Below, in pieces: positions 1 to 64,000 of a DNA stretch of 64,000 bases; positions within the stretch are counted from its first letter, which is position 1; every line of letters begins with the position of its first letter. Both the position numbers and the translations under genes were made by a program. The stretch spans positions 186,001 through 250,000 of the forward strand of contig CANRCK010000001.1 in assembly GCA_947629095.1 (NCBI GenBank), in the 5' to 3' direction. The stretch is from an uncultured Clostridia bacterium (lineage in GTDB: Bacteria; Bacillota; Clostridia; Christensenellales; Borkfalkiaceae). Under the pieces are notes generated by a model. It worked only from the letters and a program-made list of their open reading frames with translations, searched no databases and was not told the DNA's origin.

Positions 1-243
1 GTTTGCGACAAAAATATAACCTGCGGAGAGATTGAAAAAGCAATTTACGGCGCATGCAAATACGTTACCGACGTAAAGCTGTTTGACGTGTATGCGGGCG
101 GACAGGTTGGCGAAGGTAAAAAGTCGATGGCGTTCACCGTTACGTTTACCCCGAAGGACGAGGAAATTTCCACGCGCATAGACGGATTTGTTAAAAAGAT
201 ATTGGGCAACCTTAAATATAATCTGGAAATCGATCTGAGATAA
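1..243 (+). CDS. pheT: Phenylalanyl-tRNA synthetase beta subunit, C-terminal end (partial)
   Basis: The open frame enters from the left edge and stops with TAA at 241-243, giving the last 80 residues. They read as the ferredoxin-fold anticodon-binding (FDX-ACB) domain that closes bacterial PheT: a strand-helix start, the characteristic LFDVYAGGQVGEGKKSMAF stretch, and a final amphipathic helix ending in LEIDLR. In the family this domain contacts the anticodon stem of tRNA-Phe in the (alpha beta)2 synthetase. The rest of the gene, and presumably pheS, lie to the left. It is convergent with yunB and shares a terminator with it. Confidence 0.88.
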   Translation, partial: VCDKNITCGEIEKAIYGACKYVTDVKLFDVYAGGQVGEGKKSMAFTVTFTPKDEEISTRIDGFVKKILGNLKYNLEIDLR

Positions 244-286
244 ATTTATAACCTGTGAGCAGTGGACAAAGATAGTTGTTTTTAAA

Positions 287-323
287 GCGCCGACCGCGTT
301 GAATGCGGTCGGTGCTTTGTTTT
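287..323. terminator. Rho-independent terminator shared by pheT and yunB
   Basis: An 11-bp stem (GCGCCGACCGC / GCGGTCGGTGC, one G-T pair) with a short loop is followed on the plus strand by TTTGTTTT. On the minus strand it is followed by TTTAAAAAC. It lies between the convergent ends of pheT and yunB, so it can serve both. Confidence 0.8.
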
Positions 324-996
324 ACGGGACGAGCGCGGAGTCCGAATTGATTATGCCGGCTTGCAGGTATGTGTTGGGAATTTTGCCGGCAATTACGCTT
401 TCACATATGAGCACTTCTGTTGTCGACGCAAGGTTGGTTGACTTTGACGGCATGATTATTGAGATATCGGAGACGATTTCGAGATACAGGGAATGGAGAG
501 TCTGGTTTATGCCCGCGTCCCTGAATTTTGAAACGAAGCGGCACTCTACATTGGAAATGGGTATGATTTTGATATTGATGGGCTGCCCGAAGCCTGCAAG
601 CGCCTCTATGCCCGTGAGTGCGCCGAGCGGCACCATTATCCCCTCCGCGCTCATTCTGTTTAGGTTCTCCTGCGACAGATACGCCGTATCCCTGGCAATT
701 CTGTTGATTTTGAGGCTGTCGGTAGTGATGGACGTGACGTTGCCGGCTTCGTCGCGCTCTATGGTAATCAAATCCTCATAGCGGACGGCGTCGTTTAAAG
801 TGTAATATATGGCGTCGTTTACAGCTACGGTGGTTATAGAGCGGATTGTGGCTTCGCTTATGGATATCAAAACGCGGGTAACATTTTTTTGAAAATATAC
901 CAGCACGCAGACTACCAAAAGTAAAATTATTGCCACGAGCACCTTGAAACGGCGGAATTTTTTGTTTTTGATTTTGTGGTTACGGTTGCGCGACAT
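322..996 (-). CDS. yunB: Sporulation protein YunB
   Basis: This 224-residue protein has a short basic N-terminus, one membrane segment at about residues 20-37 and an extracytoplasmic body, as in YunB. Family landmarks are an N-terminal 'AVNDAI' helix, a strand with 'LITIERDEAGNVTSI', the 'INRIARDTAYLSQENL' helix and a Gly/Pro-rich 'PLGALTGIEALAGFGQPI' stretch before the C-terminal strands. YunB is a mother-cell sporulation protein whose loss impairs spore formation; its biochemistry is not known to me. No Shine-Dalgarno sequence precedes the ATG. Instead a sigma-E-like -10 element lies 5 nt upstream, so the message may be leaderless. Confidence 0.82.
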   Translation of the reverse strand: MSRNRNHKIKNKKFRRFKVLVAIILLLVVCVLVYFQKNVTRVLISISEATIRSITTVAVNDAIYYTLNDAVRYEDLITIERDEAGNVTSITTDSLKINRIARDTAYLSQENLNRMSAEGIMVPLGALTGIEALAGFGQPINIKIIPISNVECRFVSKFRDAGINQTLHSLYLEIVSDISIIMPSKSTNLASTTEVLICESVIAGKIPNTYLQAGIINSDSALVP

Positions 997-1001
997 ACAA
1001 T

Positions 1002-1009
1002 ATTGTATG
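1002..1009 (-). promoter_or_regulatory. Sigma-E-like -10 element ahead of yunB
   Basis: On the minus strand the sequence CATACAAT matches the sigma-E -10 consensus. It ends 5 nt before the yunB ATG. I see no convincing -35 element at the right distance. yunB is a sigma-E gene in Bacillus, which makes the match plausible. If it is used, transcription would start at or next to the start codon. Confidence 0.4.
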
Positions 1010-1080
1010 GCTTTTAAACCTTTTTTAAAACGGAAAGGATTGTTATAACATTTTTGTTGTTTTAAACGGTTTTACGATAT

Positions 1081-1107
1081 GCGCCCGCAGGCTTTGCCTG
1101 CGGGCGC
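1081..1107. terminator. GC-rich hairpin after the giant surface-protein gene
   Basis: A perfect 11-bp inverted repeat (GCGCCCGCAGG / CCTGCGGGCGC) with a 5-nt loop lies 17 bases past the stop codon of the minus-strand gene. The T-tract on the minus side is poor, so termination efficiency is uncertain. Confidence 0.6.
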
Positions 1108-1123
1108 GGTTTGTGTTGCGGAG

Positions 1124-4100
1124 TTAACCCTTATATTTTTTTACGTAAATTGCCGTGCTTATCGTCGCAAATATGAGCGTTACAACCGATAGGGCGATAA
1201 GAATGTACCACAGGATATCCCAGTTGAATCCGTCTGCCGTTTGTATGGGTTCGTCGGGAGTATCGGGCTTATCCGGTTGATCGGGCTGGTCCGGTTTATC
1301 CGGCTGGTCGGGATTATCGGGATTATCGGGGTTGTCGGGATTGTCGGGCTGGTCCGGTTTATCCGGCTGGTCGGGATTATCGGGATTATCGGGGTTATCG
1401 GGGTTGTCGGGATTGTCAGGGTCTACGGGAGGTGCCGAAGGAGCTGTGATTGTGAACGCTTTTTCGGTTTCACCACTCAACTCGTAGTTGCGCGAGTTGA
1501 CAAGCTCCACCTTAACAGTGTACTCACCTGCCGCAACCGGCGTGCCCTGTATATCTTTGCCGTCCTTGGTATAGATTACGCGTACGAGATTATCATAGTC
1601 GCCGTTCATACCGTTATACGGAGTATGGGGTGCGCCGTCCTGCTCGAACGAGGTGGAATCGCCCCAATTGACGGTGATGGGCTTTTTGGTGATTACCACG
1701 GTTATGCCATCTACCGTGACGCCTTTATAATTTTCCGTTTCGGGAACGCTTACTACTACTGCGTACAAGCCTGCGTTAACCGGTTCGATGGTATAGCCGT
1801 TATAGGTTACCCTTACGGGCAGCGTTGCGTCGGAGACGTGCACCGTTATGGGATGGCTTTCGCCGTCGTAAACCACTGCCTCAGCCTCGTCTACCGAAAC
1901 CTGAGGGATTGCCTTTTGAATGGTGAACGTAAATCTTAAATCCACAGAGCTGCCGTCCGCCCACTCGGTGTTCCGCTTATCCGAAAGTACTACCCTCACC
2001 GTTTGCGAACCGGCTTTTGTGCGGGTTGCGTTGAGTACGGTGTAGTTGGAGCTTTCTGCTATTGCGTAGGTCTTTTCGGTGCCGTCGTATACGTACGTGG
2101 CGCTGTCCGCTGCGGGCTTTTCCACACTCTTTTTATCGATTATAAACTCTATACGCGTATCCCTGCCCGTGGTAAACGTGAAGTTTTGGGAGTTGAGCGT
2201 TACGGTGTAGGTATATTTGCCAACGCCGACCGCTTCCTCGCCGCTCAATGTGTAGTCGCTTTCGGACAGGTCACCGCCGCTCCAGCTTAAACGGAGTTCG
2301 GGAACGTGCGCGTTGCCATCGTAAACTACGTGGGCGACTTCGCCTACGCTCACCGTTGCAGCCTGTATGTAGAGCGTTGCGGTGGTTGTGGAGCCTCTTG
2401 TGAAAGTAAAGTTATTGTTGAGAAGTTTTACTGTGTATACATACGTGCCCACGTTGACTGCGTTGGCGGGACCGCTTACGGTGTAATCCGTGCCCTCCCG
2501 CAGCGCGCCGCCGGACCACGTAAGGCTTATGGCGGGCGCGGAGTATGCTTCGCCACTATAAACTACTCGCTTGATTGCGTTTCCTGCGCTTACCTGCGCG
2601 GGAGTTACCGTTACAGTGTACGATGTGTTCAAGCCGCTGCCGAAGATATAGTCGGAAGGTTTTACAATATCAAAAGTGTACACGCCTATGTTGCTGCCCG
2701 TTTTGCCCGTTACCTGAAGTTCAACCCTTTCTCCGTTTGAAAGCACCGCAACAGCCGTGAGCTTTGCAAAGTCGGTTCCCGTGTAGGTAACCGTTGACAT
2801 GCCACTCCACTGTATGCTCATTACGATGTTGCCCGTTACCGTGATTTCAGTTACGGTGAATACGCCGTCAGTTGCACCGACGATTGCATAGTTGGTTTTA
2901 TACTCTTCGGCGAGCTGCGCGGTTATTACGTAGTGACCGTTGGCGGTGATGTTATCAACGGGAATGCCGTTGAAGAGAACAGTGTAGTTAATAACGGGTT
3001 GGGCGGGGGTTGACGAAATTCCGGACATTACTGTTTGCAGGAAGTTTTCGCCGCTGTAAGTGAACTGCGTTTCGCCGTTATATTCAACAACTACCTGCGC
3101 CGGAGTTATTTGTCCGCTTATTGTGATTTTTGTTACAGCCGCGGAACTGCCGTTCGTCTCTGCGAGATAGTAGTTTTCGCTGTGAAGCTCTACGGTGAGA
3201 GTTACCGTTCTGCTGCCGACATTTGCGCTGTCAAACAGGGCTTCGGTTACGGTGTAGCCGACTTGCTCGTATCCGCCGTTTACGGGAACGCCCTGTAAAA
3301 CGCCCGATACGTGGCTGAGAGTGCCGAGCGCGTTCCTTTGACCGTTGTAGACCATTCCCGCGGAAGTTATGCCGAGAGCGTTTACATCGAGCCTGTAAGG
3401 AGTGATTTTTGCGTTTCCGAGTTTATACGAACTTATGCCGAGAACATAGTTGGTCTGCACAGAAGCAAACTCCACAGTCACCGTTATGGGGTTGGATACG
3501 CCCGCCGCGTTGACGTTTTTGCTTGCATAGCTTGTCGCAACGGACAGTTCCACGGTTTGGTTGAAGAGCCTTAACGGACGGACGGCAATCATTGCCGAAG
3601 CAGTGCCGTCGTACACTTTTGTCTCTGTTACCGTGATTGCGTCCTTTATCATTTCTTCAGTTACGGTAAATGCGGCAATTTCGAGTCCGACTGAAACGGT
3701 TGCTCCATTTTCGAATACGAAGTTTGTATCGGGAAGCTCTGCCTGAACGGTATACTTGCCTACGTTTTGAACCTGAACGGTTTTGTTGACTGAACCGCCG
3801 CTCCAAGTCATAGTTGCGGTTACGGTATGCGGATTGCCGTCGTACGTATAATTTTTGGGAACCGCGCCGTTGTCAAACGTCCACTCCACTGTTAGCTCGG
3901 CGGGAAGTATTTGCAGATGAACTTCAAGCCTGCCGTTTGCATCCACCCTGTCTGCAAGGCTTGCGGGCCAACCGAGGTTAGGATCCTTTATGGTGATGTA
4001 AGCCGTATGATAGCCGTAGGCGCCGTCGGGAAGAATTTTGACCGTTCTGAAATCGTCGCCCGACTTGTGCTCGCCGTAGAATACGTTGCTTTCGGCAGCG

Positions 4101-7100
4101 GAGGCAAAATAGTGCTGTTCTCTGCCCGTATATACGGCGGTGCGGTCATCTCCGAAACCGGTAAATGCGCTGAGGTCTATCTCCTTCTGCGCTATTGTGA
4201 GATTGACAACATAGCAGGGCTTTATGTAATTTTTGCCGTTCAGCTCCTCAGTTATGGAAGCGGTGAAATTGGAAATTTTGTAGTTGTTGTTCTGGTTTTC
4301 TTCGGAGTTCCAATGGTTGAAGGTGAATCTCCACGCGTAGCTGCCGGCAGCGGAGACGGACATAGGCGAGCCGGTGCCTATGGCGCCATGCCCCAAGGGA
4401 TTCAGGCAATCGGGATCGGTTGCCGTGTTGTAGTACGCGTAGCGGATATCGATAATATCAGATTCTATGCCGCCCTTAATTTGGAAAAACAAGTCGGAAC
4501 TTGAAACTGACGGGTCGTAAATCCACGAAATATTATTGTCGTGTATGGTTATTTTGTCGGTCTTGGACGTTGTGAAGCCGAAAGTGAGTTCCTTTTGCTT
4601 TACGGTTACGTGGAAGATGCCCCTGTATTCGCCGTAGTTGGGCGCTTTGAAGCTGAACTGTACGGTGTAGGAGTCCTCCTCGTATTTGTAGTTGCCGTCC
4701 GACGCCACTTCCTTTAACTTAACGTTTACGGGCGCGCCCGCAACACCGCCGAACAGGGCTTTTGAAACGTAGTTTTCGGTTTCGGGCGAAGAGAACAGAA
4801 TATTTTCTTCACCGTAAGCATACAAGACGTCATACTTTGAATCTCTCCAGACGCCGTTTGCAACGCTGTTGCGGATACTTGCGGGATTGATGGATCCCGT
4901 TATTTCGGAGAACTTTTCGGGAAGTTTAAGCTTGCCGTCATACTCGCCTGAATACTCTTTTACGGTTATTTGACCGATTGCGGCGTTGCCAACTCCTATA
5001 ATATAGGGGATATCTGTTTTGGGATATGCCCTGCCGTCTACCGTGCAAGAGGCGACGTGCAGCGTGAGAGAATAGAAGCCTGCGGGAGTTGCGGCGTTGA
5101 GATACTTTGCAAGTTCGTCTGTGCCGTATTTAATGGATTCTATTGTAACAGCTATTGCGGGCGACGTGCCGTCCGGTAACCTCAACAGCGTGAGCGTGTA
5201 GGCGGAGTTTTCGCCTGCCGCCTTGTTCATCAGCTTGGGTTCGGTTATTGTCACACTGTCGCCGAAAATCCAGTCGAACCCTGTTTCTTCAACAAGCCCC
5301 TCGCCGTTTACCTTGATATCGTTGTCGGCGTCAACGCCGTTTTCAAGCCTTACAAGGTACCACGCCTTTGTGATTACGAGGTTGCCGTCTTCATCGAATG
5401 TAAACGATTCGTGGTTCATTTCGGAGGCGGCATAGTCGGGATTGCCCTCCGCGTCCTGTAGCCAACCGAAGTTTTTGTTGAGAACGAGAACCGCCGTTGC
5501 CGTATAGCTGTAGACATTTTCCTGCTGCACGTTGCCGGAGTAGTCCTTGTCGACAAACGCAACTGTTCCGTTCAATGAGAAGAAGGTTTTGTTTAGCGTT
5601 ACCTGCGCTGCGCCCGTATCCCTTATCCATGCAAACGCATTGTTTGCGGTTACTTCCCGTCCGTCCACGCTGAACGTGCCGTCGGCAAGAAGATTTCTGT
5701 TGCCGTTTCCGCTGTTTATCCATGCGTTTGAAATGGAAGCAGAAAGCTCATCCTCGCTGATTTGGTAAGGGGTGATTTTTACGGTGAAGCGGTCGGTGCC
5801 CGACTTGATTGTGTGGTTTAGGAGCTTGCTCAGGTCGGGAGTTACAACGATTGTGTATTCTCCCGCTTCGGTTATATCCTTTCCGCCGTTTTCAAGCGAA
5901 AGCGTAGCGTAGTCCGAAATATTGCGTTCCACGCCCGTGCCCGAAACAAACGTTGCGCCGTAACCGCCGAAGTAATTGCCGCCGTTAAATTTCTGCTCGT
6001 CGGTAAAGCCCTCGATTTCCCTTACGGCAGCGCCCGTATAGCGCCATTTGAGAGATACTTCAAGCTTGGATATGGATATTTTTGCGGTGGTTTGCGTGAA
6101 GTCGGCATAATTCCATATACCGTTTTGGGAACTGAACGAGGTGTTCGTGTTGGTGTAGTTTGCTCTGAGACGAGCTATATCGTCATCCGTGGAATGTTCC
6201 AACAGTGTGTCGGTATTGGCGATATTTGCTTCGAGATAGAGCGAACCGCCTTTGCTATATTCCCCCGCCGTGCTCAACGAGGTTGCAAACATAAACGTGA
6301 TGATTGCGCCGTCGCCGATATCAGTGCCGGTATAACCGCCGTAGAAGCCTTCGATTGTTAAGCCGTATGCGTTAGCGGAAGTTAACGGCAGATAGAAATA
6401 TGCATGTGTGCCGCCCATACCTACGCCGCCGACGCCGTCGCTGAGGTGTTCGCCAGACTGCAAATCACCGTTCGCGTCGACCTTGGGAACCTTGGAGAGA
6501 GGGGAATTGGTTATGGCTATAGTTTTTATTTTGCCGTTATATTTCAGATATTCGGCAAGTTCCTCTTGTAAAGCTGCGTCAAGCTTGCTTAAATCAAGCG
6601 TGCCGCTCACCTTTATTGTGGCGGGCGTGATTGCGCTCGTGCCCATTGTTTCAACAAAGGTGTTTACAACGTAGTTTCCTGCCTGCGCGCCGGAGAGCGT
6701 TACGGAGGCGATATTAAGGGTTTTACCCGTGTCGGAATCATTATCCACGTCGCAGGTTACAAAAGTACCCTCGGCGGAAGCTATTTTTACTTCGTCTCCT
6801 GCGTAAATGTCGCCCGTGGCAAATACGGCTTTATCCACCTTTATTCCGCCTTTTTCTATTGCGGTAGTGCCGTCGTAAACCTTTTGGGCATACAGACCGG
6901 AAACGGTTACGGATTTCTTTTGGACGTTAACCGTGAAAGTGGTGGCTATGCCGCTTTTAAATGTAAAGTTAGCGTTTGCCGTGGCGGTGAACGTGTAGCC
7001 ATCAGCCGTTACGTCCTTATAACTGCCGCTACTTCCTCCGCTGACGGTGAGCGTTTCCGTTGCGGGTTTGCCGCCGTTATTCCAGTTACCTATGGCAATG

Positions 7101-10100
7101 ACTTTATGCGCCGAACCGTCGTAAACGGGGTTGATTGTAAGCTCATTGTTGGTATTATCGCGATACCAGCTTACGGATGTTATTGTGGCTTGGGCAATAG
7201 TTAATGTATATGACCCTATCTCTTTATAGTTTGTTGCGCCGTAGATTATGGATATTTTGATGTCGTACACGCCTGCATCGATAGGCTCTGTAACCTCTTT
7301 GCCGTCGAGAGTGTAGGTCACGTTTATATTAAGCTTGCCGCTTACGCCCGTAACCGTTACGGTGGCATACTGAGGGCTGCCGGTGTAAGTTGTATTTTCA
7401 CCGGATATCTCGACTTCGGCTTCAGCCTTGTTGACCTTGCCGAAAGCCTTGTAAGGCAGTTCGGCAACAGTGTAGTTGACTGCCTCTTGACCCGTGAGCG
7501 TTACGGAAGATATTGTAACTTCTACGGACTCGCCCGCGTTTGCATTGGTATACTCTGCATCGTAACCGGCTACTTCCACTTTACCGGCATCACTACCTTT
7601 ATAGCCTTCGAACGTGAAAGCGATTATTGCGTCGTCTGTTTGGGCGTTGTAAGTTTTATCCTTAACTTCGGCTGTGGCTATGGTAAGCTCAGCCTTGTTG
7701 ACTGTTAAACTAAACTTGTACTCACTATCCTTGAAGTTGCCTGATTCATCGGTTGCGGTAAATTGATAAGATTTAGCGTTTCTGTAAACCAAATCCGCAG
7801 AAGTTATTGCAACGCTGTATGAACCAACGGAGAGAACCAAAGTTACCTTATGCTCCGCGCCGTCGTATGTGAGACTACTGCTAAGCTCTGTGCCCGGCTT
7901 GCTTTCGGAATCATAGTCCGCGTACCAAGTGGCGGTTGCCTCTGCCTGGGTAATTTCAAAGGTCTGCTCTGCATTGTCAAGCGTGTAGTTGTTGTCCGAA
8001 ATGGTTGCGGTTATAGGGTATCTGCCGACGTTAACAGCCTGACCGCCCTTATCAAGAGCAACCGTAAGGGTCACCGTTTCGCCTGCGACGACGCCGTTTT
8101 CGGTTGTGGCGGTTGCAGTAGGCAAGGTCTGCGCATAGCCCGTGAAGGTTGCCGTTAAAGACGACCATTTTACGGATATAGATTTAGGCGAAATAGAAAC
8201 TCCATTGGATATAGTCCAACTTATGGCTTTGTCTGAAACTACGGTATAATTTGTTCCGCCAACAAATTTATAGTTGGCGTTGGAGATTGTAAGATTGACG
8301 GTAATTGAGTTTGCGGAATCTACGTTCTTGGAGTTAAAGTTCGCGGTTAAGGCGCACTTCACTGCTTCGCCCGTAATCCATGCAATGGTATGGCTTCCGC
8401 TGCTAACAACCGCGGCTGTGGAACCGTCGTATTCTTTGGTTGTTTCCACCCAAGCGTTCGCCTCTACAAATTTATCAAAAGTTATTTCATATTCGGAAAT
8501 AGTAAATTGCTTTTCCGAATCTGAAAGCGTGTAGTTTGTGTCGGCAATTGAAGCTTGTGCAACGTATTTGCCCACATTCTTGGGCTTTTCGGTTAGTTCA
8601 AAGGACGAATCAGCTTCGGTTTTGTACTTAACGCTGAGAATTAAGGATTTGCCGCCCTTATCGGTGGCTGTGGGGGTGGGCGCCTGTGCTGTGCCGTTGT
8701 AGGTAAAGGACGAGCCGTCCCACTCGACGGTAACGCTTTGAGGAGTGATTGTGAAGGCGCCCGACACTGTTACAAGCTCGAAATTGGAATTGCTGAGCGT
8801 TACAACCAAAACTTTGTCACCTGCATCCTTGCCGAAATGATAAGTTCCAGCGTTGATTGCAGAGCCAATTGAAAGCGATTCGGCTTTAAGTTCGGAAAGA
8901 ACGCTTGCATTTAAGGAATTTGCGCTGTTGGCTGTGAAAGTTGGCGTAACAACGGGGGTTATTTCCTCGCCGGTGTAGGTAGCGTTGGTTGCGGTGAGTG
9001 CAACGTCAACCTTAGCCTTGGAAATGGTTGCGGTGAGCGATGAATCGTAAACCAAAACGTAGTTGAAATCGTCGTCGCCGTCGAGAGCTATGGACGAAAT
9101 AGTTACGCGCATTCCGTCGCCTGCGTTTTGATTGTCGAACTCCGCGGTTATTTTGTCCAAAGTAACGTTGTCGCCCGCTTCAATATCAGAAGAATTGAGT
9201 TGACCGGTTACGGTTGCCGACGTCGTGCCGTCGTAGACTTTACTTTCAGCCGTAAGATTTGTTAAGTGCAGTTCTTTTTGGACGACTACTATCTTTACAA
9301 GAAGATTATTGCCCTCGATTGTGACGTAATCGGCGACTTCGGAGGGAACGTTGGTCTTTATCCATGCGTAGTCCCCCTCGGAATTAAAGGTAAACGTGTA
9401 CGTATACGTGCCCGCGCACTTTATTTCCGGCAAGTCTGCAGAGGAGCCGTCGGGCTTGGTGTAGGTTACAACATAATTTTTGCCGTCCGTTTCCTTTAAA
9501 AGCGGTTTTGTTTCTTCGGGAATGGTTATTGCATCGTCATAAGTATAAGATTCAGAGCCGTAAGTGAAGCCCTGTACGCCGTAGGGAGCATTTACGTTGG
9601 TAAGACCCACGGTCAACCGTATTTGGGTTGAAACGGGATAGAAACCGCCGCCCTCGCCCGCGGTTTTGGACGTGTTGCCAAAACGGTAGTTGCGGTAGGC
9701 GCTGCTGTTGAGCGTCAAAGTTGCAAGATACGTGCCCTTTGCGGAAGGAATGCCGTCTGACGTTAAGGTTCCGTTACCACCCTCCACACTATACGTTACG
9801 GTGTAGAGAGCGTTGTTTATGAAGCTGCTGGAAAGGGTAGCCCTGCCGTTTTTAAGGGTTACGCTGTCGGTATAGCTGTCAAAATCTATTACCGCCTTTT
9901 CAACGGTCAGCTTTACGGTGCGGACGCCTGTTGTATCCCTGCTGTCGAGCGGATTACCGCTTGCATCTTGTTTCCAGCCGTAGGGATTGGTCCCTATGGG
10001 ATCGGGCAGGGTGAAGGTTATTACATATTCGCCGGCTTTCCGTATGGTCGAAGTGTCGTTAGGGTCCATATTTTCGGTTTTCCTTGAATATGTTCCGTCC

Positions 10101-13100
10101 TCATAGCTGTCGTAGCTGACTTGGGAAACGTAGCGGTGGTCGGGATGGGTGAGAAGCGTGTTGTAATCGATATAAGTTGAAGTGTTTACGGAAGTTACTT
10201 TTTCATCGTAAACGGGATTGCCGACGGAATCCTTTAAAACGGGGTTATCGAAACCGAGGTCCTCTGTGTTCCAGATAACAAGCTCGGTTATGGCGCAATC
10301 GTCTTTGCCGGATTCGGGAGTGCGCCATGCATAGTTGTTGGGAGCCGTGAGCTTTACTTCTACGTCGTACGTGCCTGTGCCAAAGGAGGTCTGAGGGGTG
10401 AAATCAGCGCTTTCGTCGCCGCTCTTTCTGTAGCCGGAAACTTCCCACGTGCCGTCGGAAGCGGGGATATATTCAAATTCTCCGCTCTTGGCTCCGTCGG
10501 ACAGGAACTGGTTTTGGGCGGGAGGCGTGTCGAGCATTTTTTGGGTTATATTTACGGTGACTGTGAACTCTGCGGAAAGGTCAGCCATTACCGTGCAGCC
10601 GCAGCCCGTGGAGCCGCCTGCCCACGAGTATTTTTCGGCGGGCTTGAAACTTATGGTATATTTGCCCGCATTGAGTATGGAATTGGGCAGGCGCGAAGGC
10701 GTTTCGCCTTTGGAATCGATGTAGCTTGTTATTTCCATCTGCATGCTGTGGCTTTGATAGCCATAGAACAGATCGCCGAATTTATAGCCCTGCGTGCGAT
10801 ACTCCGCACTGAATGTGGTTCCGCTTGCCTTGCCTATGCCGAGGTCGGTAGTCCACGAGGGCAGACTGATTGCGGGAGCGTCGGATATTATAAGCTTGCA
10901 GGTTACATAAGTACTTTCATTATTTACGCCCGAGATATTGCTGCCTACTTTTTCATAATAAGCCTCGTCGCCCTCTGTTACAGCCGCGTTGCCCTCGGCA
11001 ACCCATTGCAGGTTGTTTTTATCCAACAGCTCCAAAGCTACCCAATATGTGCCTCTCTGATAGGGTTGAACTTCGGGATCGGAGTCGAGATAGCCAAGTT
11101 CACCTATGGGCTGTTCGCTATTGTCCCCTGCCACTTCTATTTTTTTGGAATATTTTACTACCCTGTAGTAGGCGTTATTTTCAAAAATATTTACTTCGGC
11201 GCCGTTTGCCTCGGTGAACAGAACCTGCTGCTCGCCGGGAATTGGAATTTCGCGCTTGAGTATGTTGAGTGTGAACTTGTAGGAATCGCCCTCGGCCGAG
11301 GCAAGGCTCGCCCCGGCGGCGGAAGAGCCGCTCTGCGCGACGGGCAAGCCGTTATAAGTGCCGGTCCATTCAAGACCATCCTTTACCGTAAGCGTTATGG
11401 TGTAAACGCCGGCATTATAGGGATAAGCATACGACCCGTTATTTTCAATTCCCTCGGCGGGGTGATATTCATAGGTTGCGGACATACGGTTTTCGTCGTA
11501 GCCGGCAAAAATTCTTGAATACTTGAAGCCGTCAAAGTCGAACACCGCCGTTATTTCGGGATATTCCTTTTCGCCGTCGGGCGTGCGCGTGCCTATGGGC
11601 TGGAAGCCGGGAACGGGCACGGTGTTGGAATTTATCTGGTCTGTGGTGCCTTTAACGGTCAACGTTACAGAGCCGGGCAGACGGCGCCCGTTTGCAACGT
11701 AGTCGTTTTTTTGGCGGGAGCTTACCAAAGGACGACCTGCGCTCTTATTCCATTTATCCACGTCGTCGGACGATGAATTTGTGAAAATACCCGAGGAAAT
11801 ATGTTCGTCTGCGGTAACCGTTGTCTGCTCAAGCTTGCGCTGACTGTATGTGACGTCGCCGGAGGGCGCGGATTTGGGTCCGTTTAAAACTTGTTGCAAA
11901 TCGGACTGAGCAAGGATATAAGTTACGCCAACCTTGTTGCCCGTAATAAAGTCTTTAAAGTTATCTTCGGAAGTTATTGCGGTTTCGCCGTATTGTGCTT
12001 TTGAGAACCCTTGCTCCGCAAGTATCTCCTGCCAAGTTTTGAGGTCATAGTTAAGTCCGTTTTTGACGAAGAACTTACTGTCGGAAGACTGGTTATAAAG
12101 AACGGTTACGGACTTTTCGGTATACGTATCACCTTCGGCAACGGTGCGGAACACTATTTCAACCTCGTAGGTCAACTTGGAACGATAGTCGTAGGAAATG
12201 CCGACTAAGCTCAACTTATCAATGTCTGAATTGAAGTTGCTCTCTTTTCTGTCGAACAGCTGACCTCTTTCACCTTCCGTAGGGCTGCCTGCAGTGATTT
12301 TAAGCAGGTCGTCGTAAGTTTGATATGAGGGTGCAATAAGCTTGAAATCCTTGTTTTTGTAGCCAACCCGGAAGTTCTCGTTGCCAATGTCAACGTCGTC
12401 GGCTTCTTTGCCCGCATTACCTATGCGGAAATCCTTATATTCGCCGAATACGGCGTGACCGTACTCCGCAGACACGGGCAAATATACGGTTGTCAAGTTT
12501 TCGGAGTAACGGAAAGCATATTCCTCGATTTTGGAAATTCTATCGGGAATTACAACTGTCTTTATGCTGGTTGCGGTGAACGCCGAACTGCCTATTATGG
12601 TGGTTGCGGCGTAGTCAAAGGTAAATTCTTGCAGCGATTTACCGTCGGCGCCCTTTAATTGAGGGGGAACATAGACGAGTTTTTGATATTCAACGAATTG
12701 GTCTTGTACGGTAAATTTCGGCTGATCGTACGTAAGTTTTCTGTCAATGCCTTTAATTACATTTATACGGCAAGTTGCGGTCAAACCGTTGTAGGTTGCC
12801 GTTAACGTGTAGGAACCTTCTTCGCCCGCAGTTAAAACGATAAGTTTGCCTTTTGTGGGAGACAGCAAACCTTCCACCGTCTTGCCGTCTTTTTCGATTT
12901 TCCACTCTATATTATTAAGCATTTCCGAAAGATTTTCGGGTACGGTGGAAGAAGGGAACAAAAGTTCCGCAGTAAATTCGGTTGCGCGGTTTTTTTCTAT
13001 GACTGCTATTACTTTGTTTAAACGCAGCGCGACAGGCACATTGGGGTCCACTACATTTACCGTTACTGTGGTTGTATAACCCGACAAAGATATTGAAAGC

Positions 13101-15625
13101 GTATCTTTGCCGACACTTTCTGCCTTTAAAGTTACCGTAACGGAATTTGACCCGGCATTGTATTGTTGTTCTTCTACACTAACCGAATCGGCTCCACTAA
13201 TTGTAAGCGGCGCATTTCCGTCGGCGGCAGCAAGCGCCTCTATTGCCTTGCCCGTAGCGGTTACGGTTATTTGTGCCGTTTCGTTCAAATATATTGTTAC
13301 GTTTGAAGGATTAGCCGTTATGTTGTCGGATATAACTTTTTTTACCATTAAGCCTAAGACATATATTTCCGACATACCGTTTATAACGTATGTATTTTTT
13401 GCCTTTAAAACATAATCGTCGCTACCGCTTTTTAATGTATAGGAATAGGCATTATAAGTTTTATCATTTTTAGTGTCAGCAATTTCGTCCGTTGATGCAA
13501 GTTGCTCACCTCCGCTATGCAGCGTAAATTTTCTATTACTACCGCCGGCAGCAGCAACAATAGATAAAATTATATCACTATCGCCTACTTCAATTTCAAA
13601 AGCCTTTTCATTGTTACTATCGGTTTTGTAGGAATATTGATGTAATATAATATCCTTTTCTTCACTATAATGATAATCTTTATACTTATTTGCGCTAAGA
13701 GCTTTTGTTATTGATTTAATTATATTATCATCTTTTGACCCCTTTGCATAACTATCTTCATTTTCCCCAAACCATAAAACCATATCGGCTTCTTGCATAG
13801 TCAGCCCATTGCTCTGCTCGTCTGAGGCGGCACGAGTAAGAGCGTTGTTGGAAACGGCAGATACTGCCGAAGCGAAAGCCGTGATTTTGATTTGTTCGAT
13901 TTTTATTCCGCTACCCTGCGAATACAAATAATATGTACCTTGTGAAAGCGTGGTTTCGCCTGCATTTATGTACACGTCAATGCCGGCGCCATTTTTTGAC
14001 GTGTTAACTTTTAATGTATATTTGGCAGTTGTATTTGTACCGTCGCTGAGCAGCAAGTATCTTGATTCGTTATCCTTGCCCCCATATGCCGCAACATTAA
14101 TTGTAGCAGATTGGTTAAGCTCAAAAATAACGCAACGGAAGTCGGTTGAGCCACTACCTTTTAAATCAATATCGCTTGAATTTACGTCAATTCCATTACT
14201 GCCTGCAAGCAAGTAGACGGTTGCAATATCCGTTTTGGATATTACGCGCTTTATGCTATCGCTGTAAGATACCGAAGAAGAAGATTGAGGAGTTATTGTT
14301 ACGGAAGATGCGGAGGTTTCAGTTTTAAACGAACCCTCTATAGACTCTTGAGGAGCGGGAGGCTCGGTTGCGTCTGCGTAGGGGTTTGAATCGCCATCCC
14401 AATTTTCTTTATTGTTCCAAAAAGCGTCGTTGCCGAGTTTGTTGCCCGTGCGGGTGACATAATCCCACACGAGATATTTGCGGTAGCCGGCGATATCATA
14501 ATAGCTGTAGCGATAGTCGGCGGTGTAGATTGCGCCGTTGTCGCCCTTTACGTAGAATACGGGAACGTTGGAGTTGTTTTCCTTGGAGATTTCCATTTCG
14601 GCAACGCCGTTGTCACCCTGGAATGCGCGGACGCCGTCAGCAAGAAGCACGCCCGCGGAGAGAGTTATGGTCTTTAAATTGCTGTAACGCTGGAAGGCAA
14701 GGCCGTAAATTGAAAGAACGGAAGTTCTGCCCGTTGCAAAATGCAGACCCGTAAGAAGCGAAGTGCTGCTATCGGAGGTACGGAAAGTATCCTCTATTTT
14801 TATTGTGTCGTTCTTTTCATAGGGACTGAAAAAGCGGGTTACGCCAGAGGAAATGACCATATTTCTGAGATTGCCGCCGTTTTGAGCCTCGGACCTGACT
14901 TGTTTGTCTATAAGAAGCTCTACGTTGGAGAAAAGCTCGTTGTCGTCCATTGTGCCGTCATTGTTTTGGTCGTACCACATGGGCGAGGGCACAATAAAAT
15001 CAGCTTTAAGTTGGGAAAGGTCTATATCGTAGACGGTGGCGGTTACGCCGTCGTTGGCGCCGAGCATTTTTGCCCACGTTTTTCTGGCGTCATCGTCCTC
15101 GCTATTTTCGTTAACGACCATATTGGACAGAGGTTCCCCGGTATCATAGTTGGCAAGCTTGAAAATGCCGTTCGGAGTAGCCTGCCAAAATACCGTTGCG
15201 GGAGTATGTACGTCGGTTATGCGGAGGGTTATTACGCCGTTTTCTTCATAATAATCATCTTCAAAGGCGCCCTCTTGCACGTAGTCCACCCTTGCGCCTT
15301 CGGAGATAGCGCCGTGGGCGTTTTTGAGAGTTTCGGGAATTTCCAGACGGACGTTGAAAGTGATTGTGCCTTGGGGATTTTGCGAGCCGCCTTTTTTATA
15401 TTTGCTTACGAAAGATTCCGTCAGCCCGGTGACAACTACCTTGCTGCCGACTTTGGAATACTCGAAGTCGTTTTCATACGCCACTACGCTTTGGGAAGCC
15501 GCATTGGTTTCGGCGGCAAAAGCGATGGGAGCCTGCGCAAAAAAGAGCACAAGCCCGAGCGTGAGGCATATTGCCATTACCGTGCTGAGAATGGCTACGC
15601 CGATTTTTTTATAGTTTACAAACAT
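1124..15625 (-). CDS. Giant membrane-anchored surface protein with MBG/YDG repeat domains (4,833 aa)
   Basis: Residues 1-38 form a Sec signal peptide ending AFA-A. A region near residues 785-860 reads as a bacterial Ig-like (Big) domain. Around residues 1000-1065 there is a BspA-type leucine-rich segment (GSSAFTATSIKTVVIPD and similar). From about residue 1400 to 4720 the protein is a long series of beta-sandwich modules carrying recurring VYDG(T/N), YTG and NAGTY motifs typical of MBG and YDG domains. A Pro-Asp rich spacer (about 4732-4791) leads to one C-terminal membrane helix and a short basic tail. There is no LPXTG motif, so anchoring is probably by the helix. The start has a good ribosome site (TAGGGGG, 7 nt upstream) and a consensus promoter. 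Likely role: adhesion or a stalk-like cell-surface fibre, by inference. No enzyme motif was recognised. The frame is intact over 14.5 kb. Confidence 0.85.
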   Translation of the reverse strand: MFVNYKKIGVAILSTVMAICLTLGLVLFFAQAPIAFAAETNAASQSVVAYENDFEYSKVGSKVVVTGLTESFVSKYKKGGSQNPQGTITFNVRLEIPETLKNAHGAISEGARVDYVQEGAFEDDYYEENGVITLRITDVHTPATVFWQATPNGIFKLANYDTGEPLSNMVVNENSEDDDARKTWAKMLGANDGVTATVYDIDLSQLKADFIVPSPMWYDQNNDGTMDDNELFSNVELLIDKQVRSEAQNGGNLRNMVISSGVTRFFSPYEKNDTIKIEDTFRTSDSSTSLLTGLHFATGRTSVLSIYGLAFQRYSNLKTITLSAGVLLADGVRAFQGDNGVAEMEISKENNSNVPVFYVKGDNGAIYTADYRYSYYDIAGYRKYLVWDYVTRTGNKLGNDAFWNNKENWDGDSNPYADATEPPAPQESIEGSFKTETSASSVTITPQSSSSVSYSDSIKRVISKTDIATVYLLAGSNGIDVNSSDIDLKGSGSTDFRCVIFELNQSATINVAAYGGKDNESRYLLLSDGTNTTAKYTLKVNTSKNGAGIDVYINAGETTLSQGTYYLYSQGSGIKIEQIKITAFASAVSAVSNNALTRAASDEQSNGLTMQEADMVLWFGENEDSYAKGSKDDNIIKSITKALSANKYKDYHYSEEKDIILHQYSYKTDSNNEKAFEIEVGDSDIILSIVAAAGGSNRKFTLHSGGEQLASTDEIADTKNDKTYNAYSYTLKSGSDDYVLKAKNTYVINGMSEIYVLGLMVKKVISDNITANPSNVTIYLNETAQITVTATGKAIEALAAADGNAPLTISGADSVSVEEQQYNAGSNSVTVTLKAESVGKDTLSISLSGYTTTVTVNVVDPNVPVALRLNKVIAVIEKNRATEFTAELLFPSSTVPENLSEMLNNIEWKIEKDGKTVEGLLSPTKGKLIVLTAGEEGSYTLTATYNGLTATCRINVIKGIDRKLTYDQPKFTVQDQFVEYQKLVYVPPQLKGADGKSLQEFTFDYAATTIIGSSAFTATSIKTVVIPDRISKIEEYAFRYSENLTTVYLPVSAEYGHAVFGEYKDFRIGNAGKEADDVDIGNENFRVGYKNKDFKLIAPSYQTYDDLLKITAGSPTEGERGQLFDRKESNFNSDIDKLSLVGISYDYRSKLTYEVEIVFRTVAEGDTYTEKSVTVLYNQSSDSKFFVKNGLNYDLKTWQEILAEQGFSKAQYGETAITSEDNFKDFITGNKVGVTYILAQSDLQQVLNGPKSAPSGDVTYSQRKLEQTTVTADEHISSGIFTNSSSDDVDKWNKSAGRPLVSSRQKNDYVANGRRLPGSVTLTVKGTTDQINSNTVPVPGFQPIGTRTPDGEKEYPEITAVFDFDGFKYSRIFAGYDENRMSATYEYHPAEGIENNGSYAYPYNAGVYTITLTVKDGLEWTGTYNGLPVAQSGSSAAGASLASAEGDSYKFTLNILKREIPIPGEQQVLFTEANGAEVNIFENNAYYRVVKYSKKIEVAGDNSEQPIGELGYLDSDPEVQPYQRGTYWVALELLDKNNLQWVAEGNAAVTEGDEAYYEKVGSNISGVNNESTYVTCKLIISDAPAISLPSWTTDLGIGKASGTTFSAEYRTQGYKFGDLFYGYQSHSMQMEITSYIDSKGETPSRLPNSILNAGKYTISFKPAEKYSWAGGSTGCGCTVMADLSAEFTVTVNITQKMLDTPPAQNQFLSDGAKSGEFEYIPASDGTWEVSGYRKSGDESADFTPQTSFGTGTYDVEVKLTAPNNYAWRTPESGKDDCAITELVIWNTEDLGFDNPVLKDSVGNPVYDEKVTSVNTSTYIDYNTLLTHPDHRYVSQVSYDSYEDGTYSRKTENMDPNDTSTIRKAGEYVITFTLPDPIGTNPYGWKQDASGNPLDSRDTTGVRTVKLTVEKAVIDFDSYTDSVTLKNGRATLSSSFINNALYTVTYSVEGGNGTLTSDGIPSAKGTYLATLTLNSSAYRNYRFGNTSKTAGEGGGFYPVSTQIRLTVGLTNVNAPYGVQGFTYGSESYTYDDAITIPEETKPLLKETDGKNYVVTYTKPDGSSADLPEIKCAGTYTYTFTFNSEGDYAWIKTNVPSEVADYVTIEGNNLLVKIVVVQKELHLTNLTAESKVYDGTTSATVTGQLNSSDIEAGDNVTLDKITAEFDNQNAGDGMRVTISSIALDGDDDFNYVLVYDSSLTATISKAKVDVALTATNATYTGEEITPVVTPTFTANSANSLNASVLSELKAESLSIGSAINAGTYHFGKDAGDKVLVVTLSNSNFELVTVSGAFTITPQSVTVEWDGSSFTYNGTAQAPTPTATDKGGKSLILSVKYKTEADSSFELTEKPKNVGKYVAQASIADTNYTLSDSEKQFTISEYEITFDKFVEANAWVETTKEYDGSTAAVVSSGSHTIAWITGEAVKCALTANFNSKNVDSANSITVNLTISNANYKFVGGTNYTVVSDKAISWTISNGVSISPKSISVKWSSLTATFTGYAQTLPTATATTENGVVAGETVTLTVALDKGGQAVNVGRYPITATISDNNYTLDNAEQTFEITQAEATATWYADYDSESKPGTELSSSLTYDGAEHKVTLVLSVGSYSVAITSADLVYRNAKSYQFTATDESGNFKDSEYKFSLTVNKAELTIATAEVKDKTYNAQTDDAIIAFTFEGYKGSDAGKVEVAGYDAEYTNANAGESVEVTISSVTLTGQEAVNYTVAELPYKAFGKVNKAEAEVEISGENTTYTGSPQYATVTVTGVSGKLNINVTYTLDGKEVTEPIDAGVYDIKISIIYGATNYKEIGSYTLTIAQATITSVSWYRDNTNNELTINPVYDGSAHKVIAIGNWNNGGKPATETLTVSGGSSGSYKDVTADGYTFTATANANFTFKSGIATTFTVNVQKKSVTVSGLYAQKVYDGTTAIEKGGIKVDKAVFATGDIYAGDEVKIASAEGTFVTCDVDNDSDTGKTLNIASVTLSGAQAGNYVVNTFVETMGTSAITPATIKVSGTLDLSKLDAALQEELAEYLKYNGKIKTIAITNSPLSKVPKVDANGDLQSGEHLSDGVGGVGMGGTHAYFYLPLTSANAYGLTIEGFYGGYTGTDIGDGAIITFMFATSLSTAGEYSKGGSLYLEANIANTDTLLEHSTDDDIARLRANYTNTNTSFSSQNGIWNYADFTQTTAKISISKLEVSLKWRYTGAAVREIEGFTDEQKFNGGNYFGGYGATFVSGTGVERNISDYATLSLENGGKDITEAGEYTIVVTPDLSKLLNHTIKSGTDRFTVKITPYQISEDELSASISNAWINSGNGNRNLLADGTFSVDGREVTANNAFAWIRDTGAAQVTLNKTFFSLNGTVAFVDKDYSGNVQQENVYSYTATAVLVLNKNFGWLQDAEGNPDYAASEMNHESFTFDEDGNLVITKAWYLVRLENGVDADNDIKVNGEGLVEETGFDWIFGDSVTITEPKLMNKAAGENSAYTLTLLRLPDGTSPAIAVTIESIKYGTDELAKYLNAATPAGFYSLTLHVASCTVDGRAYPKTDIPYIIGVGNAAIGQITVKEYSGEYDGKLKLPEKFSEITGSINPASIRNSVANGVWRDSKYDVLYAYGEENILFSSPETENYVSKALFGGVAGAPVNVKLKEVASDGNYKYEEDSYTVQFSFKAPNYGEYRGIFHVTVKQKELTFGFTTSKTDKITIHDNNISWIYDPSVSSSDLFFQIKGGIESDIIDIRYAYYNTATDPDCLNPLGHGAIGTGSPMSVSAAGSYAWRFTFNHWNSEENQNNNYKISNFTASITEELNGKNYIKPCYVVNLTIAQKEIDLSAFTGFGDDRTAVYTGREQHYFASAAESNVFYGEHKSGDDFRTVKILPDGAYGYHTAYITIKDPNLGWPASLADRVDANGRLEVHLQILPAELTVEWTFDNGAVPKNYTYDGNPHTVTATMTWSGGSVNKTVQVQNVGKYTVQAELPDTNFVFENGATVSVGLEIAAFTVTEEMIKDAITVTETKVYDGTASAMIAVRPLRLFNQTVELSVATSYASKNVNAAGVSNPITVTVEFASVQTNYVLGISSYKLGNAKITPYRLDVNALGITSAGMVYNGQRNALGTLSHVSGVLQGVPVNGGYEQVGYTVTEALFDSANVGSRTVTLTVELHSENYYLAETNGSSAAVTKITISGQITPAQVVVEYNGETQFTYSGENFLQTVMSGISSTPAQPVINYTVLFNGIPVDNITANGHYVITAQLAEEYKTNYAIVGATDGVFTVTEITVTGNIVMSIQWSGMSTVTYTGTDFAKLTAVAVLSNGERVELQVTGKTGSNIGVYTFDIVKPSDYIFGSGLNTSYTVTVTPAQVSAGNAIKRVVYSGEAYSAPAISLTWSGGALREGTDYTVSGPANAVNVGTYVYTVKLLNNNFTFTRGSTTTATLYIQAATVSVGEVAHVVYDGNAHVPELRLSWSGGDLSESDYTLSGEEAVGVGKYTYTVTLNSQNFTFTTGRDTRIEFIIDKKSVEKPAADSATYVYDGTEKTYAIAESSNYTVLNATRTKAGSQTVRVVLSDKRNTEWADGSSVDLRFTFTIQKAIPQVSVDEAEAVVYDGESHPITVHVSDATLPVRVTYNGYTIEPVNAGLYAVVVSVPETENYKGVTVDGITVVITKKPITVNWGDSTSFEQDGAPHTPYNGMNGDYDNLVRVIYTKDGKDIQGTPVAAGEYTVKVELVNSRNYELSGETEKAFTITAPSAPPVDPDNPDNPDNPDNPDNPDQPDKPDQPDNPDNPDNPDNPDQPDKPDQPDQPDKPDTPDEPIQTADGFNWDILWYILIALSVVTLIFATISTAIYVKKYKG
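1252..1428 (-). repeat. 9-bp tandem repeats encoding a Pro-Asp-x spacer
   Basis: About twenty imperfect copies of a 9-bp unit (minus strand CC-GA-(N/C)(A/C)A types) encode PDN, PDQ and PDK triplets just before the membrane anchor of the giant protein. The repeat lies inside the reading frame. It is a wall-spanning spacer and a plausible site of slipped-strand length change. Confidence 0.85.
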
Positions 15626-15691
15626 ATAATTTCCCCCTACGCACGCGTGTGAAACATTATTTTAAACACAAGGGTGCATAAATACAGATAT

Positions 15692-15720
15692 GTTATAGCA
15701 CCGAATTTTGTCAATGTCAA
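15692..15720 (-). promoter_or_regulatory. Sigma-A promoter of the giant surface-protein gene
   Basis: On the minus strand there is TTGACA (15715-15720), a 17-bp spacer, then TATAAC (15692-15697). The expected transcript starts about 60 nt ahead of the ATG. A second TTGACA overlaps the spacer and is too close to serve this -10 element. Confidence 0.8.
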
Positions 15721-15961
15721 TAATTTTCCAAAAATTTGCAATCCCGTGACAAATTATAAAATAATTTAGAAAATGTTAAACATTTTTTGTGAATTTTGAA
15801 TTTTGTTAAAAATTTTCCGTGAATATGGCGTATTTTTTTGTGAAACAAATAGTTGAATTGTTAATTAACAATCCGCAGTGAAAAAATTGTGAAATTTTGT
15901 TGTGACGGGGAATTGTGAATGATAAAAACTTTTTTAAAAAATTTTTTTGAGGAACGGGAAA
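15721..15961. other. AT-rich non-coding gap
   Basis: This stretch lies between the giant-gene promoter and the spoVAE terminator hairpin. It is very rich in A/T runs and has no plausible gene on either strand. Its composition is typical of an upstream (UP-like) or intergenic region. I see no further motif I can name. Confidence 0.6.
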
Positions 15962-15988
15962 GCCGCCGCGGCGCAATGCCGCGGCGGC
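15962..15988 (-). terminator. Terminator of the spoVA block
   Basis: A perfect 11-bp GC-only stem (GCCGCCGCGGC / GCCGCGGCGGC) with a 5-nt loop lies 27 bases past the spoVAE stop. The minus strand continues TTTCCCGTTCC and then an A/T run. It is a strong hairpin with an interrupted T-tract. Confidence 0.65.
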
Positions 15989-16015
15989 GAAATAATCGAT
16001 ATAAGCGAAAAAAAT

Positions 16016-16399
16016 TCAGTTGCGCTTGGTGCGCGATTTGAAGATGAGAGCCATTATAAAGGCAAACACGACGGCTGCCGTTACACCTGCGCTTGCGGCG
16101 GTTAAAGAGCCTGTGACGGCATAGAAAAAGCCCCTCTCCGCCCCCTTCATGGCGCCGTTGGCGAGAAGGTAGCCGAAGCCGGATATGGGAACGGTTGCGC
16201 CTGCTCCCGCAAACTCGACCAGCGGCTGATAGAGCCCCAAAGCCGTTAAAACAACACCGGCAAGCATAAAATAGACCAAAATTTTGCCTGCGGTGAGGTC
16301 GGTGAAGTTGATTATTATCTGCGCTATAAGGCAGATGCCGCCGCCCACGGCGAAGGCTTTGAGATATTGCAGAAAAATTGCCAATAGTTCGGCTTGCAT
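16016..16399 (-). CDS. spoVAE: Stage V sporulation protein AE
   Basis: This 127-residue, mostly hydrophobic protein has about four membrane helices. It carries the family pattern of a conserved GGGICLIAQII helix, a VLTALGLYQPLVEFAGAGATVPISGFG loop quoted here only as the AGAGATVPISGFG motif, and a final helix with a short basic end. SpoVAE is part of the inner-membrane SpoVA channel that loads dipicolinic acid into the forespore and releases it during germination. It follows spoVAD by 3 bases and is the last gene of the block. Confidence 0.9.
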   Translation of the reverse strand: MQAELLAIFLQYLKAFAVGGGICLIAQIIINFTDLTAGKILVYFMLAGVVLTALGLYQPLVEFAGAGATVPISGFGYLLANGAMKGAERGFFYAVTGSLTAASAGVTAAVVFAFIMALIFKSRTKRN

Positions 16400-16402
16400 A
16401 GT

Positions 16403-17398
16403 TTACACCTCGAGTTGGACGGCGTGGCTTATGCAGGGAATGGATTCGCCCTGCCCCGAAGAAACGGTGGACAACAGCGCGCCCGTCGCCGCAAACAGCA
16501 CGCGTTTATACAGACCCGCGTCCATTTTTGTGAGGACGTAGGCGTTGAGGACGGTTGCAGAGCAGCCTGCCCCGCTGCCGCCCTGAAATTCACTTTCTAT
16601 AACCTTGTACACTATCTCCCCGCAGTCAACGTGGCGGGAAGAAACGTCGTAGCCCTTCTCCCACGTTAAATCCTTTAATATGCGGCTGCCGAGGGCGCCC
16701 AAATCGCCCGTGAGAATAAGGTCGTAATCCTCGGGCGCGGTGCCCGTGTCCACAAAGTGGGAAACGATGGTTTTTGCGGCTGCCGGAGCCATTGCCGCGC
16801 CCATGTTGTTGACATCGGTTACGCCGTAATCGCAAACCGTACCCATGGTGCCGTTTACTACCTTTACGCCCTTTTGCCCGCTGCCAAGCACAAGCCCGCC
16901 GGCGCCCGTGACCGTCCACTGCGCCTGCGGGGGGCGCGTGCAGCCAAGCTCCAAGGGATATCTGTATTGCCTCTCAGCCGAAGCAAAGTGGCTGCCCGTA
17001 GCGCAGACCGCCGTTTTTACATAGCCGCCGTCGACGAGAGCCGAACCCAAGAGAATACTTTCGCTCATGGTTGAACAAGCCGAGTACAAACCTAAAAAGG
17101 GGAATGTGAAGTCACGCGCGGCAAAGCTCGCGGAAATTATCTGGTTGAGCAGGTCACCCGAAAGAAGTACGTCTATGCCGCTTTCGCCGAGGCGGCTCTT
17201 TTTGATTGCAAGGGAAATTGCCGCGGAGAGCATTTTACATTCGGCTTTTTCATAGGTCGACTCGCCGTACATATCGTCCTCTAAAGTGACGTCGGCATAT
17301 TTGCCGAGAATACCCTCCGTTTCCTTGGAACCGCAGATTGCGGCATGGGAGAGTATGCGCGGCGGATTTTTAAAGAAAATGGTGTTGCCTTTTTTCAT
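16403..17398 (-). CDS. spoVAD: Stage V sporulation protein AD
   Basis: This 331-residue protein has a thiolase-like fold. SpoVAD is the soluble, dipicolinate-binding component of the SpoVA channel. The N-terminus FKNPPRILSHAAICGSKE, the mid-region 'GLYSACSTMSES' loop at the position of the thiolase nucleophile, and the 'GSGAGCSATVLNAYVL' C-terminal stretch all match the family. The length is close to the usual 335-340 residues. The start codon overlaps the spoVAC stop by 4 bases (ATGA), indicating translational coupling. Confidence 0.92.
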   Translation of the reverse strand: MKKGNTIFFKNPPRILSHAAICGSKETEGILGKYADVTLEDDMYGESTYEKAECKMLSAAISLAIKKSRLGESGIDVLLSGDLLNQIISASFAARDFTFPFLGLYSACSTMSESILLGSALVDGGYVKTAVCATGSHFASAERQYRYPLELGCTRPPQAQWTVTGAGGLVLGSGQKGVKVVNGTMGTVCDYGVTDVNNMGAAMAPAAAKTIVSHFVDTGTAPEDYDLILTGDLGALGSRILKDLTWEKGYDVSSRHVDCGEIVYKVIESEFQGGSGAGCSATVLNAYVLTKMDAGLYKRVLFAATGALLSTVSSGQGESIPCISHAVQLEV

Positions 17399-17844
17399 AT
17401 AAAAAAATATATAAGTCCCACTATAACGCCGGAAAAAACCCCGAAAACTATGATTGCGCCCGCAACGGTGAACATTTTTGCAGCCATACCGTAGATCCAG
17501 CCCTCGGTTTTGAACTCGATTGCCGGGGACGTTACGGAGTTTGCAAAGCCCGTGATGGGGACGATGGAGCCTGCGCCGGCATAGCGCCCGATGCGGTCGT
17601 AGACGCCGAAGCCTGTCAAAAGACAGCCGAGGAATATCAATATTACCGAAGTAGAGCCGGCAAGCTCGTCGCCCGTGAGACCGGCGTACTGAAGCATATA
17701 TCGGATAAATTGACCTATGCAGCAGATTAAACCGCCTACACCGAACGCCGAGGCGCAGTTTTTGAGATGTTTTGTGGGCGGGTCCTGCGTTTTGACGTAG
17801 TTTAAGTAATTTTCGTTATAATTTTCACGCGTTTTGCCTGTCAT
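17395..17844 (-). CDS. spoVAC: Stage V sporulation protein AC
   Basis: This 149-residue membrane protein has a hydrophilic N-terminus (about 35 residues) and roughly four membrane helices. It carries the SpoVAC/SpoVAE motif AGAGSIVPITGFANSV. In Bacillus, SpoVAC acts as a mechanosensitive part of the dipicolinate channel. It is first in the C-D-E block, overlapping spoVAD by 4 bases. SpoVAA, SpoVAB and SpoVAF are absent here; many clostridia carry only C, D and E. I could not find a clear sigma-G promoter in the 75 bases upstream, so the gene may be read through from the dehydrogenase gene. Confidence 0.92.
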   Translation of the reverse strand: MTGKTRENYNENYLNYVKTQDPPTKHLKNCASAFGVGGLICCIGQFIRYMLQYAGLTGDELAGSTSVILIFLGCLLTGFGVYDRIGRYAGAGSIVPITGFANSVTSPAIEFKTEGWIYGMAAKMFTVAGAIIVFGVFSGVIVGLIYFFI

Positions 17845-17883
17845 TTTTTATTCTCTCACCCTTTTGCGGTTTTATAAAAGTCT

Positions 17884-17901
17884 CCCGCTCGCTGCGGCGG
17901 G
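17884..17901 (-). terminator. Weak hairpin between the dehydrogenase gene and spoVAC
   Basis: A 5-bp GC stem (CCCGC / GCGGG) is followed on the minus strand by AGACTTTTAT. It may partially uncouple the upstream dehydrogenase gene from spoVAC. It is too short to call with confidence. Confidence 0.3.
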
Positions 17902-17919
17902 TAAGGTCAACTTCCTTTT

Positions 17920-18723
17920 TCACTGGTTGTACATCCTGTCGTTAAGGTTGAGCGTAACCTTTTCGGGCATGATGCGCGAAAAGGCGCGGAACATAGTGTT
18001 TTTTGCGCCGCAGATTTTGATGACGGGAGGGTTGTCCATTGAAAGGAGATTGCAGATTATGCCCGCAACCGCTTCGGGAGTCATTCCGCTCTGCTCCATA
18101 TTTGCAAGCGCGGCTACGGCTTTGTTTACACTGCCGGAATAGTTGCCCGTTTCGGCGTCGTTATAAATTTTGCGCTTGAAGGTGAAGCCCGTGGAAGTTC
18201 CGCCGGGAAGCACGCCCGTGACCTTAATACCGTAGGGCTTCAGTTCGCCGTATGCCGAGCGGCAGAGCATTTCGAGCGCAGCCTTGGATGAAGAATAGAA
18301 ACTATCGAAGCAGATCGGAAGCACGCCGCCGAGCGACCCTATCAAAATGATTCTTCCGCCCTTCTTTTTCATGTGCGGGACTACGAGCTGGATTGCACGG
18401 AGCGCGCCGAAATAGTTTACCTCAAACAGATACTTGTAGTCCTCCTCCTTTGCAACTTCTATTGGCGCAGCCATGGAGAACCCGGCGCTGTATACGAGGA
18501 GGGAAACCCCGCTTTTGCCCGCAGCCTTTTTGATTGCCGAGGCGAAGGAAGCGCCGTCGGAAACGTCTGCCGAAATATTGCTTACTTTTGTGATTTTGCA
18601 TGGCGTGCGCGATATATTTACAACGTTATATCCGCGCGATATAAGGCGGCGGCACGTTTCGAAGCCGATGCCCGAGCTGCCGCCCACCACTATTGCCGTC
18701 TTTTTTGTTGATGAATTTTCCAT
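17920..18723 (-). CDS. Short-chain dehydrogenase/reductase, NAD(P)-dependent
   Basis: This 267-residue classical SDR has a GGSSGIG nucleotide-binding loop at residues 14-20. The catalytic set is Ser130 and Tyr143-x3-Lys147 (YSSSK). The C-terminal part keeps the PGGTSTGF stretch that follows the active site in this family. The substrate cannot be read from the sequence; 3-ketosphinganine or acyl-type reductases have similar tails. It lies 75 bases upstream of spoVAC on the same strand, which may mean sporulation-linked lipid work or simple adjacency. Confidence 0.82.
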   Translation of the reverse strand: MENSSTKKTAIVVGGSSGIGFETCRRLISRGYNVVNISRTPCKITKVSNISADVSDGASFASAIKKAAGKSGVSLLVYSAGFSMAAPIEVAKEEDYKYLFEVNYFGALRAIQLVVPHMKKKGGRIILIGSLGGVLPICFDSFYSSSKAALEMLCRSAYGELKPYGIKVTGVLPGGTSTGFTFKRKIYNDAETGNYSGSVNKAVAALANMEQSGMTPEAVAGIICNLLSMDNPPVIKICGAKNTMFRAFSRIMPEKVTLNLNDRMYNQ

Positions 18724-18755
18724 ACCACTATGTTGCGGAAATTTTTGTTAATTAT

Positions 18756-19529
18756 TCAACCGAATGCGATATCGAGAATCATCATCAAGGTAAAGCCCGC
18801 GATTATGCCGACGGTGGCTTTGATTTTGCCCGAGGCGAAACTTTCGGGAATCAGCTCCGAGCTGACCACGGCAAGCATTGCGCCCGCGGAAAAGGAAAGC
18901 GCCCACGGGAGTATGCCGTTTACAGCCGCAACGGCAACAGCGCCGAGAACACCGGCGACTATTTCAACCGCGCCCGAGAGCTGACCTATAAAAAAAGACC
19001 TGCCCCTGCCCATACCGTTGGCGCGCAGCGGAAAGGCGACGCACATACCTTCGGGAAAATTTTGTATGCCTATGCCCACGGCGAGCATTACGGCGGCAAG
19101 AGCCGAGGATATATCGCCGGATATCACCGCGCCGCATGCAACGCCGACGGCAAGACCTTCGGGTATGTTGTGCATTGTTACGGCAATGCACATCACCGTG
19201 GACGAGCGCTTTTTGGCATTGCCGGAAAAAAAGCGGAGCTTGCCTATTAAAATATCGGTGACTATAATCAATAAACCGCCCGCAACAAACCCGAACGAGA
19301 GAACGAGCCAGGAGTTGCCGCCGCACCTCTCCATTGCGGGCAAAAGCAGAGAAAAAAAGGTTGAAGCGAGCATTATGCCCGCCGCGCTTGACATCATAAA
19401 CGAAAATGCGGAATCGTTTACGTTTTTGCAGATAAATACGAGCGACGCGCCCGCCGCCGTCATAAGATATGTGAAAGCCGTTGCCAGAAGCGCAAGTTCA
19501 ACGCCGGACAGCGAAGCTAACCATTGCAT
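18756..19529 (-). CDS. ZIP family metal transporter
   Basis: The protein has about eight membrane segments. The diagnostic HNIPEGLAVGVACG motif in helix 4 and IQNFPEGMC in helix 5 supply the metal-site residues of ZIP (zinc/iron permease) importers. I place the start at the ATG at 19527-19529 (257 residues), because GGGGAAA lies about 8 nt upstream. The longer frame starting at 19583 has no ribosome site. Likely substrates are zinc or other divalent metals. It is transcribed in the same direction as the dehydrogenase downstream, with a 32-base gap. Confidence 0.85.
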   Translation of the reverse strand: MQWLASLSGVELALLATAFTYLMTAAGASLVFICKNVNDSAFSFMMSSAAGIMLASTFFSLLLPAMERCGGNSWLVLSFGFVAGGLLIIVTDILIGKLRFFSGNAKKRSSTVMCIAVTMHNIPEGLAVGVACGAVISGDISSALAAVMLAVGIGIQNFPEGMCVAFPLRANGMGRGRSFFIGQLSGAVEIVAGVLGAVAVAAVNGILPWALSFSAGAMLAVVSSELIPESFASGKIKATVGIIAGFTLMMILDIAFG

Positions 19530-19621
19530 ATGTGTTTCCCCGTGTAGAAAATTATTCAATACATTGTATGACAAAAAAGACATATACGTGAAATTTTACG
19601 TCACAGGGGAAGAAATCGAAC

Positions 19622-19656
19622 GGCGCGCCGCGCGGCAAAAAGCCGCGCGGCGCGCC
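19622..19656. terminator. Perfect 15-bp GC hairpin
   Basis: GGCGCGCCGCGCGGC pairs with its exact complement across an AAAAA loop. It lies between the TVP38-type gene's stop and the ZIP gene's upstream region. On the minus strand it is followed by GATTTCTTCC. It is most likely a terminator for the minus-strand gene at 19702. The symmetrical GC stem also resembles the hairpin at 42767-42794. Confidence 0.6.
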
Positions 19657-19701
19657 ATGAAGTTGTGCGAAAAACTAAATATATATTGACAAAAACCGAT
19701 A

Positions 19702-20631
19702 TTATTCGGCGTTGGCACCGTCGGACGGGGATTCGGATTCCTCCTCTCCGCCGCGCTTTTTTGAGACTAACTTCTTTAAAAACGCCTCGATTTTATCCTC
19801 ATACTTAAAAGAGAGAATTGCAAGCGCAACGCAAACGACGGCTATGGCTATCCAGACGGGAATGCCCCACCCGGAGAACGGGATTATTGTGCCGCTGCCG
19901 AGATAGCAGTACGTTGCAACGATTGCGGGGCGGACCAATATCATTGTGACGAGGAAAAATGGGAAATTCATCCGCGTGAGACCGGCGACCATACAAAGGA
20001 TATCGTCGGGGAAAAAGGGCAGAATCTGCATAATCACAAACAAAACTTTGCCGCGCTTGCCGAGATAGTCGGCGTATTTATCGGTGCTTGCTTTGCCGGC
20101 TATCCACTCCACCACTCTCCTGCCGAAAAATCTGCCCAAAACATAGCATATGAGCGCGCCAACAAGCACCCCGGCGGAGGCGAGCAGCGTTGCCTGCCAT
20201 GGTTCCCATATTACGGCGCCCGGAATATAGCACACCGCCGCGGGCAGGGGAAGAATTACAACCTGAAGAATCTGGATTACGACGTATACAGCCATAGCCC
20301 AGCCGCCCGTAGCCTGAATCATATCCGTGAGAACGGAGATTTTTTCGCCGTCGGTTTCATAGTCGTTGAGATGCGCGGCTGCGTTGACTATTATAATCAC
20401 CGTGAGGACGACTGAGATTACCGCTTCGATGACGAGCGAGGTTTTAAGAAGGGCGTCCTTTCTGAGTATAAAAAACAGTGCGCCCGCCGCAATGCCCGCG
20501 CCGCCGGCGACATATAAAACTACGTGCAGAAAAACACCCCAGCCGTCCATAAGAAAAGCCGTGCCGACAATCACGTAGGCACACAGTGCGATAAGTATGG
20601 AAAGAACGGTGATTTTTGCACTCAGTCGCAT
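19702..20631 (-). CDS. TVP38/TMEM64 (VTT/DedA-like) family membrane protein
   Basis: The protein has about 309 residues. Three to four N-terminal membrane helices are followed by a VTT-type domain. This has the entry helix 'LPLPAAVCYIPGAVIW', the helix-breaking 'GALICYVLGRFFGRR' stretch, and 'LPFFPDDILCMVAGLTRM', the conserved FxP-D pattern of the family, then a charged C-terminal tail. Family members are lipid scramblase-like or envelope-homeostasis proteins. I choose the ATG at 20629-20631, with GGAT 8-10 nt upstream, over the TTG 21 bases earlier. The extra N-terminal helices are longer than in minimal DedA proteins. Confidence 0.78.
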   Translation of the reverse strand: MRLSAKITVLSILIALCAYVIVGTAFLMDGWGVFLHVVLYVAGGAGIAAGALFFILRKDALLKTSLVIEAVISVVLTVIIIVNAAAHLNDYETDGEKISVLTDMIQATGGWAMAVYVVIQILQVVILPLPAAVCYIPGAVIWEPWQATLLASAGVLVGALICYVLGRFFGRRVVEWIAGKASTDKYADYLGKRGKVLFVIMQILPFFPDDILCMVAGLTRMNFPFFLVTMILVRPAIVATYCYLGSGTIIPFSGWGIPVWIAIAVVCVALAILSFKYEDKIEAFLKKLVSKKRGGEEESESPSDGANAE

Positions 20632-20691
20632 AGTTTTTATCCGGAAAACCAAATACAGGTTGATATTTTATTATTATAAACTCAACACGGT

Positions 20692-21198
20692 TCAATATTT
20701 TAAAACGTTGAGATTTTTGTATGCGGTAAACCTTACAGTGTAGCCGTTGGTGACCAAGGGGGCGCCTTCATAGGAGAGGGCAAAGCCGCTGTTTTTATCC
20801 AGATTTTCAAAAAAGGCGTCTGCGCCGCCAACCGCGTCAACCTTGGTTACGAGCACTTCTTCGCAGTAGGGAAGCAGAGTTTTGTACATCATCATTCCGC
20901 CGATGACATACACTTTTTTACCGGCGGACTCGCACCGCTTTATCTCGGCAAAAAGCTCATCAAGCGATTGGACGACTATGCAGTCCTCCCGCTTTTCGCC
21001 GCCCGGATACAGGACTATGTTCAATCTGTCTTTAAGGGGTTTGCCGCCCGGAAAGGATTTAAGGGTATTGGAACCCATAACCACTACGTTGCCCGTTGTG
21101 GTGGCTTTGAAAAACTGCATATCGGCGGGGATTTTAAACATAAGGGCGTTGTTTTTGCCTATCCCCCACTCTCTGTCGGCATGTAAAATAGCTTTCAT
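20692..21198 (-). CDS. folA: Dihydrofolate reductase
   Basis: This 168-residue protein reduces dihydrofolate to tetrahydrofolate with NADPH. It shows the N-terminal 'WGIGKNNALMFKIPADM' loop-helix with the substrate-binding acid at Asp26, the VMGSNTLKSFPGGKPL cofactor segment, and the C-terminal VIGGMMMYKTLLPYCEEV motif. The start lies 3 bases after the thyA stop, so the two genes form a tight thyA-folA operon. The pairing is logical, since ThyA generates dihydrofolate. Confidence 0.93.
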   Translation of the reverse strand: MKAILHADREWGIGKNNALMFKIPADMQFFKATTTGNVVVMGSNTLKSFPGGKPLKDRLNIVLYPGGEKREDCIVVQSLDELFAEIKRCESAGKKVYVIGGMMMYKTLLPYCEEVLVTKVDAVGGADAFFENLDKNSGFALSYEGAPLVTNGYTVRFTAYKNLNVLKY

Positions 21199-21201
21199 TT
21201 T

Positions 21202-22032
21202 CTACTCCGCCACGGGAATATCGTATTTTTTTGTATTGCACACGTAATTCGTCAGCCTGAAGCTGTCAACCGTGAAATCATAAAAATCGGTGACGCTTTT
21301 ATCCACCTCGAGCTCGGGCGCGGGATAGCGGGGCATTTCAATAATTTCCTTTACCATATCTATATGGCGGTCGTAGATGTGGGCGTCGGCAATTACGTGG
21401 ACAAGCTCGCCCGCCTTGAAGCCCGTGACCTGCGCTATCATCATAAGGAGCGCTGCGTACTGTGCGACGTTCCAATTGTTTGCGGTGAGCATATCCGCGG
21501 AACGCTGGTTGAGAATTGCGTTGAGCGTGTTGCCAGAAACGTTGAAAGTCATGGAATATGCGCACGGATAGAGATGCATTTCGTGCAAATCCGCAAACGT
21601 GTAGATATTTGTGAGAATCCTGCGGCTGGCAGGGTTGTGCTTTAAATCGTAGAGAACCCTGTCGACCTGGTCGAACTCCCCTTCCGCATACTTGTTTTTT
21701 ACGCCGAGCTGATAGCCGTAAGCCTTGCCGATACTGCCGTTTTCATCCGCCCATTGGTCCCAGATTTTTGAGTGAAGGTCGTGCACGTTGTTGCTTTTTT
21801 TCTGCCATATCCATAGAATTTCGTCCAGGCAGGATTTAAAAGCCGTGCGGCGGATGGTGAGAAGCGGAAACTCTTCCCTGAGGTTATAGCGGTTGACTAT
21901 GCCGAATTTTTTTATGGTGTGCGCGGGCGTGCCGTCCGACCAGCGGGGACGGACGTCCCTGTCGGTATCCCACACGCCGTGCTCCAGAATATCGTGCATA
22001 TTTGCAATAAAAATATCGTCGGCTCTGCTCAT
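21202..22032 (-). CDS. thyA: Thymidylate synthase
   Basis: This 276-residue protein makes dTMP from dUMP using methylene-tetrahydrofolate. The nucleophile is Cys157 in MHLYPCAYSMTF, followed by the phosphate-binding NQRSADM and the NNWNVAQYA helix. The substrate arginines are present in RRTAF and SRRIL. The ribosome site AAAAGGAGC is placed correctly before the ATG. A consensus promoter lies directly upstream. It is first in the thyA-folA operon. Confidence 0.95.
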   Translation of the reverse strand: MSRADDIFIANMHDILEHGVWDTDRDVRPRWSDGTPAHTIKKFGIVNRYNLREEFPLLTIRRTAFKSCLDEILWIWQKKSNNVHDLHSKIWDQWADENGSIGKAYGYQLGVKNKYAEGEFDQVDRVLYDLKHNPASRRILTNIYTFADLHEMHLYPCAYSMTFNVSGNTLNAILNQRSADMLTANNWNVAQYAALLMMIAQVTGFKAGELVHVIADAHIYDRHIDMVKEIIEMPRYPAPELEVDKSVTDFYDFTVDSFRLTNYVCNTKKYDIPVAE

Positions 22033-22052
22033 CTTTTGCTCCTTTTTGAGAT

Positions 22053-22081
22053 ATTATATACCTTGCGCCGCGGCAAGTCAA
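22053..22081 (-). promoter_or_regulatory. Sigma-A promoter of thyA-folA
   Basis: On the minus strand there is TTGACT (22076-22081), a 17-bp spacer, then TATAAT (22053-22058). The start point is expected about 15 nt before the thyA ATG. The -35 element sits just after the stop codon of the upstream dehydrogenase gene. Confidence 0.85.
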
Positions 22082-22091
22082 TTAAATAAAT

Positions 22092-22874
22092 TTAAAATGC
22101 GTCCTTTTGCGTGCGCGCTCGGCTCCTTGCAATATAGCGGAGTTTTATGCCCTGCGGAACAGTTTTTGAAAGGGCGCAGATAAGCTTGTTTAAGCCGCCC
22201 ACAACTATTTTGCGCTTGCCTTTTTTTGCGGCTTTTAAGCTCTTGGTTGCCACATATTCGGGGGTCTTTGCGGATTTTCTTGCCCAGAACCCGAGTGAAT
22301 TTATATATTCCACCACGTCGGCGCGGGTATATATCGACCCGGGAATTACAGCCGTTACGGTTACGCACTTACCCTTTGTTTCTTCGCCGAGGGCAATGGA
22401 AAAATCGATGAGAGCGCCCTTGCAAGCCGAGTACAGAGCAAAATACGGCATTGGCTGAAGCCCGCACACGCTGCAAATATTTATTATTTTTAAATTCGAA
22501 GCCCGGTGCTTGACGGCAAAATTGCACATGGATACTGCCGCTTCAAAATTTATGCGGGTCTGGAAAGTAAGCTTTTGCTCGTCGTACTCTTCGAAAGGCT
22601 TTTGGATATCGGCGCCCGCGACGTTGATAAGCATATTGAACGAATAGCCCTCAGCCGCGGCAAAAAGATTTTTGCGGTCCTCCCCGCGGGTGAGGTCTGC
22701 GGCAAAAAAACTGCAATTGACCCCCGGATATGCCGCAACGAGCGAAGTTTTAAGGTCTTTTAGTTTGTTGATATCCCTGCCTGTTATAAACAGATTGCAG
22801 CCAAGGCTTGCAAGCTCTTTGCAAAAAGCAGTGCCAAGCACGCCCGTGGCGCCCGTAATTAAAGCATATTCCAT
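22092..22874 (-). CDS. Short-chain dehydrogenase/reductase, NAD(P)-dependent
   Basis: This 260-residue SDR has the cofactor loop GATGVLG at residues 8-14, an NVAGAD strand end, and the catalytic Tyr148-x3-Lys152 (YSACK) with Ser135 upstream. The C-terminal region (residues 200-260) is basic and hydrophobic, as in the membrane-associated 3-ketoacyl or hydroxysteroid-type SDRs (the 'KKGKRKIVVGGLNKL' pattern). The substrate is not determinable. It is unrelated in detail to the other SDR at 17920. It ends 11 bases before the thyA promoter. Confidence 0.8.
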   Translation of the reverse strand: MEYALITGATGVLGTAFCKELASLGCNLFITGRDINKLKDLKTSLVAAYPGVNCSFFAADLTRGEDRKNLFAAAEGYSFNMLINVAGADIQKPFEEYDEQKLTFQTRINFEAAVSMCNFAVKHRASNLKIINICSVCGLQPMPYFALYSACKGALIDFSIALGEETKGKCVTVTAVIPGSIYTRADVVEYINSLGFWARKSAKTPEYVATKSLKAAKKGKRKIVVGGLNKLICALSKTVPQGIKLRYIARSRARTQKDAF

Positions 22875-22968
22875 ACTGCACCCCTTGAACTATTGTAGCA
22901 TTTATTAAAATCTTTGGCAAATAACGTATGAGCCATTTTAAAAATAGCTGCCCAAATGTAAATTTTAA

Positions 22969-22997
22969 TTGACTGTTTTAAAAAAACATTATATAAT
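22969..22997 (+). promoter_or_regulatory. Sigma-A promoter of tRNA-Pro
   Basis: TTGACT (22969-22974), a 17-bp A-rich spacer and TATAAT (22992-22997) precede the mature tRNA by 10 bases. This spacing is typical for a single tRNA gene. Confidence 0.88.
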
Positions 22998-23007
22998 GTT
23001 AACGTAT

Positions 23008-23083
23008 CGAGGCGTAGCGCAGTTGGTAGCGCGTATGGTTCGGGACCATAAGGTCGTGGGTTCGAATCCCGTCGCCTCGACCA
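23008..23083 (+). tRNA. tRNA-Pro, anticodon CGG, with encoded CCA
   Basis: A full cloverleaf can be drawn. The acceptor stem is CGAGGCG with CGCCTCG, the D arm GCGC-loop-GCGC, and the anticodon stem TATGG with CCATA around the loop TTCGGGA. The T arm has the TTCGAAT loop, and the discriminator A is followed by CCA. The anticodon CGG reads the proline codon CCG, frequent in the host genes here. It has its own promoter and terminator and stands alone. Confidence 0.95.
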
Positions 23084-23104
23084 CGTCGCAATGCGGCGCG
23101 TATT

Positions 23105-23143
23105 ATACACCCCTTGCTTTTAGCGGCAAAGGGTGTATTTTTT
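23105..23143 (+). terminator. Terminator of tRNA-Pro
   Basis: An ATACACCC...GGGTGTAT stem, extended inward by TTGC/GCAA with one mismatch, is followed by TTTTTTA. Confidence 0.85.
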
Positions 23144-23199
23144 ACGCCGATTGCTCCTTTTTCGCTTTAAGCGATTGTTTTTTACCACATTAATGGTTT

Positions 23200-24612
23200 C
23201 TAAATAAAATAATCCCGACGAGTTGATGTCATTATCTGACGTTCACCGCCGGGTATTGTTTTTATATGACTATTAAAAATATATTCCAGAATTATGTTTT
23301 TGCCGAGATATTTTCTTTCGAACTTTTTAAGATATTCTGCGGAGAACGACAATTTTTTGTCGCCGGCAAAGGTCACACCAGCCGCTTCGCCGCGGCACTC
23401 TACAACGGCGTCGAAAAAATTCATTGAGGGGGTTCCTATAAACCCGGCTACAAAAAGATTTTCGGGATAGGCATACAAATTTATGGGAGTATCGGTCTGC
23501 TGAATCCTGCCCTTTTTCATCACAACTATTCTGTCGCCCATGGTCATAGCCTCGACCTGGTCGTGCGTGACGTATATGAACGTTGTTTGAAGCCTGTTGT
23601 GGAGCTTTGTGATTTCGCTGCGCATCTGCGTTCTGAGCTTTGCGTCGAGATTGGAAAGCGGCTCGTCAAGCAAAAATACCTTTGGATTGCGCACCATTGC
23701 GCGCCCCAACGCAACGCGCTGTCTCTGTCCGCCGCTCATAGCCCCGGGCTTTACGCCGAGATATTCTTCAAGACCCAAAATTTCGGCAATCTTTATTACA
23801 CGTTCATACATTTCGTCGCGCTTTTTAAACGACGTGTGCAGCGGTCTTAAAAGATTATTGATATATGATATGGGGCGCCGAAGATTGCGCTCTTCCCTGA
23901 TTGCCGCCATATATTCGCGCTTTACCGAAAGATAATGCACGGGCTTGAGTAAAAAATTTTTAAACGAGCGGGGATACTCCTCCCTTGTTTTTTGGGAAAT
24001 TGCCTGTTTATCTTCGGCGGACAAGGTAACCTTTTTCCCCTCCCTATATGCCCTTTTTACTTCGCCGTTATCTTTTGCCCGCGCCCTGTATTCGGAATAC
24101 ATTTCCCCGGCAATTTGCGCGATTTGCTCTTTGTCTGCGGCGGTAAGCTTATATCCTTTGGGGAGCTTACCGTTGCTCTGTCTTATTTTTGAAATTACCT
24201 GTTTTTTTGCAGCTTTTTTACAGCCCGATTGGGTTAAAACACAGGGATATTTTTGGTCTGCCCGTACTTTTAGTTGTGCCTTTTGCTCCTTTGTTAGCTT
24301 GGTCATTTTTAGCGGGAAAGCCATGTTGTCGGCAACCGTCATATGCGGATACAGGGCGTAGTTCTGAAATACCATTGCCGTATCGCGGTTTTTACAGTCG
24401 ACGTCGTTCACAACCATATCGTCGATTTTAAGCTCGCCCGCGCTGATCTCTTCAAGCCCCGCGATCATTCGCAAAACAGTTGATTTTCCGCAGCCGGAAG
24501 GTCCCACAAAGACGATAAACTCCTTATCTTCTATGTCCATAGAAAAGTCGTTTACAGCCTTTGTGCCGTTGGGATAAACTTTGTAGATATTTTTTAAGTT
24601 AAGGCTTGCCAT
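23200..24612 (-). CDS. Sugar-type ABC transporter ATPase (MsmX/UgpC-like) with a large insertion and abnormal C-terminus
   Basis: The protein has 470 residues from the ATG at 24610-24612 (CGGGGAAAA ribosome site). It shows Walker A GPSGCGKST (37-45), Q-loop Gln83, the signature MSGGQRQR from residue 292, Walker B VFLLDEPLSNLD and the switch His in YVTHDQVEAM. In MsmX-type ATPases, which energise several carbohydrate importers, the signature lies near residue 135. Here about 155 extra Lys/Arg-rich residues (roughly 107-265) lie between the Q-loop and the signature. The regulatory TOBE part stops early. After LGKNIIL the expected G-I-R-P-E motif is replaced by a short unrelated tail ending TSTRRDYFI. 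The catalytic core is complete, so activity is possible. No permease genes are adjacent. Confidence 0.82.
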   Translation of the reverse strand: MASLNLKNIYKVYPNGTKAVNDFSMDIEDKEFIVFVGPSGCGKSTVLRMIAGLEEISAGELKIDDMVVNDVDCKNRDTAMVFQNYALYPHMTVADNMAFPLKMTKLTKEQKAQLKVRADQKYPCVLTQSGCKKAAKKQVISKIRQSNGKLPKGYKLTAADKEQIAQIAGEMYSEYRARAKDNGEVKRAYREGKKVTLSAEDKQAISQKTREEYPRSFKNFLLKPVHYLSVKREYMAAIREERNLRRPISYINNLLRPLHTSFKKRDEMYERVIKIAEILGLEEYLGVKPGAMSGGQRQRVALGRAMVRNPKVFLLDEPLSNLDAKLRTQMRSEITKLHNRLQTTFIYVTHDQVEAMTMGDRIVVMKKGRIQQTDTPINLYAYPENLFVAGFIGTPSMNFFDAVVECRGEAAGVTFAGDKKLSFSAEYLKKFERKYLGKNIILEYIFNSHIKTIPGGERQIMTSTRRDYFI

Positions 24613-24820
24613 ATATTTTCCCCGATTATTTATCTTCCGATTATATTTTAACAATATCAAACTTCCACTTCAATGCGCTAAAACTGCAATTAAGTCGAAA
24701 TATCTGCAACAATTCTGTATAACTTTAATATGGTTTTTTATAGAAAAAATCAGCGGCTTTTAAAAAAGAATTTAAGTATTCTTCGGCGGTAAAAGCGGCT
24801 TAAACCGTATTTCCGCGCAA

Positions 24821-24855
24821 AAAAATTACGCCGCTTGTGAAACGGCGTAATTTTT
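24821..24855. terminator. Bidirectional terminator after the M60-like gene
   Basis: A perfect 13-bp inverted repeat (AAAAATTACGCCG and its complement) around a 9-nt loop ends in T-runs on both strands. It lies 40 bases past the stop codon of the minus-strand metalloprotease gene. Confidence 0.88.
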
Positions 24856-24894
24856 AACCGATATGTGATGAAATTTTTTGTTACGTTGTGCGGA

Positions 24895-27800
24895 TTACAT
24901 GTTGGATTTTTTGCGGCGGAGAACGTGTGATACCGCTATGAGCAGTACCAAAGCCGCGGTTACGCCGCCGCCCAAGGTCAGACCGCCGCCTATATCCATA
25001 TAGCCGCATCCCGCACAGCCGGATTTTACGGTGCTGCCGGGATAATCGGGGGTGTTTGGATTATCGGGGTTTGAGGGATTGCCGGGATTATCGGGGTTTG
25101 AGGGCTGCTCTTCGGGGAGTTTTTCCTGTCCTTCGATATAGACGAGAATGTTTATGACGGTGTTTTCGTTGATTATAATTTCGGTGCCGACCTGCATACT
25201 TAATTCAACGTTCTGCATTTCATAGACGCCCTCGTCGGTTAAAACAAGCTCGGGCTTGCCTATCAAATAGCTTGTGAAGTGATAATTTTCGGGTAAATCC
25301 TCCGGCTCCTCCAAGACGATTTTTGTTTCGTATTCCTTTTGTTCGGTTTTAAAATCTTCGCCGTTGTACTGATAGGTTACGTCATAGACGTTTTTTGCAA
25401 CGTCCGCGTAGACGATATAGTAAAAGCTATCCACGCTTTCTATGACGTAATTGTTTAAATCCTCCTGACTGTCAAAAGGAACTTGCTCTCCGTCTGCATC
25501 GAACATCGTCAACGCTACGGGGTGATAGCCGTACGGAATGAGGTCGAGCGACAGCGTATATGACGTGCCCGGCTTTGCCAAGTCGGTTTTACTGTCCATT
25601 ACGCTTGTGCCGTTCAACGATATCATATACGTTATATAAACGGGATTATCGGTTATTACGGCTGTGAGTTTAAGATCGCCCGTGACGTTAAAGGTGTCGA
25701 AATCAATCAGTGCGTCCGACCCCGACAGACAGTATCCTTCAAGGCTCTTCCCCGTGGGCAGATAATTTTCCATATTGCCATCAAAAATGCTGTCGTCGGT
25801 TATTTTTAACCATTTTATCCTTTCGCCGAAGGCGTGATATTTTGTGCCTATCAAAACGGGATTTTCACCGTTCAAATCATAGATATAGTACTCCACTTTG
25901 AGCTTTGCGGTGAGGTTTGCGGTGTAGGTGACGTCCCCCTCCGCGACAGCCGTGGTGAACGGCAAATAGGTTGCGTTGTTATATTCCCAGCCGTTGAGAA
26001 CGAATTTTTCAATGTCGAAATTGCGGATTGTGTAGGAATCGCCCGGAATGTAGTAGTCGGTTACGTCGGCGTGCGCCCCGGAATTTCCAAAATGATAGGT
26101 TATGCGCGTTTTATTTTTGATATTTGCGGTGAAAGCCATATCCTGCGTGACGGTGAAGCTTTCGCCTGCGGAGTAGCTGTTGCCGCCCATTTGCCACGAG
26201 GCGATATACGTTTGCTCGGAGCCGCTGTCGGCGGGAAGTGTAAATTCCTGACCTATTAAAAAACGCATAACGGTTGCGGTATTCCCTACGTTGAGGGTTA
26301 CTTTGAGCGTTTCGAGCGCGATGCAGAGGCTCTTTTTATCCCGCCCTACCGCTACTTCGCCGTAGGCGCTTTTGAAGTTATCCGCCGCGGAGCCTTCGAG
26401 AGTAAAATCGGTTGTGAGAAGAACGGCTTCGGCATTTTCGCCGTCGGCTTCGGTTATGCGCTTATCGGTGAAGAAGGTTATGGTTTTGTTGGGGTGAGCG
26501 GTGAACAGGCTTTTGCTTGCGCTTACCTTGCAGCTTTCGCTTATAAACACATCGCCCGAAATTTTGCCGCCCTCGAACCTGAGGGAACCGCTTGCCGCGC
26601 TTACGGCATAGCCGCAGTCCTCATCCGAAATATCGATATCGGTTAAAGTTGAGCTGCCCGAGAGATATACGGACGAGCCGTTGCAGGAGTTTGCCGAAAG
26701 TGTAGCGCCGCTCAACGCAAAGAAACGGGCAGAATATGTTGCCGAATAGTAGATTGCGCCGCCGTTGTCCGAAGCGGAGTTGCCCGTTATTTTGCCGTTT
26801 GTGAGGGTTGTGGCGCCGTCGATATACATGCCACCGCCGCAGACCGCTTCATTATTTTGCACGGTGCAGTCCGTTATGCTTGCAACGCTGCCTTCGCATA
26901 CGGCTATGGCGCCGCCGTTGTTTGAAGCGGAGTTTTGGGTAAAGGTGCAGTTTTCCAGCTTTACGTTGCTGTTGGCAACGTAGACCGCGCCGCCGTCCAC
27001 CGCATTGTTTTGGGTGAAGGTGCAGTCCGTGTAGGACAGAACGGTTGCGCCGTACGCCTGTATGTAGATTGCGCCGCCGCGCATTGCGGAGTTATTTTTA
27101 AACTCACAGTGGGACAAGGTCATTTGGGAACCCGCCGAGCCTAATGCCTGTACGGCGCCGCCGTTGCCGCCCTTGACCTGTTTTATTGAGTTGTTTTGGA
27201 ATACGCAGTACTCTGCCTTAAAATTGCCCGCCGCGCGCACGAGAGCCGAGTCCTGCATAAAGCTTCTGCCGTCAAGTATAAGCTTTGACGAAGCCGAACC
27301 CTTTAAGGTGAGGGTTTTGCCCTGCTCTACGGTGAAAAGCGCCTGCGCGCCCACTTTTGAGATTGTGCGGTTGCCCTCAGCCCTGATTGTGACGTTTTTA
27401 TCAATTACGAGATTTGCGGCGTGGCAGTCCTTTAATAAAACTATTTCATCGCCGTCCGCGGCGGAGACAATGGCGTCGTAGAGAGTGCTGTACGATTGGT
27501 TTTTTATTTGGCAGACGCGGTCGTTGGCGTCTATGCCAGTGGAGGCGCTCTCAGCCGAAGCCTGAAGGGCGCGGTCGTAGGCGACTACGGTGTAGACGGG
27601 GACATATCCGTTTTTATATTCGGTTGTGTCCGTGTAAGCCTGACCGTAGCTGAAACCTATTACGCGTTTATTTTCTCCCTTGCCCTCCCATATTTCAAAG
27701 CCGAGGTGGGCGGAGCTGCCGCACTTTTGAGTGCTCATAAACAGATTGTAGCCGCTGCTGCACTTGGTTACAGCCTCTATTGCGGGAACGTCGGCTGAGG

Positions 27801-30045
27801 AGTAAAGCTTTGTTGTATCCTCTCCCTTTTGCCGTTCGAGATATTCCGCCGCGTCGAGATACCAAATCTTGGGCTGATAGCCGTCCCTTATGCGGTTTGC
27901 CTTTTTTGCTTCCGCCATCAACGATTTGAAAGCGGACGACGCTGTCTTTTGTGTAAATATAAAGTCGGAGGTGCTGAGATTATAGCCCCAGCGTTCGAAA
28001 TAGTACGAGAGGTCGTAGCCGACGGAGAGCGAGGAAAGATATACCTGCTTTTCGGTGGCGCTCATCTTGCCGTAATCGGCGGAGACGGACTCGTAGCGGT
28101 ATAAATTTTCAAGCTTGGGCCAATAGCCTATATGGAAGCTTTCGATAAGCCACCATATTATGAAGTTGCCGCGGTTTGTGTTCCAATAGGAGCTTTCCGT
28201 GCGGATATCGGGGGCAAGGGCGGCGGTAGTCTTTGCAAAGTCGCCGCGTTGGGCTACCTTTTCCATAGCCGTTTCGTTATATTTTGAGAGCATATTGTTG
28301 CTGCACTCGCTGACGGTGCGTTCGCCTATATCCATCATGTGCCCCAGCTCGTGGGTGTAGCCCCAGCCGAAGCCCGAACCTATGAGCGCGCCGCGCTCCC
28401 ACGAGACCTGTATGCCGACGTGCTCGATATGGGCGTACGCCGCGCCGTAGGGTTGCATAAGACGTATATTGCAGTTTAAATACTTTGCGCGGTCGTCGTA
28501 TTTGCCGCCGTATTTATTGTTATTTTCATCTATAACAACGCCGTCCGAAACGAGAAGCTCGCCCACGTAGTCGTCCCAGCCCTTGCAGGCTGCTTCAACG
28601 CTGTATTTTTCGGTGTTGTAAACAACGTCGGCAAGGGAGGCGCGGACGGTCAAAATTATATTGCGGCTGACGATTTCGGTGACGTCTACAGCCTTTTCCA
28701 CCTTGCCCTCGCTTTTGGCGTCTGCCTTGTCGGCTGCAACGTATCGGGCGTATTCGCCGAGGCGGTTATAGTACAAGCCCTCGTCGCCACCCTTGCGGAA
28801 TACGGGAATGAGCGTGCCGCCTTCAAGATAGATTCTGACGTTCGAGGACTGGTTTGAAGGCGTGTAGGGATTTGTTATGTAGACGGGACCGCCCGACGGA
28901 ATGGGATCGCCCGTGTTGGTTGTGAAACCGGGCTTTACATAGTTTGCGGGGGTTATTACGTTTTTGCCCAAACGGAGCTTATATTCCCCGCTCCGCCAGC
29001 TTGACCAGCTGCCCCAGAACTGGGTTATGACTATGGAGGGCAATGGGTCGTTGGCGTCGCCCGTGACGTAGACGGTTAAAACGTCCTCCGGGGTGACGCT
29101 TACACCCGTGACCTGACGGTTTGTGCCGAACCACGCCATTTTAAGCGTGCCGCGGGCGTAACCGGCAACGTCGCCGTTGCGCGTTATTACGTTCTCGGCC
29201 TGCGGATTGGTGCTCATTTCCCTGCGGGAATCGTACTTTACGGTGCCTGCAAGCACTTGCTCGGCACGGTTTAAAAGCGCGCTTAGCTCGGTGGAATACG
29301 TGGCGAACTGTTTTACGCCGTTGCGCAGCGCTTCGATATCCCGCACGGTTTTTATGCCGTCGGCAAGCTCGAGCTGGGCGTAGTCCTTAAAAATATTCTG
29401 GACCGCCTCCACCGCCTCGCTGTGGGGCTGAAGAAAAATTATTTCGCTTGCGGCGGCACAAGTGCGGTGTTTGCGGTTGACGTCCGTCCACTCGATTTTG
29501 ATTTTATCCACAGTTTGGCTCTTTGAAAGAGTAATCAAAATAACGTCCGACGTGGGGGCGCTTGAAAGCTCCTGCAAAACGGTATAGTCACTCTCCCCCG
29601 TTTTTACGTAGGAAATTCTTAGAGATATGGGATAGCCGCGGTCGTACCAGCTTGAATCGGACTGATAAAGTATGCGGTCCAAAAGCATGGGCGAAGAAAA
29701 TGCAGCCTCCACATAGTTGGTGGTGCCCGCTTTGTCGTTGGCGTTAAATTGCAACTGCGAGCGCCAGACTGAACCGAAGTTGCGGTCGAAAACGTTGGAA
29801 AAAGGCGCGCCCGGCTCTTCGCCGCCGTTGTGGGCGGCTTGGAACTGCGCGGTGGGTATGCCGTATCTGTCTATGTAACCGTTTTGGAGATACTTGCTGT
29901 CATCGGAAAGTTTTTCTATCTTCAAATCGCCGTTTGCCTCGGCCTCCGGCAAAATTACGGCGCCGTGCAGCAGGGAAATTGCGGCAACGGACAGAACGAG
30001 TGCGATTGCGGCAAGAATAATGGCAAATTTTTTCTTTACGGACAT
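24895..30045 (-). CDS. Membrane-anchored M60-like (enhancin-type) metalloprotease with beta-helix region (1,716 aa)
   Basis: The protein opens with a signal peptide (about 1-38). Residues 60-195 resemble a discoidin/F5-8 C-type carbohydrate-binding domain. The zinc motif HELGH (His566-Glu567) sits in GWGYTHELGHMMDI, with a downstream Glu in the following helix. This pattern and context fit peptidase family M60, whose gut members cleave mucin-type glycoproteins. From about 880 to 1190 there are repeated N-N-x-A-x-x-G-G-A(I/V) units of a right-handed beta-helix. Several beta-rich repeats follow, then a Pro/Asn/Asp spacer (about 1640-1675), one membrane helix and a basic end. There is no LPXTG. 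The ribosome site AAAGGAG is well placed. Likely role: host-glycoprotein processing at the cell surface (inference). Confidence 0.82.
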   Translation of the reverse strand: MSVKKKFAIILAAIALVLSVAAISLLHGAVILPEAEANGDLKIEKLSDDSKYLQNGYIDRYGIPTAQFQAAHNGGEEPGAPFSNVFDRNFGSVWRSQLQFNANDKAGTTNYVEAAFSSPMLLDRILYQSDSSWYDRGYPISLRISYVKTGESDYTVLQELSSAPTSDVILITLSKSQTVDKIKIEWTDVNRKHRTCAAASEIIFLQPHSEAVEAVQNIFKDYAQLELADGIKTVRDIEALRNGVKQFATYSTELSALLNRAEQVLAGTVKYDSRREMSTNPQAENVITRNGDVAGYARGTLKMAWFGTNRQVTGVSVTPEDVLTVYVTGDANDPLPSIVITQFWGSWSSWRSGEYKLRLGKNVITPANYVKPGFTTNTGDPIPSGGPVYITNPYTPSNQSSNVRIYLEGGTLIPVFRKGGDEGLYYNRLGEYARYVAADKADAKSEGKVEKAVDVTEIVSRNIILTVRASLADVVYNTEKYSVEAACKGWDDYVGELLVSDGVVIDENNNKYGGKYDDRAKYLNCNIRLMQPYGAAYAHIEHVGIQVSWERGALIGSGFGWGYTHELGHMMDIGERTVSECSNNMLSKYNETAMEKVAQRGDFAKTTAALAPDIRTESSYWNTNRGNFIIWWLIESFHIGYWPKLENLYRYESVSADYGKMSATEKQVYLSSLSVGYDLSYYFERWGYNLSTSDFIFTQKTASSAFKSLMAEAKKANRIRDGYQPKIWYLDAAEYLERQKGEDTTKLYSSADVPAIEAVTKCSSGYNLFMSTQKCGSSAHLGFEIWEGKGENKRVIGFSYGQAYTDTTEYKNGYVPVYTVVAYDRALQASAESASTGIDANDRVCQIKNQSYSTLYDAIVSAADGDEIVLLKDCHAANLVIDKNVTIRAEGNRTISKVGAQALFTVEQGKTLTLKGSASSKLILDGRSFMQDSALVRAAGNFKAEYCVFQNNSIKQVKGGNGGAVQALGSAGSQMTLSHCEFKNNSAMRGGAIYIQAYGATVLSYTDCTFTQNNAVDGGAVYVANSNVKLENCTFTQNSASNNGGAIAVCEGSVASITDCTVQNNEAVCGGGMYIDGATTLTNGKITGNSASDNGGAIYYSATYSARFFALSGATLSANSCNGSSVYLSGSSTLTDIDISDEDCGYAVSAASGSLRFEGGKISGDVFISESCKVSASKSLFTAHPNKTITFFTDKRITEADGENAEAVLLTTDFTLEGSAADNFKSAYGEVAVGRDKKSLCIALETLKVTLNVGNTATVMRFLIGQEFTLPADSGSEQTYIASWQMGGNSYSAGESFTVTQDMAFTANIKNKTRITYHFGNSGAHADVTDYYIPGDSYTIRNFDIEKFVLNGWEYNNATYLPFTTAVAEGDVTYTANLTAKLKVEYYIYDLNGENPVLIGTKYHAFGERIKWLKITDDSIFDGNMENYLPTGKSLEGYCLSGSDALIDFDTFNVTGDLKLTAVITDNPVYITYMISLNGTSVMDSKTDLAKPGTSYTLSLDLIPYGYHPVALTMFDADGEQVPFDSQEDLNNYVIESVDSFYYIVYADVAKNVYDVTYQYNGEDFKTEQKEYETKIVLEEPEDLPENYHFTSYLIGKPELVLTDEGVYEMQNVELSMQVGTEIIINENTVINILVYIEGQEKLPEEQPSNPDNPGNPSNPDNPNTPDYPGSTVKSGCAGCGYMDIGGGLTLGGGVTAALVLLIAVSHVLRRKKSNM

Positions 30046-30164
30046 ATGACGCTCCTTTTTGCAATATTTACCGTGGCGGATTTATTTTATCAAATACTTT
30101 AAAAATTTGCAATGCTTCATAATGCCCGGCATATACTTTTTTTGATAAAACCGCGGGGGCTATA

Positions 30165-30193
30165 TTGACATTCGGGCGCAAAAGTGATTAAAT
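30165..30193 (+). promoter_or_regulatory. Sigma-A promoter of the aldo/keto reductase gene
   Basis: TTGACA (30165-30170), a 17-bp spacer and TTAAAT (30188-30193) are present. The predicted start point is only about 8-9 nt before the ATG at 30209, giving a very short leader that starts inside the ribosome site. Confidence 0.7.
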
Positions 30194-30208
30194 ATTGGCG
30201 AGGTGTTT

Positions 30209-31033
30209 ATGATTGATAAATATTTGTTGAACGACGGAAGAGAAATCCCCGCCGTAGGGCTGGGAACTTGGCAATCGGCAAAGCCCGACGCTTACAGGGC
30301 GGTGCGCGCGGCGATAGATTGCGGATACAGGCATATTGACACCGCATACGCCTACGACAACGAGGACGCCGTGGGGCAAGCCGTGCGCGACAGCGGCGTC
30401 GGCAGGGAAAATCTTTATATAACCACAAAGCTGCCCTCCGACATAAAGACTTACGGCGGCGCAAAGGAATATTGTCTGCGCTCCCTTAAAGCGCTTGGAA
30501 CGGATTATCTGGATTTATATCTTATCCATGCGCCCTGGCCCTGGTCGGCGGTGGGAACGGACTGCACCGAGGGGAATATTGAGGCTTGGAAAGCGCTTGC
30601 AGACCTGAAAAAAGATGGAATACTGCGCTCGATAGGCGTTTCGAACTTCCGCGGGGAAGAGATTGCCCCGCTGGTTGAAGCGACAGGCGTTACGCCTGCC
30701 GTAAACCAGATAAGGTTTTTTATAGGAAACACGCAGGAACCGGTTTGGGAATATTGCAGACAGCACGGGATATTGGTTGAGGCATACTCCCCCCTTGCCA
30801 CCGGAAAAATTCTGGAAAACGGGGAGATTGCCGCGATTGCGGAAAAATTGGGAGTGAGTCTGGCGCAGCTGTGCATAAAATATTGTATCTGCCGCGGAAC
30901 CCTGCCGCTGCCGAAATCGGTGAACCCAGTGAGGATTGCGGAGAACCTGAAGCTGAACTTTGAAATACCCGAAGAGGATATGAAGGTTCTGAATGCAATA
31001 AAAGGGCTGTTCCCTAAGCCTTACAGAAGCTGA
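30209..31033 (+). CDS. Aldo/keto reductase
   Basis: This 274-residue (beta/alpha)8 NADPH-dependent oxidoreductase has the full catalytic tetrad: Asp44, Tyr49, Lys74 and His107 (in GYRHIDTAYAY, ITTKLPSD and YLIHAPWPW). The cofactor region carries LPLPKSVNPVRIAENL, the usual I-P-K-S-x-x-x-x-R-I pattern with Leu in place of Ile. It resembles 2,5-diketo-D-gluconate reductase-type enzymes, but the substrate cannot be assigned. I use the ATG at 30209, with AGGTG just upstream, rather than the GTG at 30203. It is a single gene with its own promoter and terminator. Confidence 0.88.
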   Translation: MIDKYLLNDGREIPAVGLGTWQSAKPDAYRAVRAAIDCGYRHIDTAYAYDNEDAVGQAVRDSGVGRENLYITTKLPSDIKTYGGAKEYCLRSLKALGTDYLDLYLIHAPWPWSAVGTDCTEGNIEAWKALADLKKDGILRSIGVSNFRGEEIAPLVEATGVTPAVNQIRFFIGNTQEPVWEYCRQHGILVEAYSPLATGKILENGEIAAIAEKLGVSLAQLCIKYCICRGTLPLPKSVNPVRIAENLKLNFEIPEEDMKVLNAIKGLFPKPYRS

Positions 31034-31064
31034 TTCTATCATTTTTTAATAATTTAAAAGCATA

Positions 31065-31102
31065 ACCGCCGCGGCGAACTGCCGCAGCGGTATTTTTGTT
31101 TT
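31065..31102. terminator. Terminator between aldo/keto reductase and spore-surface-like gene
   Basis: The stem ACCGC-C-GCGGC / GCCGC-A-GCGGT has one mismatch and a GAACT loop. It is followed on the plus strand by ATTTTTGTTTT. The two genes converge here, so it may act both ways. Confidence 0.8.
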
Positions 31103-31114
31103 GCGAATGTTATT

Positions 31115-31693
31115 TTAAGTTGTGCTTGCCGCGGGAAGCTTATACTGCTTTATGAACAGGTTTGCCGTGCCGCCCGTTATGCCGGCAGTTGTGGAAAGCT
31201 GAAGTTGTACCGTGGCGTTGGGAGTTGTGGTGTTTACTAAATAAGTTGCGCCGTTGGGTGAATTTTGAATGTCACGCACGGTGGAAGCCGCCTGTACGTC
31301 GTTTACATAAAGCTCGGCTGTAGCCGCGCCCGAAGCGCCGATTTGGGATACGCCGTAGGTTATTTCATAAAGCCCCGGTTCCACAAGCGTTGCAGTACTG
31401 CCGGAGACCGTTATTGCCGTTGAACCGGCGGGATATACGGCGTTGACCGTAAGGGGTACGGGACCTTCGGTTGCGGTTAACGCGGGATTGGAAGCTATGA
31501 GCACGGAGCCGATTGTAAGCCCGGGCGCGGGCGTTACGGGGGGAGTTGTGCCGCCGCCGGAGCCTGTGCCTGTGTTGATATATACGGTGCGGGTTATGCC
31601 GCAGCCGCAGGAATTACAGGAATTACATGAATTGCAGCCTGTGCCCCAGCCGCCGCAGCCGCAACAAGCGTAGAATATTAAATTTTTGAACAT
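31115..31693 (-). CDS. BclA-like spore-surface/exosporium protein with Cys-rich N-terminus
   Basis: This 192-residue protein has no signal peptide. The first 35 residues are extremely Cys/Gly-rich (CCGCGGWGTGC, then three N-S-C repeats). A Gly/Thr/Pro linker precedes a C-terminal region of about 130 residues that reads as a BclA-C/TNF-like jelly roll: VEPGLYEITYGVSQIG, ELYVNDVQAASTV and the closing NLFIKQYKL strand. Such domains trimerise on exosporium and spore-coat glycoproteins. The Cys-rich head suggests disulfide anchoring in the coat. A sigma-K-like promoter upstream agrees with late mother-cell expression. The collagen-like repeat of typical BclA is absent. RBS: AAGAGGTAGCA before the ATG. 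Confidence 0.68.
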   Translation of the reverse strand: MFKNLIFYACCGCGGWGTGCNSCNSCNSCGCGITRTVYINTGTGSGGGTTPPVTPAPGLTIGSVLIASNPALTATEGPVPLTVNAVYPAGSTAITVSGSTATLVEPGLYEITYGVSQIGASGAATAELYVNDVQAASTVRDIQNSPNGATYLVNTTTPNATVQLQLSTTAGITGGTANLFIKQYKLPAASTT

Positions 31694-31745
31694 TGCTACC
31701 TCTTTTGTTTAACGTGCATTGCCGCACGGTTTGGTGCGGTACTAT

Positions 31746-31773
31746 ATTATATGTCAAAAAAGGTATTTGGGTG
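31746..31773 (-). promoter_or_regulatory. Sigma-K-like promoter of the spore-surface gene
   Basis: The minus strand carries AC, 17 bases, then CATATAATA. This matches the sigma-K pattern AC-N16/17-CATANNNTA. A small hairpin (CCGCAC/GTGCGG, 31723-31740) lies in the predicted leader. Confidence 0.5.
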
Positions 31774-31809
31774 TTAAAGAGGTGCGCCGGACAGCTTTGT
31801 CAACGACAT

Positions 31810-32094
31810 TCAATGTTTTCCCAAAATATATAAAATTGCAAGATAGGGAGAAATAAAAAACAAAATCAAAAGCCCCGCATGGGCGGGAATTCCCTCAAAC
31901 AGATTAAATTTGCCCTGCAAACGGCTGTCCACCTGCTGCATATATGCGCATGGAAAACAGCACACGTCAATAAGCAAAACCAACAGCACGATAAACAGCG
32001 GCAAATTTTCAATTCCAACAACCGCCAAAACAACGCTTGAACCTATTGCAAGCACGCTTGTTATTATTGCAAGCCAAAAATTTCTTTTATTCAT
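31810..32094 (-). CDS. Small membrane protein of unknown function
   Basis: This 94-residue protein has about three hydrophobic helices (residues 8-28, 31-52 and 70-90) joined by a loop with QQVDSRLQGKF. I recognise no family. Codons look normal, but the ribosome site is weak (GTGTAGT before the ATG). It lies at the left border of the AT-rich restriction-modification segment and may be host or cargo. Confidence 0.5.
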   Translation of the reverse strand: MNKRNFWLAIITSVLAIGSSVVLAVVGIENLPLFIVLLVLLIDVCCFPCAYMQQVDSRLQGKFNLFEGIPAHAGLLILFFISPYLAILYILGKH

Positions 32095-32148
32095 ATACTA
32101 CACATTTTGTAAAACAATCCCCTCAGTCTGCTTCGTAGCCAGCTTTCT

Positions 32149-32273
32149 CACACGGCGTAAGGACAACGCCGTGTGCTTCGCTCAGCAATAAGTAACAAGT
32201 TCGAACTCGCATAGTTGAGGGAGCGGTTTTGTTTTTTTGTGGCGTAAAATGCTTGTCAAGACAAGCTCACGCC
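32149..32273. repeat. Two stem-loops flanking the left side of the NgoPII-like module
   Basis: A perfect 9-bp inverted repeat CACACGGCG / CGCCGTGTG (32149-32175) is followed by a compound hairpin GCTTGTC-AA-GACAAGC enclosed by GGCGT/ACGCC (32241-32273). No gene is visible between them. They may be terminators or remains of the insertion boundary. Confidence 0.45.
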
Positions 32274-32308
32274 TATCTGCCATTTTATTTATTACGGCTT
32301 TATAACGC

Positions 32309-32337
32309 TTGAAAAATTATAGAATTTATGTTAAAAT
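32309..32337 (+). promoter_or_regulatory. Sigma-A promoter of the NgoPII-like restriction-modification operon
   Basis: TTGAAA (32309-32314), 17 bases and TAAAAT (32332-32337) are present. The predicted start near 32344 lies downstream of the first in-frame ATG (32328), which therefore cannot be the real start codon. Confidence 0.7.
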
Positions 32338-32366
32338 TAAAAGTACATAACAAAGGAGAAATGAGT

Positions 32367-33203
32367 ATGAACATTATCAATGCAATTTATAACTTAGTAA
32401 ATAATCCTATAGTTGAAATTGTATCCCATTATTCAGGAAGAAACCGTGCTAATAATGCAGGGGACGCATTAGAAGAATATGTAAAAGATTTGTTCGCATA
32501 TTCTTTTAATTTATCCGAAACTGAAAAACTTGAAAAATGGAACGAAGTATTTTCATACTTGGGCAATAATAGTAATCCCCCCGATGCTATGTTGCGTGGT
32601 GGTGATGCTATTGAAATAAAGAAACTTGAAACCGATAGTAAAGAGCTTGCTTTAAATAGCAGTTATCCAAAGCATACGCTTAGAAGTGATAGCACTATGA
32701 TTTCAAGTGCTTGTAGAAATGCTGAAAATTGGACAGAAAAAGATATTATTTATGCCGTTGGCGTTGTTCGTCAAAATGTTTTAGCTAATCTTTGCTTTGT
32801 TTACGGTCTTGATTACTGTGCTTCCGATGAGTGTTATAGCAGAGTTAAACGCACTATAAAAGAAGGCGTTGAAAGCATACAAGGTATTGAATTTTCCGAA
32901 ACAAACGAACTCGGGAAAATACACAAAGTTGACCCGTTAGGAATTACTTATTTGCGTGTTCGCGGTATGTGGGGCATTGTAAATCCTTGGTCTGTTTTCT
33001 CTTATGTATGTTCAAGAAATGCTAAGAAAAAATTTAATTTTATGTGCCTTATCAATGAAGATAAATGGAAAACATTTAATAATACAAGTCTTTTAACAAA
33101 TTTATCAAAAACAGGTTTTTCAATTACTGATGTTCGCATAAAAAATCCCGATAACCCTGCGATTTTGAAAAACGCTAAACTTATACAATTTGTAATTGAT
33201 TAG
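32367..33203 (+). CDS. NgoPII-like type II restriction endonuclease
   Basis: The protein has 278 residues from the ATG at 32367, which has AGGAG 8 nt upstream. The N-terminal block ([20 protein letters not shown], followed by [11 protein letters not shown]) and the central 'GGDAIEIKK' match the NgoPII family. D...E-x-K in GGDAIEIKK is the likely PD-(D/E)xK nuclease site. NgoPII cuts GGCC; the specificity here is inferred from family and partner. It is 8 bases upstream of its methyltransferase gene. The pair is clearly richer in A/T than the genes on either side, a sign of transfer. Confidence 0.85.
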
Positions 33204-33211
33204 GTAATATA

Positions 33212-34201
33212 ATGAAATTATTAAGTTTATTTAGTGGTTGTGGCGGCTTGGATTTAGGCTTTGAAAAAGCGGGATTTGAAATCTCTGTCGCTAATGAGTT
33301 TGACCCGTCAATTTGGGCAACCTATAAAGCAAATCATCCCGATACTAAATTAATTGAAGGCGATATTAGGCAAATTAATGATACTGATTTCCCTGATGAC
33401 ATAGACGGTATTATTGGTGGACCGCCTTGTCAATCGTGGTCGGAAGCCGGTGCTTTGCGTGGAATTAATGATTTGCGCGGTAAGCTATTCTTTGAGTACA
33501 TAAGAATTTTAAGAAGCAAAAAGCCTAAGTTCTTTCTTGCTGAAAATGTTAGCGGTATGCTTGCGAACAGACATTCCGAAGCCGTTAAAAATATCCTGCA
33601 AATGTTTAATGATAGCGGTTATAATGTTACTTTAACACTTGTAAACGCTAAGGATTATGGTGTTGCACAAGAAAGAAAAAGAGTTTTTTATATCGGGTTT
33701 AGAAACGATTTAGGTATTGATTTCAAATTTCCAAAAGGTTCTACCGCTGATAACAGTAAAAAATTAACTCTTAGAGATATTATTTGGGATTTGCAATACA
33801 ATGCCGTTCCCACTGCCGATAAAAACTATCATAATCCAAAAGCAGTAAATAATAACGAATACTTTACTGGTGCTTATTCTCCTATTTTTATGAGTAGAAA
33901 CCGTGTAAAATCTTGGGACGAGCAAGCATTTACAGTTCAAGCATCAGGCAGGCAATGCCAAATACACCCTTCTGCGCCTAAAATGACTTTTATCTCACAA
34001 AATAAAAGAGAATTTGTCAAAGGTCAAGAGTGGCTATATAGGCGTATGACTATTAGGGAAATTGCAAGAATACAGGGCTTCCCCGATACTTTTCAATTTA
34101 TTTATGAAAATGCTGACGATGCATATAAAATGATTGGTAACGCTGTTCCAGTAAACCTTGCATATGAAGTTGCTGTCGCTATTAAAGAAGCATTAGGATA
34201 A
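33212..34201 (+). CDS. DNA cytosine-C5 methyltransferase (M.NgoPII-like)
   Basis: This 329-residue enzyme has all landmarks of C5-MTases in order: motif [12 protein letters not shown] (7-17), motif IV GGPPCQS with catalytic Cys73, motif VI ENV, motif [14 protein letters not shown], a short target-recognition region, motif IX around RIQGFPDTF and motif [10 protein letters not shown]. It methylates cytosine within the site cut by the adjacent endonuclease, probably GGCC, protecting the host. The ribosome site is weak (TAGGTAAT), consistent with coupling to the upstream gene. Confidence 0.92.
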
Positions 34202-34208
34202 AATAATA

Positions 34209-34334
34209 ATGTTAGTTGAATTTATCATAGATAAAATACCACAAATTGACGGGTTAAGCGATATTACTAAAAAGTTTTTGAGCATTGAAGCATTAGTTCC
34301 TAAAAAAGCAGATAAATTACCGCCAAAAGATTAA
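34209..34334 (+). CDS. Possible small protein or gene remnant after the methyltransferase
   Basis: A 41-codon frame starts 7 bases after the methyltransferase stop and encodes an acidic/basic peptide beginning MLVEFIIDKIPQIDG. It has the A/T-rich composition of the module and no clear ribosome site. It may be a small third gene of the module or the start of a gene cut off at the module border, since the sequence beyond 34335 changes character abruptly. Confidence 0.35.
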   Translation: MLVEFIIDKIPQIDGLSDITKKFLSIEALVPKKADKLPPKD

Positions 34335-34649
34335 GGTGGTTTTTCCTAATAAGGTTCGACTTTCTTGGGCGCAGGGTCACGCTCTGCCGTTTCCCGCAAA
34401 GCGGGAACCCTCGGCAGGGCAGCGGCGGCGAAGCCGCCTCGCGCAGAATGACAAGTAAGGTGGCTACTCCCACCTGCCCTTTCAGGGAACCCTCCCCCGT
34501 TGACACGGAAGAGGGCAAGGTTGAGGTTATTATTTAAAATAATTTATGTTGTAAGCGCGCCCCTCACTCTTCCTGTCATTCTGAGGCGTTAGCCGAAGAA
34601 TCTGTCGCGCAGCGCGTTATTCACCTTGTTGCCAAGGGCAAGGGTGAAC
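34335..34649. repeat. Non-coding, GC-rich intergenic repeat-like segment
   Basis: No convincing gene is present. The segment contains several small inverted repeats, for example CCCGC AAAG CGGG and AAGGGCAAGG-type stems. It also holds the phrase GTCATTCTGAGG...GAAGAATCT, which resembles short dispersed repeats found between genes in many bacterial genomes. A TTGCC-CTT-GGCAA hairpin near 34628-34640 may terminate the minus-strand permease gene. It marks the right border of the restriction-modification insertion. Confidence 0.45.
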
Positions 34650-35381
34650 TTAATATGCCAATGATTTTTTGGTGCGGGTCAGGGTGAGGGCTACGGAGAT
34701 TGCAAGCGTTGCCGCGCCCGCAACGAAAAGATAGGTCAGATACAGCCAATTAAGCGGCATACTGCCTATGGTAAAGATGGAGAACGATTCGAATTCTTCG
34801 CCGCCGACCGAAACAATGCCGTATATGAACAAAAGCACGCTTATTACTATGCTTACGGTAAGAAATGTAATCAAATAAACCAAACGGTGCTTTTTTATTG
34901 CAACGGCCAGACAGCCCGAACCGAAACTGTATACGATAAGCCCTGCCGTCATCAGTATTCCGTGGACGTCGAGCTTTGAAACGGAGAACATAAAGCTGTT
35001 TAAATAGACCCACCCGTGCCCCTTGAAGATAAGGATTATTACGCCGTAAAAAGCCAATATATAGAGAAATGTCGTCGCACTCATAACTATGGCATAGACC
35101 GCCGCGCCGAAGTATTCGTATACTGTCTTGCGCACCGAGGAAATGGGATACAGACAGTACTGCGAGGGGCGCAACTCCGCCTGCAAACCGTAAACCAACG
35201 GAGCAAAAAACAAACATACGCTTAAAAACACTACGGGCATGCAGTCAAGGGCGACAAAGCCGACGGCGACCATATAGCCGCACATCGGTAAAACCGCATA
35301 TATAAGCATCTTCAAGCCGTCGGGAAATAAGGGCTGGACGCCGCGGAAATAATTGACCCTTAAATATCTTAAAAAATTCAT
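34650..35381 (-). CDS. Membrane protein, probable ABC-2-like permease subunit
   Basis: This 243-residue protein has about six membrane helices and no other recognisable motif. It follows the preceding permease-like gene with no gap: the TAA stop is immediately followed by its ATG. It is the last gene of a four-gene unit gntR-ATPase-permease-permease. In such YtrA/YtrB-type systems the membrane proteins form the export or sensing channel. The substrate is unknown; antimicrobial peptides or cell-envelope compounds are usual for the class. Confidence 0.65.
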   Translation of the reverse strand: MNFLRYLRVNYFRGVQPLFPDGLKMLIYAVLPMCGYMVAVGFVALDCMPVVFLSVCLFFAPLVYGLQAELRPSQYCLYPISSVRKTVYEYFGAAVYAIVMSATTFLYILAFYGVIILIFKGHGWVYLNSFMFSVSKLDVHGILMTAGLIVYSFGSGCLAVAIKKHRLVYLITFLTVSIVISVLLFIYGIVSVGGEEFESFSIFTIGSMPLNWLYLTYLFVAGAATLAISVALTLTRTKKSLAY

Positions 35382-36128
35382 TTAATACTCCTTGGGGCGC
35401 AGATACAGTATGAGGCGCGCAACCCCTGCGGCAAACAGCCCCGCCGCTATGGCGCAGAACACGCCGACATAAACCCAGCTGTAAGGCACTGCGTTGAACG
35501 CTATATAAAGATTGCCGTTGCCGATACCGGTCAAGGCGATAATTATATAGAACGGCAGGCTTACAATGGCGGGAACCAGGGCGAGCAGCGCGTATTTGAG
35601 TTTTCCGCGCTTTATGAAGGAAATTATGAGCACCAGCCCAATCATTGCAAAAACTATTGCCGCGGCTATAAAATAGCCCTGCGCGCAGACGAAAACCGAA
35701 GCCGCCTCCTCCGTTTCCTCGACGACGAATATCCACTCCCGCGCGGCAATCAATATTACTATCGCAACGATGAGCATTATAATCAACACCGCGGCTAAAA
35801 AAATAACAAAGCCCACAACGGTGAAAAAGACAGCCGAGATAAAAAAATACAATACTTTGCGCCCGTGGGTTATGGGCAAGAGCGCAAAAAGGGAGGGCTT
35901 GTTCTGTATTGCAAACGTCAAGCACAGAAGGCCGATTGAAAGCATAAAGCCGAACAACGAAATTATAGGCATGCCGTTGTTGCCGAGCGGAAACAGAAAA
36001 ATAGCGGACAAGACGCCGAAAAACGAGCTTGCACCGCCCGCATAGCTGCGCACGGTTTTGTTTACGTTCAAATTGTTGCCGTTGATACTCTTCATATAGG
36101 TCCAGAGACCCGGATGAAATTTTTTCAT
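35382..36128 (-). CDS. Membrane protein, probable ABC-2-like permease subunit
   Basis: This 248-residue protein has about six membrane helices, a cytoplasmic N-terminus of about 40 residues and a charged loop near residues 130-140. It lies 12 bases downstream of the ABC ATPase gene and abuts the next permease gene. The two permeases are similar in length and layout but clearly diverged, suggesting a heterodimeric channel. Confidence 0.65.
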   Translation of the reverse strand: MKKFHPGLWTYMKSINGNNLNVNKTVRSYAGGASSFFGVLSAIFLFPLGNNGMPIISLFGFMLSIGLLCLTFAIQNKPSLFALLPITHGRKVLYFFISAVFFTVVGFVIFLAAVLIIMLIVAIVILIAAREWIFVVEETEEAASVFVCAQGYFIAAAIVFAMIGLVLIISFIKRGKLKYALLALVPAIVSLPFYIIIALTGIGNGNLYIAFNAVPYSWVYVGVFCAIAAGLFAAGVARLILYLRPKEY

Positions 36129-36140
36129 ATTCCCCTCCCC

Positions 36141-37001
36141 TTATAAATCTTCAAACGGGTCGGACTGCATATTTTCGCCGAGGGTGTGGATGAACAGCTC
36201 CTCCACCGTGGGCACCTTGACCTGCAAGCCCTCGCCGCAAATATCCTTGTTTTTGGTTAAAAACGTGTAGCCGAACATGGACTTTTGCACGCCGAGCGCC
36301 TGATTTTTAAGCTCTTCCGTAAGCTCCGCGCACTGCACGAGGCGATAATTTTCGCAAATGGTCTCCTTTTCCTCGTCCAAAGTGATTTTGCCGTCCTGCA
36401 TAATGACTATGTAGTCGGCAATTTTATCCAGATCTTCGGTTATGTGCGTGGAAAAAAGGACGGTGTGATTTTCGTCCATCATAAATTCCTGTATAAGTTC
36501 CACCACGTTGCCCCTGTCGTAGGGGTCGACGCCGGACGTGGGTTCATCCAAAATGAGAATTTCGGGCTTTTGGCAGAGGGCAAGAATGAGGCAGTACTTG
36601 CGCTGCATGCCGAAGGAAAATTTGCTTACGCGGATATCGGACGGAAGCTGAAATTTTTGCATCAATTTTTCATACAGCTCCACGTCAAACTGCGGATAGA
36701 TGGCTTTGTAGAGCTTAAAGAGCCGCGCGGGCTTTGCCGCAATGTTGAAGTGGGGCACGTCGAAAACGCAGGCGATTTTGTTGAGTATTTCCACCTCGTT
36801 GCCCTTGAACGGCTTGCCGTCGTACAGAATATGACCCGCGGAGGCGTCCTGCTGGCGCATTATCGTTTTTATGAGCGTGGATTTGCCCGCGCCGTTGCGG
36901 CCGATGAGCCCCGTTATGCAGCCCTTGCGGATATTCACCGTGGCGTTCATTGTAAACTTTTCAAAACCTACGGTAAGATTTTCGATTTCAAGTGAATACA
37001 T
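36141..37001 (-). CDS. ABC transporter ATP-binding protein (YtrB-like)
   Basis: This 286-residue ATPase has Walker A GRNGAGKST (34-42), the signature region KFSFGMQRK, Walker B ILILDEPTSGVDP and the switch His in STHITEDLDKIAD. A C-terminal extension of about 75 residues follows the core, as in GntR-linked exporters. It starts 3 bases after the regulator gene and powers the two downstream membrane proteins. Confidence 0.88.
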   Translation of the reverse strand: MYSLEIENLTVGFEKFTMNATVNIRKGCITGLIGRNGAGKSTLIKTIMRQQDASAGHILYDGKPFKGNEVEILNKIACVFDVPHFNIAAKPARLFKLYKAIYPQFDVELYEKLMQKFQLPSDIRVSKFSFGMQRKYCLILALCQKPEILILDEPTSGVDPYDRGNVVELIQEFMMDENHTVLFSTHITEDLDKIADYIVIMQDGKITLDEEKETICENYRLVQCAELTEELKNQALGVQKSMFGYTFLTKNKDICGEGLQVKVPTVEELFIHTLGENMQSDPFEDL

Positions 37002-37004
37002 TTT

Positions 37005-37376
37005 TCATTCTCCCAAAATTTGCTTGAATATGCTCTCCAAAACGCTTTGGTCCACGCCGTGCTCCGCGGCGTATTTTTTTATTTCGGCGAACATATCCTT
37101 TATTTTTTCAAGCTTGTAGGCGGTTAAATAATCATTTTTGACTTCGGCCACAAATACTCCCTTGCCCTGCACGGAATATAAAAAGCCTTCGGCAGATAAA
37201 TCTTCATAGGCGCGCTTTGCGGTGATGATGCCTATTTTAAGCTCCTTTGCAAGCATACGGATAGAGGGCAGCATTGTGCCCGCTTTAAGCTCGCCCGAAA
37301 GAATTTGCGCGCGTATTTGATATTTGATTTGCTCGTATATCGGCTGACCCGATTGATACGATAATGCTATATGCAT
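37005..37376 (-). CDS. GntR family transcriptional regulator, YtrA subfamily
   Basis: The protein has 123 residues from the ATG at 37374-37376, with AAAGGCGG as ribosome site. The N-terminal winged helix-turn-helix shows YEQIKYQIRAQILSGEL, LPSIRMLAKEL and TAKRAYEDLSAEGF. The C-terminal part is a short dimerising helix pair of about 45 residues, not an effector domain, which defines the YtrA subfamily. It is first in its operon, behind a promoter carrying an inverted repeat. Autorepression relieved by an envelope signal is likely. Confidence 0.88.
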   Translation of the reverse strand: MHIALSYQSGQPIYEQIKYQIRAQILSGELKAGTMLPSIRMLAKELKIGIITAKRAYEDLSAEGFLYSVQGKGVFVAEVKNDYLTAYKLEKIKDMFAEIKKYAAEHGVDQSVLESIFKQILGE

Positions 37377-37390
37377 ATCCGACCGCCTTT

Positions 37391-37427
37391 CAACTGTGAT
37401 TATACGATAGATACAGTTGCTTGTCAA
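37391..37427 (-). promoter_or_regulatory. Promoter with overlapping operator for the GntR-ABC operon
   Basis: The minus strand has TTGACA (37422-37427), 17 bases and TATAAT (37399-37404). An inverted repeat CAACTGT-N15-ACAGTTG (37391-37397 and 37413-37419) spans the -10 element and spacer. This is the expected place for a repressor site of the adjacent regulator. Confidence 0.75.
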
Positions 37428-37460
37428 GAGAATTTTTAAACTTTTTTTGTGGGCTGCAAA

Positions 37461-37500
37461 TTAATAAATATCCCCGTATATGTACGGGGATATTTATTAA
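37461..37500. repeat. 40-bp perfect palindrome
   Basis: An 18-bp arm beginning TTAATAAATATCCCCGTA is followed by TATG and its exact complement. It lies upstream of the GntR operon and downstream of proS in map order. It could be a bidirectional terminator-like hairpin or a protein-binding site. No T-tract beyond the stem itself is seen. Confidence 0.7.
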
Positions 37501-37683
37501 ATAATTCACAAATTCTGCAATTATGTAGTTATGCGGTGGGTAGAAGCGAGTTATGCAAGGCGCGCGAGGAAAACTTGAAGGAGCGTACATAGACGTACGT
37601 GTCGTACCGAAGGCGTTAGCCTTACTGAAAGTTGCCGCAGCGCAACACCGCAGAACGACGCTTATACACGCCGCCGCGGTAGC
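37501..37683. repeat. Non-coding segment with repeat-like composition downstream of proS
   Basis: No gene is visible on either strand. The segment includes AAGGCGCGCGAGG, GGAGCGTAC and GACGTACGTG elements, a CGTAC/GTACG inverted motif and GC-rich ends. It looks like an interspersed intergenic repeat rather than decayed coding sequence. Confidence 0.35.
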
Positions 37684-39111
37684 TTAATATGCGCGGGCGA
37701 AGATTACCACATGCTCCGCCTTCCCCCCGCAAACCGCACACGTATCGGCAGTTTCGCCCTCGGCGAATACCCTTGCGGTGGCGGCGGTTTCGGCTTTTAC
37801 TTTATCCTCGCACGCGCGGCAGCCGCACCAACCGGCTTTTACAAAGTTTCCGCTCTCAACGCCGCTTAATATTTCGTTTAAATTTTGGGCGTAAACTATT
37901 TTGCCGTCGCGGCGGACGCGCGCCGCATCCAGCATATCCTTTTGAACGGCGGAAAGCAAATCCCGCACAGTCTTGGTGAGAGTGGATAAATCGTAGCTAT
38001 CCTTTTGGAGCGTATCGCGGCGGAAAATCATAGCCTTGCCGCTCTCTATATCGCGCGGACCTATCTCTATTCTTAAAGGCACGCCCTTCATTTCCCACTC
38101 GTTGAACTTCCAGCCGGGGGAGGCGTCGGTGTTGTCAAACTCAACACGTATTGACATTTCTTCGAGATTTTGCTTAATTTTTTGGCAGACCTCCACCACG
38201 CCGCCCTTCTTTGCGGCGATGGGAATTATTACTACCTGCACGGGCGCAACCTTGGGCGGAAGAACAAGCCCACGCCCGTCGCCGTGCGCCATTATTAGCG
38301 CGCCTATAAGCCTTGTGGAAACGCCCCAGCTTGAAGTGTAGGCATATTTTTGCGCGCCGTCCTTATCCAAAAACTTTATATCGAACGCCCTTGCGAAGTT
38401 CTGCCCAAGATAATGCGAAGTGCCCGCCTGCAAGCTCTTGCCGTCCTTCATCATGGCTTCCATGCCGTAGGTTGCAACGGCGCCCGCGAACTTCTCCTTT
38501 TCGGTTTTTCTGCCGCAGATCACGGGAATTGCAAGCACGTTTTCGGCAAATTCCTTATATACGCCGAGCATCTGCATTGTCTCCTCTTCCGCCTCCTCCT
38601 CGGTGGCGTGGGCGGTGTGACCCTCCTGCCATAAAAATTCGGAAGTGCGCAAAAAAGGACGCGTGGTCTTTTCCCAGCGCATAACGTTGCACCACTGGTT
38701 GATTTTGATGGGCAAGTCGCGGTAGGATTGCAGCCATTTTGAATACATACTGCCGATTATCGTTTCGGAAGTGGGTCTTATGGCAAGGGGTTCGGCAAGC
38801 TCCTCCCCGCCGGCGTGAGTGACAACGGCAACTTCGGGGGCAAAGCCCTCGACGTGCTCGGCTTCCTTTGTGAAATAGCTCATGGGAATCAAAAGGGGGA
38901 AATATGCGTTTTTGTGACCCGTAGCCTTGAAGCGGGCATCAAGCTCGGACTGAATATTTTCCCAGATGGCATAGCCGTATGGGCGGATCACCATTGTGCC
39001 CTTAACGGGTCCGTAATCCACAAGCCCGGTTTTAAGAACAACGTCTGTATACCACTGCGGAAAGTCCTTTTCAATGTCGGCTATCTGCTCTACAAAGCTC
39101 TCTTTACCCAT
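37684..39111 (-). CDS. proS: Prolyl-tRNA synthetase, short archaeal/eukaryotic type
   Basis: The protein has 475 residues and charges tRNA-Pro. Class II motifs are seen at GPVKGTMVIRPYGY, in the RPTSET...RWEKTTRPFLRTSEFLW region (given only in part) and at GVSTRLIGALIM. The insertion domain of the classical bacterial enzyme is absent. The C-terminal zinc-type domain has CGCRAC and CAVCGG and ends in Tyr, typical of the ProS3 group. The start is the ATG at 39109-39111, with GAGGA 9 nt upstream; a TTG 6 bases earlier is too close to the ribosome site. Confidence 0.93.
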   Translation of the reverse strand: MGKESFVEQIADIEKDFPQWYTDVVLKTGLVDYGPVKGTMVIRPYGYAIWENIQSELDARFKATGHKNAYFPLLIPMSYFTKEAEHVEGFAPEVAVVTHAGGEELAEPLAIRPTSETIIGSMYSKWLQSYRDLPIKINQWCNVMRWEKTTRPFLRTSEFLWQEGHTAHATEEEAEEETMQMLGVYKEFAENVLAIPVICGRKTEKEKFAGAVATYGMEAMMKDGKSLQAGTSHYLGQNFARAFDIKFLDKDGAQKYAYTSSWGVSTRLIGALIMAHGDGRGLVLPPKVAPVQVVIIPIAAKKGGVVEVCQKIKQNLEEMSIRVEFDNTDASPGWKFNEWEMKGVPLRIEIGPRDIESGKAMIFRRDTLQKDSYDLSTLTKTVRDLLSAVQKDMLDAARVRRDGKIVYAQNLNEILSGVESGNFVKAGWCGCRACEDKVKAETAATARVFAEGETADTCAVCGGKAEHVVIFARAY

Positions 39112-39143
39112 AATCAATAGTCCTCTTTTTTTGAATTTACAGC

Positions 39144-39152
39144 ATTATAGCA
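39144..39152 (-). promoter_or_regulatory. Extended -10 promoter of proS
   Basis: The minus strand reads TGC-TATAAT, an extended -10 element, about 33 nt before the proS ATG. The -35 position holds TTTATT, a weak match. Confidence 0.6.
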
Positions 39153-39261
39153 CATATTGACATAAAAATAAAACGTTTTTGGGCGTTATAAGAAAAATTC
39201 AACAGTGGCGGGCGCGCGAAAAAATTTATTTGTAACAATTGAAGTTTTGTTATTTTTATAC

Positions 39262-39290
39262 TTGTAATAAAATTTGCGATATAGTATAAT
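39262..39290 (+). promoter_or_regulatory. Promoter of the phosphohexomutase-transketolase operon (leaderless)
   Basis: TTGTAA (39262-39267), 17 bases and TATAAT (39285-39290) are present. Counting seven bases past the -10 element places the start point exactly on the A of the ATG at 39297. No Shine-Dalgarno sequence is present. Confidence 0.78.
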
Positions 39291-39296
39291 AGACGT

Positions 39297-40766
39297 ATGA
39301 AAATCGACGACCTTAAAAAACTTAAAAGCGGCAGCGACGTACGCGGAGTTGCCGTTGGCGACAATGTTACGCTTACCGACGAAGCCGTGACCGATATTAC
39401 GAAGGCGTTTTGCGTGTGGCTTTCAAAAAAGTACAAGAAGCACGAGCTGAAAATTGCCGTGGGCAACGACTCGAGAATTTCGGCGCCGAGAATTTCGGAC
39501 AAAGTGATTTCCGCGCTGATTGCAAGCGGGGCGGACGTGGTTTATACGGGACTTTCCTCCACTCCGTCGATGTTTTTGCTTTTGAAAGAGAGCGATTTTA
39601 AATGCGACGGCTCGATTATGATTACCGCCTCCCATTTGCCCTACGACAAAAACGGGCTTAAATTCTTTACGCCCGACGGAGGACTTTCGGGAACGGATAT
39701 AGACGCGATACTCGCGCTTGCCGCAGAGGGGAAATGCACCGCCGGCGCGGGAAAATATTTTGAAAGGTCGTTCATGGACGTATATTCCCGCATACTTGTG
39801 GAAAAAGTGGAACAAGAATGCGGCGTAAAACCCCTGGAGGGCAAAAAAATTATTGTTGACGCGGGCAACGGCGCGGGCGGATTTTTTGCGGAAAAGGTGC
39901 TTGTGCCGCTCGGCGCGGATATTTCGGGCAGCCTGTATCTGGAACCCGACGGATACTTCCCCAACCATATTCCGAACCCCGAGGACAAGACTGCCATAAA
40001 CTGCCTTTCCAACGCAGTGAAAGAGACGGGCGCGGACCTTGGGATAATTTTCGATACCGACGTGGACAGGGCGGCGTGCGTGGACAAGGGCGGCGAACAA
40101 ATAAACAGAAATTCGCTTATTGCCCTTCTCTCCTCCATTCTCCTCCCCGGAAAGGGCGGCGTGATAGTGACCGACTCGGTTACGAGCGTGCATCTTACGG
40201 AATTTATTGAAAAACTCGGCGGGAAGCATTTGAGATTCAAGCGGGGATACAGGAACGTTATTGACAAGTGCAAGGAATTAAACGAGAGCGGAACGTATTC
40301 CCCCCTTGCCATTGAAACGAGCGGGCACGCCGCATTCCCCGAAAATTACTATCTGGACGACGGCGCTTATCTTATAACGAAGATACTTGTATGCCTTTCA
40401 AAACAGGCGAAAGAGGGCAAGACGCTCACTGAGCTTTTGGACGGGTTTAAAAAACCCGCCGACGAAGCCGAGGTGAGAATAGGCTTTAACGCCAACAGCA
40501 TAGATTTCAGAGCCGAAGGCGAAAGGGTTGTAGAAGACCTGAAAAACGCGGGATTTGAAACGGCTGCCGAAAATTACGAGGGCGTGAGATTGTTTTTGGA
40601 GAGCGGAAACGTTATTTTGAGAATGAGCGTGCACGACCCCGTTATGCCGATAAACCTGGAGAGCGACGAGGTTGGCGGTTGCAGAGCAGCCGCGGCAAAG
40701 CTTTTGCAATTTTTACAGGCTTACGAATTTTTAGACCTGTCGAATCTTATAAAATATATAGATTAA
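39297..40766 (+). CDS. Phosphoglucomutase/phosphomannomutase family protein
   Basis: This 489-residue alpha-D-phosphohexomutase moves the phosphate between C1 and C6 of a hexose. The phosphoserine is Ser112 in MITASHLPYDKNG, the magnesium loop is DTDVDR (253-258), the sugar-binding loop is ETSGH, and a C-terminal domain carries the phosphate site. Whether it acts on glucose, mannose or glucosamine phosphates cannot be told. It is transcribed with transketolase 10 bases downstream. The mRNA is probably leaderless. Confidence 0.88.
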   Translation: MKIDDLKKLKSGSDVRGVAVGDNVTLTDEAVTDITKAFCVWLSKKYKKHELKIAVGNDSRISAPRISDKVISALIASGADVVYTGLSSTPSMFLLLKESDFKCDGSIMITASHLPYDKNGLKFFTPDGGLSGTDIDAILALAAEGKCTAGAGKYFERSFMDVYSRILVEKVEQECGVKPLEGKKIIVDAGNGAGGFFAEKVLVPLGADISGSLYLEPDGYFPNHIPNPEDKTAINCLSNAVKETGADLGIIFDTDVDRAACVDKGGEQINRNSLIALLSSILLPGKGGVIVTDSVTSVHLTEFIEKLGGKHLRFKRGYRNVIDKCKELNESGTYSPLAIETSGHAAFPENYYLDDGAYLITKILVCLSKQAKEGKTLTELLDGFKKPADEAEVRIGFNANSIDFRAEGERVVEDLKNAGFETAAENYEGVRLFLESGNVILRMSVHDPVMPINLESDEVGGCRAAAAKLLQFLQAYEFLDLSNLIKYID

Positions 40767-40776
40767 GGAGAACATT

Positions 40777-42759
40777 ATGTCCATAAGCGAAAAGAGCGTT
40801 AATACTATAAGAGTTTTATCCGCCGAAGCTATTTCAAAGGCAAAATCGGGACACCCGGGCATATGTATGGGCGCCGCGCCTATAGGCTACGAGCTGTTTG
40901 CGGAACATCTGAACTTCAGCTATAAAAATCCCAAATGGGACAACCGCGACAGATTTGTGCTTTCGGCGGGACACGGCAGTATGCTCCTGTACTCACTTTT
41001 GCACCTGTTCGGATTCGGCGTTACCATAGATGACATAAAAAATTTCAGGCAGTTCGGCTCCAAAACGCCCGGTCACCCCGAATACGGGCTTACGGCGGGC
41101 GTTGAAACATCCACAGGTCCCCTGGGACAGGGAATAGGCAACGCCGTTGGATTTGCGCTTGCGGAAGCGCACCTTGCGGCGGTGTTCAATAAGCCCGGGT
41201 TCCCCGTTGTGGACCACTTTACATACGTTTTGTGCGGCGACGGGTGCCTTCAGGAAGGTATGAGCTACGAGGCGTGCTCCTTTGCAGGAACGCAGAAACT
41301 CGGGAAACTGATTCTGTTATACGACAGAAACAAAATAACGATTGAGGGAGACATAAACACAGCCTTTTCGGAGGACGTTGCCACGAGGTTCGTGGCGCAG
41401 GGCTGGCAGGTTTTACGCGTTCAGGACGCAAATAATCTCCCCTCTCTCAAAAAGGCGATAGAGCTTGCAAAATCTGACCTTACACGTCCTTCGATAATAA
41501 TCTGCAACACAGTTATAGGATACGGATCGCCCCTTGAAAACACGGCGGCAATACACGGCACGCCGATGAACGACGAGGCGCTCACAAAGACAAAGGAACG
41601 CCTGAACTGGAACTGCGCGCCCTTTGAAGTGCCCGAGGAAGTTGAACGCCACTGCCATGAAATTGCCGAAGAAAAGCTTAAAGCCGAGGAAAAATGGAAT
41701 GAGCTGTTTAAAAAATATTCGGAAACTTATCCCGAACTGGCGCAGAAATACGCGGAATATATGCGCGGATATGCGCCCGATATAAAGAGCCTTGCCGAGA
41801 GCTTAGACTTTTCAAAGCCCGAGGCAACGAGAATCAGCGGCGGAAAAATTTTGAACGAGATTGCAAAGGTTATGCCGAACCTGCTGTCCGGGTCAGCCGA
41901 CCTGTCCCCCTCCACCAAGACGGACATCAAGGGAGAGAGCTATTTTTCGCCCGAAAACAGGACGGGAAGAAATATTCACTTCGGCATACGCGAACACGCC
42001 ATGTCGGCAATATGCAACGGCGTGCAGTTGCACGGCGGGCTGAGAATAGTTTGCTCTACTTTCTTCACCTTTTCCGACTATATGAAGGGCGGAATAAGGC
42101 TGAGCGCGATTATGAATATACCCGTGGTTTACGTTCTGACGCACGACTCTATAGGCGTTGGCGAGGACGGTCCCACGCATCAGCCAATAGAACAGCTTAC
42201 GGCACTGCGCTCGACGCCGGGCGTAAAGGTGTTCCGCCCCTGCGGCGGAAAGGAGACCGTGGCGGCATATGTTGAAGCTTTTACGCAGAGCGCACCCACG
42301 GCGATAGTGCTTTCGAGGCAGAATATGGGGCAGTACGCAGGCGCGGGAATGAACGCGCTGAGGGGCGGATATGTGATTGCCGATATGCCAAAACCCGACG
42401 TGATTTTGATTGGCTGCGGGTCCGAGCTTGACCTGTGCATGGAGGCGCGGGAGCTGCTTGCAAAGGAGGGAATACGGTCAAGGGTAGTTTCGATGCCCTG
42501 CATAGAGGAATTTGAAGCGCAGACGGCGGAATATAAAGAGCTTGTGTTGCCCTCCGCAGTGAAAGCGCGCGTGTGCGTTGAAGCTGCGTCCCCCTACTCT
42601 TGGTACAAATATGCGGGAGACTGCGGCGAAGTGGTGGCAATGCCCACATTCGGCGCTTCCGGTCCATACGAACTGCTGTACGAACACTTTGGCTTTACAA
42701 AGGAAAATGTGGTTAAAGCCGCAAAAAAGTCAATACAGTCTGCAAAAACGAGAAAATAA
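40777..42759 (+). CDS. tkt: Transketolase
   Basis: This 660-residue thiamine-diphosphate enzyme of the pentose phosphate pathway transfers two-carbon units between sugars. It has the N-terminal SGHPGICMGAAPIGYEL, the TPP-binding GDGCLQEGMSYEA region with the N-K-I-T after DR, the pyrimidine-domain GIREHAMSAICNG, and HDSIGVGEDGPTHQPIEQL, the substrate-binding motif of the second domain. The C-terminal domain is complete and the length is normal. The ribosome site AAGGAG is well placed. It is the second gene of an operon with the phosphohexomutase. Confidence 0.95.
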   Translation: MSISEKSVNTIRVLSAEAISKAKSGHPGICMGAAPIGYELFAEHLNFSYKNPKWDNRDRFVLSAGHGSMLLYSLLHLFGFGVTIDDIKNFRQFGSKTPGHPEYGLTAGVETSTGPLGQGIGNAVGFALAEAHLAAVFNKPGFPVVDHFTYVLCGDGCLQEGMSYEACSFAGTQKLGKLILLYDRNKITIEGDINTAFSEDVATRFVAQGWQVLRVQDANNLPSLKKAIELAKSDLTRPSIIICNTVIGYGSPLENTAAIHGTPMNDEALTKTKERLNWNCAPFEVPEEVERHCHEIAEEKLKAEEKWNELFKKYSETYPELAQKYAEYMRGYAPDIKSLAESLDFSKPEATRISGGKILNEIAKVMPNLLSGSADLSPSTKTDIKGESYFSPENRTGRNIHFGIREHAMSAICNGVQLHGGLRIVCSTFFTFSDYMKGGIRLSAIMNIPVVYVLTHDSIGVGEDGPTHQPIEQLTALRSTPGVKVFRPCGGKETVAAYVEAFTQSAPTAIVLSRQNMGQYAGAGMNALRGGYVIADMPKPDVILIGCGSELDLCMEARELLAKEGIRSRVVSMPCIEEFEAQTAEYKELVLPSAVKARVCVEAASPYSWYKYAGDCGEVVAMPTFGASGPYELLYEHFGFTKENVVKAAKKSIQSAKTRK

Positions 42760-42766
42760 CAACGGA

Positions 42767-42794
42767 TTACGGCGCGCCACACGGCGCGCCGTAA
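42767..42794. repeat. Perfect 12-bp hairpin after transketolase
   Basis: TTACGGCGCGCC is followed by ACAC and its exact complement. No T-tract follows, so it may be a weak terminator, an mRNA 3' stabiliser, or partial separation of tkt from the nitroreductase gene. Confidence 0.6.
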
Positions 42795-42821
42795 ACATAA
42801 TAAAATATTTTGAGGTGAATG

Positions 42822-43358
42822 ATGGATTTGGAAAAATTGTTTATGACTCGCCAGAGCACGAGGGAATACGACCCCGATAAAACGGTGAGCGACGGGGATC
42901 TTTTGGAGATTTGCAGGCTGGCTAAGCTTGCACCCTCCGCCGTAAATTCGCAGCCGTATATTCTGCATATAGTTACGGGTGAAAAAGCCAAAGCCTTTTC
43001 CCCAAACGTGCAGGTACTCGGATCAAACAAGTGGGCTTCGGACTGCCCCGCGTTCATAGCCTTGGAGGAGGGAAAACCCGCCGTTGTGGAGAGGCTTGGG
43101 CAAAGGCTGACAAAAACGGAGTTTCTGCCCATAGATATAGGAATAGTTTCGGCATATATAGTGCTTGCAGCCGAAAATATGGGAATACAGACCTGCATTT
43201 TGGGAATGCGCAACGAAAAGGGAATAGCCAAATTTTTGGGGCTGAAGGAAGGCGCAAAATTTCCGCTTGTGATTGCGCTGGGATATGCGAAAGAGGGATA
43301 TCCCGTGCGTGAGAAAAAACGCAGGGCGTTTGAAGAAAATGTGACTATTACAAAGTAG
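42822..43358 (+). CDS. Nitroreductase family protein
   Basis: This 178-residue flavin (FMN) enzyme has the family start 'FMTRQSTREYDPDKTVS', the FMN-contact stretch APSAVNSQPYILHIV, and the C-terminal GMRNEKGIAKFLGL / LVIALGYAKEGYP region. It is shorter than classical nitroreductases, like the clostridial two-domain-lacking group. Two ATGs are adjacent; the second (42822) has the better distance to GAGGTG. The physiological substrate is unknown. Confidence 0.82.
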   Translation: MDLEKLFMTRQSTREYDPDKTVSDGDLLEICRLAKLAPSAVNSQPYILHIVTGEKAKAFSPNVQVLGSNKWASDCPAFIALEEGKPAVVERLGQRLTKTEFLPIDIGIVSAYIVLAAENMGIQTCILGMRNEKGIAKFLGLKEGAKFPLVIALGYAKEGYPVREKKRRAFEENVTITK

Positions 43359-43402
43359 TTTTGCGGGAACGTGTTGAGTTTTTGGATAAATAATAAAAAA
43401 TT

Positions 43403-43432
43403 AAGGCGGGGTTACAATGTCCCCGCCTTTTC
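43403..43432. terminator. Bidirectional terminator overlapping the dehydratase-like gene stop
   Basis: A 9-bp stem AAGGCGGGG / CCCCGCCTT is followed on the plus strand by TTCCC and on the minus strand by TTAATTTTTTATT. It overlaps the stop codon region of the minus-strand gene at 43412 and closes the nitroreductase transcript from the other side. Confidence 0.78.
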
Positions 43433-44668
43433 CCTTGCCGTGGCAAGCATAAGCTTTATTCTGTTTTCCTGGTTGACGCGCGTTGCGGAAGGATCGTAGT
43501 CCACCGCAACGATATTTTCGTCGGCGTAGAATTTTTTGAGAGTCCTCACCGCGCCCTTGCCGGCAATATGGTTGGGAAGGCACCCGAAAGGCTGGGTGCA
43601 GACGATATTGGGCACGCCCGTTTCGGCAAGCGCAGCCATCTCGGCGGGAATGAGCCAGCCCTCCCCCATTTTGACGCCCTGGTTTAAAACCTTGTCGGCG
43701 CAACGGCGGAGATGCTCAAAGTCGTGCACAGGCATAAACGAGCCTTCGTTTTTGAATTGCCTGATTATATTTTTTTGCATGCGGTACACGATTTTGTAGA
43801 CTACGTTATATATAAAAGATTTGAATTTGCTGTGTCCGTAGAGTCTGCCGTCGTTTACTACGTTGACTATGCAGTACAGCACAAAATCCAAAAGGGCTGG
43901 CACTACCGGTTCGCAATTTTCCGAAAGCAGAAATTTTTCAAGCTCGTTGTTGCCGAGGCGGGAGTATTTGACGTAAATTTCCCCAACTATGCCCACCTTT
44001 ATCTTCTCCTCCTTTTTGCGCCCGACGGCGGCGAAGAGGGAAATGAGGCGTTCGTTTATTTTTTTATAACGCGAATATCCGCCGTTTTTGAACTTGTCCA
44101 CCACGTATTCAACGGCTTGGTCGCGCGCGCTGTCGGCGGCGCCCGCCTCGATTTCGTAGGGCTTGGTCTGGTTGTAGCACCACATTATAGTGTCGCCGTA
44201 GATTATGGAATAGGCAAGCTTTAAAAAGAGCTTTGCGCCTATTTCGAACGAGCTGTCCTTTTCAAGCCCCGAAAAGTTGACGGAAACCACGGGAACCTGC
44301 GGGAATTCCGTGTGGATAGCCTTTCTGATGAGGGACATATAGTTTGACGCACGGCAGCCGCCGCCGGTTTGGGTTATCATGAGCGCGGTGCGGTTTAAAT
44401 CGTACTTACCGCTCTTTAACGCGTCAATATATTGCCCCACCACGCACAGGCAGGGATAGCACGTGTCGTTGTGGACGTGCTTTAAGCCCTCGTCTATCAC
44501 GGTGCGGCTCTCGTTTTTGAGAACTTCTATATCGTATCCCTCTATTCTTAAAACTTCCTGTATTATGAGGAAGTGCCACGGGAGCATATCGGGCACGAGG
44601 ATTTTATGGGTGGATTTCATTGACTTGTCCCACTTGGGATAGCCGGTAGTGTAATCGCGTTCTTCCAT
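43412..44668 (-). CDS. 2-hydroxyacyl-CoA dehydratase-like protein (D-component type)
   Basis: This 418-residue protein carries the Cys pattern NDTCYPCLCVVGQ near residues 70-82 and a Cys in the TQPFGCLPNHIAGK motif near residue 360. Both are typical of the iron-sulfur dehydratase family that pairs with HgdC-type activases. In related clostridia this region is the C-terminal part of one very large activase-dehydratase protein. Here it is a separate gene 2 bases downstream of the activase gene. Its metabolic substrate is unknown and no CoA-transferase is adjacent. Confidence 0.75.
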   Translation of the reverse strand: MEERDYTTGYPKWDKSMKSTHKILVPDMLPWHFLIIQEVLRIEGYDIEVLKNESRTVIDEGLKHVHNDTCYPCLCVVGQYIDALKSGKYDLNRTALMITQTGGGCRASNYMSLIRKAIHTEFPQVPVVSVNFSGLEKDSSFEIGAKLFLKLAYSIIYGDTIMWCYNQTKPYEIEAGAADSARDQAVEYVVDKFKNGGYSRYKKINERLISLFAAVGRKKEEKIKVGIVGEIYVKYSRLGNNELEKFLLSENCEPVVPALLDFVLYCIVNVVNDGRLYGHSKFKSFIYNVVYKIVYRMQKNIIRQFKNEGSFMPVHDFEHLRRCADKVLNQGVKMGEGWLIPAEMAALAETGVPNIVCTQPFGCLPNHIAGKGAVRTLKKFYADENIVAVDYDPSATRVNQENRIKLMLATAREKAGTL

Positions 44669-44670
44669 GG

Positions 44671-47595
44671 TTATCTATGCCGTTTTTCCGCCTCTTCGAT
44701 TGCCGCAAGCATGCTGCGGAGACGGATTTTAACAACGCCTAAATTATTTATTTCGTCTATTTTTATCTGTGTGTAGAGCTTGCCGTTCTTTTCCATTATG
44801 GCGCGGACCTCGTCCGTGGTTATGGCGTCAAGCCCGCAGCCGAACGAGACGAGCTGAACGAGGTTGACGTTTTTGCGCGAACAGGCAAAGTTGGCTGCCC
44901 TGTACAGGCGGGCGTGGTACGTCCACTGGTTTAAAACGTTGACCTTTACAGGCTCGCTCTTTTCGAAAACGCTGTCCTCGGAGAGCACGGCAAGCCCCAG
45001 AGAGGTTAAAAGCTTGTTGAGGCCGTGGTTTATTTCGCCGTCGAGGTGATAGGGTCTGCCCGCAAGCACAATTATCTGCCTGCCCGTTTCGGTGACTTTC
45101 CATAAAATTTCGTCAGCCTTTTCCTTTACGTCGGCATGATAGCTTGCAAGGCGGTCGAAGCCCTCCCTGAGGGCGTTTTTTATCTGCTTTTGCGTAAAGT
45201 GATATTTTTTGAAAACTTCGTGCAGCTTTTTGACCGTGGACTTTTCCATATTGAGGTCAATATATGGCATTATGAAGTTTTTATCATTCAAACGCTCGTT
45301 GTTTGCCTTTAAAAGTTCGGGATAGTATGCAACTACGGGGCAGTTGTAATGATTGGTGGAGCAGTGCTCGTCTACGTTGTAGCTTTCGCAGGGCATAAAT
45401 ATGAAATCCACGCCCATATCCAAAAGGCTTTCAATGTGACCGTGCATCAGCTTTGCGGGATAGCAAGCCGTATCCGAAGCGACGGTGTGCTGACCCTTGA
45501 AATAGAGACTCCTTGAGGACCTTTCGGAAAGCACCACGCGGAAGCCGAGGCTTTCGAAAAAGCCTGCCCACAGGGGGAGCTGCTCGTACATACCGAGCTG
45601 CAAGGGAAGCCCCACCTTGCCCATTTTGCCCGGAACGCCGTGGATGCACTCCAACAGACGGGATTGCTTATACGCGTAGATATCGAACTCGTTGGAGACG
45701 GGCTTTAAGCCCGCGCCGCGTTCGCACTTGTTGCCGGATATGTATTTTCTGCCGTCGCCGAAACGGATTATATTTACGTTACAGTTTGAAGTGCAGCCGC
45801 GGCAGTTGGTTGAAGTTGAAGTATAAGTGAAGTTTTCAAGCCCTTCGAGCTGAAGGGTTGTGCTTTCACCCATTATATTTTCCTTTGCAAACAGAGCCGC
45901 GCCAAAGGCGCCCATAAGCCCGGCAATGCCGGGGCGGATCACCTGCTTGCCCGTTTCAAGCTCGAAAGACCGCAGTACGGCGTCGTTCAGGAAGGTGCCG
46001 CCCTGCACTACTATATTTTCGCCGAGGTCGTCCGCACTCGAAGCGCGAATTACCTTGTAGATTGCGTTTTTTACGATGGACGAAGAGAGCCCCGCGGAGA
46101 TATCGTCCACTCCCGCGCCCTCTTTTTGGGCTTGCTTTACGGCGCTGTTCATAAACACCGTGCAGCGGGAGCCGAGTTCGACGGGGTGCCGGGCATATAA
46201 GCCCTCCTGCGAGAATTTATCTATCTCCATTCCCATCGCGCGGGCAAAAGTCTGGATGAACGACCCGCAGCCAGAAGAACAAGCCTCGTTGAGCATAATG
46301 GAGTCGATTGCGCCGTGCTTGATTTTAAAGCATTTTATGTCCTGCCCGCCGATATCTATAATAAAGTCCACTTTGGGGTTGAAATGCAGCGCAGCCTTGA
46401 AGTGGGCTACGGTTTCCACTATTCCGAAGTCAGCCTTTATTGCGCTTTTTATGAGGTCCTCGCCATAGCCAGTTACGGCGCTGCCTGCGATTTTTATTCT
46501 GCCGCAGCCGAGCTTTATGAACTCTTTGAGTTTGTTGACGACGATATCGAGGGGCTGACCGTTGTTGGACTGGTAGTGCGACCACAGAATTTTGAAATCG
46601 GGTGTGATTGCCATAAGCTTGGTGGTTGTGGAGCCGGAATCTATGCCGATATAGCAGTCGCCCGTGTAAGTGGCGATGTCGGCAAACTGCAAGTCCGTGG
46701 CACGGTGGCGCTTTACAAATTCGGCGTATTCCTCCTTGCTTTCAAAGAGGGGCTTGCCCGTTACTATGCTGTCGCTGCCCTTTGCCGCCGAAATTTTTGC
46801 GATGATATCGTTTATTTCCTCGGCTTCTACATTGGCGGAATAGAGCGCAGCGCCTATGGACATAAAGCAGGGTGCGTTCTCGGGGAAAATCGCCTCTTCG
46901 TCCGAGAGATTGAGCGTTGTTTTAAAAGCCTTGCCCAAGCCCTTTAAAAAATGGAGCGGACCGCCCAAAAAAAGAACGCGCCCTTTAATTTTGCGCCCCT
47001 GCGCCAGCCCCGATACGGTTTGGTCTACTACAGCCTGAAAGATGGAGGCGGAAATATCTTCCTTTTTGGCGCCCTGGTTTAAAAGAGGCTGGATGTCGGA
47101 CTTGGCAAAAACGCCGCAGCGCGAAGCTATGGGGTAGATTTTTTCGGCTTTGAGAGCCAATTCGTCCATTTCCTGCACGGATATATTGAGAAGGGTAGCC
47201 ATCTGGTCGATGAACGCGCCCGTGCCGCCTGCACAGCTGCCGTTCATGCGCTGTTCGGTGCCGCCCGTTACGAATATTATTTTTGCGTCCTCGCCGCCAA
47301 GCTCCACCGCGACGTCCGTCTGCGGATAAAATTTGCGTATAGCGATAAACGCAGCCTGCACCTCCTGCACGAAGGCGACGTTGCTGCGCTGGGAAAGCCC
47401 CAAGCCTGCGCTGCCGGTTACGGCTACGGAATACTTTCCGGGAAATTCCCTGCCGATTTTGGTAAGCTCGGCAAGGACGGTCTCTTTTACCCGCGAAAAA
47501 TGGCGCACGTAGGAACTGTATATTATATTTTCACCGTCGATTACAGACGCCTTTACGGTGGTGGAACCGACGTCTATTCCGAGAAGTTTAGACAT
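44671..47595 (-). CDS. Acyl-CoA dehydratase activase-related protein, duplicated activase domains plus DUF2229
   Basis: The protein has 974 residues from the ATG at 47593-47595 (GGAAG ribosome site). Two BadF/HgdC-type ASKHA ATPase domains lie in tandem. The first starts LGIDVGSTTVKASVI with Cys in NGSCAGGTGAF and ASRCGVF. The second starts YIGIDSGSTTTKLMA with Cys in NEACSSGCGSF and GSRCTVF. These Cys pairs hold the [4Fe-4S] cluster that drives ATP-dependent electron transfer in the family. Residues from about 640 onward are DUF2229-like with further CxxC motifs (NCRGCTSNC). It forms an operon with the dehydratase-like gene. The TTG start 27 bases upstream lacks a ribosome site. Confidence 0.85.
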   Translation of the reverse strand: MSKLLGIDVGSTTVKASVIDGENIIYSSYVRHFSRVKETVLAELTKIGREFPGKYSVAVTGSAGLGLSQRSNVAFVQEVQAAFIAIRKFYPQTDVAVELGGEDAKIIFVTGGTEQRMNGSCAGGTGAFIDQMATLLNISVQEMDELALKAEKIYPIASRCGVFAKSDIQPLLNQGAKKEDISASIFQAVVDQTVSGLAQGRKIKGRVLFLGGPLHFLKGLGKAFKTTLNLSDEEAIFPENAPCFMSIGAALYSANVEAEEINDIIAKISAAKGSDSIVTGKPLFESKEEYAEFVKRHRATDLQFADIATYTGDCYIGIDSGSTTTKLMAITPDFKILWSHYQSNNGQPLDIVVNKLKEFIKLGCGRIKIAGSAVTGYGEDLIKSAIKADFGIVETVAHFKAALHFNPKVDFIIDIGGQDIKCFKIKHGAIDSIMLNEACSSGCGSFIQTFARAMGMEIDKFSQEGLYARHPVELGSRCTVFMNSAVKQAQKEGAGVDDISAGLSSSIVKNAIYKVIRASSADDLGENIVVQGGTFLNDAVLRSFELETGKQVIRPGIAGLMGAFGAALFAKENIMGESTTLQLEGLENFTYTSTSTNCRGCTSNCNVNIIRFGDGRKYISGNKCERGAGLKPVSNEFDIYAYKQSRLLECIHGVPGKMGKVGLPLQLGMYEQLPLWAGFFESLGFRVVLSERSSRSLYFKGQHTVASDTACYPAKLMHGHIESLLDMGVDFIFMPCESYNVDEHCSTNHYNCPVVAYYPELLKANNERLNDKNFIMPYIDLNMEKSTVKKLHEVFKKYHFTQKQIKNALREGFDRLASYHADVKEKADEILWKVTETGRQIIVLAGRPYHLDGEINHGLNKLLTSLGLAVLSEDSVFEKSEPVKVNVLNQWTYHARLYRAANFACSRKNVNLVQLVSFGCGLDAITTDEVRAIMEKNGKLYTQIKIDEINNLGVVKIRLRSMLAAIEEAEKRHR

Positions 47596-47627
47596 TGTTT
47601 CTTCCGTTATATGATAAGTCAAAATTA

Positions 47628-47657
47628 ATTATAGCATAACGGATTTGATTTTTACAA
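47628..47657 (-). promoter_or_regulatory. Promoter of the activase-dehydratase operon
   Basis: The minus strand has TTGTAA, 18 bases and TATAAT, with an extended TGC just before the -10 element. The predicted leader is about 25 nt. Confidence 0.65.
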
Positions 47658-47678
47658 ATTTATAAAGCGGTATTTTTT

Positions 47679-47856
47679 GTGAAAATATGCAAATTTTTAC
47701 TTGCGCGTTCTGCCGCATTGCTTTTTGCGCCTGTACTTGTTTTTTGTTGCCATACCGCCGCGAATGTGGCGTTCGGAGAGATTTTTATCGAGAACGCGCC
47801 TTACATCTCTGTAAAGCCGGCCGTCTATCTGCCGCAGCCGCTCGGTTACATCTTTA
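47679..47856 (+). pseudogene. Truncated start of an exported-protein gene at the element boundary
   Basis: From a GTG at 47679 the frame encodes a typical signal peptide (MKICKFLLARSAALLFAPVL and onward to a CC pair). About 30 plausible mature residues follow (GEIFIENAPYISVKPAVYL), and then the frame runs into the serine recombinase gene of the opposite strand. The ribosome site is weak (AAGCGG). I read it as a host gene cut by integration of the element on its right. It could also be a chance frame. Confidence 0.35.
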
Positions 47857-49425
47857 TGTGCAGTCGTCCAAGTCGGGAACGGTCGTCTCCTCCCCTACTT
47901 CGCTCTCGATTGGAATAGCATTTTCCAACCCAAGTTCGGAATTTAATTGCAGGAAAATGTCCACGTTTCCGTCATGATCGACTTCGATACGCCTCACGAT
48001 GTGTTTGAGTTGTGCGTTCGTCATCTGCGACACGTCGGCAATGTCCGCAATCGAGCGGAATGTCTTTTTCAGAACGCCGTCCAGCCGCTCGTGCATCGTC
48101 ATACGGCTCTCAATCATTTTCAGTTCTGCTTCGAGGGATTCCTTTCTTTGTTTCGCCCCCAGGAGACGCTCATTGAGTTCCTCGCGCGAGATCAGATCGT
48201 CGGTGTAGAGGTCCATGCACTTCTCCCGCATCTTCTCGAGCTTTTGAAGTTCCGCCCTCACCGATTTTTCCTTTTCGACGTTCTCCTCTTTCTCCCGATA
48301 GACCTTCTTGAACTCCGCGGTTACATAGTCGATCACATTTTTCTGGTGGGAAAAAAGATAGGCAAAATAGTCGGAAATCACCTTTATGAGTTCCTTTTCG
48401 TCAATCACGGTGCGGTTGGGGCAGCTGTCCGCGCCATGTCCGTTCCGCCCCGAGCACACCCATGTGACATAAGTATTCTTATAGGTACGCTCGACACGGC
48501 GGAACGACCACCCGCAGTCCTTGCACTTGATCAGCGTTGAAAACAAATATTGATTGCTATGCCGCGTCTTGTCGAGTTTGAACGTTTGCCCGCGCGCGCG
48601 TATGATTTTCTGCGCCTTCTCGAAAATGTCTTGATCGACGATGCGAAGGCTCTCCTTTTCGGTAATAAGCCATTCTGATACGTCCTTGCTTTTCCGCTGT
48701 CCCGTCAGAAAATCGGAGATCTCCTGCTTTCCGTTAACGACTTTCCCCGTGTAAATTTCATTTGTCAAGATGCGCATGACCGCATTTGGAGACCACGCGC
48801 AATTTCGCTTTGTCTTAATTCCCCTCGCGTTGAGCATCTGCGCGATCTTCATCGCGCCGTCCTCATCCTCGCAATACCGCCGGAAAATCTCCCGAACAAT
48901 CTCCGCTTCTCTCTCGTTGATTGCAAGGTCGAACAGGTCCCCCTTCGTCTTGTCATAACCAAAGACGATGTTGGGCACCTTCCCCTTTTCGGCGTTGACT
49001 TTCTTTCCGAACTTGACGCGCTTGGACATATTTGCGCTCTCTTCCTGTGCAAGTGCGCCGAAGATCGTCAGCACAAATTCGCTGTTGCCCATGCTCGTCA
49101 TGTTCGCCGTCAGAAACTGCGTCTCGATGCCGAGAGATTTCAGCTTGCGGATATTTTGAAGAAGATCAACCGTGTTCCGCGCAAAGCGGGAAATGTCTTT
49201 GACGACGACAAGCTCAAACACGCCGCGCTCGGCATCCGCCATCATGCGCAGAAATTCCTTGCGGTTCTTGATCTTTGTCCCCGAAATCCCCTCATCGGCA
49301 TACAGGCGCACGAGGGTGTTCCCCGTGCGCTGCGTGTATTCCGAAAAAAATTTTTTTTGCGTCTCCAAACTGTTGAGCTGATCTTGCTTGTCCGTCGAGA
49401 CCCTGCAATATGCCGCGATATTCAT
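47854..49425 (-). CDS. Large serine recombinase (site-specific integrase)
   Basis: This 523-residue protein has the resolvase catalytic domain at the N-terminus, with nucleophile Ser10 in YCRVSTDKQ and the arginine-rich DISRFARNTVDL motif. Next come the recombinase domain with FGYDK and the W-S-P-N-A-V-M-R-I-L segment, a zinc-ribbon (CKDCG...C...C) and a coiled-coil region (about residues 370-450). This is the architecture of Tn4451/TndX-type integrases that insert and excise genetic elements. Its start overlaps the upstream small gene by 4 bases (ATGA), with GGAGG upstream. The stop codon lies at the presumed junction with host DNA. Confidence 0.93.
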   Translation of the reverse strand: MNIAAYCRVSTDKQDQLNSLETQKKFFSEYTQRTGNTLVRLYADEGISGTKIKNRKEFLRMMADAERGVFELVVVKDISRFARNTVDLLQNIRKLKSLGIETQFLTANMTSMGNSEFVLTIFGALAQEESANMSKRVKFGKKVNAEKGKVPNIVFGYDKTKGDLFDLAINEREAEIVREIFRRYCEDEDGAMKIAQMLNARGIKTKRNCAWSPNAVMRILTNEIYTGKVVNGKQEISDFLTGQRKSKDVSEWLITEKESLRIVDQDIFEKAQKIIRARGQTFKLDKTRHSNQYLFSTLIKCKDCGWSFRRVERTYKNTYVTWVCSGRNGHGADSCPNRTVIDEKELIKVISDYFAYLFSHQKNVIDYVTAEFKKVYREKEENVEKEKSVRAELQKLEKMREKCMDLYTDDLISREELNERLLGAKQRKESLEAELKMIESRMTMHERLDGVLKKTFRSIADIADVSQMTNAQLKHIVRRIEVDHDGNVDIFLQLNSELGLENAIPIESEVGEETTVPDLDDCT

Positions 49426-49625
49426 TTTTTCCTCCGTACTTCAATCGGTTGAGTTGAACCGTTCTCTTCCTCGGAAGCGAGCGATTCATCCTTCAAGCCG
49501 TCCTCTACTTTTTTCTTATTCGCTTCCACACAGACGAGAAGCAGTTCCTTAATAAGTTTTTCGGGAGTAGCCGTAACATGAAACCGATAATTCAGTTTTG
49601 GCTTGTCCAACCGCCGTCCTCCCAT
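49422..49625 (-). CDS. Small protein coupled to the recombinase
   Basis: The frame is 67 residues from the ATG at 49623-49625 (MGGRRLDKPKLNYRFHVTAT and onward), followed by a charged C-terminus. It is translationally coupled to the recombinase gene. Similar short proteins sit before serine recombinases in other elements and could be excision helpers, but I do not recognise the family. The same frame stays open upstream to a TTG at 49730. No Shine-Dalgarno sequence precedes either start. A TATACA hexamer ends 6 nt before the ATG, so leaderless expression is possible. Confidence 0.55.
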   Translation of the reverse strand: MGGRRLDKPKLNYRFHVTATPEKLIKELLLVCVEANKKKVEDGLKDESLASEEENGSTQPIEVRRKK

Positions 49626-49757
49626 TCTTTTTGTATAATTTATGACGTCGGTTCGACAAAAATCACCACCGAAAGGCAATTTCTCTTTATTTTTCGATAA
49701 CTCTTGACAATTTATTTCTCTTTGTTTCAAGTATTCTTATTCGGGCAGAAGTACGGC

Positions 49758-49805
49758 TCAAATCGCCGCGCCCTTATAGCTCCGAATACTATGTTCTCTT
49801 TCCAT
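49758..49805 (-). CDS. Very short open frame with a strong ribosome site
   Basis: Fifteen codons (MEREHSIRSYKGAAI) are preceded by AGGAGG at the ideal 7-nt distance. The same frame continues after TGA and TAA stops into the next small gene. It is either a leader peptide or the start of a gene that has decayed by nonsense mutations. Too short to decide. Confidence 0.3.
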   Translation of the reverse strand: MEREHSIRSYKGAAI

Positions 49806-49836
49806 CGCATTTCCTCCTCATTGATAAAAATGTTTA

Positions 49837-50118
49837 TTAGGATTTGTTTTTCTCCGACTCAAATCCGAAAAAGTCGTCGTATCCGTCCATAATCTTACCG
49901 AGCGAAAGATTGTGTTCGGCGGCATCGTCCAACAAGGCTTTGTAGCCTGCTTCTATGAGTTGAACTTTGGTATAGCCGTACTTGTCGAGGAAGGCGTTTA
50001 TCTGCTCCACTTTCTCGCGAGGAACGCTCGTCCCCCAAGTGGCGTTTTTAGCTTTTCTTTCTGCTTTGTGCTTCTCTTCATAACGTTTGTCCTTAATCGC
50101 TCTCGGTTTCTTTTCCAT
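49837..50118 (-). CDS. Small putative DNA-binding protein
   Basis: This 93-residue, highly charged protein starts at the ATG at 50116-50118 with a perfect GGAGGT site 4 nt upstream. Residues 1-30 are strongly basic. The segment WGTSVPREKVEQINAFLDKY followed by GYTKVQLIEAGYKALL has the strand-helix-helix rhythm of ribbon-helix-helix proteins. A role in element regulation or in the relaxation complex is likely for such proteins, but is inferred. Confidence 0.55.
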   Translation of the reverse strand: MEKKPRAIKDKRYEEKHKAERKAKNATWGTSVPREKVEQINAFLDKYGYTKVQLIEAGYKALLDDAAEHNLSLGKIMDGYDDFFGFESEKNKS

Positions 50119-50210
50119 AACTACCTCCGTAAAATATATCAATCGTATTCATACGACACATATATTTTACACTATCACAGCCGAAGAGTCAAGAGATTTA
50201 AGCGCGATTC

Positions 50211-50966
50211 TTAATAACCGTCGAAGTAAAGCTCGTCGTAGAGGTCGCCCTCAGACCTGCCGTAGCGTTCCTGCTGCCGAAGGGTGGTATTCTTGATGAG
50301 CGAAAAACTCTCACCTCGGACTGCTCCGTATTTTTTGGATACTTCCTTAAAAAAGTCCTCTTGAAGAGCAGAATAGGACACTAACCCGCCGCGCGCTTTC
50401 CAAAATGAGCTATGGGAAAGCAAGGGTTCGTCTATTTCAATGCGTTGCCTATACATAGGCATATCGTACTCATCGCGCATTTGAAGTCTGTTCCCTGCTT
50501 CGCTTCTTTCGTCGCTCATAATCTTTTCTTGCCATACTTCCGTGATGGGTAGATAATAGACAAAGAGATTTCGCCTGTTCGGCTCTGTTATTATTACTGC
50601 GCAGATGATGTTCTCATGTGTGTGCAAGAAACCTACTTTTTCTATGGCGTAGGCATAGCACTTACGGAAGTACAAATTTATTTCTTCTTCGTCGTGGAAG
50701 CCGTCCCAAAACTCTCCGTTGCCGCCGAATTGTAGGCATTCCAAGACAATGTTCTTGCCTCGGTTGTTAAATGTTGCGTTAGTAGATTTCATTACTTCGC
50801 TCCACGCTTGTTCGGTCGTGGACATCTTTTTGAAGTATTCTACCTTGTACCGCTGTTCGCAGTCTTTGAGGTATTCGTCTATGTTTGCAAATTCGTTTTT
50901 CTTGTGCACAATAACGGAAATGGTTGCGTGTTTGTCCCGCGGATACTTCTGTTCGGGCATTCCCAT
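50211..50966 (-). CDS. MobV/Pre-like mobilisation protein with degenerate catalytic motif
   Basis: The protein has 251 residues from the ATG at 50966. Its order of segments parallels MobV/Pre relaxases: an N-terminal 'ISVIVHKK' strand, a central helix ending WSEVMKSTNATFNNRG, the FRKCYAYAIEKVGF helix, and the C-terminal YSALQEDFFKEVSKKYGAVRGE segment. At the place of the metal-binding H-x-D-E-x-x-P-H-x-H motif it reads ITEPNRRNLFVYYLP, so the histidines are missing. It may be a DNA-binding derivative or a divergent enzyme. A strong ribosome site 32 bases upstream points instead to an in-frame ATT at 50988-50990 as start. Confidence 0.5.
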   Translation of the reverse strand: MGMPEQKYPRDKHATISVIVHKKNEFANIDEYLKDCEQRYKVEYFKKMSTTEQAWSEVMKSTNATFNNRGKNIVLECLQFGGNGEFWDGFHDEEEINLYFRKCYAYAIEKVGFLHTHENIICAVIITEPNRRNLFVYYLPITEVWQEKIMSDERSEAGNRLQMRDEYDMPMYRQRIEIDEPLLSHSSFWKARGGLVSYSALQEDFFKEVSKKYGAVRGESFSLIKNTTLRQQERYGRSEGDLYDELYFDGY

Positions 50967-50996
50967 TTTGTTTTCATAATACTTGTAAATCTTGTT

Positions 50997-51059
50997 TCAC
51001 CTCCTTTTGAGGGCAGAAAAAACAGCCTTTTGTTCAAGGACTGTCTGTTCACATTTCAT
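50997..51059 (-). CDS. Twenty-residue peptide coupled to the MobV-like gene
   Basis: The frame MKCEQTVLEQKAVFSALKRR starts at an ATG with GAGGGAG just upstream and stops within the ribosome site of the next gene. It may be a leader peptide that controls access to that site. The same frame stays open upstream to a GTG at 51179, so a longer 60-residue version is possible, but that part is hairpin-rich. Confidence 0.45.
   Translation of the reverse strand: MKCEQTVLEQKAVFSALKRR
50998..51007 (-). promoter_or_regulatory. Strong Shine-Dalgarno sequence pointing to a non-AUG start
   Basis: AAAGGAGGTG on the minus strand is followed 8 nt later by ATT (50988-50990), in frame with the MobV-like gene and separated from its first ATG by eight open codons. 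The 20-residue upstream frame ends with TGA inside this site, suggesting coupled translation. Confidence 0.5.
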
Positions 51060-51087
51060 TGCTCCCTCAATTATAAACTTGAAAAGC

Positions 51088-51177
51088 AAATTCCTTTGGA
51101 ATTTCGCTGTCTTGCGACAGCCGGCAATGTTTGCCGCTTTTCGTTTTGAATGTCGTCGGGCGCGCTTGTGTGCAAGC
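51088..51177 (-). ncRNA. Row of four stem-loops upstream of the MobV-like gene
   Basis: On the minus strand there are four perfect hairpins. GCTTG-CACA-CAAGC (51164-51177) is followed, after a gap, by CGGCAA-ACA-TTGCCG (51122-51136), GCTGTC-GCAA-GACAGC (51106-51121, a GNRA tetraloop) and AAATTCC-AAA-GGAATTT (51088-51104). The last three are directly adjacent. The GCAA tetraloop exists only in minus-strand RNA, which fits a leader for the downstream mobilisation gene. Protein-coding pressure cannot explain the pattern. Confidence 0.55.
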
Positions 51178-51244
51178 ACCCAGACACGCCCTCCTAATTA
51201 TAAGCCACGGGAACGCCGAAATTATTAGTCATTACGAAAATTTT

Positions 51245-52267
51245 TTATTTCTTCAAACTTTTGCCCGTATAGTATTTATAAAACTGCCTTATGCGTTTGT
51301 TTCTCCACTTGGCTATGTAAGGATAAAACCTTTGAGTTAAAAATTCTTCCACGCCGATGTTTAACCGCGACGTAATCTTTTCCACCGCCGAAAAGATATT
51401 TGTGTAGAGCTTATAAGATTCTCTTAAACCTATTTCCTTTCTGCGTTCCATCTCTTTGCAGAGACGGATATAGACTGCCCCTACAATAGGTGGTTGGTCA
51501 CCGTAGTAATCTTCATAGTGCTGTCTGGCTTCCTCGCTTGCGGTTTTAAGATACTCAGCAATCTCGTCGTCCATCTTGTCATTGTCAAAATAGTAATAGG
51601 TGAGTATATGCCGGAACAGCTCGCCCATACTGTAAAACCAGTGCAGGAACGGCATTAAATCGTTAAAGAGCGCACGGAGGACAAACTCCAATTCCACGTC
51701 AAGGAAGTATGGCATCTCGCCGTCATTTATAAACTTGTTCCAACAGTGCCAGACAATTTCTTCCCGCGTTCCCGTATTGAATATATAATCGTCCACCGAA
51801 CAGTTGGCGTGTTTCAGTTGTGTGGAAATATACCCCTGCGTAACGCCAAGCTCCTCGGCGGCTTCTTTCTGCGTTTTTCCGCTTGACATAATCTTTAAAA
51901 TATCTCTGTCCTGTTGCGATAAGTGGGCAAACAGAATTTCCCTGTCCCGCCGTTCGTCTGCAAGTACGTTGAAAGGTATAGTTTTATCTATTCTGCGTTC
52001 CCGTTGCTTGGGTGTTAATTCGTCCTCGTCCTTATCTAAAAACCTGACGGTATGACGTTGGTACTTATGGGTATTGTTGTATTCTAACCTGTCCAACTCA
52101 AACAAAGCTTCCCATTCCTGTTCGCTTACCTCTATGACGATATACGGTCTGCCGTTGATATAGGTGTTGGGTGAATCCGTCTCGGTGCAGGGATAGTAAT
52201 ACAGGAATTTACCTGACGTTTTCGCAGGTTTTTTCTTTTTATTGTAATGATACGCCAACTTATCCAT
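51245..52267 (-). CDS. Sigma-factor-like helix-turn-helix protein of unknown function
   Basis: The protein has 340 residues from the ATG at 52265-52267. Residues about 95-165 resemble sigma-70 region 4: LSQQDRDILKIMSSGKTQKE, then AAEELGVTQGYISTQLKHA, a clear helix-turn-helix. The N-terminal 90 residues are basic and Tyr-rich. The C-terminal half is mostly helical with many aromatic residues and no motif I know. It may regulate element genes. There is no ribosome site; an extended -10 promoter places the transcription start at the ATG, so the message is probably leaderless. Confidence 0.6.
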   Translation of the reverse strand: MDKLAYHYNKKKKPAKTSGKFLYYYPCTETDSPNTYINGRPYIVIEVSEQEWEALFELDRLEYNNTHKYQRHTVRFLDKDEDELTPKQRERRIDKTIPFNVLADERRDREILFAHLSQQDRDILKIMSSGKTQKEAAEELGVTQGYISTQLKHANCSVDDYIFNTGTREEIVWHCWNKFINDGEMPYFLDVELEFVLRALFNDLMPFLHWFYSMGELFRHILTYYYFDNDKMDDEIAEYLKTASEEARQHYEDYYGDQPPIVGAVYIRLCKEMERRKEIGLRESYKLYTNIFSAVEKITSRLNIGVEEFLTQRFYPYIAKWRNKRIRQFYKYYTGKSLKK

Positions 52268-52273
52268 AGCACT

Positions 52274-52282
52274 ATTATAACA
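52274..52282 (-). promoter_or_regulatory. Extended -10 promoter, leaderless start
   Basis: The minus strand carries TGT-TATAAT followed by six bases and then ATG. The -35 region is poor, as is usual for extended -10 promoters. Confidence 0.6.
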
Positions 52283-52401
52283 GATAAACCTGCCAAAACT
52301 CGGCATATATTAAAAAATTTTTTGGGCAAATTTTGAACCGAAATTCTTATTTTTCTTATGCAACAAAAGTGGACATTTTTTTGATGCCTAAGCAGGATAA
52401 G

Positions 52402-52449
52402 GAAGGTGGTACTTTTCCACCTTCGCCCCTCAACAAGCGGGAAACCCGC
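52402..52449. repeat. Two hairpins at the left edge of the hsdS switch
   Basis: GAAGGTGG-TACTTTT-CCACCTTC (52402-52424) is followed by GCGGG-AAA-CCCGC (52437-52449). They lie between the sigma-like gene's promoter and the first silent hsdS cassette, in a stretch without genes. They could block read-through into the silent cassette. Confidence 0.5.
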
Positions 52450-52504
52450 ATTGGTTGATGACTAATGTGATTTTTTGCAAAAAAGATAAAGAATTATCGT
52501 TGAT

Positions 52505-52530
52505 ATAATCGCCATTATGAGAAGATTGGG
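52505..52530 (+). repeat. Inverted repeat 1, left copy (26 bp)
   Basis: This sequence is identical to the reverse complement of 56673-56698, inside the active hsdS gene just after its constant N-terminus. It marks the 5' end of the silent cassette, in frame. Confidence 0.85.
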
Positions 52531-53172
52531 AATAACCCGCCCGTTTGCATTGAGGACGAGTTGCCCTTTGAAATCCCCGACAGTTGGGCGTGGTGTAAGC
52601 TGACAAGCATTAGTTACTCTGTTGGAACAAAATATAATCAAATTTTATCAAGCGCAGTCCTTAAAGAGGGCGCAATTCCCGTTGTAAGTCAAAGCCAAAA
52701 TTTAACAGACGGATATTCTAACGATATTGAACGGCAAATTACGATTCTTCCCCTAATTATGTTTGGAGATCATACAAAAGTCGTTAAATACATAGATTTT
52801 CCTTTTATAATAGGCGCAGATGGAACTAAATTTCATATGCCTATAATCGTTTTTCCAAGATACTTATATTTTTTAATGCTGGTCTGCGCCGGCTCGATTC
52901 CGTCCCGTGGTTATGCAAGACATTATTCGATATTGACAGCGCAATATCTTCCGCTGCCGCCGCTGGCGGAACAGGAGCGGATTGTTGCGGAGATTGAGAA
53001 GTACGAGCCGCTTATTGCGGAGTACGATAAATTGGAGAAAGAAAAAAGCAAGCTCGACGGCGAGATTTACGACAAACTCAAAAAGTCTATCCTGCAATAT
53101 GCCATACAAGGTAAACTTGTTCCGCAGGAGCCGACCGACGAACCCGCAAGCGTTCTTCTTGAAAAAATTCGC

Positions 53173-53246
53173 GCCGAAAAGAAAGCCAAACTCGGCAAAA
53201 AATACGTCGATAGTTTCATCTACAAAGGTGATGATAACTGCTATTA
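53173..53246 (+). repeat. Inverted repeat 2, left copy (74 bp perfect)
   Basis: Every base matches the reverse complement of 55873-55946. It encodes the end of the conserved central region of HsdS, just before the second recognition domain. Similarity at lower identity continues upstream for over 200 bp. Confidence 0.9.
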
Positions 53247-53259
53247 TGAGAAGGTGGGC
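53235..53259 (+). repeat. Inverted repeat 3, left copy (25 bp)
   Basis: This sequence is identical to the reverse complement of 54366-54390, at the start of silent cassette B. It overlaps the end of repeat 2. Confidence 0.82.
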
Positions 53260-53786
53260 AATAACGCGCCCGTTTTGCTTGAAAATTTGCCGTTCGATAT
53301 ACCCGACAGTTGGTGCTGGGTGCGGTTGGGAACAATAGTAGACTTTTCTAAAAGCATTTCAATATCGCCAAATACAATCGAAGAAAGCGCGTGGATTTTA
53401 GATTTGGAAGATATAGAAAAAGACAGCGGAAAGGTTTTATGCAAAAAGCGGAAAAGAACATTAAAAGTACAAAGCGTTAAACATCAATTCAAGACGGGAG
53501 ACGTACTTTACAGCAAGCTGCGCCCGTATTTGAATAAAGTCGTTATTGCCGATGAGGACGGGTACTGCACTTCAGAGATTTTAGTGTTTAATTTTGTGCC
53601 GATTTGTAATAGATACGCCCAACTCTACTTGATGAGTCCGTATTTTGTCGATTACGCCATGGCGGGCGCTTATGGCGTAAAAATGCCACGGTTGGGAAGC
53701 GACAGAGGCAATAACGCTTTTATGCTTATTCCCCCGCTACAAGAACAATTAAGAATTGCTGATCAAGTAGACAAAATCTTCGCTAA

Positions 53787-53820
53787 CATAAAAGACGAGG
53801 CTTAAACCTCGTCTTTTATG
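53787..53820. terminator. Bidirectional hairpin where the two silent cassettes meet
   Basis: A 14-bp perfect inverted repeat (CATAAAAGACGAGG and its complement) surrounds CTTAAA. It contains both stop codons and ends in TTTT on each strand. Both cassettes end in a shared I-K-D-E coding sequence. Confidence 0.75.
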
Positions 53821-54390
53821 TAGTCTAAAATAAATTTTATTTGCTGACAGATACGCTGCTGTTCGTTTATCGGTGGAATCGGAATGAGTGCTGTCCTGAC
53901 TTGATCCGTTCCGAAACGTTGTTGCCCTGCCGTTCCAGAAAACTTTTGTATTCCGTACTCTATGAAATACGTCGATTTGACATACCATAAAAGATATTCA
54001 GGCAAGATCGTATTTGCGTACGGGCGCAAGATATGTAATTCCGTTGTCCCCGCACCATAACCGTTTTCCAAATCATAAAATACCGCCGATTTTCTGTTTT
54101 GAAAGCAAGGCGTTATTTTGGCAAAGCCGACGTCGCCGTCGCGGAAATGCGTAAAACCGCTTTTTACGTCTTTCCATAAACGTGGGACATAGCAAAAGTG
54201 ATTTTTGAAACCGTCGTCAAGCGATTTCATTTCCACGAACGACACCTTTATATTGTCGTCAATATTGTTGCGTGGATTCAGAATTACCAAGTTATCCAGC
54301 CTTGCCCAAGCCCAAGAATCGGGGATTTCAAAGGGCAAAATATCCGTAATGTTTTTGACTTCGCCGCCCACCTTCTCATAATAGCAGTTA
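53802..54390 (-). pseudogene. hsdS: Silent hsdS cassette B: one recognition domain
   Basis: The minus-strand frame reads from NCYYEKVGGEVKNITDILPF through PFEIPDSWAWARLDNL to the end FILDYIKDEV. It holds one target-recognition domain and a C-terminal PPINEQQRI helix, with no start region. The frame stays open a further 48 codons upstream, but that part does not look like HsdS and overlaps the recombinase gene's leader. Repeat 3 would let it exchange with the second domain of cassette A, and through repeat 2 reach the active gene. Confidence 0.75.
54366..54390 (-). repeat. Inverted repeat 3, right copy (25 bp)
   Basis: The reverse complement is identical to 53235-53259. It lies at the 5' end of silent cassette B. 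Confidence 0.82.
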
Positions 54391-54431
54391 GGGTGAATAT
54401 ATAAATGCGCTTCGCTACCGAGAAACCGCCG

Positions 54432-54461
54432 AAAATAGTAAAATATTTGTATTACTATTTT
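54432..54461. promoter_or_regulatory. Palindrome directly before the tyrosine recombinase
   Basis: AAAATAGTAA, 10 bases, then TTACTATTTT lie immediately upstream of the strong ribosome site (TAGGAGG, 54462-54468). It could be an operator, or an mRNA hairpin that shields or ends transcription. Its position suggests control of recombinase level. Confidence 0.55.
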
Positions 54462-54477
54462 TAGGAGGTTTAACGAT

Positions 54478-55281
54478 ATGTTAGACGAATTCGAGAAACA
54501 TTTGCGGCGGGAGAATCTGTCGCAAAACACCATTTCCGCCTATTTGCTGACCGTGCGTATGTACAAGCAACTTTCGGGCGAAATAACAAAGGCGAACCTT
54601 TTGGCGTTCAAAGGTTACCTCATGGAGACTTACAAACCCAAAACGGTCAATCTACGGATACAGGCGATCAACAAGTATCTCGACTTTATCAAAAAGCCAA
54701 ACTTGCGGCTGTCGCCCGTAAAGATCCAGCAGAAAAACTTTTTGGAGAATGTGATCAGCGACGCCGATTACAAATTTCTGAAAAACCGACTCAAAAGGGA
54801 CGGCAATATGGAATGGTATTTTGTCGTCCGCTACCTTGCGGCGACGGGCGCACGCGTGAGTGAACTCATTCAAATCAAAGTCGAGCACGTCTTTAACGGA
54901 TACTTCGACTTGTATTCCAAGGGAGGAAAACTCCGTCGGCTTTACATACCGAAAACGCTGAAAACCGAAACGGAAGCATGGCTAAATGAGAAAGGAATCA
55001 CGAGCGGATACCTATTTTTGAATCGCTTCGGCGAACGCATTACCGTGCGCGGGATCGCCCAGCAACTCAAAAATTATGCCGCCAAGTACGGTTTGAATCC
55101 CAAAGTTGTCTATCCGCATTCGTTCCGGCATCGGTTTGCCAAAAACTTTTTGGAGAAGTATAACGACATTTCCCTGCTTGCCGACCTTATGGGGCACGAG
55201 AGTATTGAAACGACGCGAATTTACCTACGCAAGACCGCCAGCGAACAGCAGGAGATCGTAGACAAAATCGTTACATGGTAA
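54478..55281 (+). CDS. Tyrosine recombinase, probable HsdS-switching invertase
   Basis: This 267-residue protein has an N-terminal SAM-like core-binding domain (about 1-90) and a C-terminal catalytic domain. The full active-site set is present: Arg126 (GARVSEL), a Lys in SKGGKLRRL, His214-x-x-Arg217, His240 and nucleophile Tyr249. It lies inside the segment bounded by the inverted repeats, between silent cassettes and active hsdS, as in phase-variable type I systems where the linked recombinase inverts hsdS parts. It has AGGAGG 9 nt before the ATG. The gene itself would be inverted by recombination at repeats 1 and 2. Confidence 0.88.
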   Translation: MLDEFEKHLRRENLSQNTISAYLLTVRMYKQLSGEITKANLLAFKGYLMETYKPKTVNLRIQAINKYLDFIKKPNLRLSPVKIQQKNFLENVISDADYKFLKNRLKRDGNMEWYFVVRYLAATGARVSELIQIKVEHVFNGYFDLYSKGGKLRRLYIPKTLKTETEAWLNEKGITSGYLFLNRFGERITVRGIAQQLKNYAAKYGLNPKVVYPHSFRHRFAKNFLEKYNDISLLADLMGHESIETTRIYLRKTASEQQEIVDKIVTW

Positions 55282-55284
55282 AGC

Positions 55285-55312
55285 AAACCCCCTCGTTTTC
55301 GAGGGGTTTTCG
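55285..55312. terminator. Terminator between the recombinase and hsdS
   Basis: The stem CCCCTCG-TTTT-CGAGGGG is flanked by AAA and TTTT. It ends the plus-strand recombinase message and the minus-strand hsd message. Confidence 0.85.
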
Positions 55313-55313
55313 A

Positions 55314-56885
55314 TTATAAATTCGCAAAGATTTCATTTATCTTATCGACGATCCGTTGTTGCTCCGCCAGCGGCGGTAGCGGCAGTATCATTTTTGATAA
55401 CGTTTGCCCATTGCAATTTGGTTGAGCGGTTGCAATTGTACCGTCGCGCAATTGTACCCAATATAATGGACTTTCCATAAAATATTTTAAGTATTGAGAG
55501 GATAATCTATCGCTATAACGGGTCCTAATCAGATACCCTGCATAAATTGCTTCTTCCGAAACATTTTTTACGAGATACGATTTTCCTACCGTGCCGCCCG
55601 TCCGCGCAAAGAGTATATCGTTTTCTTTAAGGCGATAAGTTTCTATTTCATCTTCGTCAATATCACAAAACGGAACATGGCTCCAATCAACTTCATTATC
55701 ATGAATATCGCTAATTCGCACCATTTTTATTCGACCGCTCACTTTTGCAGGCGCATTATACCCGTACTGAATTGAGTCGGAGAGATTGCCCCAACGTACC
55801 CATTCCCAACAATCGGGCAAGTCAAACGGAACTTCAACGGGCTTATCTTCGGCTACGCCGTCAATGTGTTCGTAATAGCAGTTATCATCACCTTTGTAGA
55901 TGAAACTATCGACGTATTTTTTGCCGAGTTTGGCTTTCTTTTCGGCACGGATTTTTTCAAGCAAAACGCTTGCCGGCTCGTCGGTCGGTTCCTGCGGGAC
56001 AAGTTTGCCTTGTATCGCATATTGCAGGATAGACTTTTTGAGCTTGTCGTAAATCTCGCCGTCGAGCTTGCTTTTCTCTTGCTCCAATTTATCGTACTCC
56101 GCGATCAACGGTTCGTACTTTTCAATCTCGGCGACGATCCGTTCTTGCTCCGCCAGCGGGGGTATGGGTATGAGCAATCGAATTAAGCGTTCCTTACCTA
56201 TGTTATAAAACGCTTGACCAGATTTTTTTGTTATTGACTTAATTTGCGAATTCAAATACGGACTTTGAAGAGCATATAAGAGAAACTTTCCCAATATATC
56301 GTTACTATAAAACGGGCGGCAGATAAAGACAAAACCGCCGGCACTTACGTTATCATAGTCTTTTTCGATTATAGCAATTTTGCCTACGTTTTCTAAACTT
56401 GTTACAGCAGGGGTAATCAAATCGTTTTTTCTTAACATAATGTTTTCGGCAATTAGGCTGTAATCGATAAAAATATCATTATCATAAAACTTATAGCCGT
56501 TATCGGATATATTGCCGCCGCGCAAAATTCGTATTTTTGTTTTGTCGTTACTTGCTTGGTCCTTTTTGAACGAGGCTCCTGTTTGGCATGATAATAGAGA
56601 ACCGAGACGAGCGACAGTCCAACCGTCAGGCAAATCAATGTCGATTTCGTCGGTAATGTCCTTGACTTCGCCCCCAATCTTCTCATAATGGCGATTATCA
56701 TCACCCTTAAAAATGACGGAATTGCTTTTATCTTTCTTGATTTTCCCTTCTTTGATAAGGCGCTGTTTTTCGGCACGGATCCTTTCGAGCAAAACAGAAG
56801 CCGGCTCGTCGCCGGGGTTTTGCGGAACGAGCTTGCCTTGAATCGCCATTTGAAGAATGGATTTGCGTAGTTGTTCAGCTTTCAT
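55314..56885 (-). CDS. hsdS: Type I restriction-modification specificity subunit, active copy
   Basis: This 523-residue protein has a constant N-terminal helix (LRKSILQMAIQGKLVPQNPG), a first recognition domain from about residue 80, the central conserved helices with PPLAEQERIVAEIEKYEPLI, and a second recognition domain from about residue 335 (FDLPDCWEWVRWG). It ends in PPLAEQQRIVDKINEIFANL. Each domain reads one half of the split DNA target. The start overlaps hsdM by 11 bases, so it is the expressed copy. It contains one copy each of repeats 1 and 2, so it can be rewritten by inversion. It is longer than typical HsdS because of a duplicated N-terminal linker. Confidence 0.92.
   Translation of the reverse strand: MKAEQLRKSILQMAIQGKLVPQNPGDEPASVLLERIRAEKQRLIKEGKIKKDKSNSVIFKGDDNRHYEKIGGEVKDITDEIDIDLPDGWTVARLGSLLSCQTGASFKKDQASNDKTKIRILRGGNISDNGYKFYDNDIFIDYSLIAENIMLRKNDLITPAVTSLENVGKIAIIEKDYDNVSAGGFVFICRPFYSNDILGKFLLYALQSPYLNSQIKSITKKSGQAFYNIGKERLIRLLIPIPPLAEQERIVAEIEKYEPLIAEYDKLEQEKSKLDGEIYDKLKKSILQYAIQGKLVPQEPTDEPASVLLEKIRAEKKAKLGKKYVDSFIYKGDDNCYYEHIDGVAEDKPVEVPFDLPDCWEWVRWGNLSDSIQYGYNAPAKVSGRIKMVRISDIHDNEVDWSHVPFCDIDEDEIETYRLKENDILFARTGGTVGKSYLVKNVSEEAIYAGYLIRTRYSDRLSSQYLKYFMESPLYWVQLRDGTIATAQPNCNGQTLSKMILPLPPLAEQQRIVDKINEIFANL
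55873..55946 (-). repeat. Inverted repeat 2, right copy (74 bp perfect)
   Basis: The reverse complement is identical to 53173-53246. It lies in hsdS immediately before the second recognition domain, the right point for swapping that domain. Confidence 0.9.
56673..56698 (-). repeat. Inverted repeat 1, right copy (26 bp)
   Basis: The reverse complement is identical to 52505-52530. It lies in hsdS just before the first recognition domain. Confidence 0.85.
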
Positions 56886-58392
56886 CTTTCTCTCCCAACA
56901 GCGCCATAATTTCGCCGAGAACGCGGTCGATATTTGCGTCTAAACTTGCGCGCTTCCCCCTGTATTCCTTGATAAGGTCCTGCGGGGGAAGAATTTCTTC
57001 CTCTCTGTGAGGATAACCACACAAATCGATATTGTAATTCAAAGCCTCAATCTCTTGAACGGTATATTTCTTTGCCTTCGGGAATTCGTCAACAATCATT
57101 TCTTCCCGGTTATTCCACCAATCAATCACAGGCTGAAAATGTTCGGACTGCATCGGCTTGGTCTTGGAGAAATGCTTGTACCCTTCGGGCATATCTAAAC
57201 GATAAAACCATGTTTCCGTTGTCGTCTTTGTTTTATCGAAAAACAGGATATTCGTCGTAATGGGAGTATACGGCGCAAATACGCTACCCGGCATTCGGAT
57301 TACCGTATGTAAATTACACTCGGTGAGCAGTTTCTTTTTGATTGCAACTTTTGCATTATCGGTGCCGAACAAGAAACCATCGGGAAGAATAACTGCGGCT
57401 CTGCCGTTTTGTTTCAGACGATACATAATCACCGACATAAACAGGTCTGCAGTTTCGCTGCTTGCCAAATCGGACGGGAAGTGATTTTTTACGTCAGCTT
57501 TTTCGCTCCCGCCATACGGAGGATTCATCAGAACAACGTCAAACTGATCTTTTTCGGTATAATCCAAAACATTATGAAGTAAAGAATTATCATGGTAAAT
57601 CCGCGGCATATCTACGTCATGCAACAGCATATTGGTTACGCAAAGAATATATGGGAACTGTTTTTTCTCGACGCCATAAATGGAATTATAGATTTTCTCC
57701 ACATCATCCGTGCTCTTCTTCTTTGTCTCCAATTCTTTCAGCCAACTTACCAAAAATCCGCCCGTGCCGCAAGCAAAGTCCGCGCAATGTTCGCCAATCT
57801 GCGGATTGATCATCTTTGCCATGAAATCCGTGACGGCGCGCGGCGTATAAAATTCGCCTGCCGAGCCTGCGCTTTGTAATTCACGCAGAATGGTTTCGTA
57901 AATTTCTCCGAAAGCATGACTTTCTTCGTAATCACTTAAATCCAAATCATCGATTACATTGATAACCTGACGGAGAAGCACGCCGTCCTTCATATAGGTA
58001 TTTGCATCTCTAAACGTTGTTTGGACGATCGCTTTTTTAATGGGCGTTGTCGGATCGACTTGAATACCGCCTATCAGCACATTTACGTTCGGATCTTTAA
58101 TATCGTTGCCTTTCAGAACGGGAAAAAGCGTATTGTTGACAAAATTCAGAAGAGCCTCTCCCGTCATGCCTTTTCCGACTTCTTCATGTGCCCAATTGCG
58201 CCAACGGCAAGTAGTTGGGATAATCGACGTATATTTATCATCCTCAAATTCCCAATCTCTTTCCTTTGTGTCGTACACTTTTAAGAATAATAGCCACGCG
58301 ATTTGCTCAATCCTCTGCGCGTCGCCGTTGATACCCGCATCGTTGCGCATAATATCGCGCAATCTCTTTATAAATCCCGAAATATTACTCAT
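56875..58392 (-). CDS. hsdM: Type I restriction-modification DNA methyltransferase subunit
   Basis: This 505-residue N6-adenine methyltransferase has an N-terminal helical domain, then GEFYTPRAVTDFM (from 180), the S-adenosylmethionine motif DFACGTGG (205-212) and catalytic NPPY (290-293). Together with HsdS it methylates the host target, and with HsdR it forms the restriction complex. It lies 3 bases after hsdR and overlaps hsdS by 11 bases, forming one operon hsdR-hsdM-hsdS. Confidence 0.95.
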   Translation of the reverse strand: MSNISGFIKRLRDIMRNDAGINGDAQRIEQIAWLLFLKVYDTKERDWEFEDDKYTSIIPTTCRWRNWAHEEVGKGMTGEALLNFVNNTLFPVLKGNDIKDPNVNVLIGGIQVDPTTPIKKAIVQTTFRDANTYMKDGVLLRQVINVIDDLDLSDYEESHAFGEIYETILRELQSAGSAGEFYTPRAVTDFMAKMINPQIGEHCADFACGTGGFLVSWLKELETKKKSTDDVEKIYNSIYGVEKKQFPYILCVTNMLLHDVDMPRIYHDNSLLHNVLDYTEKDQFDVVLMNPPYGGSEKADVKNHFPSDLASSETADLFMSVIMYRLKQNGRAAVILPDGFLFGTDNAKVAIKKKLLTECNLHTVIRMPGSVFAPYTPITTNILFFDKTKTTTETWFYRLDMPEGYKHFSKTKPMQSEHFQPVIDWWNNREEMIVDEFPKAKKYTVQEIEALNYNIDLCGYPHREEEILPPQDLIKEYRGKRASLDANIDRVLGEIMALLGEKDES

Positions 58393-58395
58393 ATG

Positions 58396-60762
58396 TTATG
58401 CCGCCTTATAAATTTCTTTTTCAAGTTCCCTGACCGCCCGTATGTAACCTTCTCGGCCACCGAAAAGTTGAGCAATTTTCGCAGGTTTTCCGAATTTGAC
58501 AAAAGGGTCAAGTTTCAGAATGTCCATGTCTTCGATTTCATAGATACCGCTATCCGCATATTTTTCAAGCAACGCATCGAGAACTGCGCGTGCTGCACCG
58601 CCGTATTTTGCAAAAATGTTGCGTTTTTTTACGTTTTCAGCACGTTCCCGCCGTGTTAAGGGTTTCTGGTCAAAGGCGATATGGCAAATAAAATCGTAAT
58701 CGTCTATATCGCTCATGCCTTCATCCGCTTTAATCTGCTCTAAATCTATTCCGCGTTCAAGAAATAACTCCTGAATTTTTGCTTTTTTCTCTTCAGACGA
58801 CCATTGCAAAATAAAGTTACTGAGTGAAGAAAACTCGCTGTAAATATTTGCTTTTGTATAGTCGATGATGCTTTCTTGACGCAATAGTTTTCCATCTGTA
58901 TCGTATACCGCAACCATTTTTTGTAAGACAGATACTTTACAACCTCTACTGTCTACGACATATTTGTACTTTGGTTCTGTTGGCGGAGGAGGCATTATAA
59001 CGTCATCGCCGTCTGTAGTGTCTTTGGGTTCGATATGATGAAATTCCTCATTCTGTTCAACCGGTCCGTCCCAATCGGGATCTGCAAACAGCCGAGTAAC
59101 GCCGCGGAAATCCATAATAACGAAATGCGTTTTCCCATCATCCCAACGAAGCCTCGTGCCGCGGCCGATAATTTGCTTAAACTCCGTCATAGAACCAATC
59201 ATTTCGTCAATTACAATCAATTTAGCCATTTTGCAATCGACGCCTGTGGAAAGAAGTTTTGACGTTGTAGCTATCACCGGAAATTTTGCCGAAACGGAAA
59301 TAAAATAATCCAACTTATTTTTCCCGTAATCATCGCTACCGGTAATGCGAACAATGTAGTCCGGATCTTTTGCGCACATGTCCGCATTCAATTTGGTCAA
59401 GGCAATGCGCATACGCTCCGCCGCGTCTTCCGTAGCGCAGAATACGATGGTCTTTGCCATTCTATCAGTTGCTTTGAGATAGTTGGTTATCTCGTTTGCA
59501 ACCATGTCAATCCTATCCTGAATAATGATATTGTAATCATAATCGCTGTTATTATAAATGCGATCTTCAATTTCGTAACCGTAAATATCGCGCTGGCCTT
59601 TACGAGGGCGCCATTCGTCGTCGATATCGGTTTTGATACGTATTACCTTAAACGGCGCAAGAAAACCGTCGTCAATTCCCTCTTTCAAGCTGTATTTGTA
59701 AATCGGATCGCCGAAATAATCGATGTTGGAAATATAACTCGTTTCTTTCGGCGTTGCCGTCATGCCGATTTGGGTTGCCGATGAAAAATATTCCAACACT
59801 TTACGCCAGCGGCTTTCTTCTTTGGCGCTACCGCGGTGACACTCGTCCACGATAACGAGATCAAAGAAATCTTTATCAAATAGTTGTTTATAGTGCGCAA
59901 GCGTTTCTTCATCCGTCTCTTCTTCCGTCGCCTTGTTCCCCACCAATTGTTGATAGAGAGAAAAGTAAACTTGGTGCGAAGTGATGGTCGTTCTATCGTC
60001 TTTTGCAAAATTGATTTTATGTATCACCTTTTCAAGGGGTTTAAAATCCCCGTTGATGGTCTGATCGACGAGATTGTTTCGGTCTGCAAGATAAAGAATT
60101 TTCTGCTTCATACCGCTTTGCAATAAGCGGTAAACAATTTGAAATGCCGTATAGGTTTTTCCCGTTCCGGTTGCCATAACAAGAAGGATACGTTGTTGCC
60201 CCTTTGCAATCGCTTCTATTGTACGATTAACCGCAACCCGCTGATAATATCTCGGTGGATATGTATTTTGGCTGGTGTAATAGGGTTGATTGATAAGAGC
60301 ATATTCTGTTTTGGATAAACCTTGCCCGCCATTGATTTCTCTTTGATAACGGACAAAAAGTTCTTCGGGAGAAGGAAAATTATCTAACGCAATTTCCCTC
60401 TCAACTCCGGTAAGAAAGTCAAATTCTTGAAAGGCATCGCCGTTAGAACTGTATGCAAACGGCACATCCAACATTTTGGCATAATCTTTTGCCTGTTGCA
60501 TCCCGAAAGAAACGCTGTGGTTATTGTCTTTGGCTTCTATAACGGCAATGGGATAATTCTTGTTGAGAAATAGTACATAGTCTGCTTTTTTCGGAGGCTC
60601 ACGGCTGACCAAATTGCCACGCAGATTCACTTTACCGTCTGTAAACTGAACCTTGGTCTCCATGGTTATTTTGTCTTTCCAGCCCTTTGCTAAAATAGCA
60701 GGAGTAATATAATTTAACTTAATGTCTTCCTCTGTCATTTGTTTTTTATCGAGTATGCTCAT
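58396..60762 (-). CDS. hsdR: Type I restriction endonuclease subunit (EcoEI-like)
   Basis: This 788-residue protein has the N-terminal nuclease site Asp61...Glu76-Ala-Lys78 (IAVIEAKDN). The SF2 helicase motor has Walker A ATGTGKT (197-203), the DECH box (306-309), MTATPKET and the motif VI region QIIGRGTRL. The C-terminal region is EcoEI-like. It translocates DNA and cuts far from unmethylated sites. The start has AAAGGTTG upstream. The gene has an extended -10 promoter with a palindrome in its leader. Confidence 0.93.
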   Translation of the reverse strand: MSILDKKQMTEEDIKLNYITPAILAKGWKDKITMETKVQFTDGKVNLRGNLVSREPPKKADYVLFLNKNYPIAVIEAKDNNHSVSFGMQQAKDYAKMLDVPFAYSSNGDAFQEFDFLTGVEREIALDNFPSPEELFVRYQREINGGQGLSKTEYALINQPYYTSQNTYPPRYYQRVAVNRTIEAIAKGQQRILLVMATGTGKTYTAFQIVYRLLQSGMKQKILYLADRNNLVDQTINGDFKPLEKVIHKINFAKDDRTTITSHQVYFSLYQQLVGNKATEEETDEETLAHYKQLFDKDFFDLVIVDECHRGSAKEESRWRKVLEYFSSATQIGMTATPKETSYISNIDYFGDPIYKYSLKEGIDDGFLAPFKVIRIKTDIDDEWRPRKGQRDIYGYEIEDRIYNNSDYDYNIIIQDRIDMVANEITNYLKATDRMAKTIVFCATEDAAERMRIALTKLNADMCAKDPDYIVRITGSDDYGKNKLDYFISVSAKFPVIATTSKLLSTGVDCKMAKLIVIDEMIGSMTEFKQIIGRGTRLRWDDGKTHFVIMDFRGVTRLFADPDWDGPVEQNEEFHHIEPKDTTDGDDVIMPPPPTEPKYKYVVDSRGCKVSVLQKMVAVYDTDGKLLRQESIIDYTKANIYSEFSSLSNFILQWSSEEKKAKIQELFLERGIDLEQIKADEGMSDIDDYDFICHIAFDQKPLTRRERAENVKKRNIFAKYGGAARAVLDALLEKYADSGIYEIEDMDILKLDPFVKFGKPAKIAQLFGGREGYIRAVRELEKEIYKAA

Positions 60763-60789
60763 AATTCAACCTTTCATGATTTGTTTATA

Positions 60790-60814
60790 TTCCGATAATT
60801 TCGTATTATCGGAA
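60790..60814. promoter_or_regulatory. Palindrome in the hsdR leader
   Basis: TTCCGATAAT, TTCGT and its exact complement ATTATCGGAA lie between the hsdR -10 element and the ATG. It could be an operator for a controller protein or an mRNA hairpin. No controller gene is adjacent. Confidence 0.55.
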
Positions 60815-60826
60815 GTTGGCGAGTAT

Positions 60827-60835
60827 ATTATAGCA
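60827..60835 (-). promoter_or_regulatory. Extended -10 promoter of hsdRMS
   Basis: The minus strand reads TGC-TATAAT, about 65 nt before the hsdR ATG. A TTGAGA lies 15 bases upstream, which is short for a -35 element. Confidence 0.6.
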
Positions 60836-60913
60836 CATTTCCATCCTTCTCAACTACCAAAAAGCGGAGATTTTTATTATCCTCGCAGGAGAATATTCCA
60901 TTCCGAAAGAAAG

Positions 60914-61003
60914 TTATTTGTCCTCGTCGTCTATGTTCATGAGGATCATGTCGTCAAGTTCTGCTTTTTTGAAAAAATTTTTTACTCTTTTTACACCATT
61001 TTA
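60914..61003 (-). pseudogene. Possible C-terminal gene remnant
   Basis: After a stop codon the minus strand is open for 29 codons, giving a charged peptide with KKAELDDMILMNIDDEDK and then TAA. The acidic end looks like a real protein C-terminus, but there is no start or ribosome site. It sits between the DUF4143 ATPase gene and hsdR. It may be the tail of a gene lost when the island was assembled, or chance. Confidence 0.2.
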
Positions 61004-61021
61004 ATTCTTTTGCCCATCGCT

Positions 61022-62341
61022 TTAATACTCCGTCAGCAAGAAGCCGAGATACAATGGAATGGTGAGGATATTATCGGTCTTGCCGACATTGTACTGCCCG
61101 AGCTTGATGACGCCGGCGACGTGGTATTTTTCGGGATGAGCGAGAATGGTCTTCGCGCTCTTGGTGTTGCCCGTTGTAGCTTTGACTTCCACGAGGTAGC
61201 ACCCGCCCTTGTAGCGCGTCACAAAGTCGATTTCAAGCCCCGAATCTTTGTGATAGTAGTAGAGTTTTCTGCCCATTTTCACAAAAATATCGGCAATCAG
61301 ATTTTCAAAAATTGCCCCCTTGTAACCGTAGAGATTGCCCTGCAAAATATCGTACTGGGTGCCATCCTCGAGCATGCTCACAAACAGCCCCGTATCGTTC
61401 ATGTAGACTTTGAAAACGTCCTGCATGGCATTTCCGTCGAGCGGCAGTTCGGGAAGTTCAAGATTATAACAGCGAGAGACGATCCCCGCGTCCTCGATCC
61501 ATTGCAGACTACCCGCAAACTTTGCCGCGGTTGCCCCCTTCTTCACTACGGAATATTGAAACTTCTTATTCTCCTTGCTGAGTTGCTTTGGAATGGACTG
61601 GAAGCACTCCCTTATTAGCGGCTTGTCCTTATCGTCGGCATATTTCACCATGTCGTCCTCGTAGGAACGAATAATGTCCCGTTGGAGCGTTAAGACGGCG
61701 TTCATTTGCTTGGTATCCACGAATTTCTGCACCACTTCGGGCATTCCGCCGACGACCGTGTATTGCAGCATGAGTTCCCGCATTTTGTTGTGCAGAGCCT
61801 CATGAACGGGCGTGGCGTTCTCCAAGCATTTTTTTAATGTTTTGATGACCTGCTCCCCGATCCCGTTCGCCCACAAAAATTCCTCGAAGTCAAGCGGCTT
61901 CATCTCAATGAGCGTTTCCGAACCGACGGGAACAGATTTGGGCTGTTTGCCGTAGCCTTTAACGCCGAGCAATGACCCCGTGCCGATGACATCGAACCTG
62001 CCGTCCTCTTTGAAGAATTTCAAAGCCGTGCGCGCCTCGGGGCAGTCCTGAATTTCGTCGAGGATAATAATGGTCTCATGCGGCACAAAAATCGCCCCGT
62101 CGCCGAGAAGCGCCGACATCATGATGATGAGGTCGTTCACTTCCAACGAGCCATTGAAAATGGAAATGTAATTGGGGTTTTTGAGGAAATTCAGATAGAC
62201 GACATGCTTGTAGTTTGCCTCTGCAAATGCTCTGACCGAGAAAGTCTTGCCGCATTGCCGTTGACCCTTGATAATAAGCGGACTTTTGTCGGGAGTATTT
62301 TTCCACTCTTTCAGCACGTTTTCGATCTTTCTTTTTAACAT
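61022..62341 (-). CDS. AAA-type ATPase with DUF4143 domain
   Basis: This 439-residue protein has Walker A GQRQCGKT (26-33), Walker B IIILDEIQDCP (91-101) and a following GTGSLLG sensor. The C-terminal half fits DUF4143 and ends in a PD-(D/E)xK-like stretch, LEIDFVTRYKGGCYLVEVKA, containing Asp and Glu-x-Lys at nuclease-like spacing. Such ATPases are very common, also in mobile islands, and their function is not established. It has a consensus promoter and the ribosome site AAGAGGTG. Confidence 0.85.
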   Translation of the reverse strand: MLKRKIENVLKEWKNTPDKSPLIIKGQRQCGKTFSVRAFAEANYKHVVYLNFLKNPNYISIFNGSLEVNDLIIMMSALLGDGAIFVPHETIIILDEIQDCPEARTALKFFKEDGRFDVIGTGSLLGVKGYGKQPKSVPVGSETLIEMKPLDFEEFLWANGIGEQVIKTLKKCLENATPVHEALHNKMRELMLQYTVVGGMPEVVQKFVDTKQMNAVLTLQRDIIRSYEDDMVKYADDKDKPLIRECFQSIPKQLSKENKKFQYSVVKKGATAAKFAGSLQWIEDAGIVSRCYNLELPELPLDGNAMQDVFKVYMNDTGLFVSMLEDGTQYDILQGNLYGYKGAIFENLIADIFVKMGRKLYYYHKDSGLEIDFVTRYKGGCYLVEVKATTGNTKSAKTILAHPEKYHVAGVIKLGQYNVGKTDNILTIPLYLGFLLTEY

Positions 62342-62373
62342 AATACCGCACCTCTTGGCTTTTTTTCGGTACT

Positions 62374-62402
62374 ATTATAACACAATGCAAAAACTTTTTC
62401 AA
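62374..62402 (-). promoter_or_regulatory. Sigma-A promoter of the DUF4143 ATPase gene
   Basis: The minus strand has TTGAAA (62397-62402), 17 bases and TATAAT (62374-62379). Confidence 0.8.
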
Positions 62403-62524
62403 AGGAGTTTTAGAAAAATATGAAAACTTTTTAAAACGACTTTTGTCGAAAAGTAAAATTTTTTCGTGAGAGTTCAGTAAGAAAATTCACCCCACAAAAA
62501 ATCCGCCTTCAACGTACAAATCTG

Positions 62525-62553
62525 TTGACACTTTATTTATTATTTGCTATACT
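62525..62553 (+). promoter_or_regulatory. Sigma-A promoter of the RNase III operon
   Basis: TTGACA (62525-62530), 17 bases and TATACT (62548-62553) are present. The predicted start point is near 62560, leaving a leader of about 175 nt before the ATG. Confidence 0.82.
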
Positions 62554-62559
62554 AATCTT

Positions 62560-62734
62560 GCAAAGGATATATTAACTTACGTTTTATATAGTTCCGTCAA
62601 AGTATCGCGGCTGTGCCGGAAATGTATAAAATTTAATTTAACATATTGTTTGCTTGCGGAATAGAGTGTCGTTTTCTATATGCAAGCTCTTTTTATATCC
62701 TTTGCGAAAAAAATTTTTTCGGAGGATATTTTTT
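62560..62734 (+). ncRNA. Structured 5' leader of the RNase III gene
   Basis: The first 12 predicted RNA bases (62560-62571, GCAAAGGATATA) are the exact complement of 62694-62705, just upstream of the ribosome site GGAGG (62721-62725), and would close the leader into one large loop. Inside are TTCCG/CGGAA and a hairpin GCTTGC...GCAAGC (62652-62687) with inner ATAGA/TCTAT pairs followed by TCTTTTTATA, which looks like a terminator. Bacterial rnc genes can be autoregulated through RNase III cleavage of leader stems, so a similar loop is plausible here. Confidence 0.55.
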
Positions 62735-63709
62735 ATGTTACAAAAAAACGCGATTGAAACCATTGAAAGCACGATCGGATATGAGTTTACCGATAAACAG
62801 CTTCTATCCCAAGCATTCACTCGCTCATCCTATCACTATGAGCATCCCGAAGTTCAAGACAACGAACTCTTGGAGTTTATCGGAGACTCCGTATTGTCCC
62901 TCATTGTCGTAAACATTCTTACCGACAAATACACAGGTCGTGACGGAAGCGGTCTATATGCCTGCCGCGATGAAGGCGATTTCAGCATGTTAAAGAGTGC
63001 ACTCGTCAACAAACAATTCCTTGCAAAAAGGATGAGCAAATACTGTTTGCAAGATTATCTTCGCATGAGCATCGGCGACGAAGGACAAGGCATCCGTAAC
63101 GGGAAATCAGTCTTGGAAGACTTGTTTGAAAGCATTGTCGGCGCCGTCTATCTGGATACAAATCGCAACTTAAAAAAGACCGAAAGGGTTGTGAGAAATA
63201 TCCTCGATATAGATAGATTCTTAAAGGAAAACGACGGCGAAATACGAATCAGTTACAAAAACGATGTACAGGAATGGTGTCAAAGATACGGCTACGATTT
63301 ACCTACTTATGATACAAGGCAGAACTGGGACGGTTTTGTTTCCTATTGTGAAATCGAAGAACTCGGTGTACGCAAGCGCGGCGAAGGACACAATGGCAAA
63401 GAGGCGGAAAACAATGCCGCAAAGTATGCTCTTGAGCAATTGGAGACAGAGTTCGAGCCGTCGATAAACAATTTTATAGTGACTTACGAGAATGCGATAA
63501 ATATGCTTCAAGAATATTGCCGTCAAGAAGGTCTCGATCTGCCCTATTACGAAACAGTCAATGATGCAATACATGAGGATAACAGCCACACTTTTACCGT
63601 TCGTTGCCATATGAATGGTAGATGGATTGAAGGAACCGGTAGCCGAATCAAAGAGGCCAAAAAGCAATCGGCGTATAATATGCTTAAAGCAATGGGCGTA
63701 ATTGAGTGA
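62735..63709 (+). CDS. Accessory ribonuclease III with two dsRNA-binding domains
   Basis: The protein has 324 residues from the ATG at 62735 (GGAGG 9 nt upstream). The RNase III domain (about 1-150) has the signature DNELLEFIGDSVLS with Glu44, Glu47 and Asp51. It also has Glu80 in RDEGDFSML and Asp129/Glu132 in LEDLFESIVGAVYLD, so every catalytic acid is kept. Two dsRNA-binding domains follow (about 175-245 with GEGHNGKEAENNAA, and 258-322 with GTGSRIKEAKKQSA). Standard bacterial RNase III has one and about 230 residues. The housekeeping copy is presumably elsewhere. It is followed after 10 bases by a DUF2971-like gene. Cleavage of double-stranded RNA is expected; a defence or toxin-control role is inferred from context. 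Confidence 0.88.
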   Translation: MLQKNAIETIESTIGYEFTDKQLLSQAFTRSSYHYEHPEVQDNELLEFIGDSVLSLIVVNILTDKYTGRDGSGLYACRDEGDFSMLKSALVNKQFLAKRMSKYCLQDYLRMSIGDEGQGIRNGKSVLEDLFESIVGAVYLDTNRNLKKTERVVRNILDIDRFLKENDGEIRISYKNDVQEWCQRYGYDLPTYDTRQNWDGFVSYCEIEELGVRKRGEGHNGKEAENNAAKYALEQLETEFEPSINNFIVTYENAINMLQEYCRQEGLDLPYYETVNDAIHEDNSHTFTVRCHMNGRWIEGTGSRIKEAKKQSAYNMLKAMGVIE

Positions 63710-63719
63710 GGCAAACGCA

Positions 63720-64000
63720 ATGGAATATGATAAGTTTTTAGAAGAATCTTGTATTATTTGCGATCGTACCTATCCTCTCACGGAAATTGAACAATTAGGG
63801 CTGGATGGATTTGGTGAAAAAGTTCGTATCACGCCAATCAGTCTATTCAAATACTTTCCAAACACTCGCCAATGGGACAAAAAAGAAAAAAGATATCGCA
63901 ATTTTTCATATGAGGCATTGACGAACAATACTGTATTTTTACAGGATGCCGAAAATTTTGATGATAGTTTTGATTGTGCTATTGATTTGGATTGGGAGAA
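63720..64000 (+). CDS. DUF2971-like protein, N-terminal part (runs off the window)
   Basis: The frame starts at the ATG at 63720, 10 bases after the RNase III stop, with TGAGG about 8 nt upstream, and is open to the right edge (93 codons). A short N-terminal part has a CIICDRTYPL pair of cysteines. Then FKYFPNTRQWDKKEKRYRNF, LTNNTVFLQDAENF and FDDSFDCAIDLDW follow the DUF2971 pattern (K-Y...L.N..l.f..p..F-[ND]-[DS]-[PS]-F-D). DUF2971 proteins are uncharacterised and frequent in phage-defence neighbourhoods. The assignment rests on one motif region. Confidence 0.5.
   Translation, partial: MEYDKFLEESCIICDRTYPLTEIEQLGLDGFGEKVRITPISLFKYFPNTRQWDKKEKRYRNFSYEALTNNTVFLQDAENFDDSFDCAIDLDWE

What the first reader, a model, noticed from the sequence alone, without database searches (positions are those of the whole stretch)
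62525..64000. Two-gene unit: RNase III with two dsRNA-binding domains plus a DUF2971-like protein
Bacterial RNase III normally has one dsRNA-binding domain and is a core gene near recA, era or ffh-type neighbours. Here a complete catalytic domain with all metal-binding acids is followed by two such domains. It sits on a mobile, defence-rich segment and is coupled to a second gene whose start reads as DUF2971. A dsRNA nuclease paired with a domain of unknown function common in defence regions could be an uncharacterised anti-phage or toxin-antitoxin module: dsRNA sensing and cutting, with the partner as effector.
Basis: partly seen in the sequence, partly recalled or inferred. Interest (0 to 1): 0.78.

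Follow-up and report, generated by a model that had tools for sequence, protein, structure and literature searches.

The report
Mobile RNase III with leader RNA
A spare, mobile copy of a double-stranded-RNA-cutting enzyme carries its own conserved folded RNA in front of it and an exchangeable helper gene behind it, and its relatives often sit next to anti-virus genes, which suggests an undescribed bacterial defence module.

The parts
62525..62553 (+). sigma-70-like promoter TTGACA-17-TATACT with TG before the second hexamer
   Evidence: 11 of 12 matches; the stretch shared with close relatives begins at 62560, 6 nt further on. Start of transcription is inferred.
62560..62734 (+). structured leader RNA upstream of RNase III; the covariance-model match covers 62584-62734
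   Evidence: 62555-62745 folds with z -4.49, 0 of 200 shuffles as low; conserved in the window and 5 close relatives, among which the partner differs; model R1 39.7 bits, E 2.9e-4, the window not being in the training set
62735..63709 (+). accessory RNase III, 324 aa, catalytic domain plus two dsRBDs
63720..64000 (+). 5' part of the DUF2971 partner gene (ATG 63720, alternative TTG 63702; continues to 64817 in the genome)
   Evidence: a relative, L101, modelled with an ADP-ribosyltransferase-like fold
61022..62341 (-). AAA_14/DUF4143 ATPase, left neighbour (context, not part of the unit)
52561..60762 (.). type I restriction-modification locus with hsdS-like pieces in opposite orientations and a tyrosine-recombinase-like gene (context)
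   Evidence: the recombinase and most hsdS pieces are read from the sequence

Best explanation
This is a three-part mobile cargo unit: (1) a structured leader RNA, (2) a tandem-dsRBD RNase III, (3) in part of the family an exchangeable partner gene, here DUF2971. Shown: the anatomy, the conservation and covariation of the RNA, its link to this RNase III family, the partner exchange, and the defence-gene neighbourhood. Inferred: the unit defends against phages or other mobile elements. At rest the enzyme would bind and cut its own leader and keep its level low. Foreign double-stranded RNA would draw the enzyme away, so that leader cutting stops, expression rises and foreign dsRNA is cut. RNase III leaves 5'-phosphate, 2-nt 3'-overhang ends (recessed 5' ends). 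The partner would act on such RNA: Thg1-like partners by templated 3'-5' filling of the recessed end, DUF2971 possibly by ADP-ribosylating nucleic acid as DarT and Tpt1-type enzymes do (activities recalled).
For: Catalytic acids kept in 94 of 94 (D51 in 93 of 94) and a basic second dsRBD (three of the four acids lie inside the search patterns, D51 does not). Leader z mean -4.08 in 97 leaders against -1.19 in 120 control upstream regions. Leader pairs in 24 sequences: 94.8% paired, 17 of 24 pairs with changes on both sides, 0 of 500 shuffles as high on any measure, collapse when slid. Leader at the RNase III 5' end in 46 of 74 accessory sources outside the model (positions checked), 0 of 25 control regions, 0 in the housekeeping rnc region. 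Partner exchange at a fixed junction. Thg1 in 2 of 101 relatives, both adjacent. PADLOC models matched by nearest neighbours: 187 against 24 at 1e-8, 23 against 1 at 1e-60. ADP-ribosyltransferase-type chains head the structure list for DUF2971. Product ends and E. coli leader autoregulation: passages of PMC3386247. Templated 5'-end repair by Thg1-like proteins: passages of PMC3701042.
Confidence: 0.42

Rival explanations
1. The RNase III is a stand-alone accessory enzyme with an autoregulatory leader. Downstream genes are unrelated cargo of a recombination hot spot, so DUF2971 and RNase III do not work together.
For: Tight coupling no commoner than for other genes in these loci. Most of 98 loci lack a recurrent partner. 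DUF2971 is usually alone. The slot also holds a cyclase gene, 200 nt away, in L086.
Against: Thg1 is rare (2 of 101, 4 of 391 genomes), yet 8 of 98 loci carry it, 7 of them directly downstream with starts 4-17 nt away. All 3 DUF2971 hits found in the flanks lie within 0.6 kb downstream on the same strand (the profile was built from two of them, so remote DUF2971 genes may be missed).
Confidence: 0.3
2. The leader is not only cis-acting. It is released as a small RNA that acts in trans, as guide, decoy or RNA antitoxin, and the unit works somewhat like a type III toxin-antitoxin or another RNA-protein defence system.
For: Long leader with conserved unpaired sequence as well as stems, GNRA-type capped hairpin in many members. 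Strong matches found only with this family.
Against: It ends at the start codon, and its last hairpin holds the ribosome-binding site in many members, as expected of a cis-regulator. A repeat array as in type III systems was not looked for with a tool.
Confidence: 0.17
3. The gene serves the mobile elements themselves (RNA processing or control of their own transcripts), not defence.
For: In L038-L042 the gene lies shortly behind serine-recombinase-like genes in viral contigs (read from the sequences); one relative is on a Ruminococcus albus plasmid.
Against: Many defence-model matches among nearest neighbours. The end of an element next to its recombinase is also where defence cargo is often carried (recalled).
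Confidence: 0.15
4. It backs up a weakened host RNase III: the genus' own rnc lacks the Asp equivalent to E. coli D114.
For: 22 of 22 same-genus sequences compared lack it (21, one more).
Against: Only 8 of 101 relatives carry a whole or nearly whole accessory copy, plus one fragment in G015, and the family occurs in many groups other than this genus.
Confidence: 0.06

Closest known systems
Housekeeping bacterial RNase III (rnc) with leader autoregulation, E. coli rncO
   Same: catalytic domain and dsRBD; structured RNA at the 5' end of its own mRNA (statement read in a passage of PMC3386247)
   Different: two dsRBDs, accessory and mobile, a leader family shared across Clostridia, Mycoplasmatota and viral contigs with no match in Rfam 15, exchangeable downstream partner
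Thg1-like proteins (bacterial 3'-5' polymerases, PF04446)
   Same: the partner of 8 related loci belongs to this family (Pfam for L024, L025, L055, L102; profile for the others)
   Different: bacterial neighbours reported in PMC2904730 are polynucleotide kinase, MACRO and RNA ligase genes (passages); RNase III is not among them in what I saw
PADLOC candidate PDC-S31 / DUF2971
   Same: the window's second gene matches it
   Different: a single-gene candidate (the S numbering as I recall it); here it follows RNase III
DarT / Tpt1 ADP-ribosyltransferases
   Same: best structure matches of a DUF2971 relative
Type III toxin-antitoxin (ToxIN-like, recalled)
   Same: RNA element in front of an RNase gene
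   Different: RNase III domain rather than ToxN; RNA is a covarying leader that runs to the start codon

Membership tests
RNase III (TIGR02191, PF14622/PF00636) | family profile above cut-off | tested here: met
   180.9 bits against 166.25; Pfam
RNase III (TIGR02191, PF14622/PF00636) | four metal-binding acids | tested here: met
   E47, D51, D129, E132
housekeeping rnc | single dsRBD and core-gene location | tested here: not met
   two dsrm stretches; the core copy is elsewhere
DUF2971 (PF11185) | profile above gathering score | tested here: met
   32.9 bits against 22
ADP-ribosyltransferase fold | fold match of DUF2971 | tested here: inconclusive
conserved RNase III-DUF2971 pair | pairing kept across genomes | tested here: not met
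   3 of 98 loci; another partner in the nearest relative
known Rfam RNA family | match of the leader | tested here: not met
   none up to E 1 in window 62400-62900; only tRNAs at gathering score in 10 loci; one chance-level hit, 12.9 bits against 38, in L098
described defence system with an RNase III core | PADLOC model for the RNase III | tested here: not met
   0 families up to E 1 in PADLOC-DB of 2023
type III toxin-antitoxin | RNA repeat array before the toxin gene | not tested
   no repeat search was run on the leader
type III toxin-antitoxin | ToxN-family toxin | tested here: not met
   Pfam gives only RNase III and dsrm above their cut-offs

The most novel reading that the evidence does not exclude
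A new kind of RNA-protein defence system: a conserved structured RNA, encoded directly in front of a dedicated dsRNA-sensing RNase III, acts as its decoy and sensor. When foreign dsRNA competes for the enzyme, the unit switches on and a swappable second enzyme (3'-5' RNA polymerase, ADP-ribosyltransferase-like DUF2971 or others) modifies the RNase III-made RNA ends.
Probability: 0.3. Interest if true: 0.92.

Novelty: categorically new. Interest (0 to 1): 0.8.

Why it matters
Bacterial innate immunity that senses double-stranded RNA through an RNase III is, to my knowledge, not established, although dsRNA sensing is central in eukaryotes. The leader RNA family gives a precise, testable handle (binding, cleavage, expression). 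Partner exchange behind a constant RNase III gives a list of RNA-acting candidate effectors, and a first functional suggestion for DUF2971 (nucleic-acid ADP-ribosylation) and for orphan bacterial Thg1-like enzymes. If the leader is plain autoregulation and the partners are chance cargo, what remains is a new mobile RNase III subfamily with a new cis-regulatory RNA.

Tried and rejected
Rejected: a fixed RNase III-DUF2971 pair; this being the only rnc; a general excess of tight downstream partners (L024 is not among the 25 because of how its Thg1 frame was called). Led nowhere: plasmid and phage record searches gave mostly housekeeping-type matches, with one match over 80% of the query, on a Ruminococcus albus plasmid, which has Asn at D51. 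Viral scans with A3 and with P0003 found no relative. The model of the ~470-aa partner was poor (pLDDT 64) and was not searched. Papers, search listings only unless said otherwise: RNase III with DUF2971 and defense 0; 'DUF2971' 1 paper, a genome reannotation by its title; 'accessory RNase III' 0; RNase III, Thg1, operon, defense island: 12 hold three of the four, the 8 listed have no use of Thg1; of 15 listed, two CRISPR papers hold both Thg1 and RNase III and were not opened; some searches were listings from which I opened PMC3701042 and PMC3386247 (passages). In PMC7824862 and PMC12657218 only the Thg1 passages were seen. The library is open access only, so 'not in print' is not claimed.

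Rows dropped: 6 loci taken as duplicates (4 of the same contig as another locus, 2 viral contigs with the same unit) before partner counts; the remaining 98 still hold near-copies, such as L110 and L116 or L115 and L123. L232 was left out of the control neighbour set because one called frame spanned it; 24 of 52 eligible accessory loci were left out at random to match the control number. Four partial RNase III proteins were left out of the tree (98 to 94).

Leader hits that do not fit: G075 and G052, E 0.003-0.006, no RNase III beside them; G037 at a contig end. Of the 6 sense-strand leader hits in the class sample, 4 are training members, so mainly the lack of other hits is informative there; in relatives G050 is a training member.

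Full report
1. What is there. The window holds a complete RNase III gene at 62735-63709 (+): 324 aa, catalytic domain, two dsRBDs, all four acids. TTGACA-17-TATACT lies at 62525-62553. The next gene starts 10 nt after the stop codon (ATG 63720; TTG 63702 overlaps it) and, completed from the genome, is a 365-aa DUF2971 protein that matches PADLOC PDC-S31. The genome's own rnc is elsewhere, in what I read as plsX-rnc-smc-ftsY. To the left lie an AAA_14/DUF4143 ATPase and a type I restriction system and, read from the sequence, a serine recombinase. To the right lie a PDC-S53 helicase and a second DUF4143 ATPase.

2. The family. Eight of 101 related genomes, the window's included, carry such an accessory gene; one (G069) has a shorter protein with one dsRBD. 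A ninth, G015, has a fragment at a contig end. At E 1e-35, 6 of 391 class genomes match, own included. Viral contigs gave 9 loci. The genome scan gave 263 relatives among 282 candidate stretches, of which the best 80 were kept. Hosts named in those records are Clostridia, Acholeplasma-, Anaeroplasma- and Izemoplasma-type bacteria, Treponema and one Scatousia. In 94 aligned proteins E47, D129 and E132 never vary and D51 varies once. The loci were picked with patterns that cover three of these four residues, so only D51 is free of that selection. The second dsRBD keeps a basic K-K-x-A-K motif in most rows; the window has I305 at its first position.

3. Partner exchange. The closest gene (L054, 84% aa) shares 81% DNA identity with the window from 62559 to 63714, that is from the start of the leader to just behind the RNase III stop codon. 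The following gene is then Thg1-like instead of DUF2971. In the tree of 94 the window and L054 are sisters (100/99). Their sister group carries two further Thg1 types: L055 and L058 one, L056 another only 24% identical to L055's, although these three RNase III proteins are near neighbours in the tree. A distant RNase III clade has two of these Thg1 types again: L024's Thg1 is 52% identical to L054's, L025's 50% to L056's. A cyclase gene follows, 200 nt away, in L086. Profile scans of the flanks held (98 loci, 1.27 Mb) found Thg1 in 8 loci, 7 directly downstream and L099 about 1 kb upstream; the ~470-aa protein in 6; and DUF2971 in 3 (L003, which is the window's, L101, L069), all within 0.6 kb downstream on the same strand. 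The profiles were built from members of these same sets, so remote relatives can be missed. Thg1 is rare: 2 of 101 relatives, both adjacent to an accessory RNase III, and 4 of 391 class genomes, none at a place where one search found an accessory RNase III. Against this: tight downstream genes in general are not enriched (25 of 87 against 173 of 579), 13 other DUF2971 copies in relatives have no RNase III in the short stretch held, and none of 80 viral DUF2971 loci has one.

4. The leader RNA. Window 62555-62745 folds at -50.7 kcal/mol, z -4.49. The window and five close relatives, whose partners differ (one is unknown because its contig ends), conserve the stretch from GCAAAGGATA to TATATCCTTTGC. 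Over 97 leaders of the family the mean z is -4.08 (81 below -2); 120 upstream regions of other genes in the same loci give -1.19 (34 below -2). A motif TGNAAGT, which caps a hairpin with a GNRA-type loop in many members, occurs in 60 of 97 leaders and in 6.4% of 1940 control windows; the window's own clade lacks it. Twenty-four leaders of other clades align well. 94.8% of pair cells are standard, 17 of 24 pairs change on both sides, no shuffle of 500 reaches any measure, and sliding the partner strand destroys the signal. The structure was derived from the same alignment, which favours it over the slid versions. The model built from them finds the sense strand in 46 of 74 accessory sources outside the training set at E 0.01; all 46 end within -4 to +62 nt of the start of the RNase III match. 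It finds nothing in 25 control regions or in the housekeeping rnc region; 3 further hits at that level are the antisense strand of the same elements. The window leader scores 39.7 bits, E 2.9e-4, moderate because its clade is divergent. Whole-genome searches give no other strong place. In 391 class genomes the 6 sense hits are all at accessory RNase III genes (4 are training members). In 101 relatives G000, G001, G025, G050 and G015 fit, G037 is at a contig end, and two weak hits (G052, G075) have no RNase III beside them. The scans of over 40 genomes used stricter filters that lose weak matches. Rfam showed no such family.

5. Neighbourhood. The two nearest ORFs on each side were taken for 28 accessory loci (112 proteins) and for 27 control regions from other genomes of the class (108 proteins). 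PADLOC models matched at 1e-8: 187 against 24. At 1e-60: 23 against 1 (SspH), among them type I and type II restriction, Cas3/Cas5 of subtype I-C, Gabija GajA, AbiEi/AbiEii, BREX BrxA and candidate systems. These are counts of models, not of proteins: one protein can match several, and matches such as DndA/SspA may be ordinary cysteine desulfurases. The controls are not from the same genomes.

7. Mechanism. Shown: anatomy, conservation, linkage, exchange, neighbourhood. Inferred: leader cutting by its own enzyme, as E. [quoted passage not shown] titration by foreign dsRNA; partner action on RNase III-made ends. RNase III leaves 5'-phosphate ends with 2-nt 3' overhangs (same paper). Thg1-like proteins repair truncated tRNA 5' ends by templated 3'-5' addition in vitro (passages in PMC3701042), so an RNase III product end is a plausible substrate. 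[quoted passage not shown] This looks like a switch but was not tested.

8. Novelty. No curated library searched here describes the RNase III as part of a defence system, the RNA or the combination, and the paper searches named under Tried and rejected found none. If the leader is simple autoregulation and the partners are unrelated cargo, the proper rating drops to a new variant of a known kind.

Noticed in passing
L004:6593-7219 (own housekeeping rnc), L017 and L265-L284: All 22 same-genus housekeeping RNase III sequences compared lack the Asp equivalent to E. coli D114 (PSAYEA, PSVYEA or SSVYEA instead of LADTVEA); of 8 rnc shown from other families of the order, 7 keep it and one has Asn.
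   Followed up: partly
window 52561-56885: Type I hsdS-like pieces in opposite orientations around a tyrosine-recombinase-like gene (54478-55281), with 293-nt inverted repeats at 91% (52957-53249 and 55870-56162): looks like a phase-variable specificity switch.
   Followed up: partly
L051, L107, L115, L123 (also L092, L111): Small acidic ORFs (about 55-85 aa) directly behind the RNase III in one part of the tree; a possible small protein inhibitor or partner.
   Followed up: no
L049 (G395): An accessory RNase III beside Cas3 and Cas5 genes of subtype I-C and, read from the sequence, a CRISPR array; the same contig carries a second accessory RNase III.
   Followed up: no
L086: The slot behind RNase III holds a class III nucleotide cyclase gene followed by small genes, one with hydrophobic stretches, reminiscent of Pycsar, which is recalled and was not tested.
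   Followed up: no
L054:7822-9738 and tRNA at 10684-10756: In the related species the RNase III-Thg1 unit lies between a thyA-like gene and a tRNA-Pro match. In the window the same landmarks (20692-23083) lie 40 kb from the unit, so its place differs.
   Followed up: partly
L099:6265-6999: A Thg1-like gene lies about 1 kb upstream of an RNase III that is followed by the ~470-aa partner, with no second RNase III in front of it.
   Followed up: partly
window 1124-15625: One open frame of 4833 aa.
   Followed up: no
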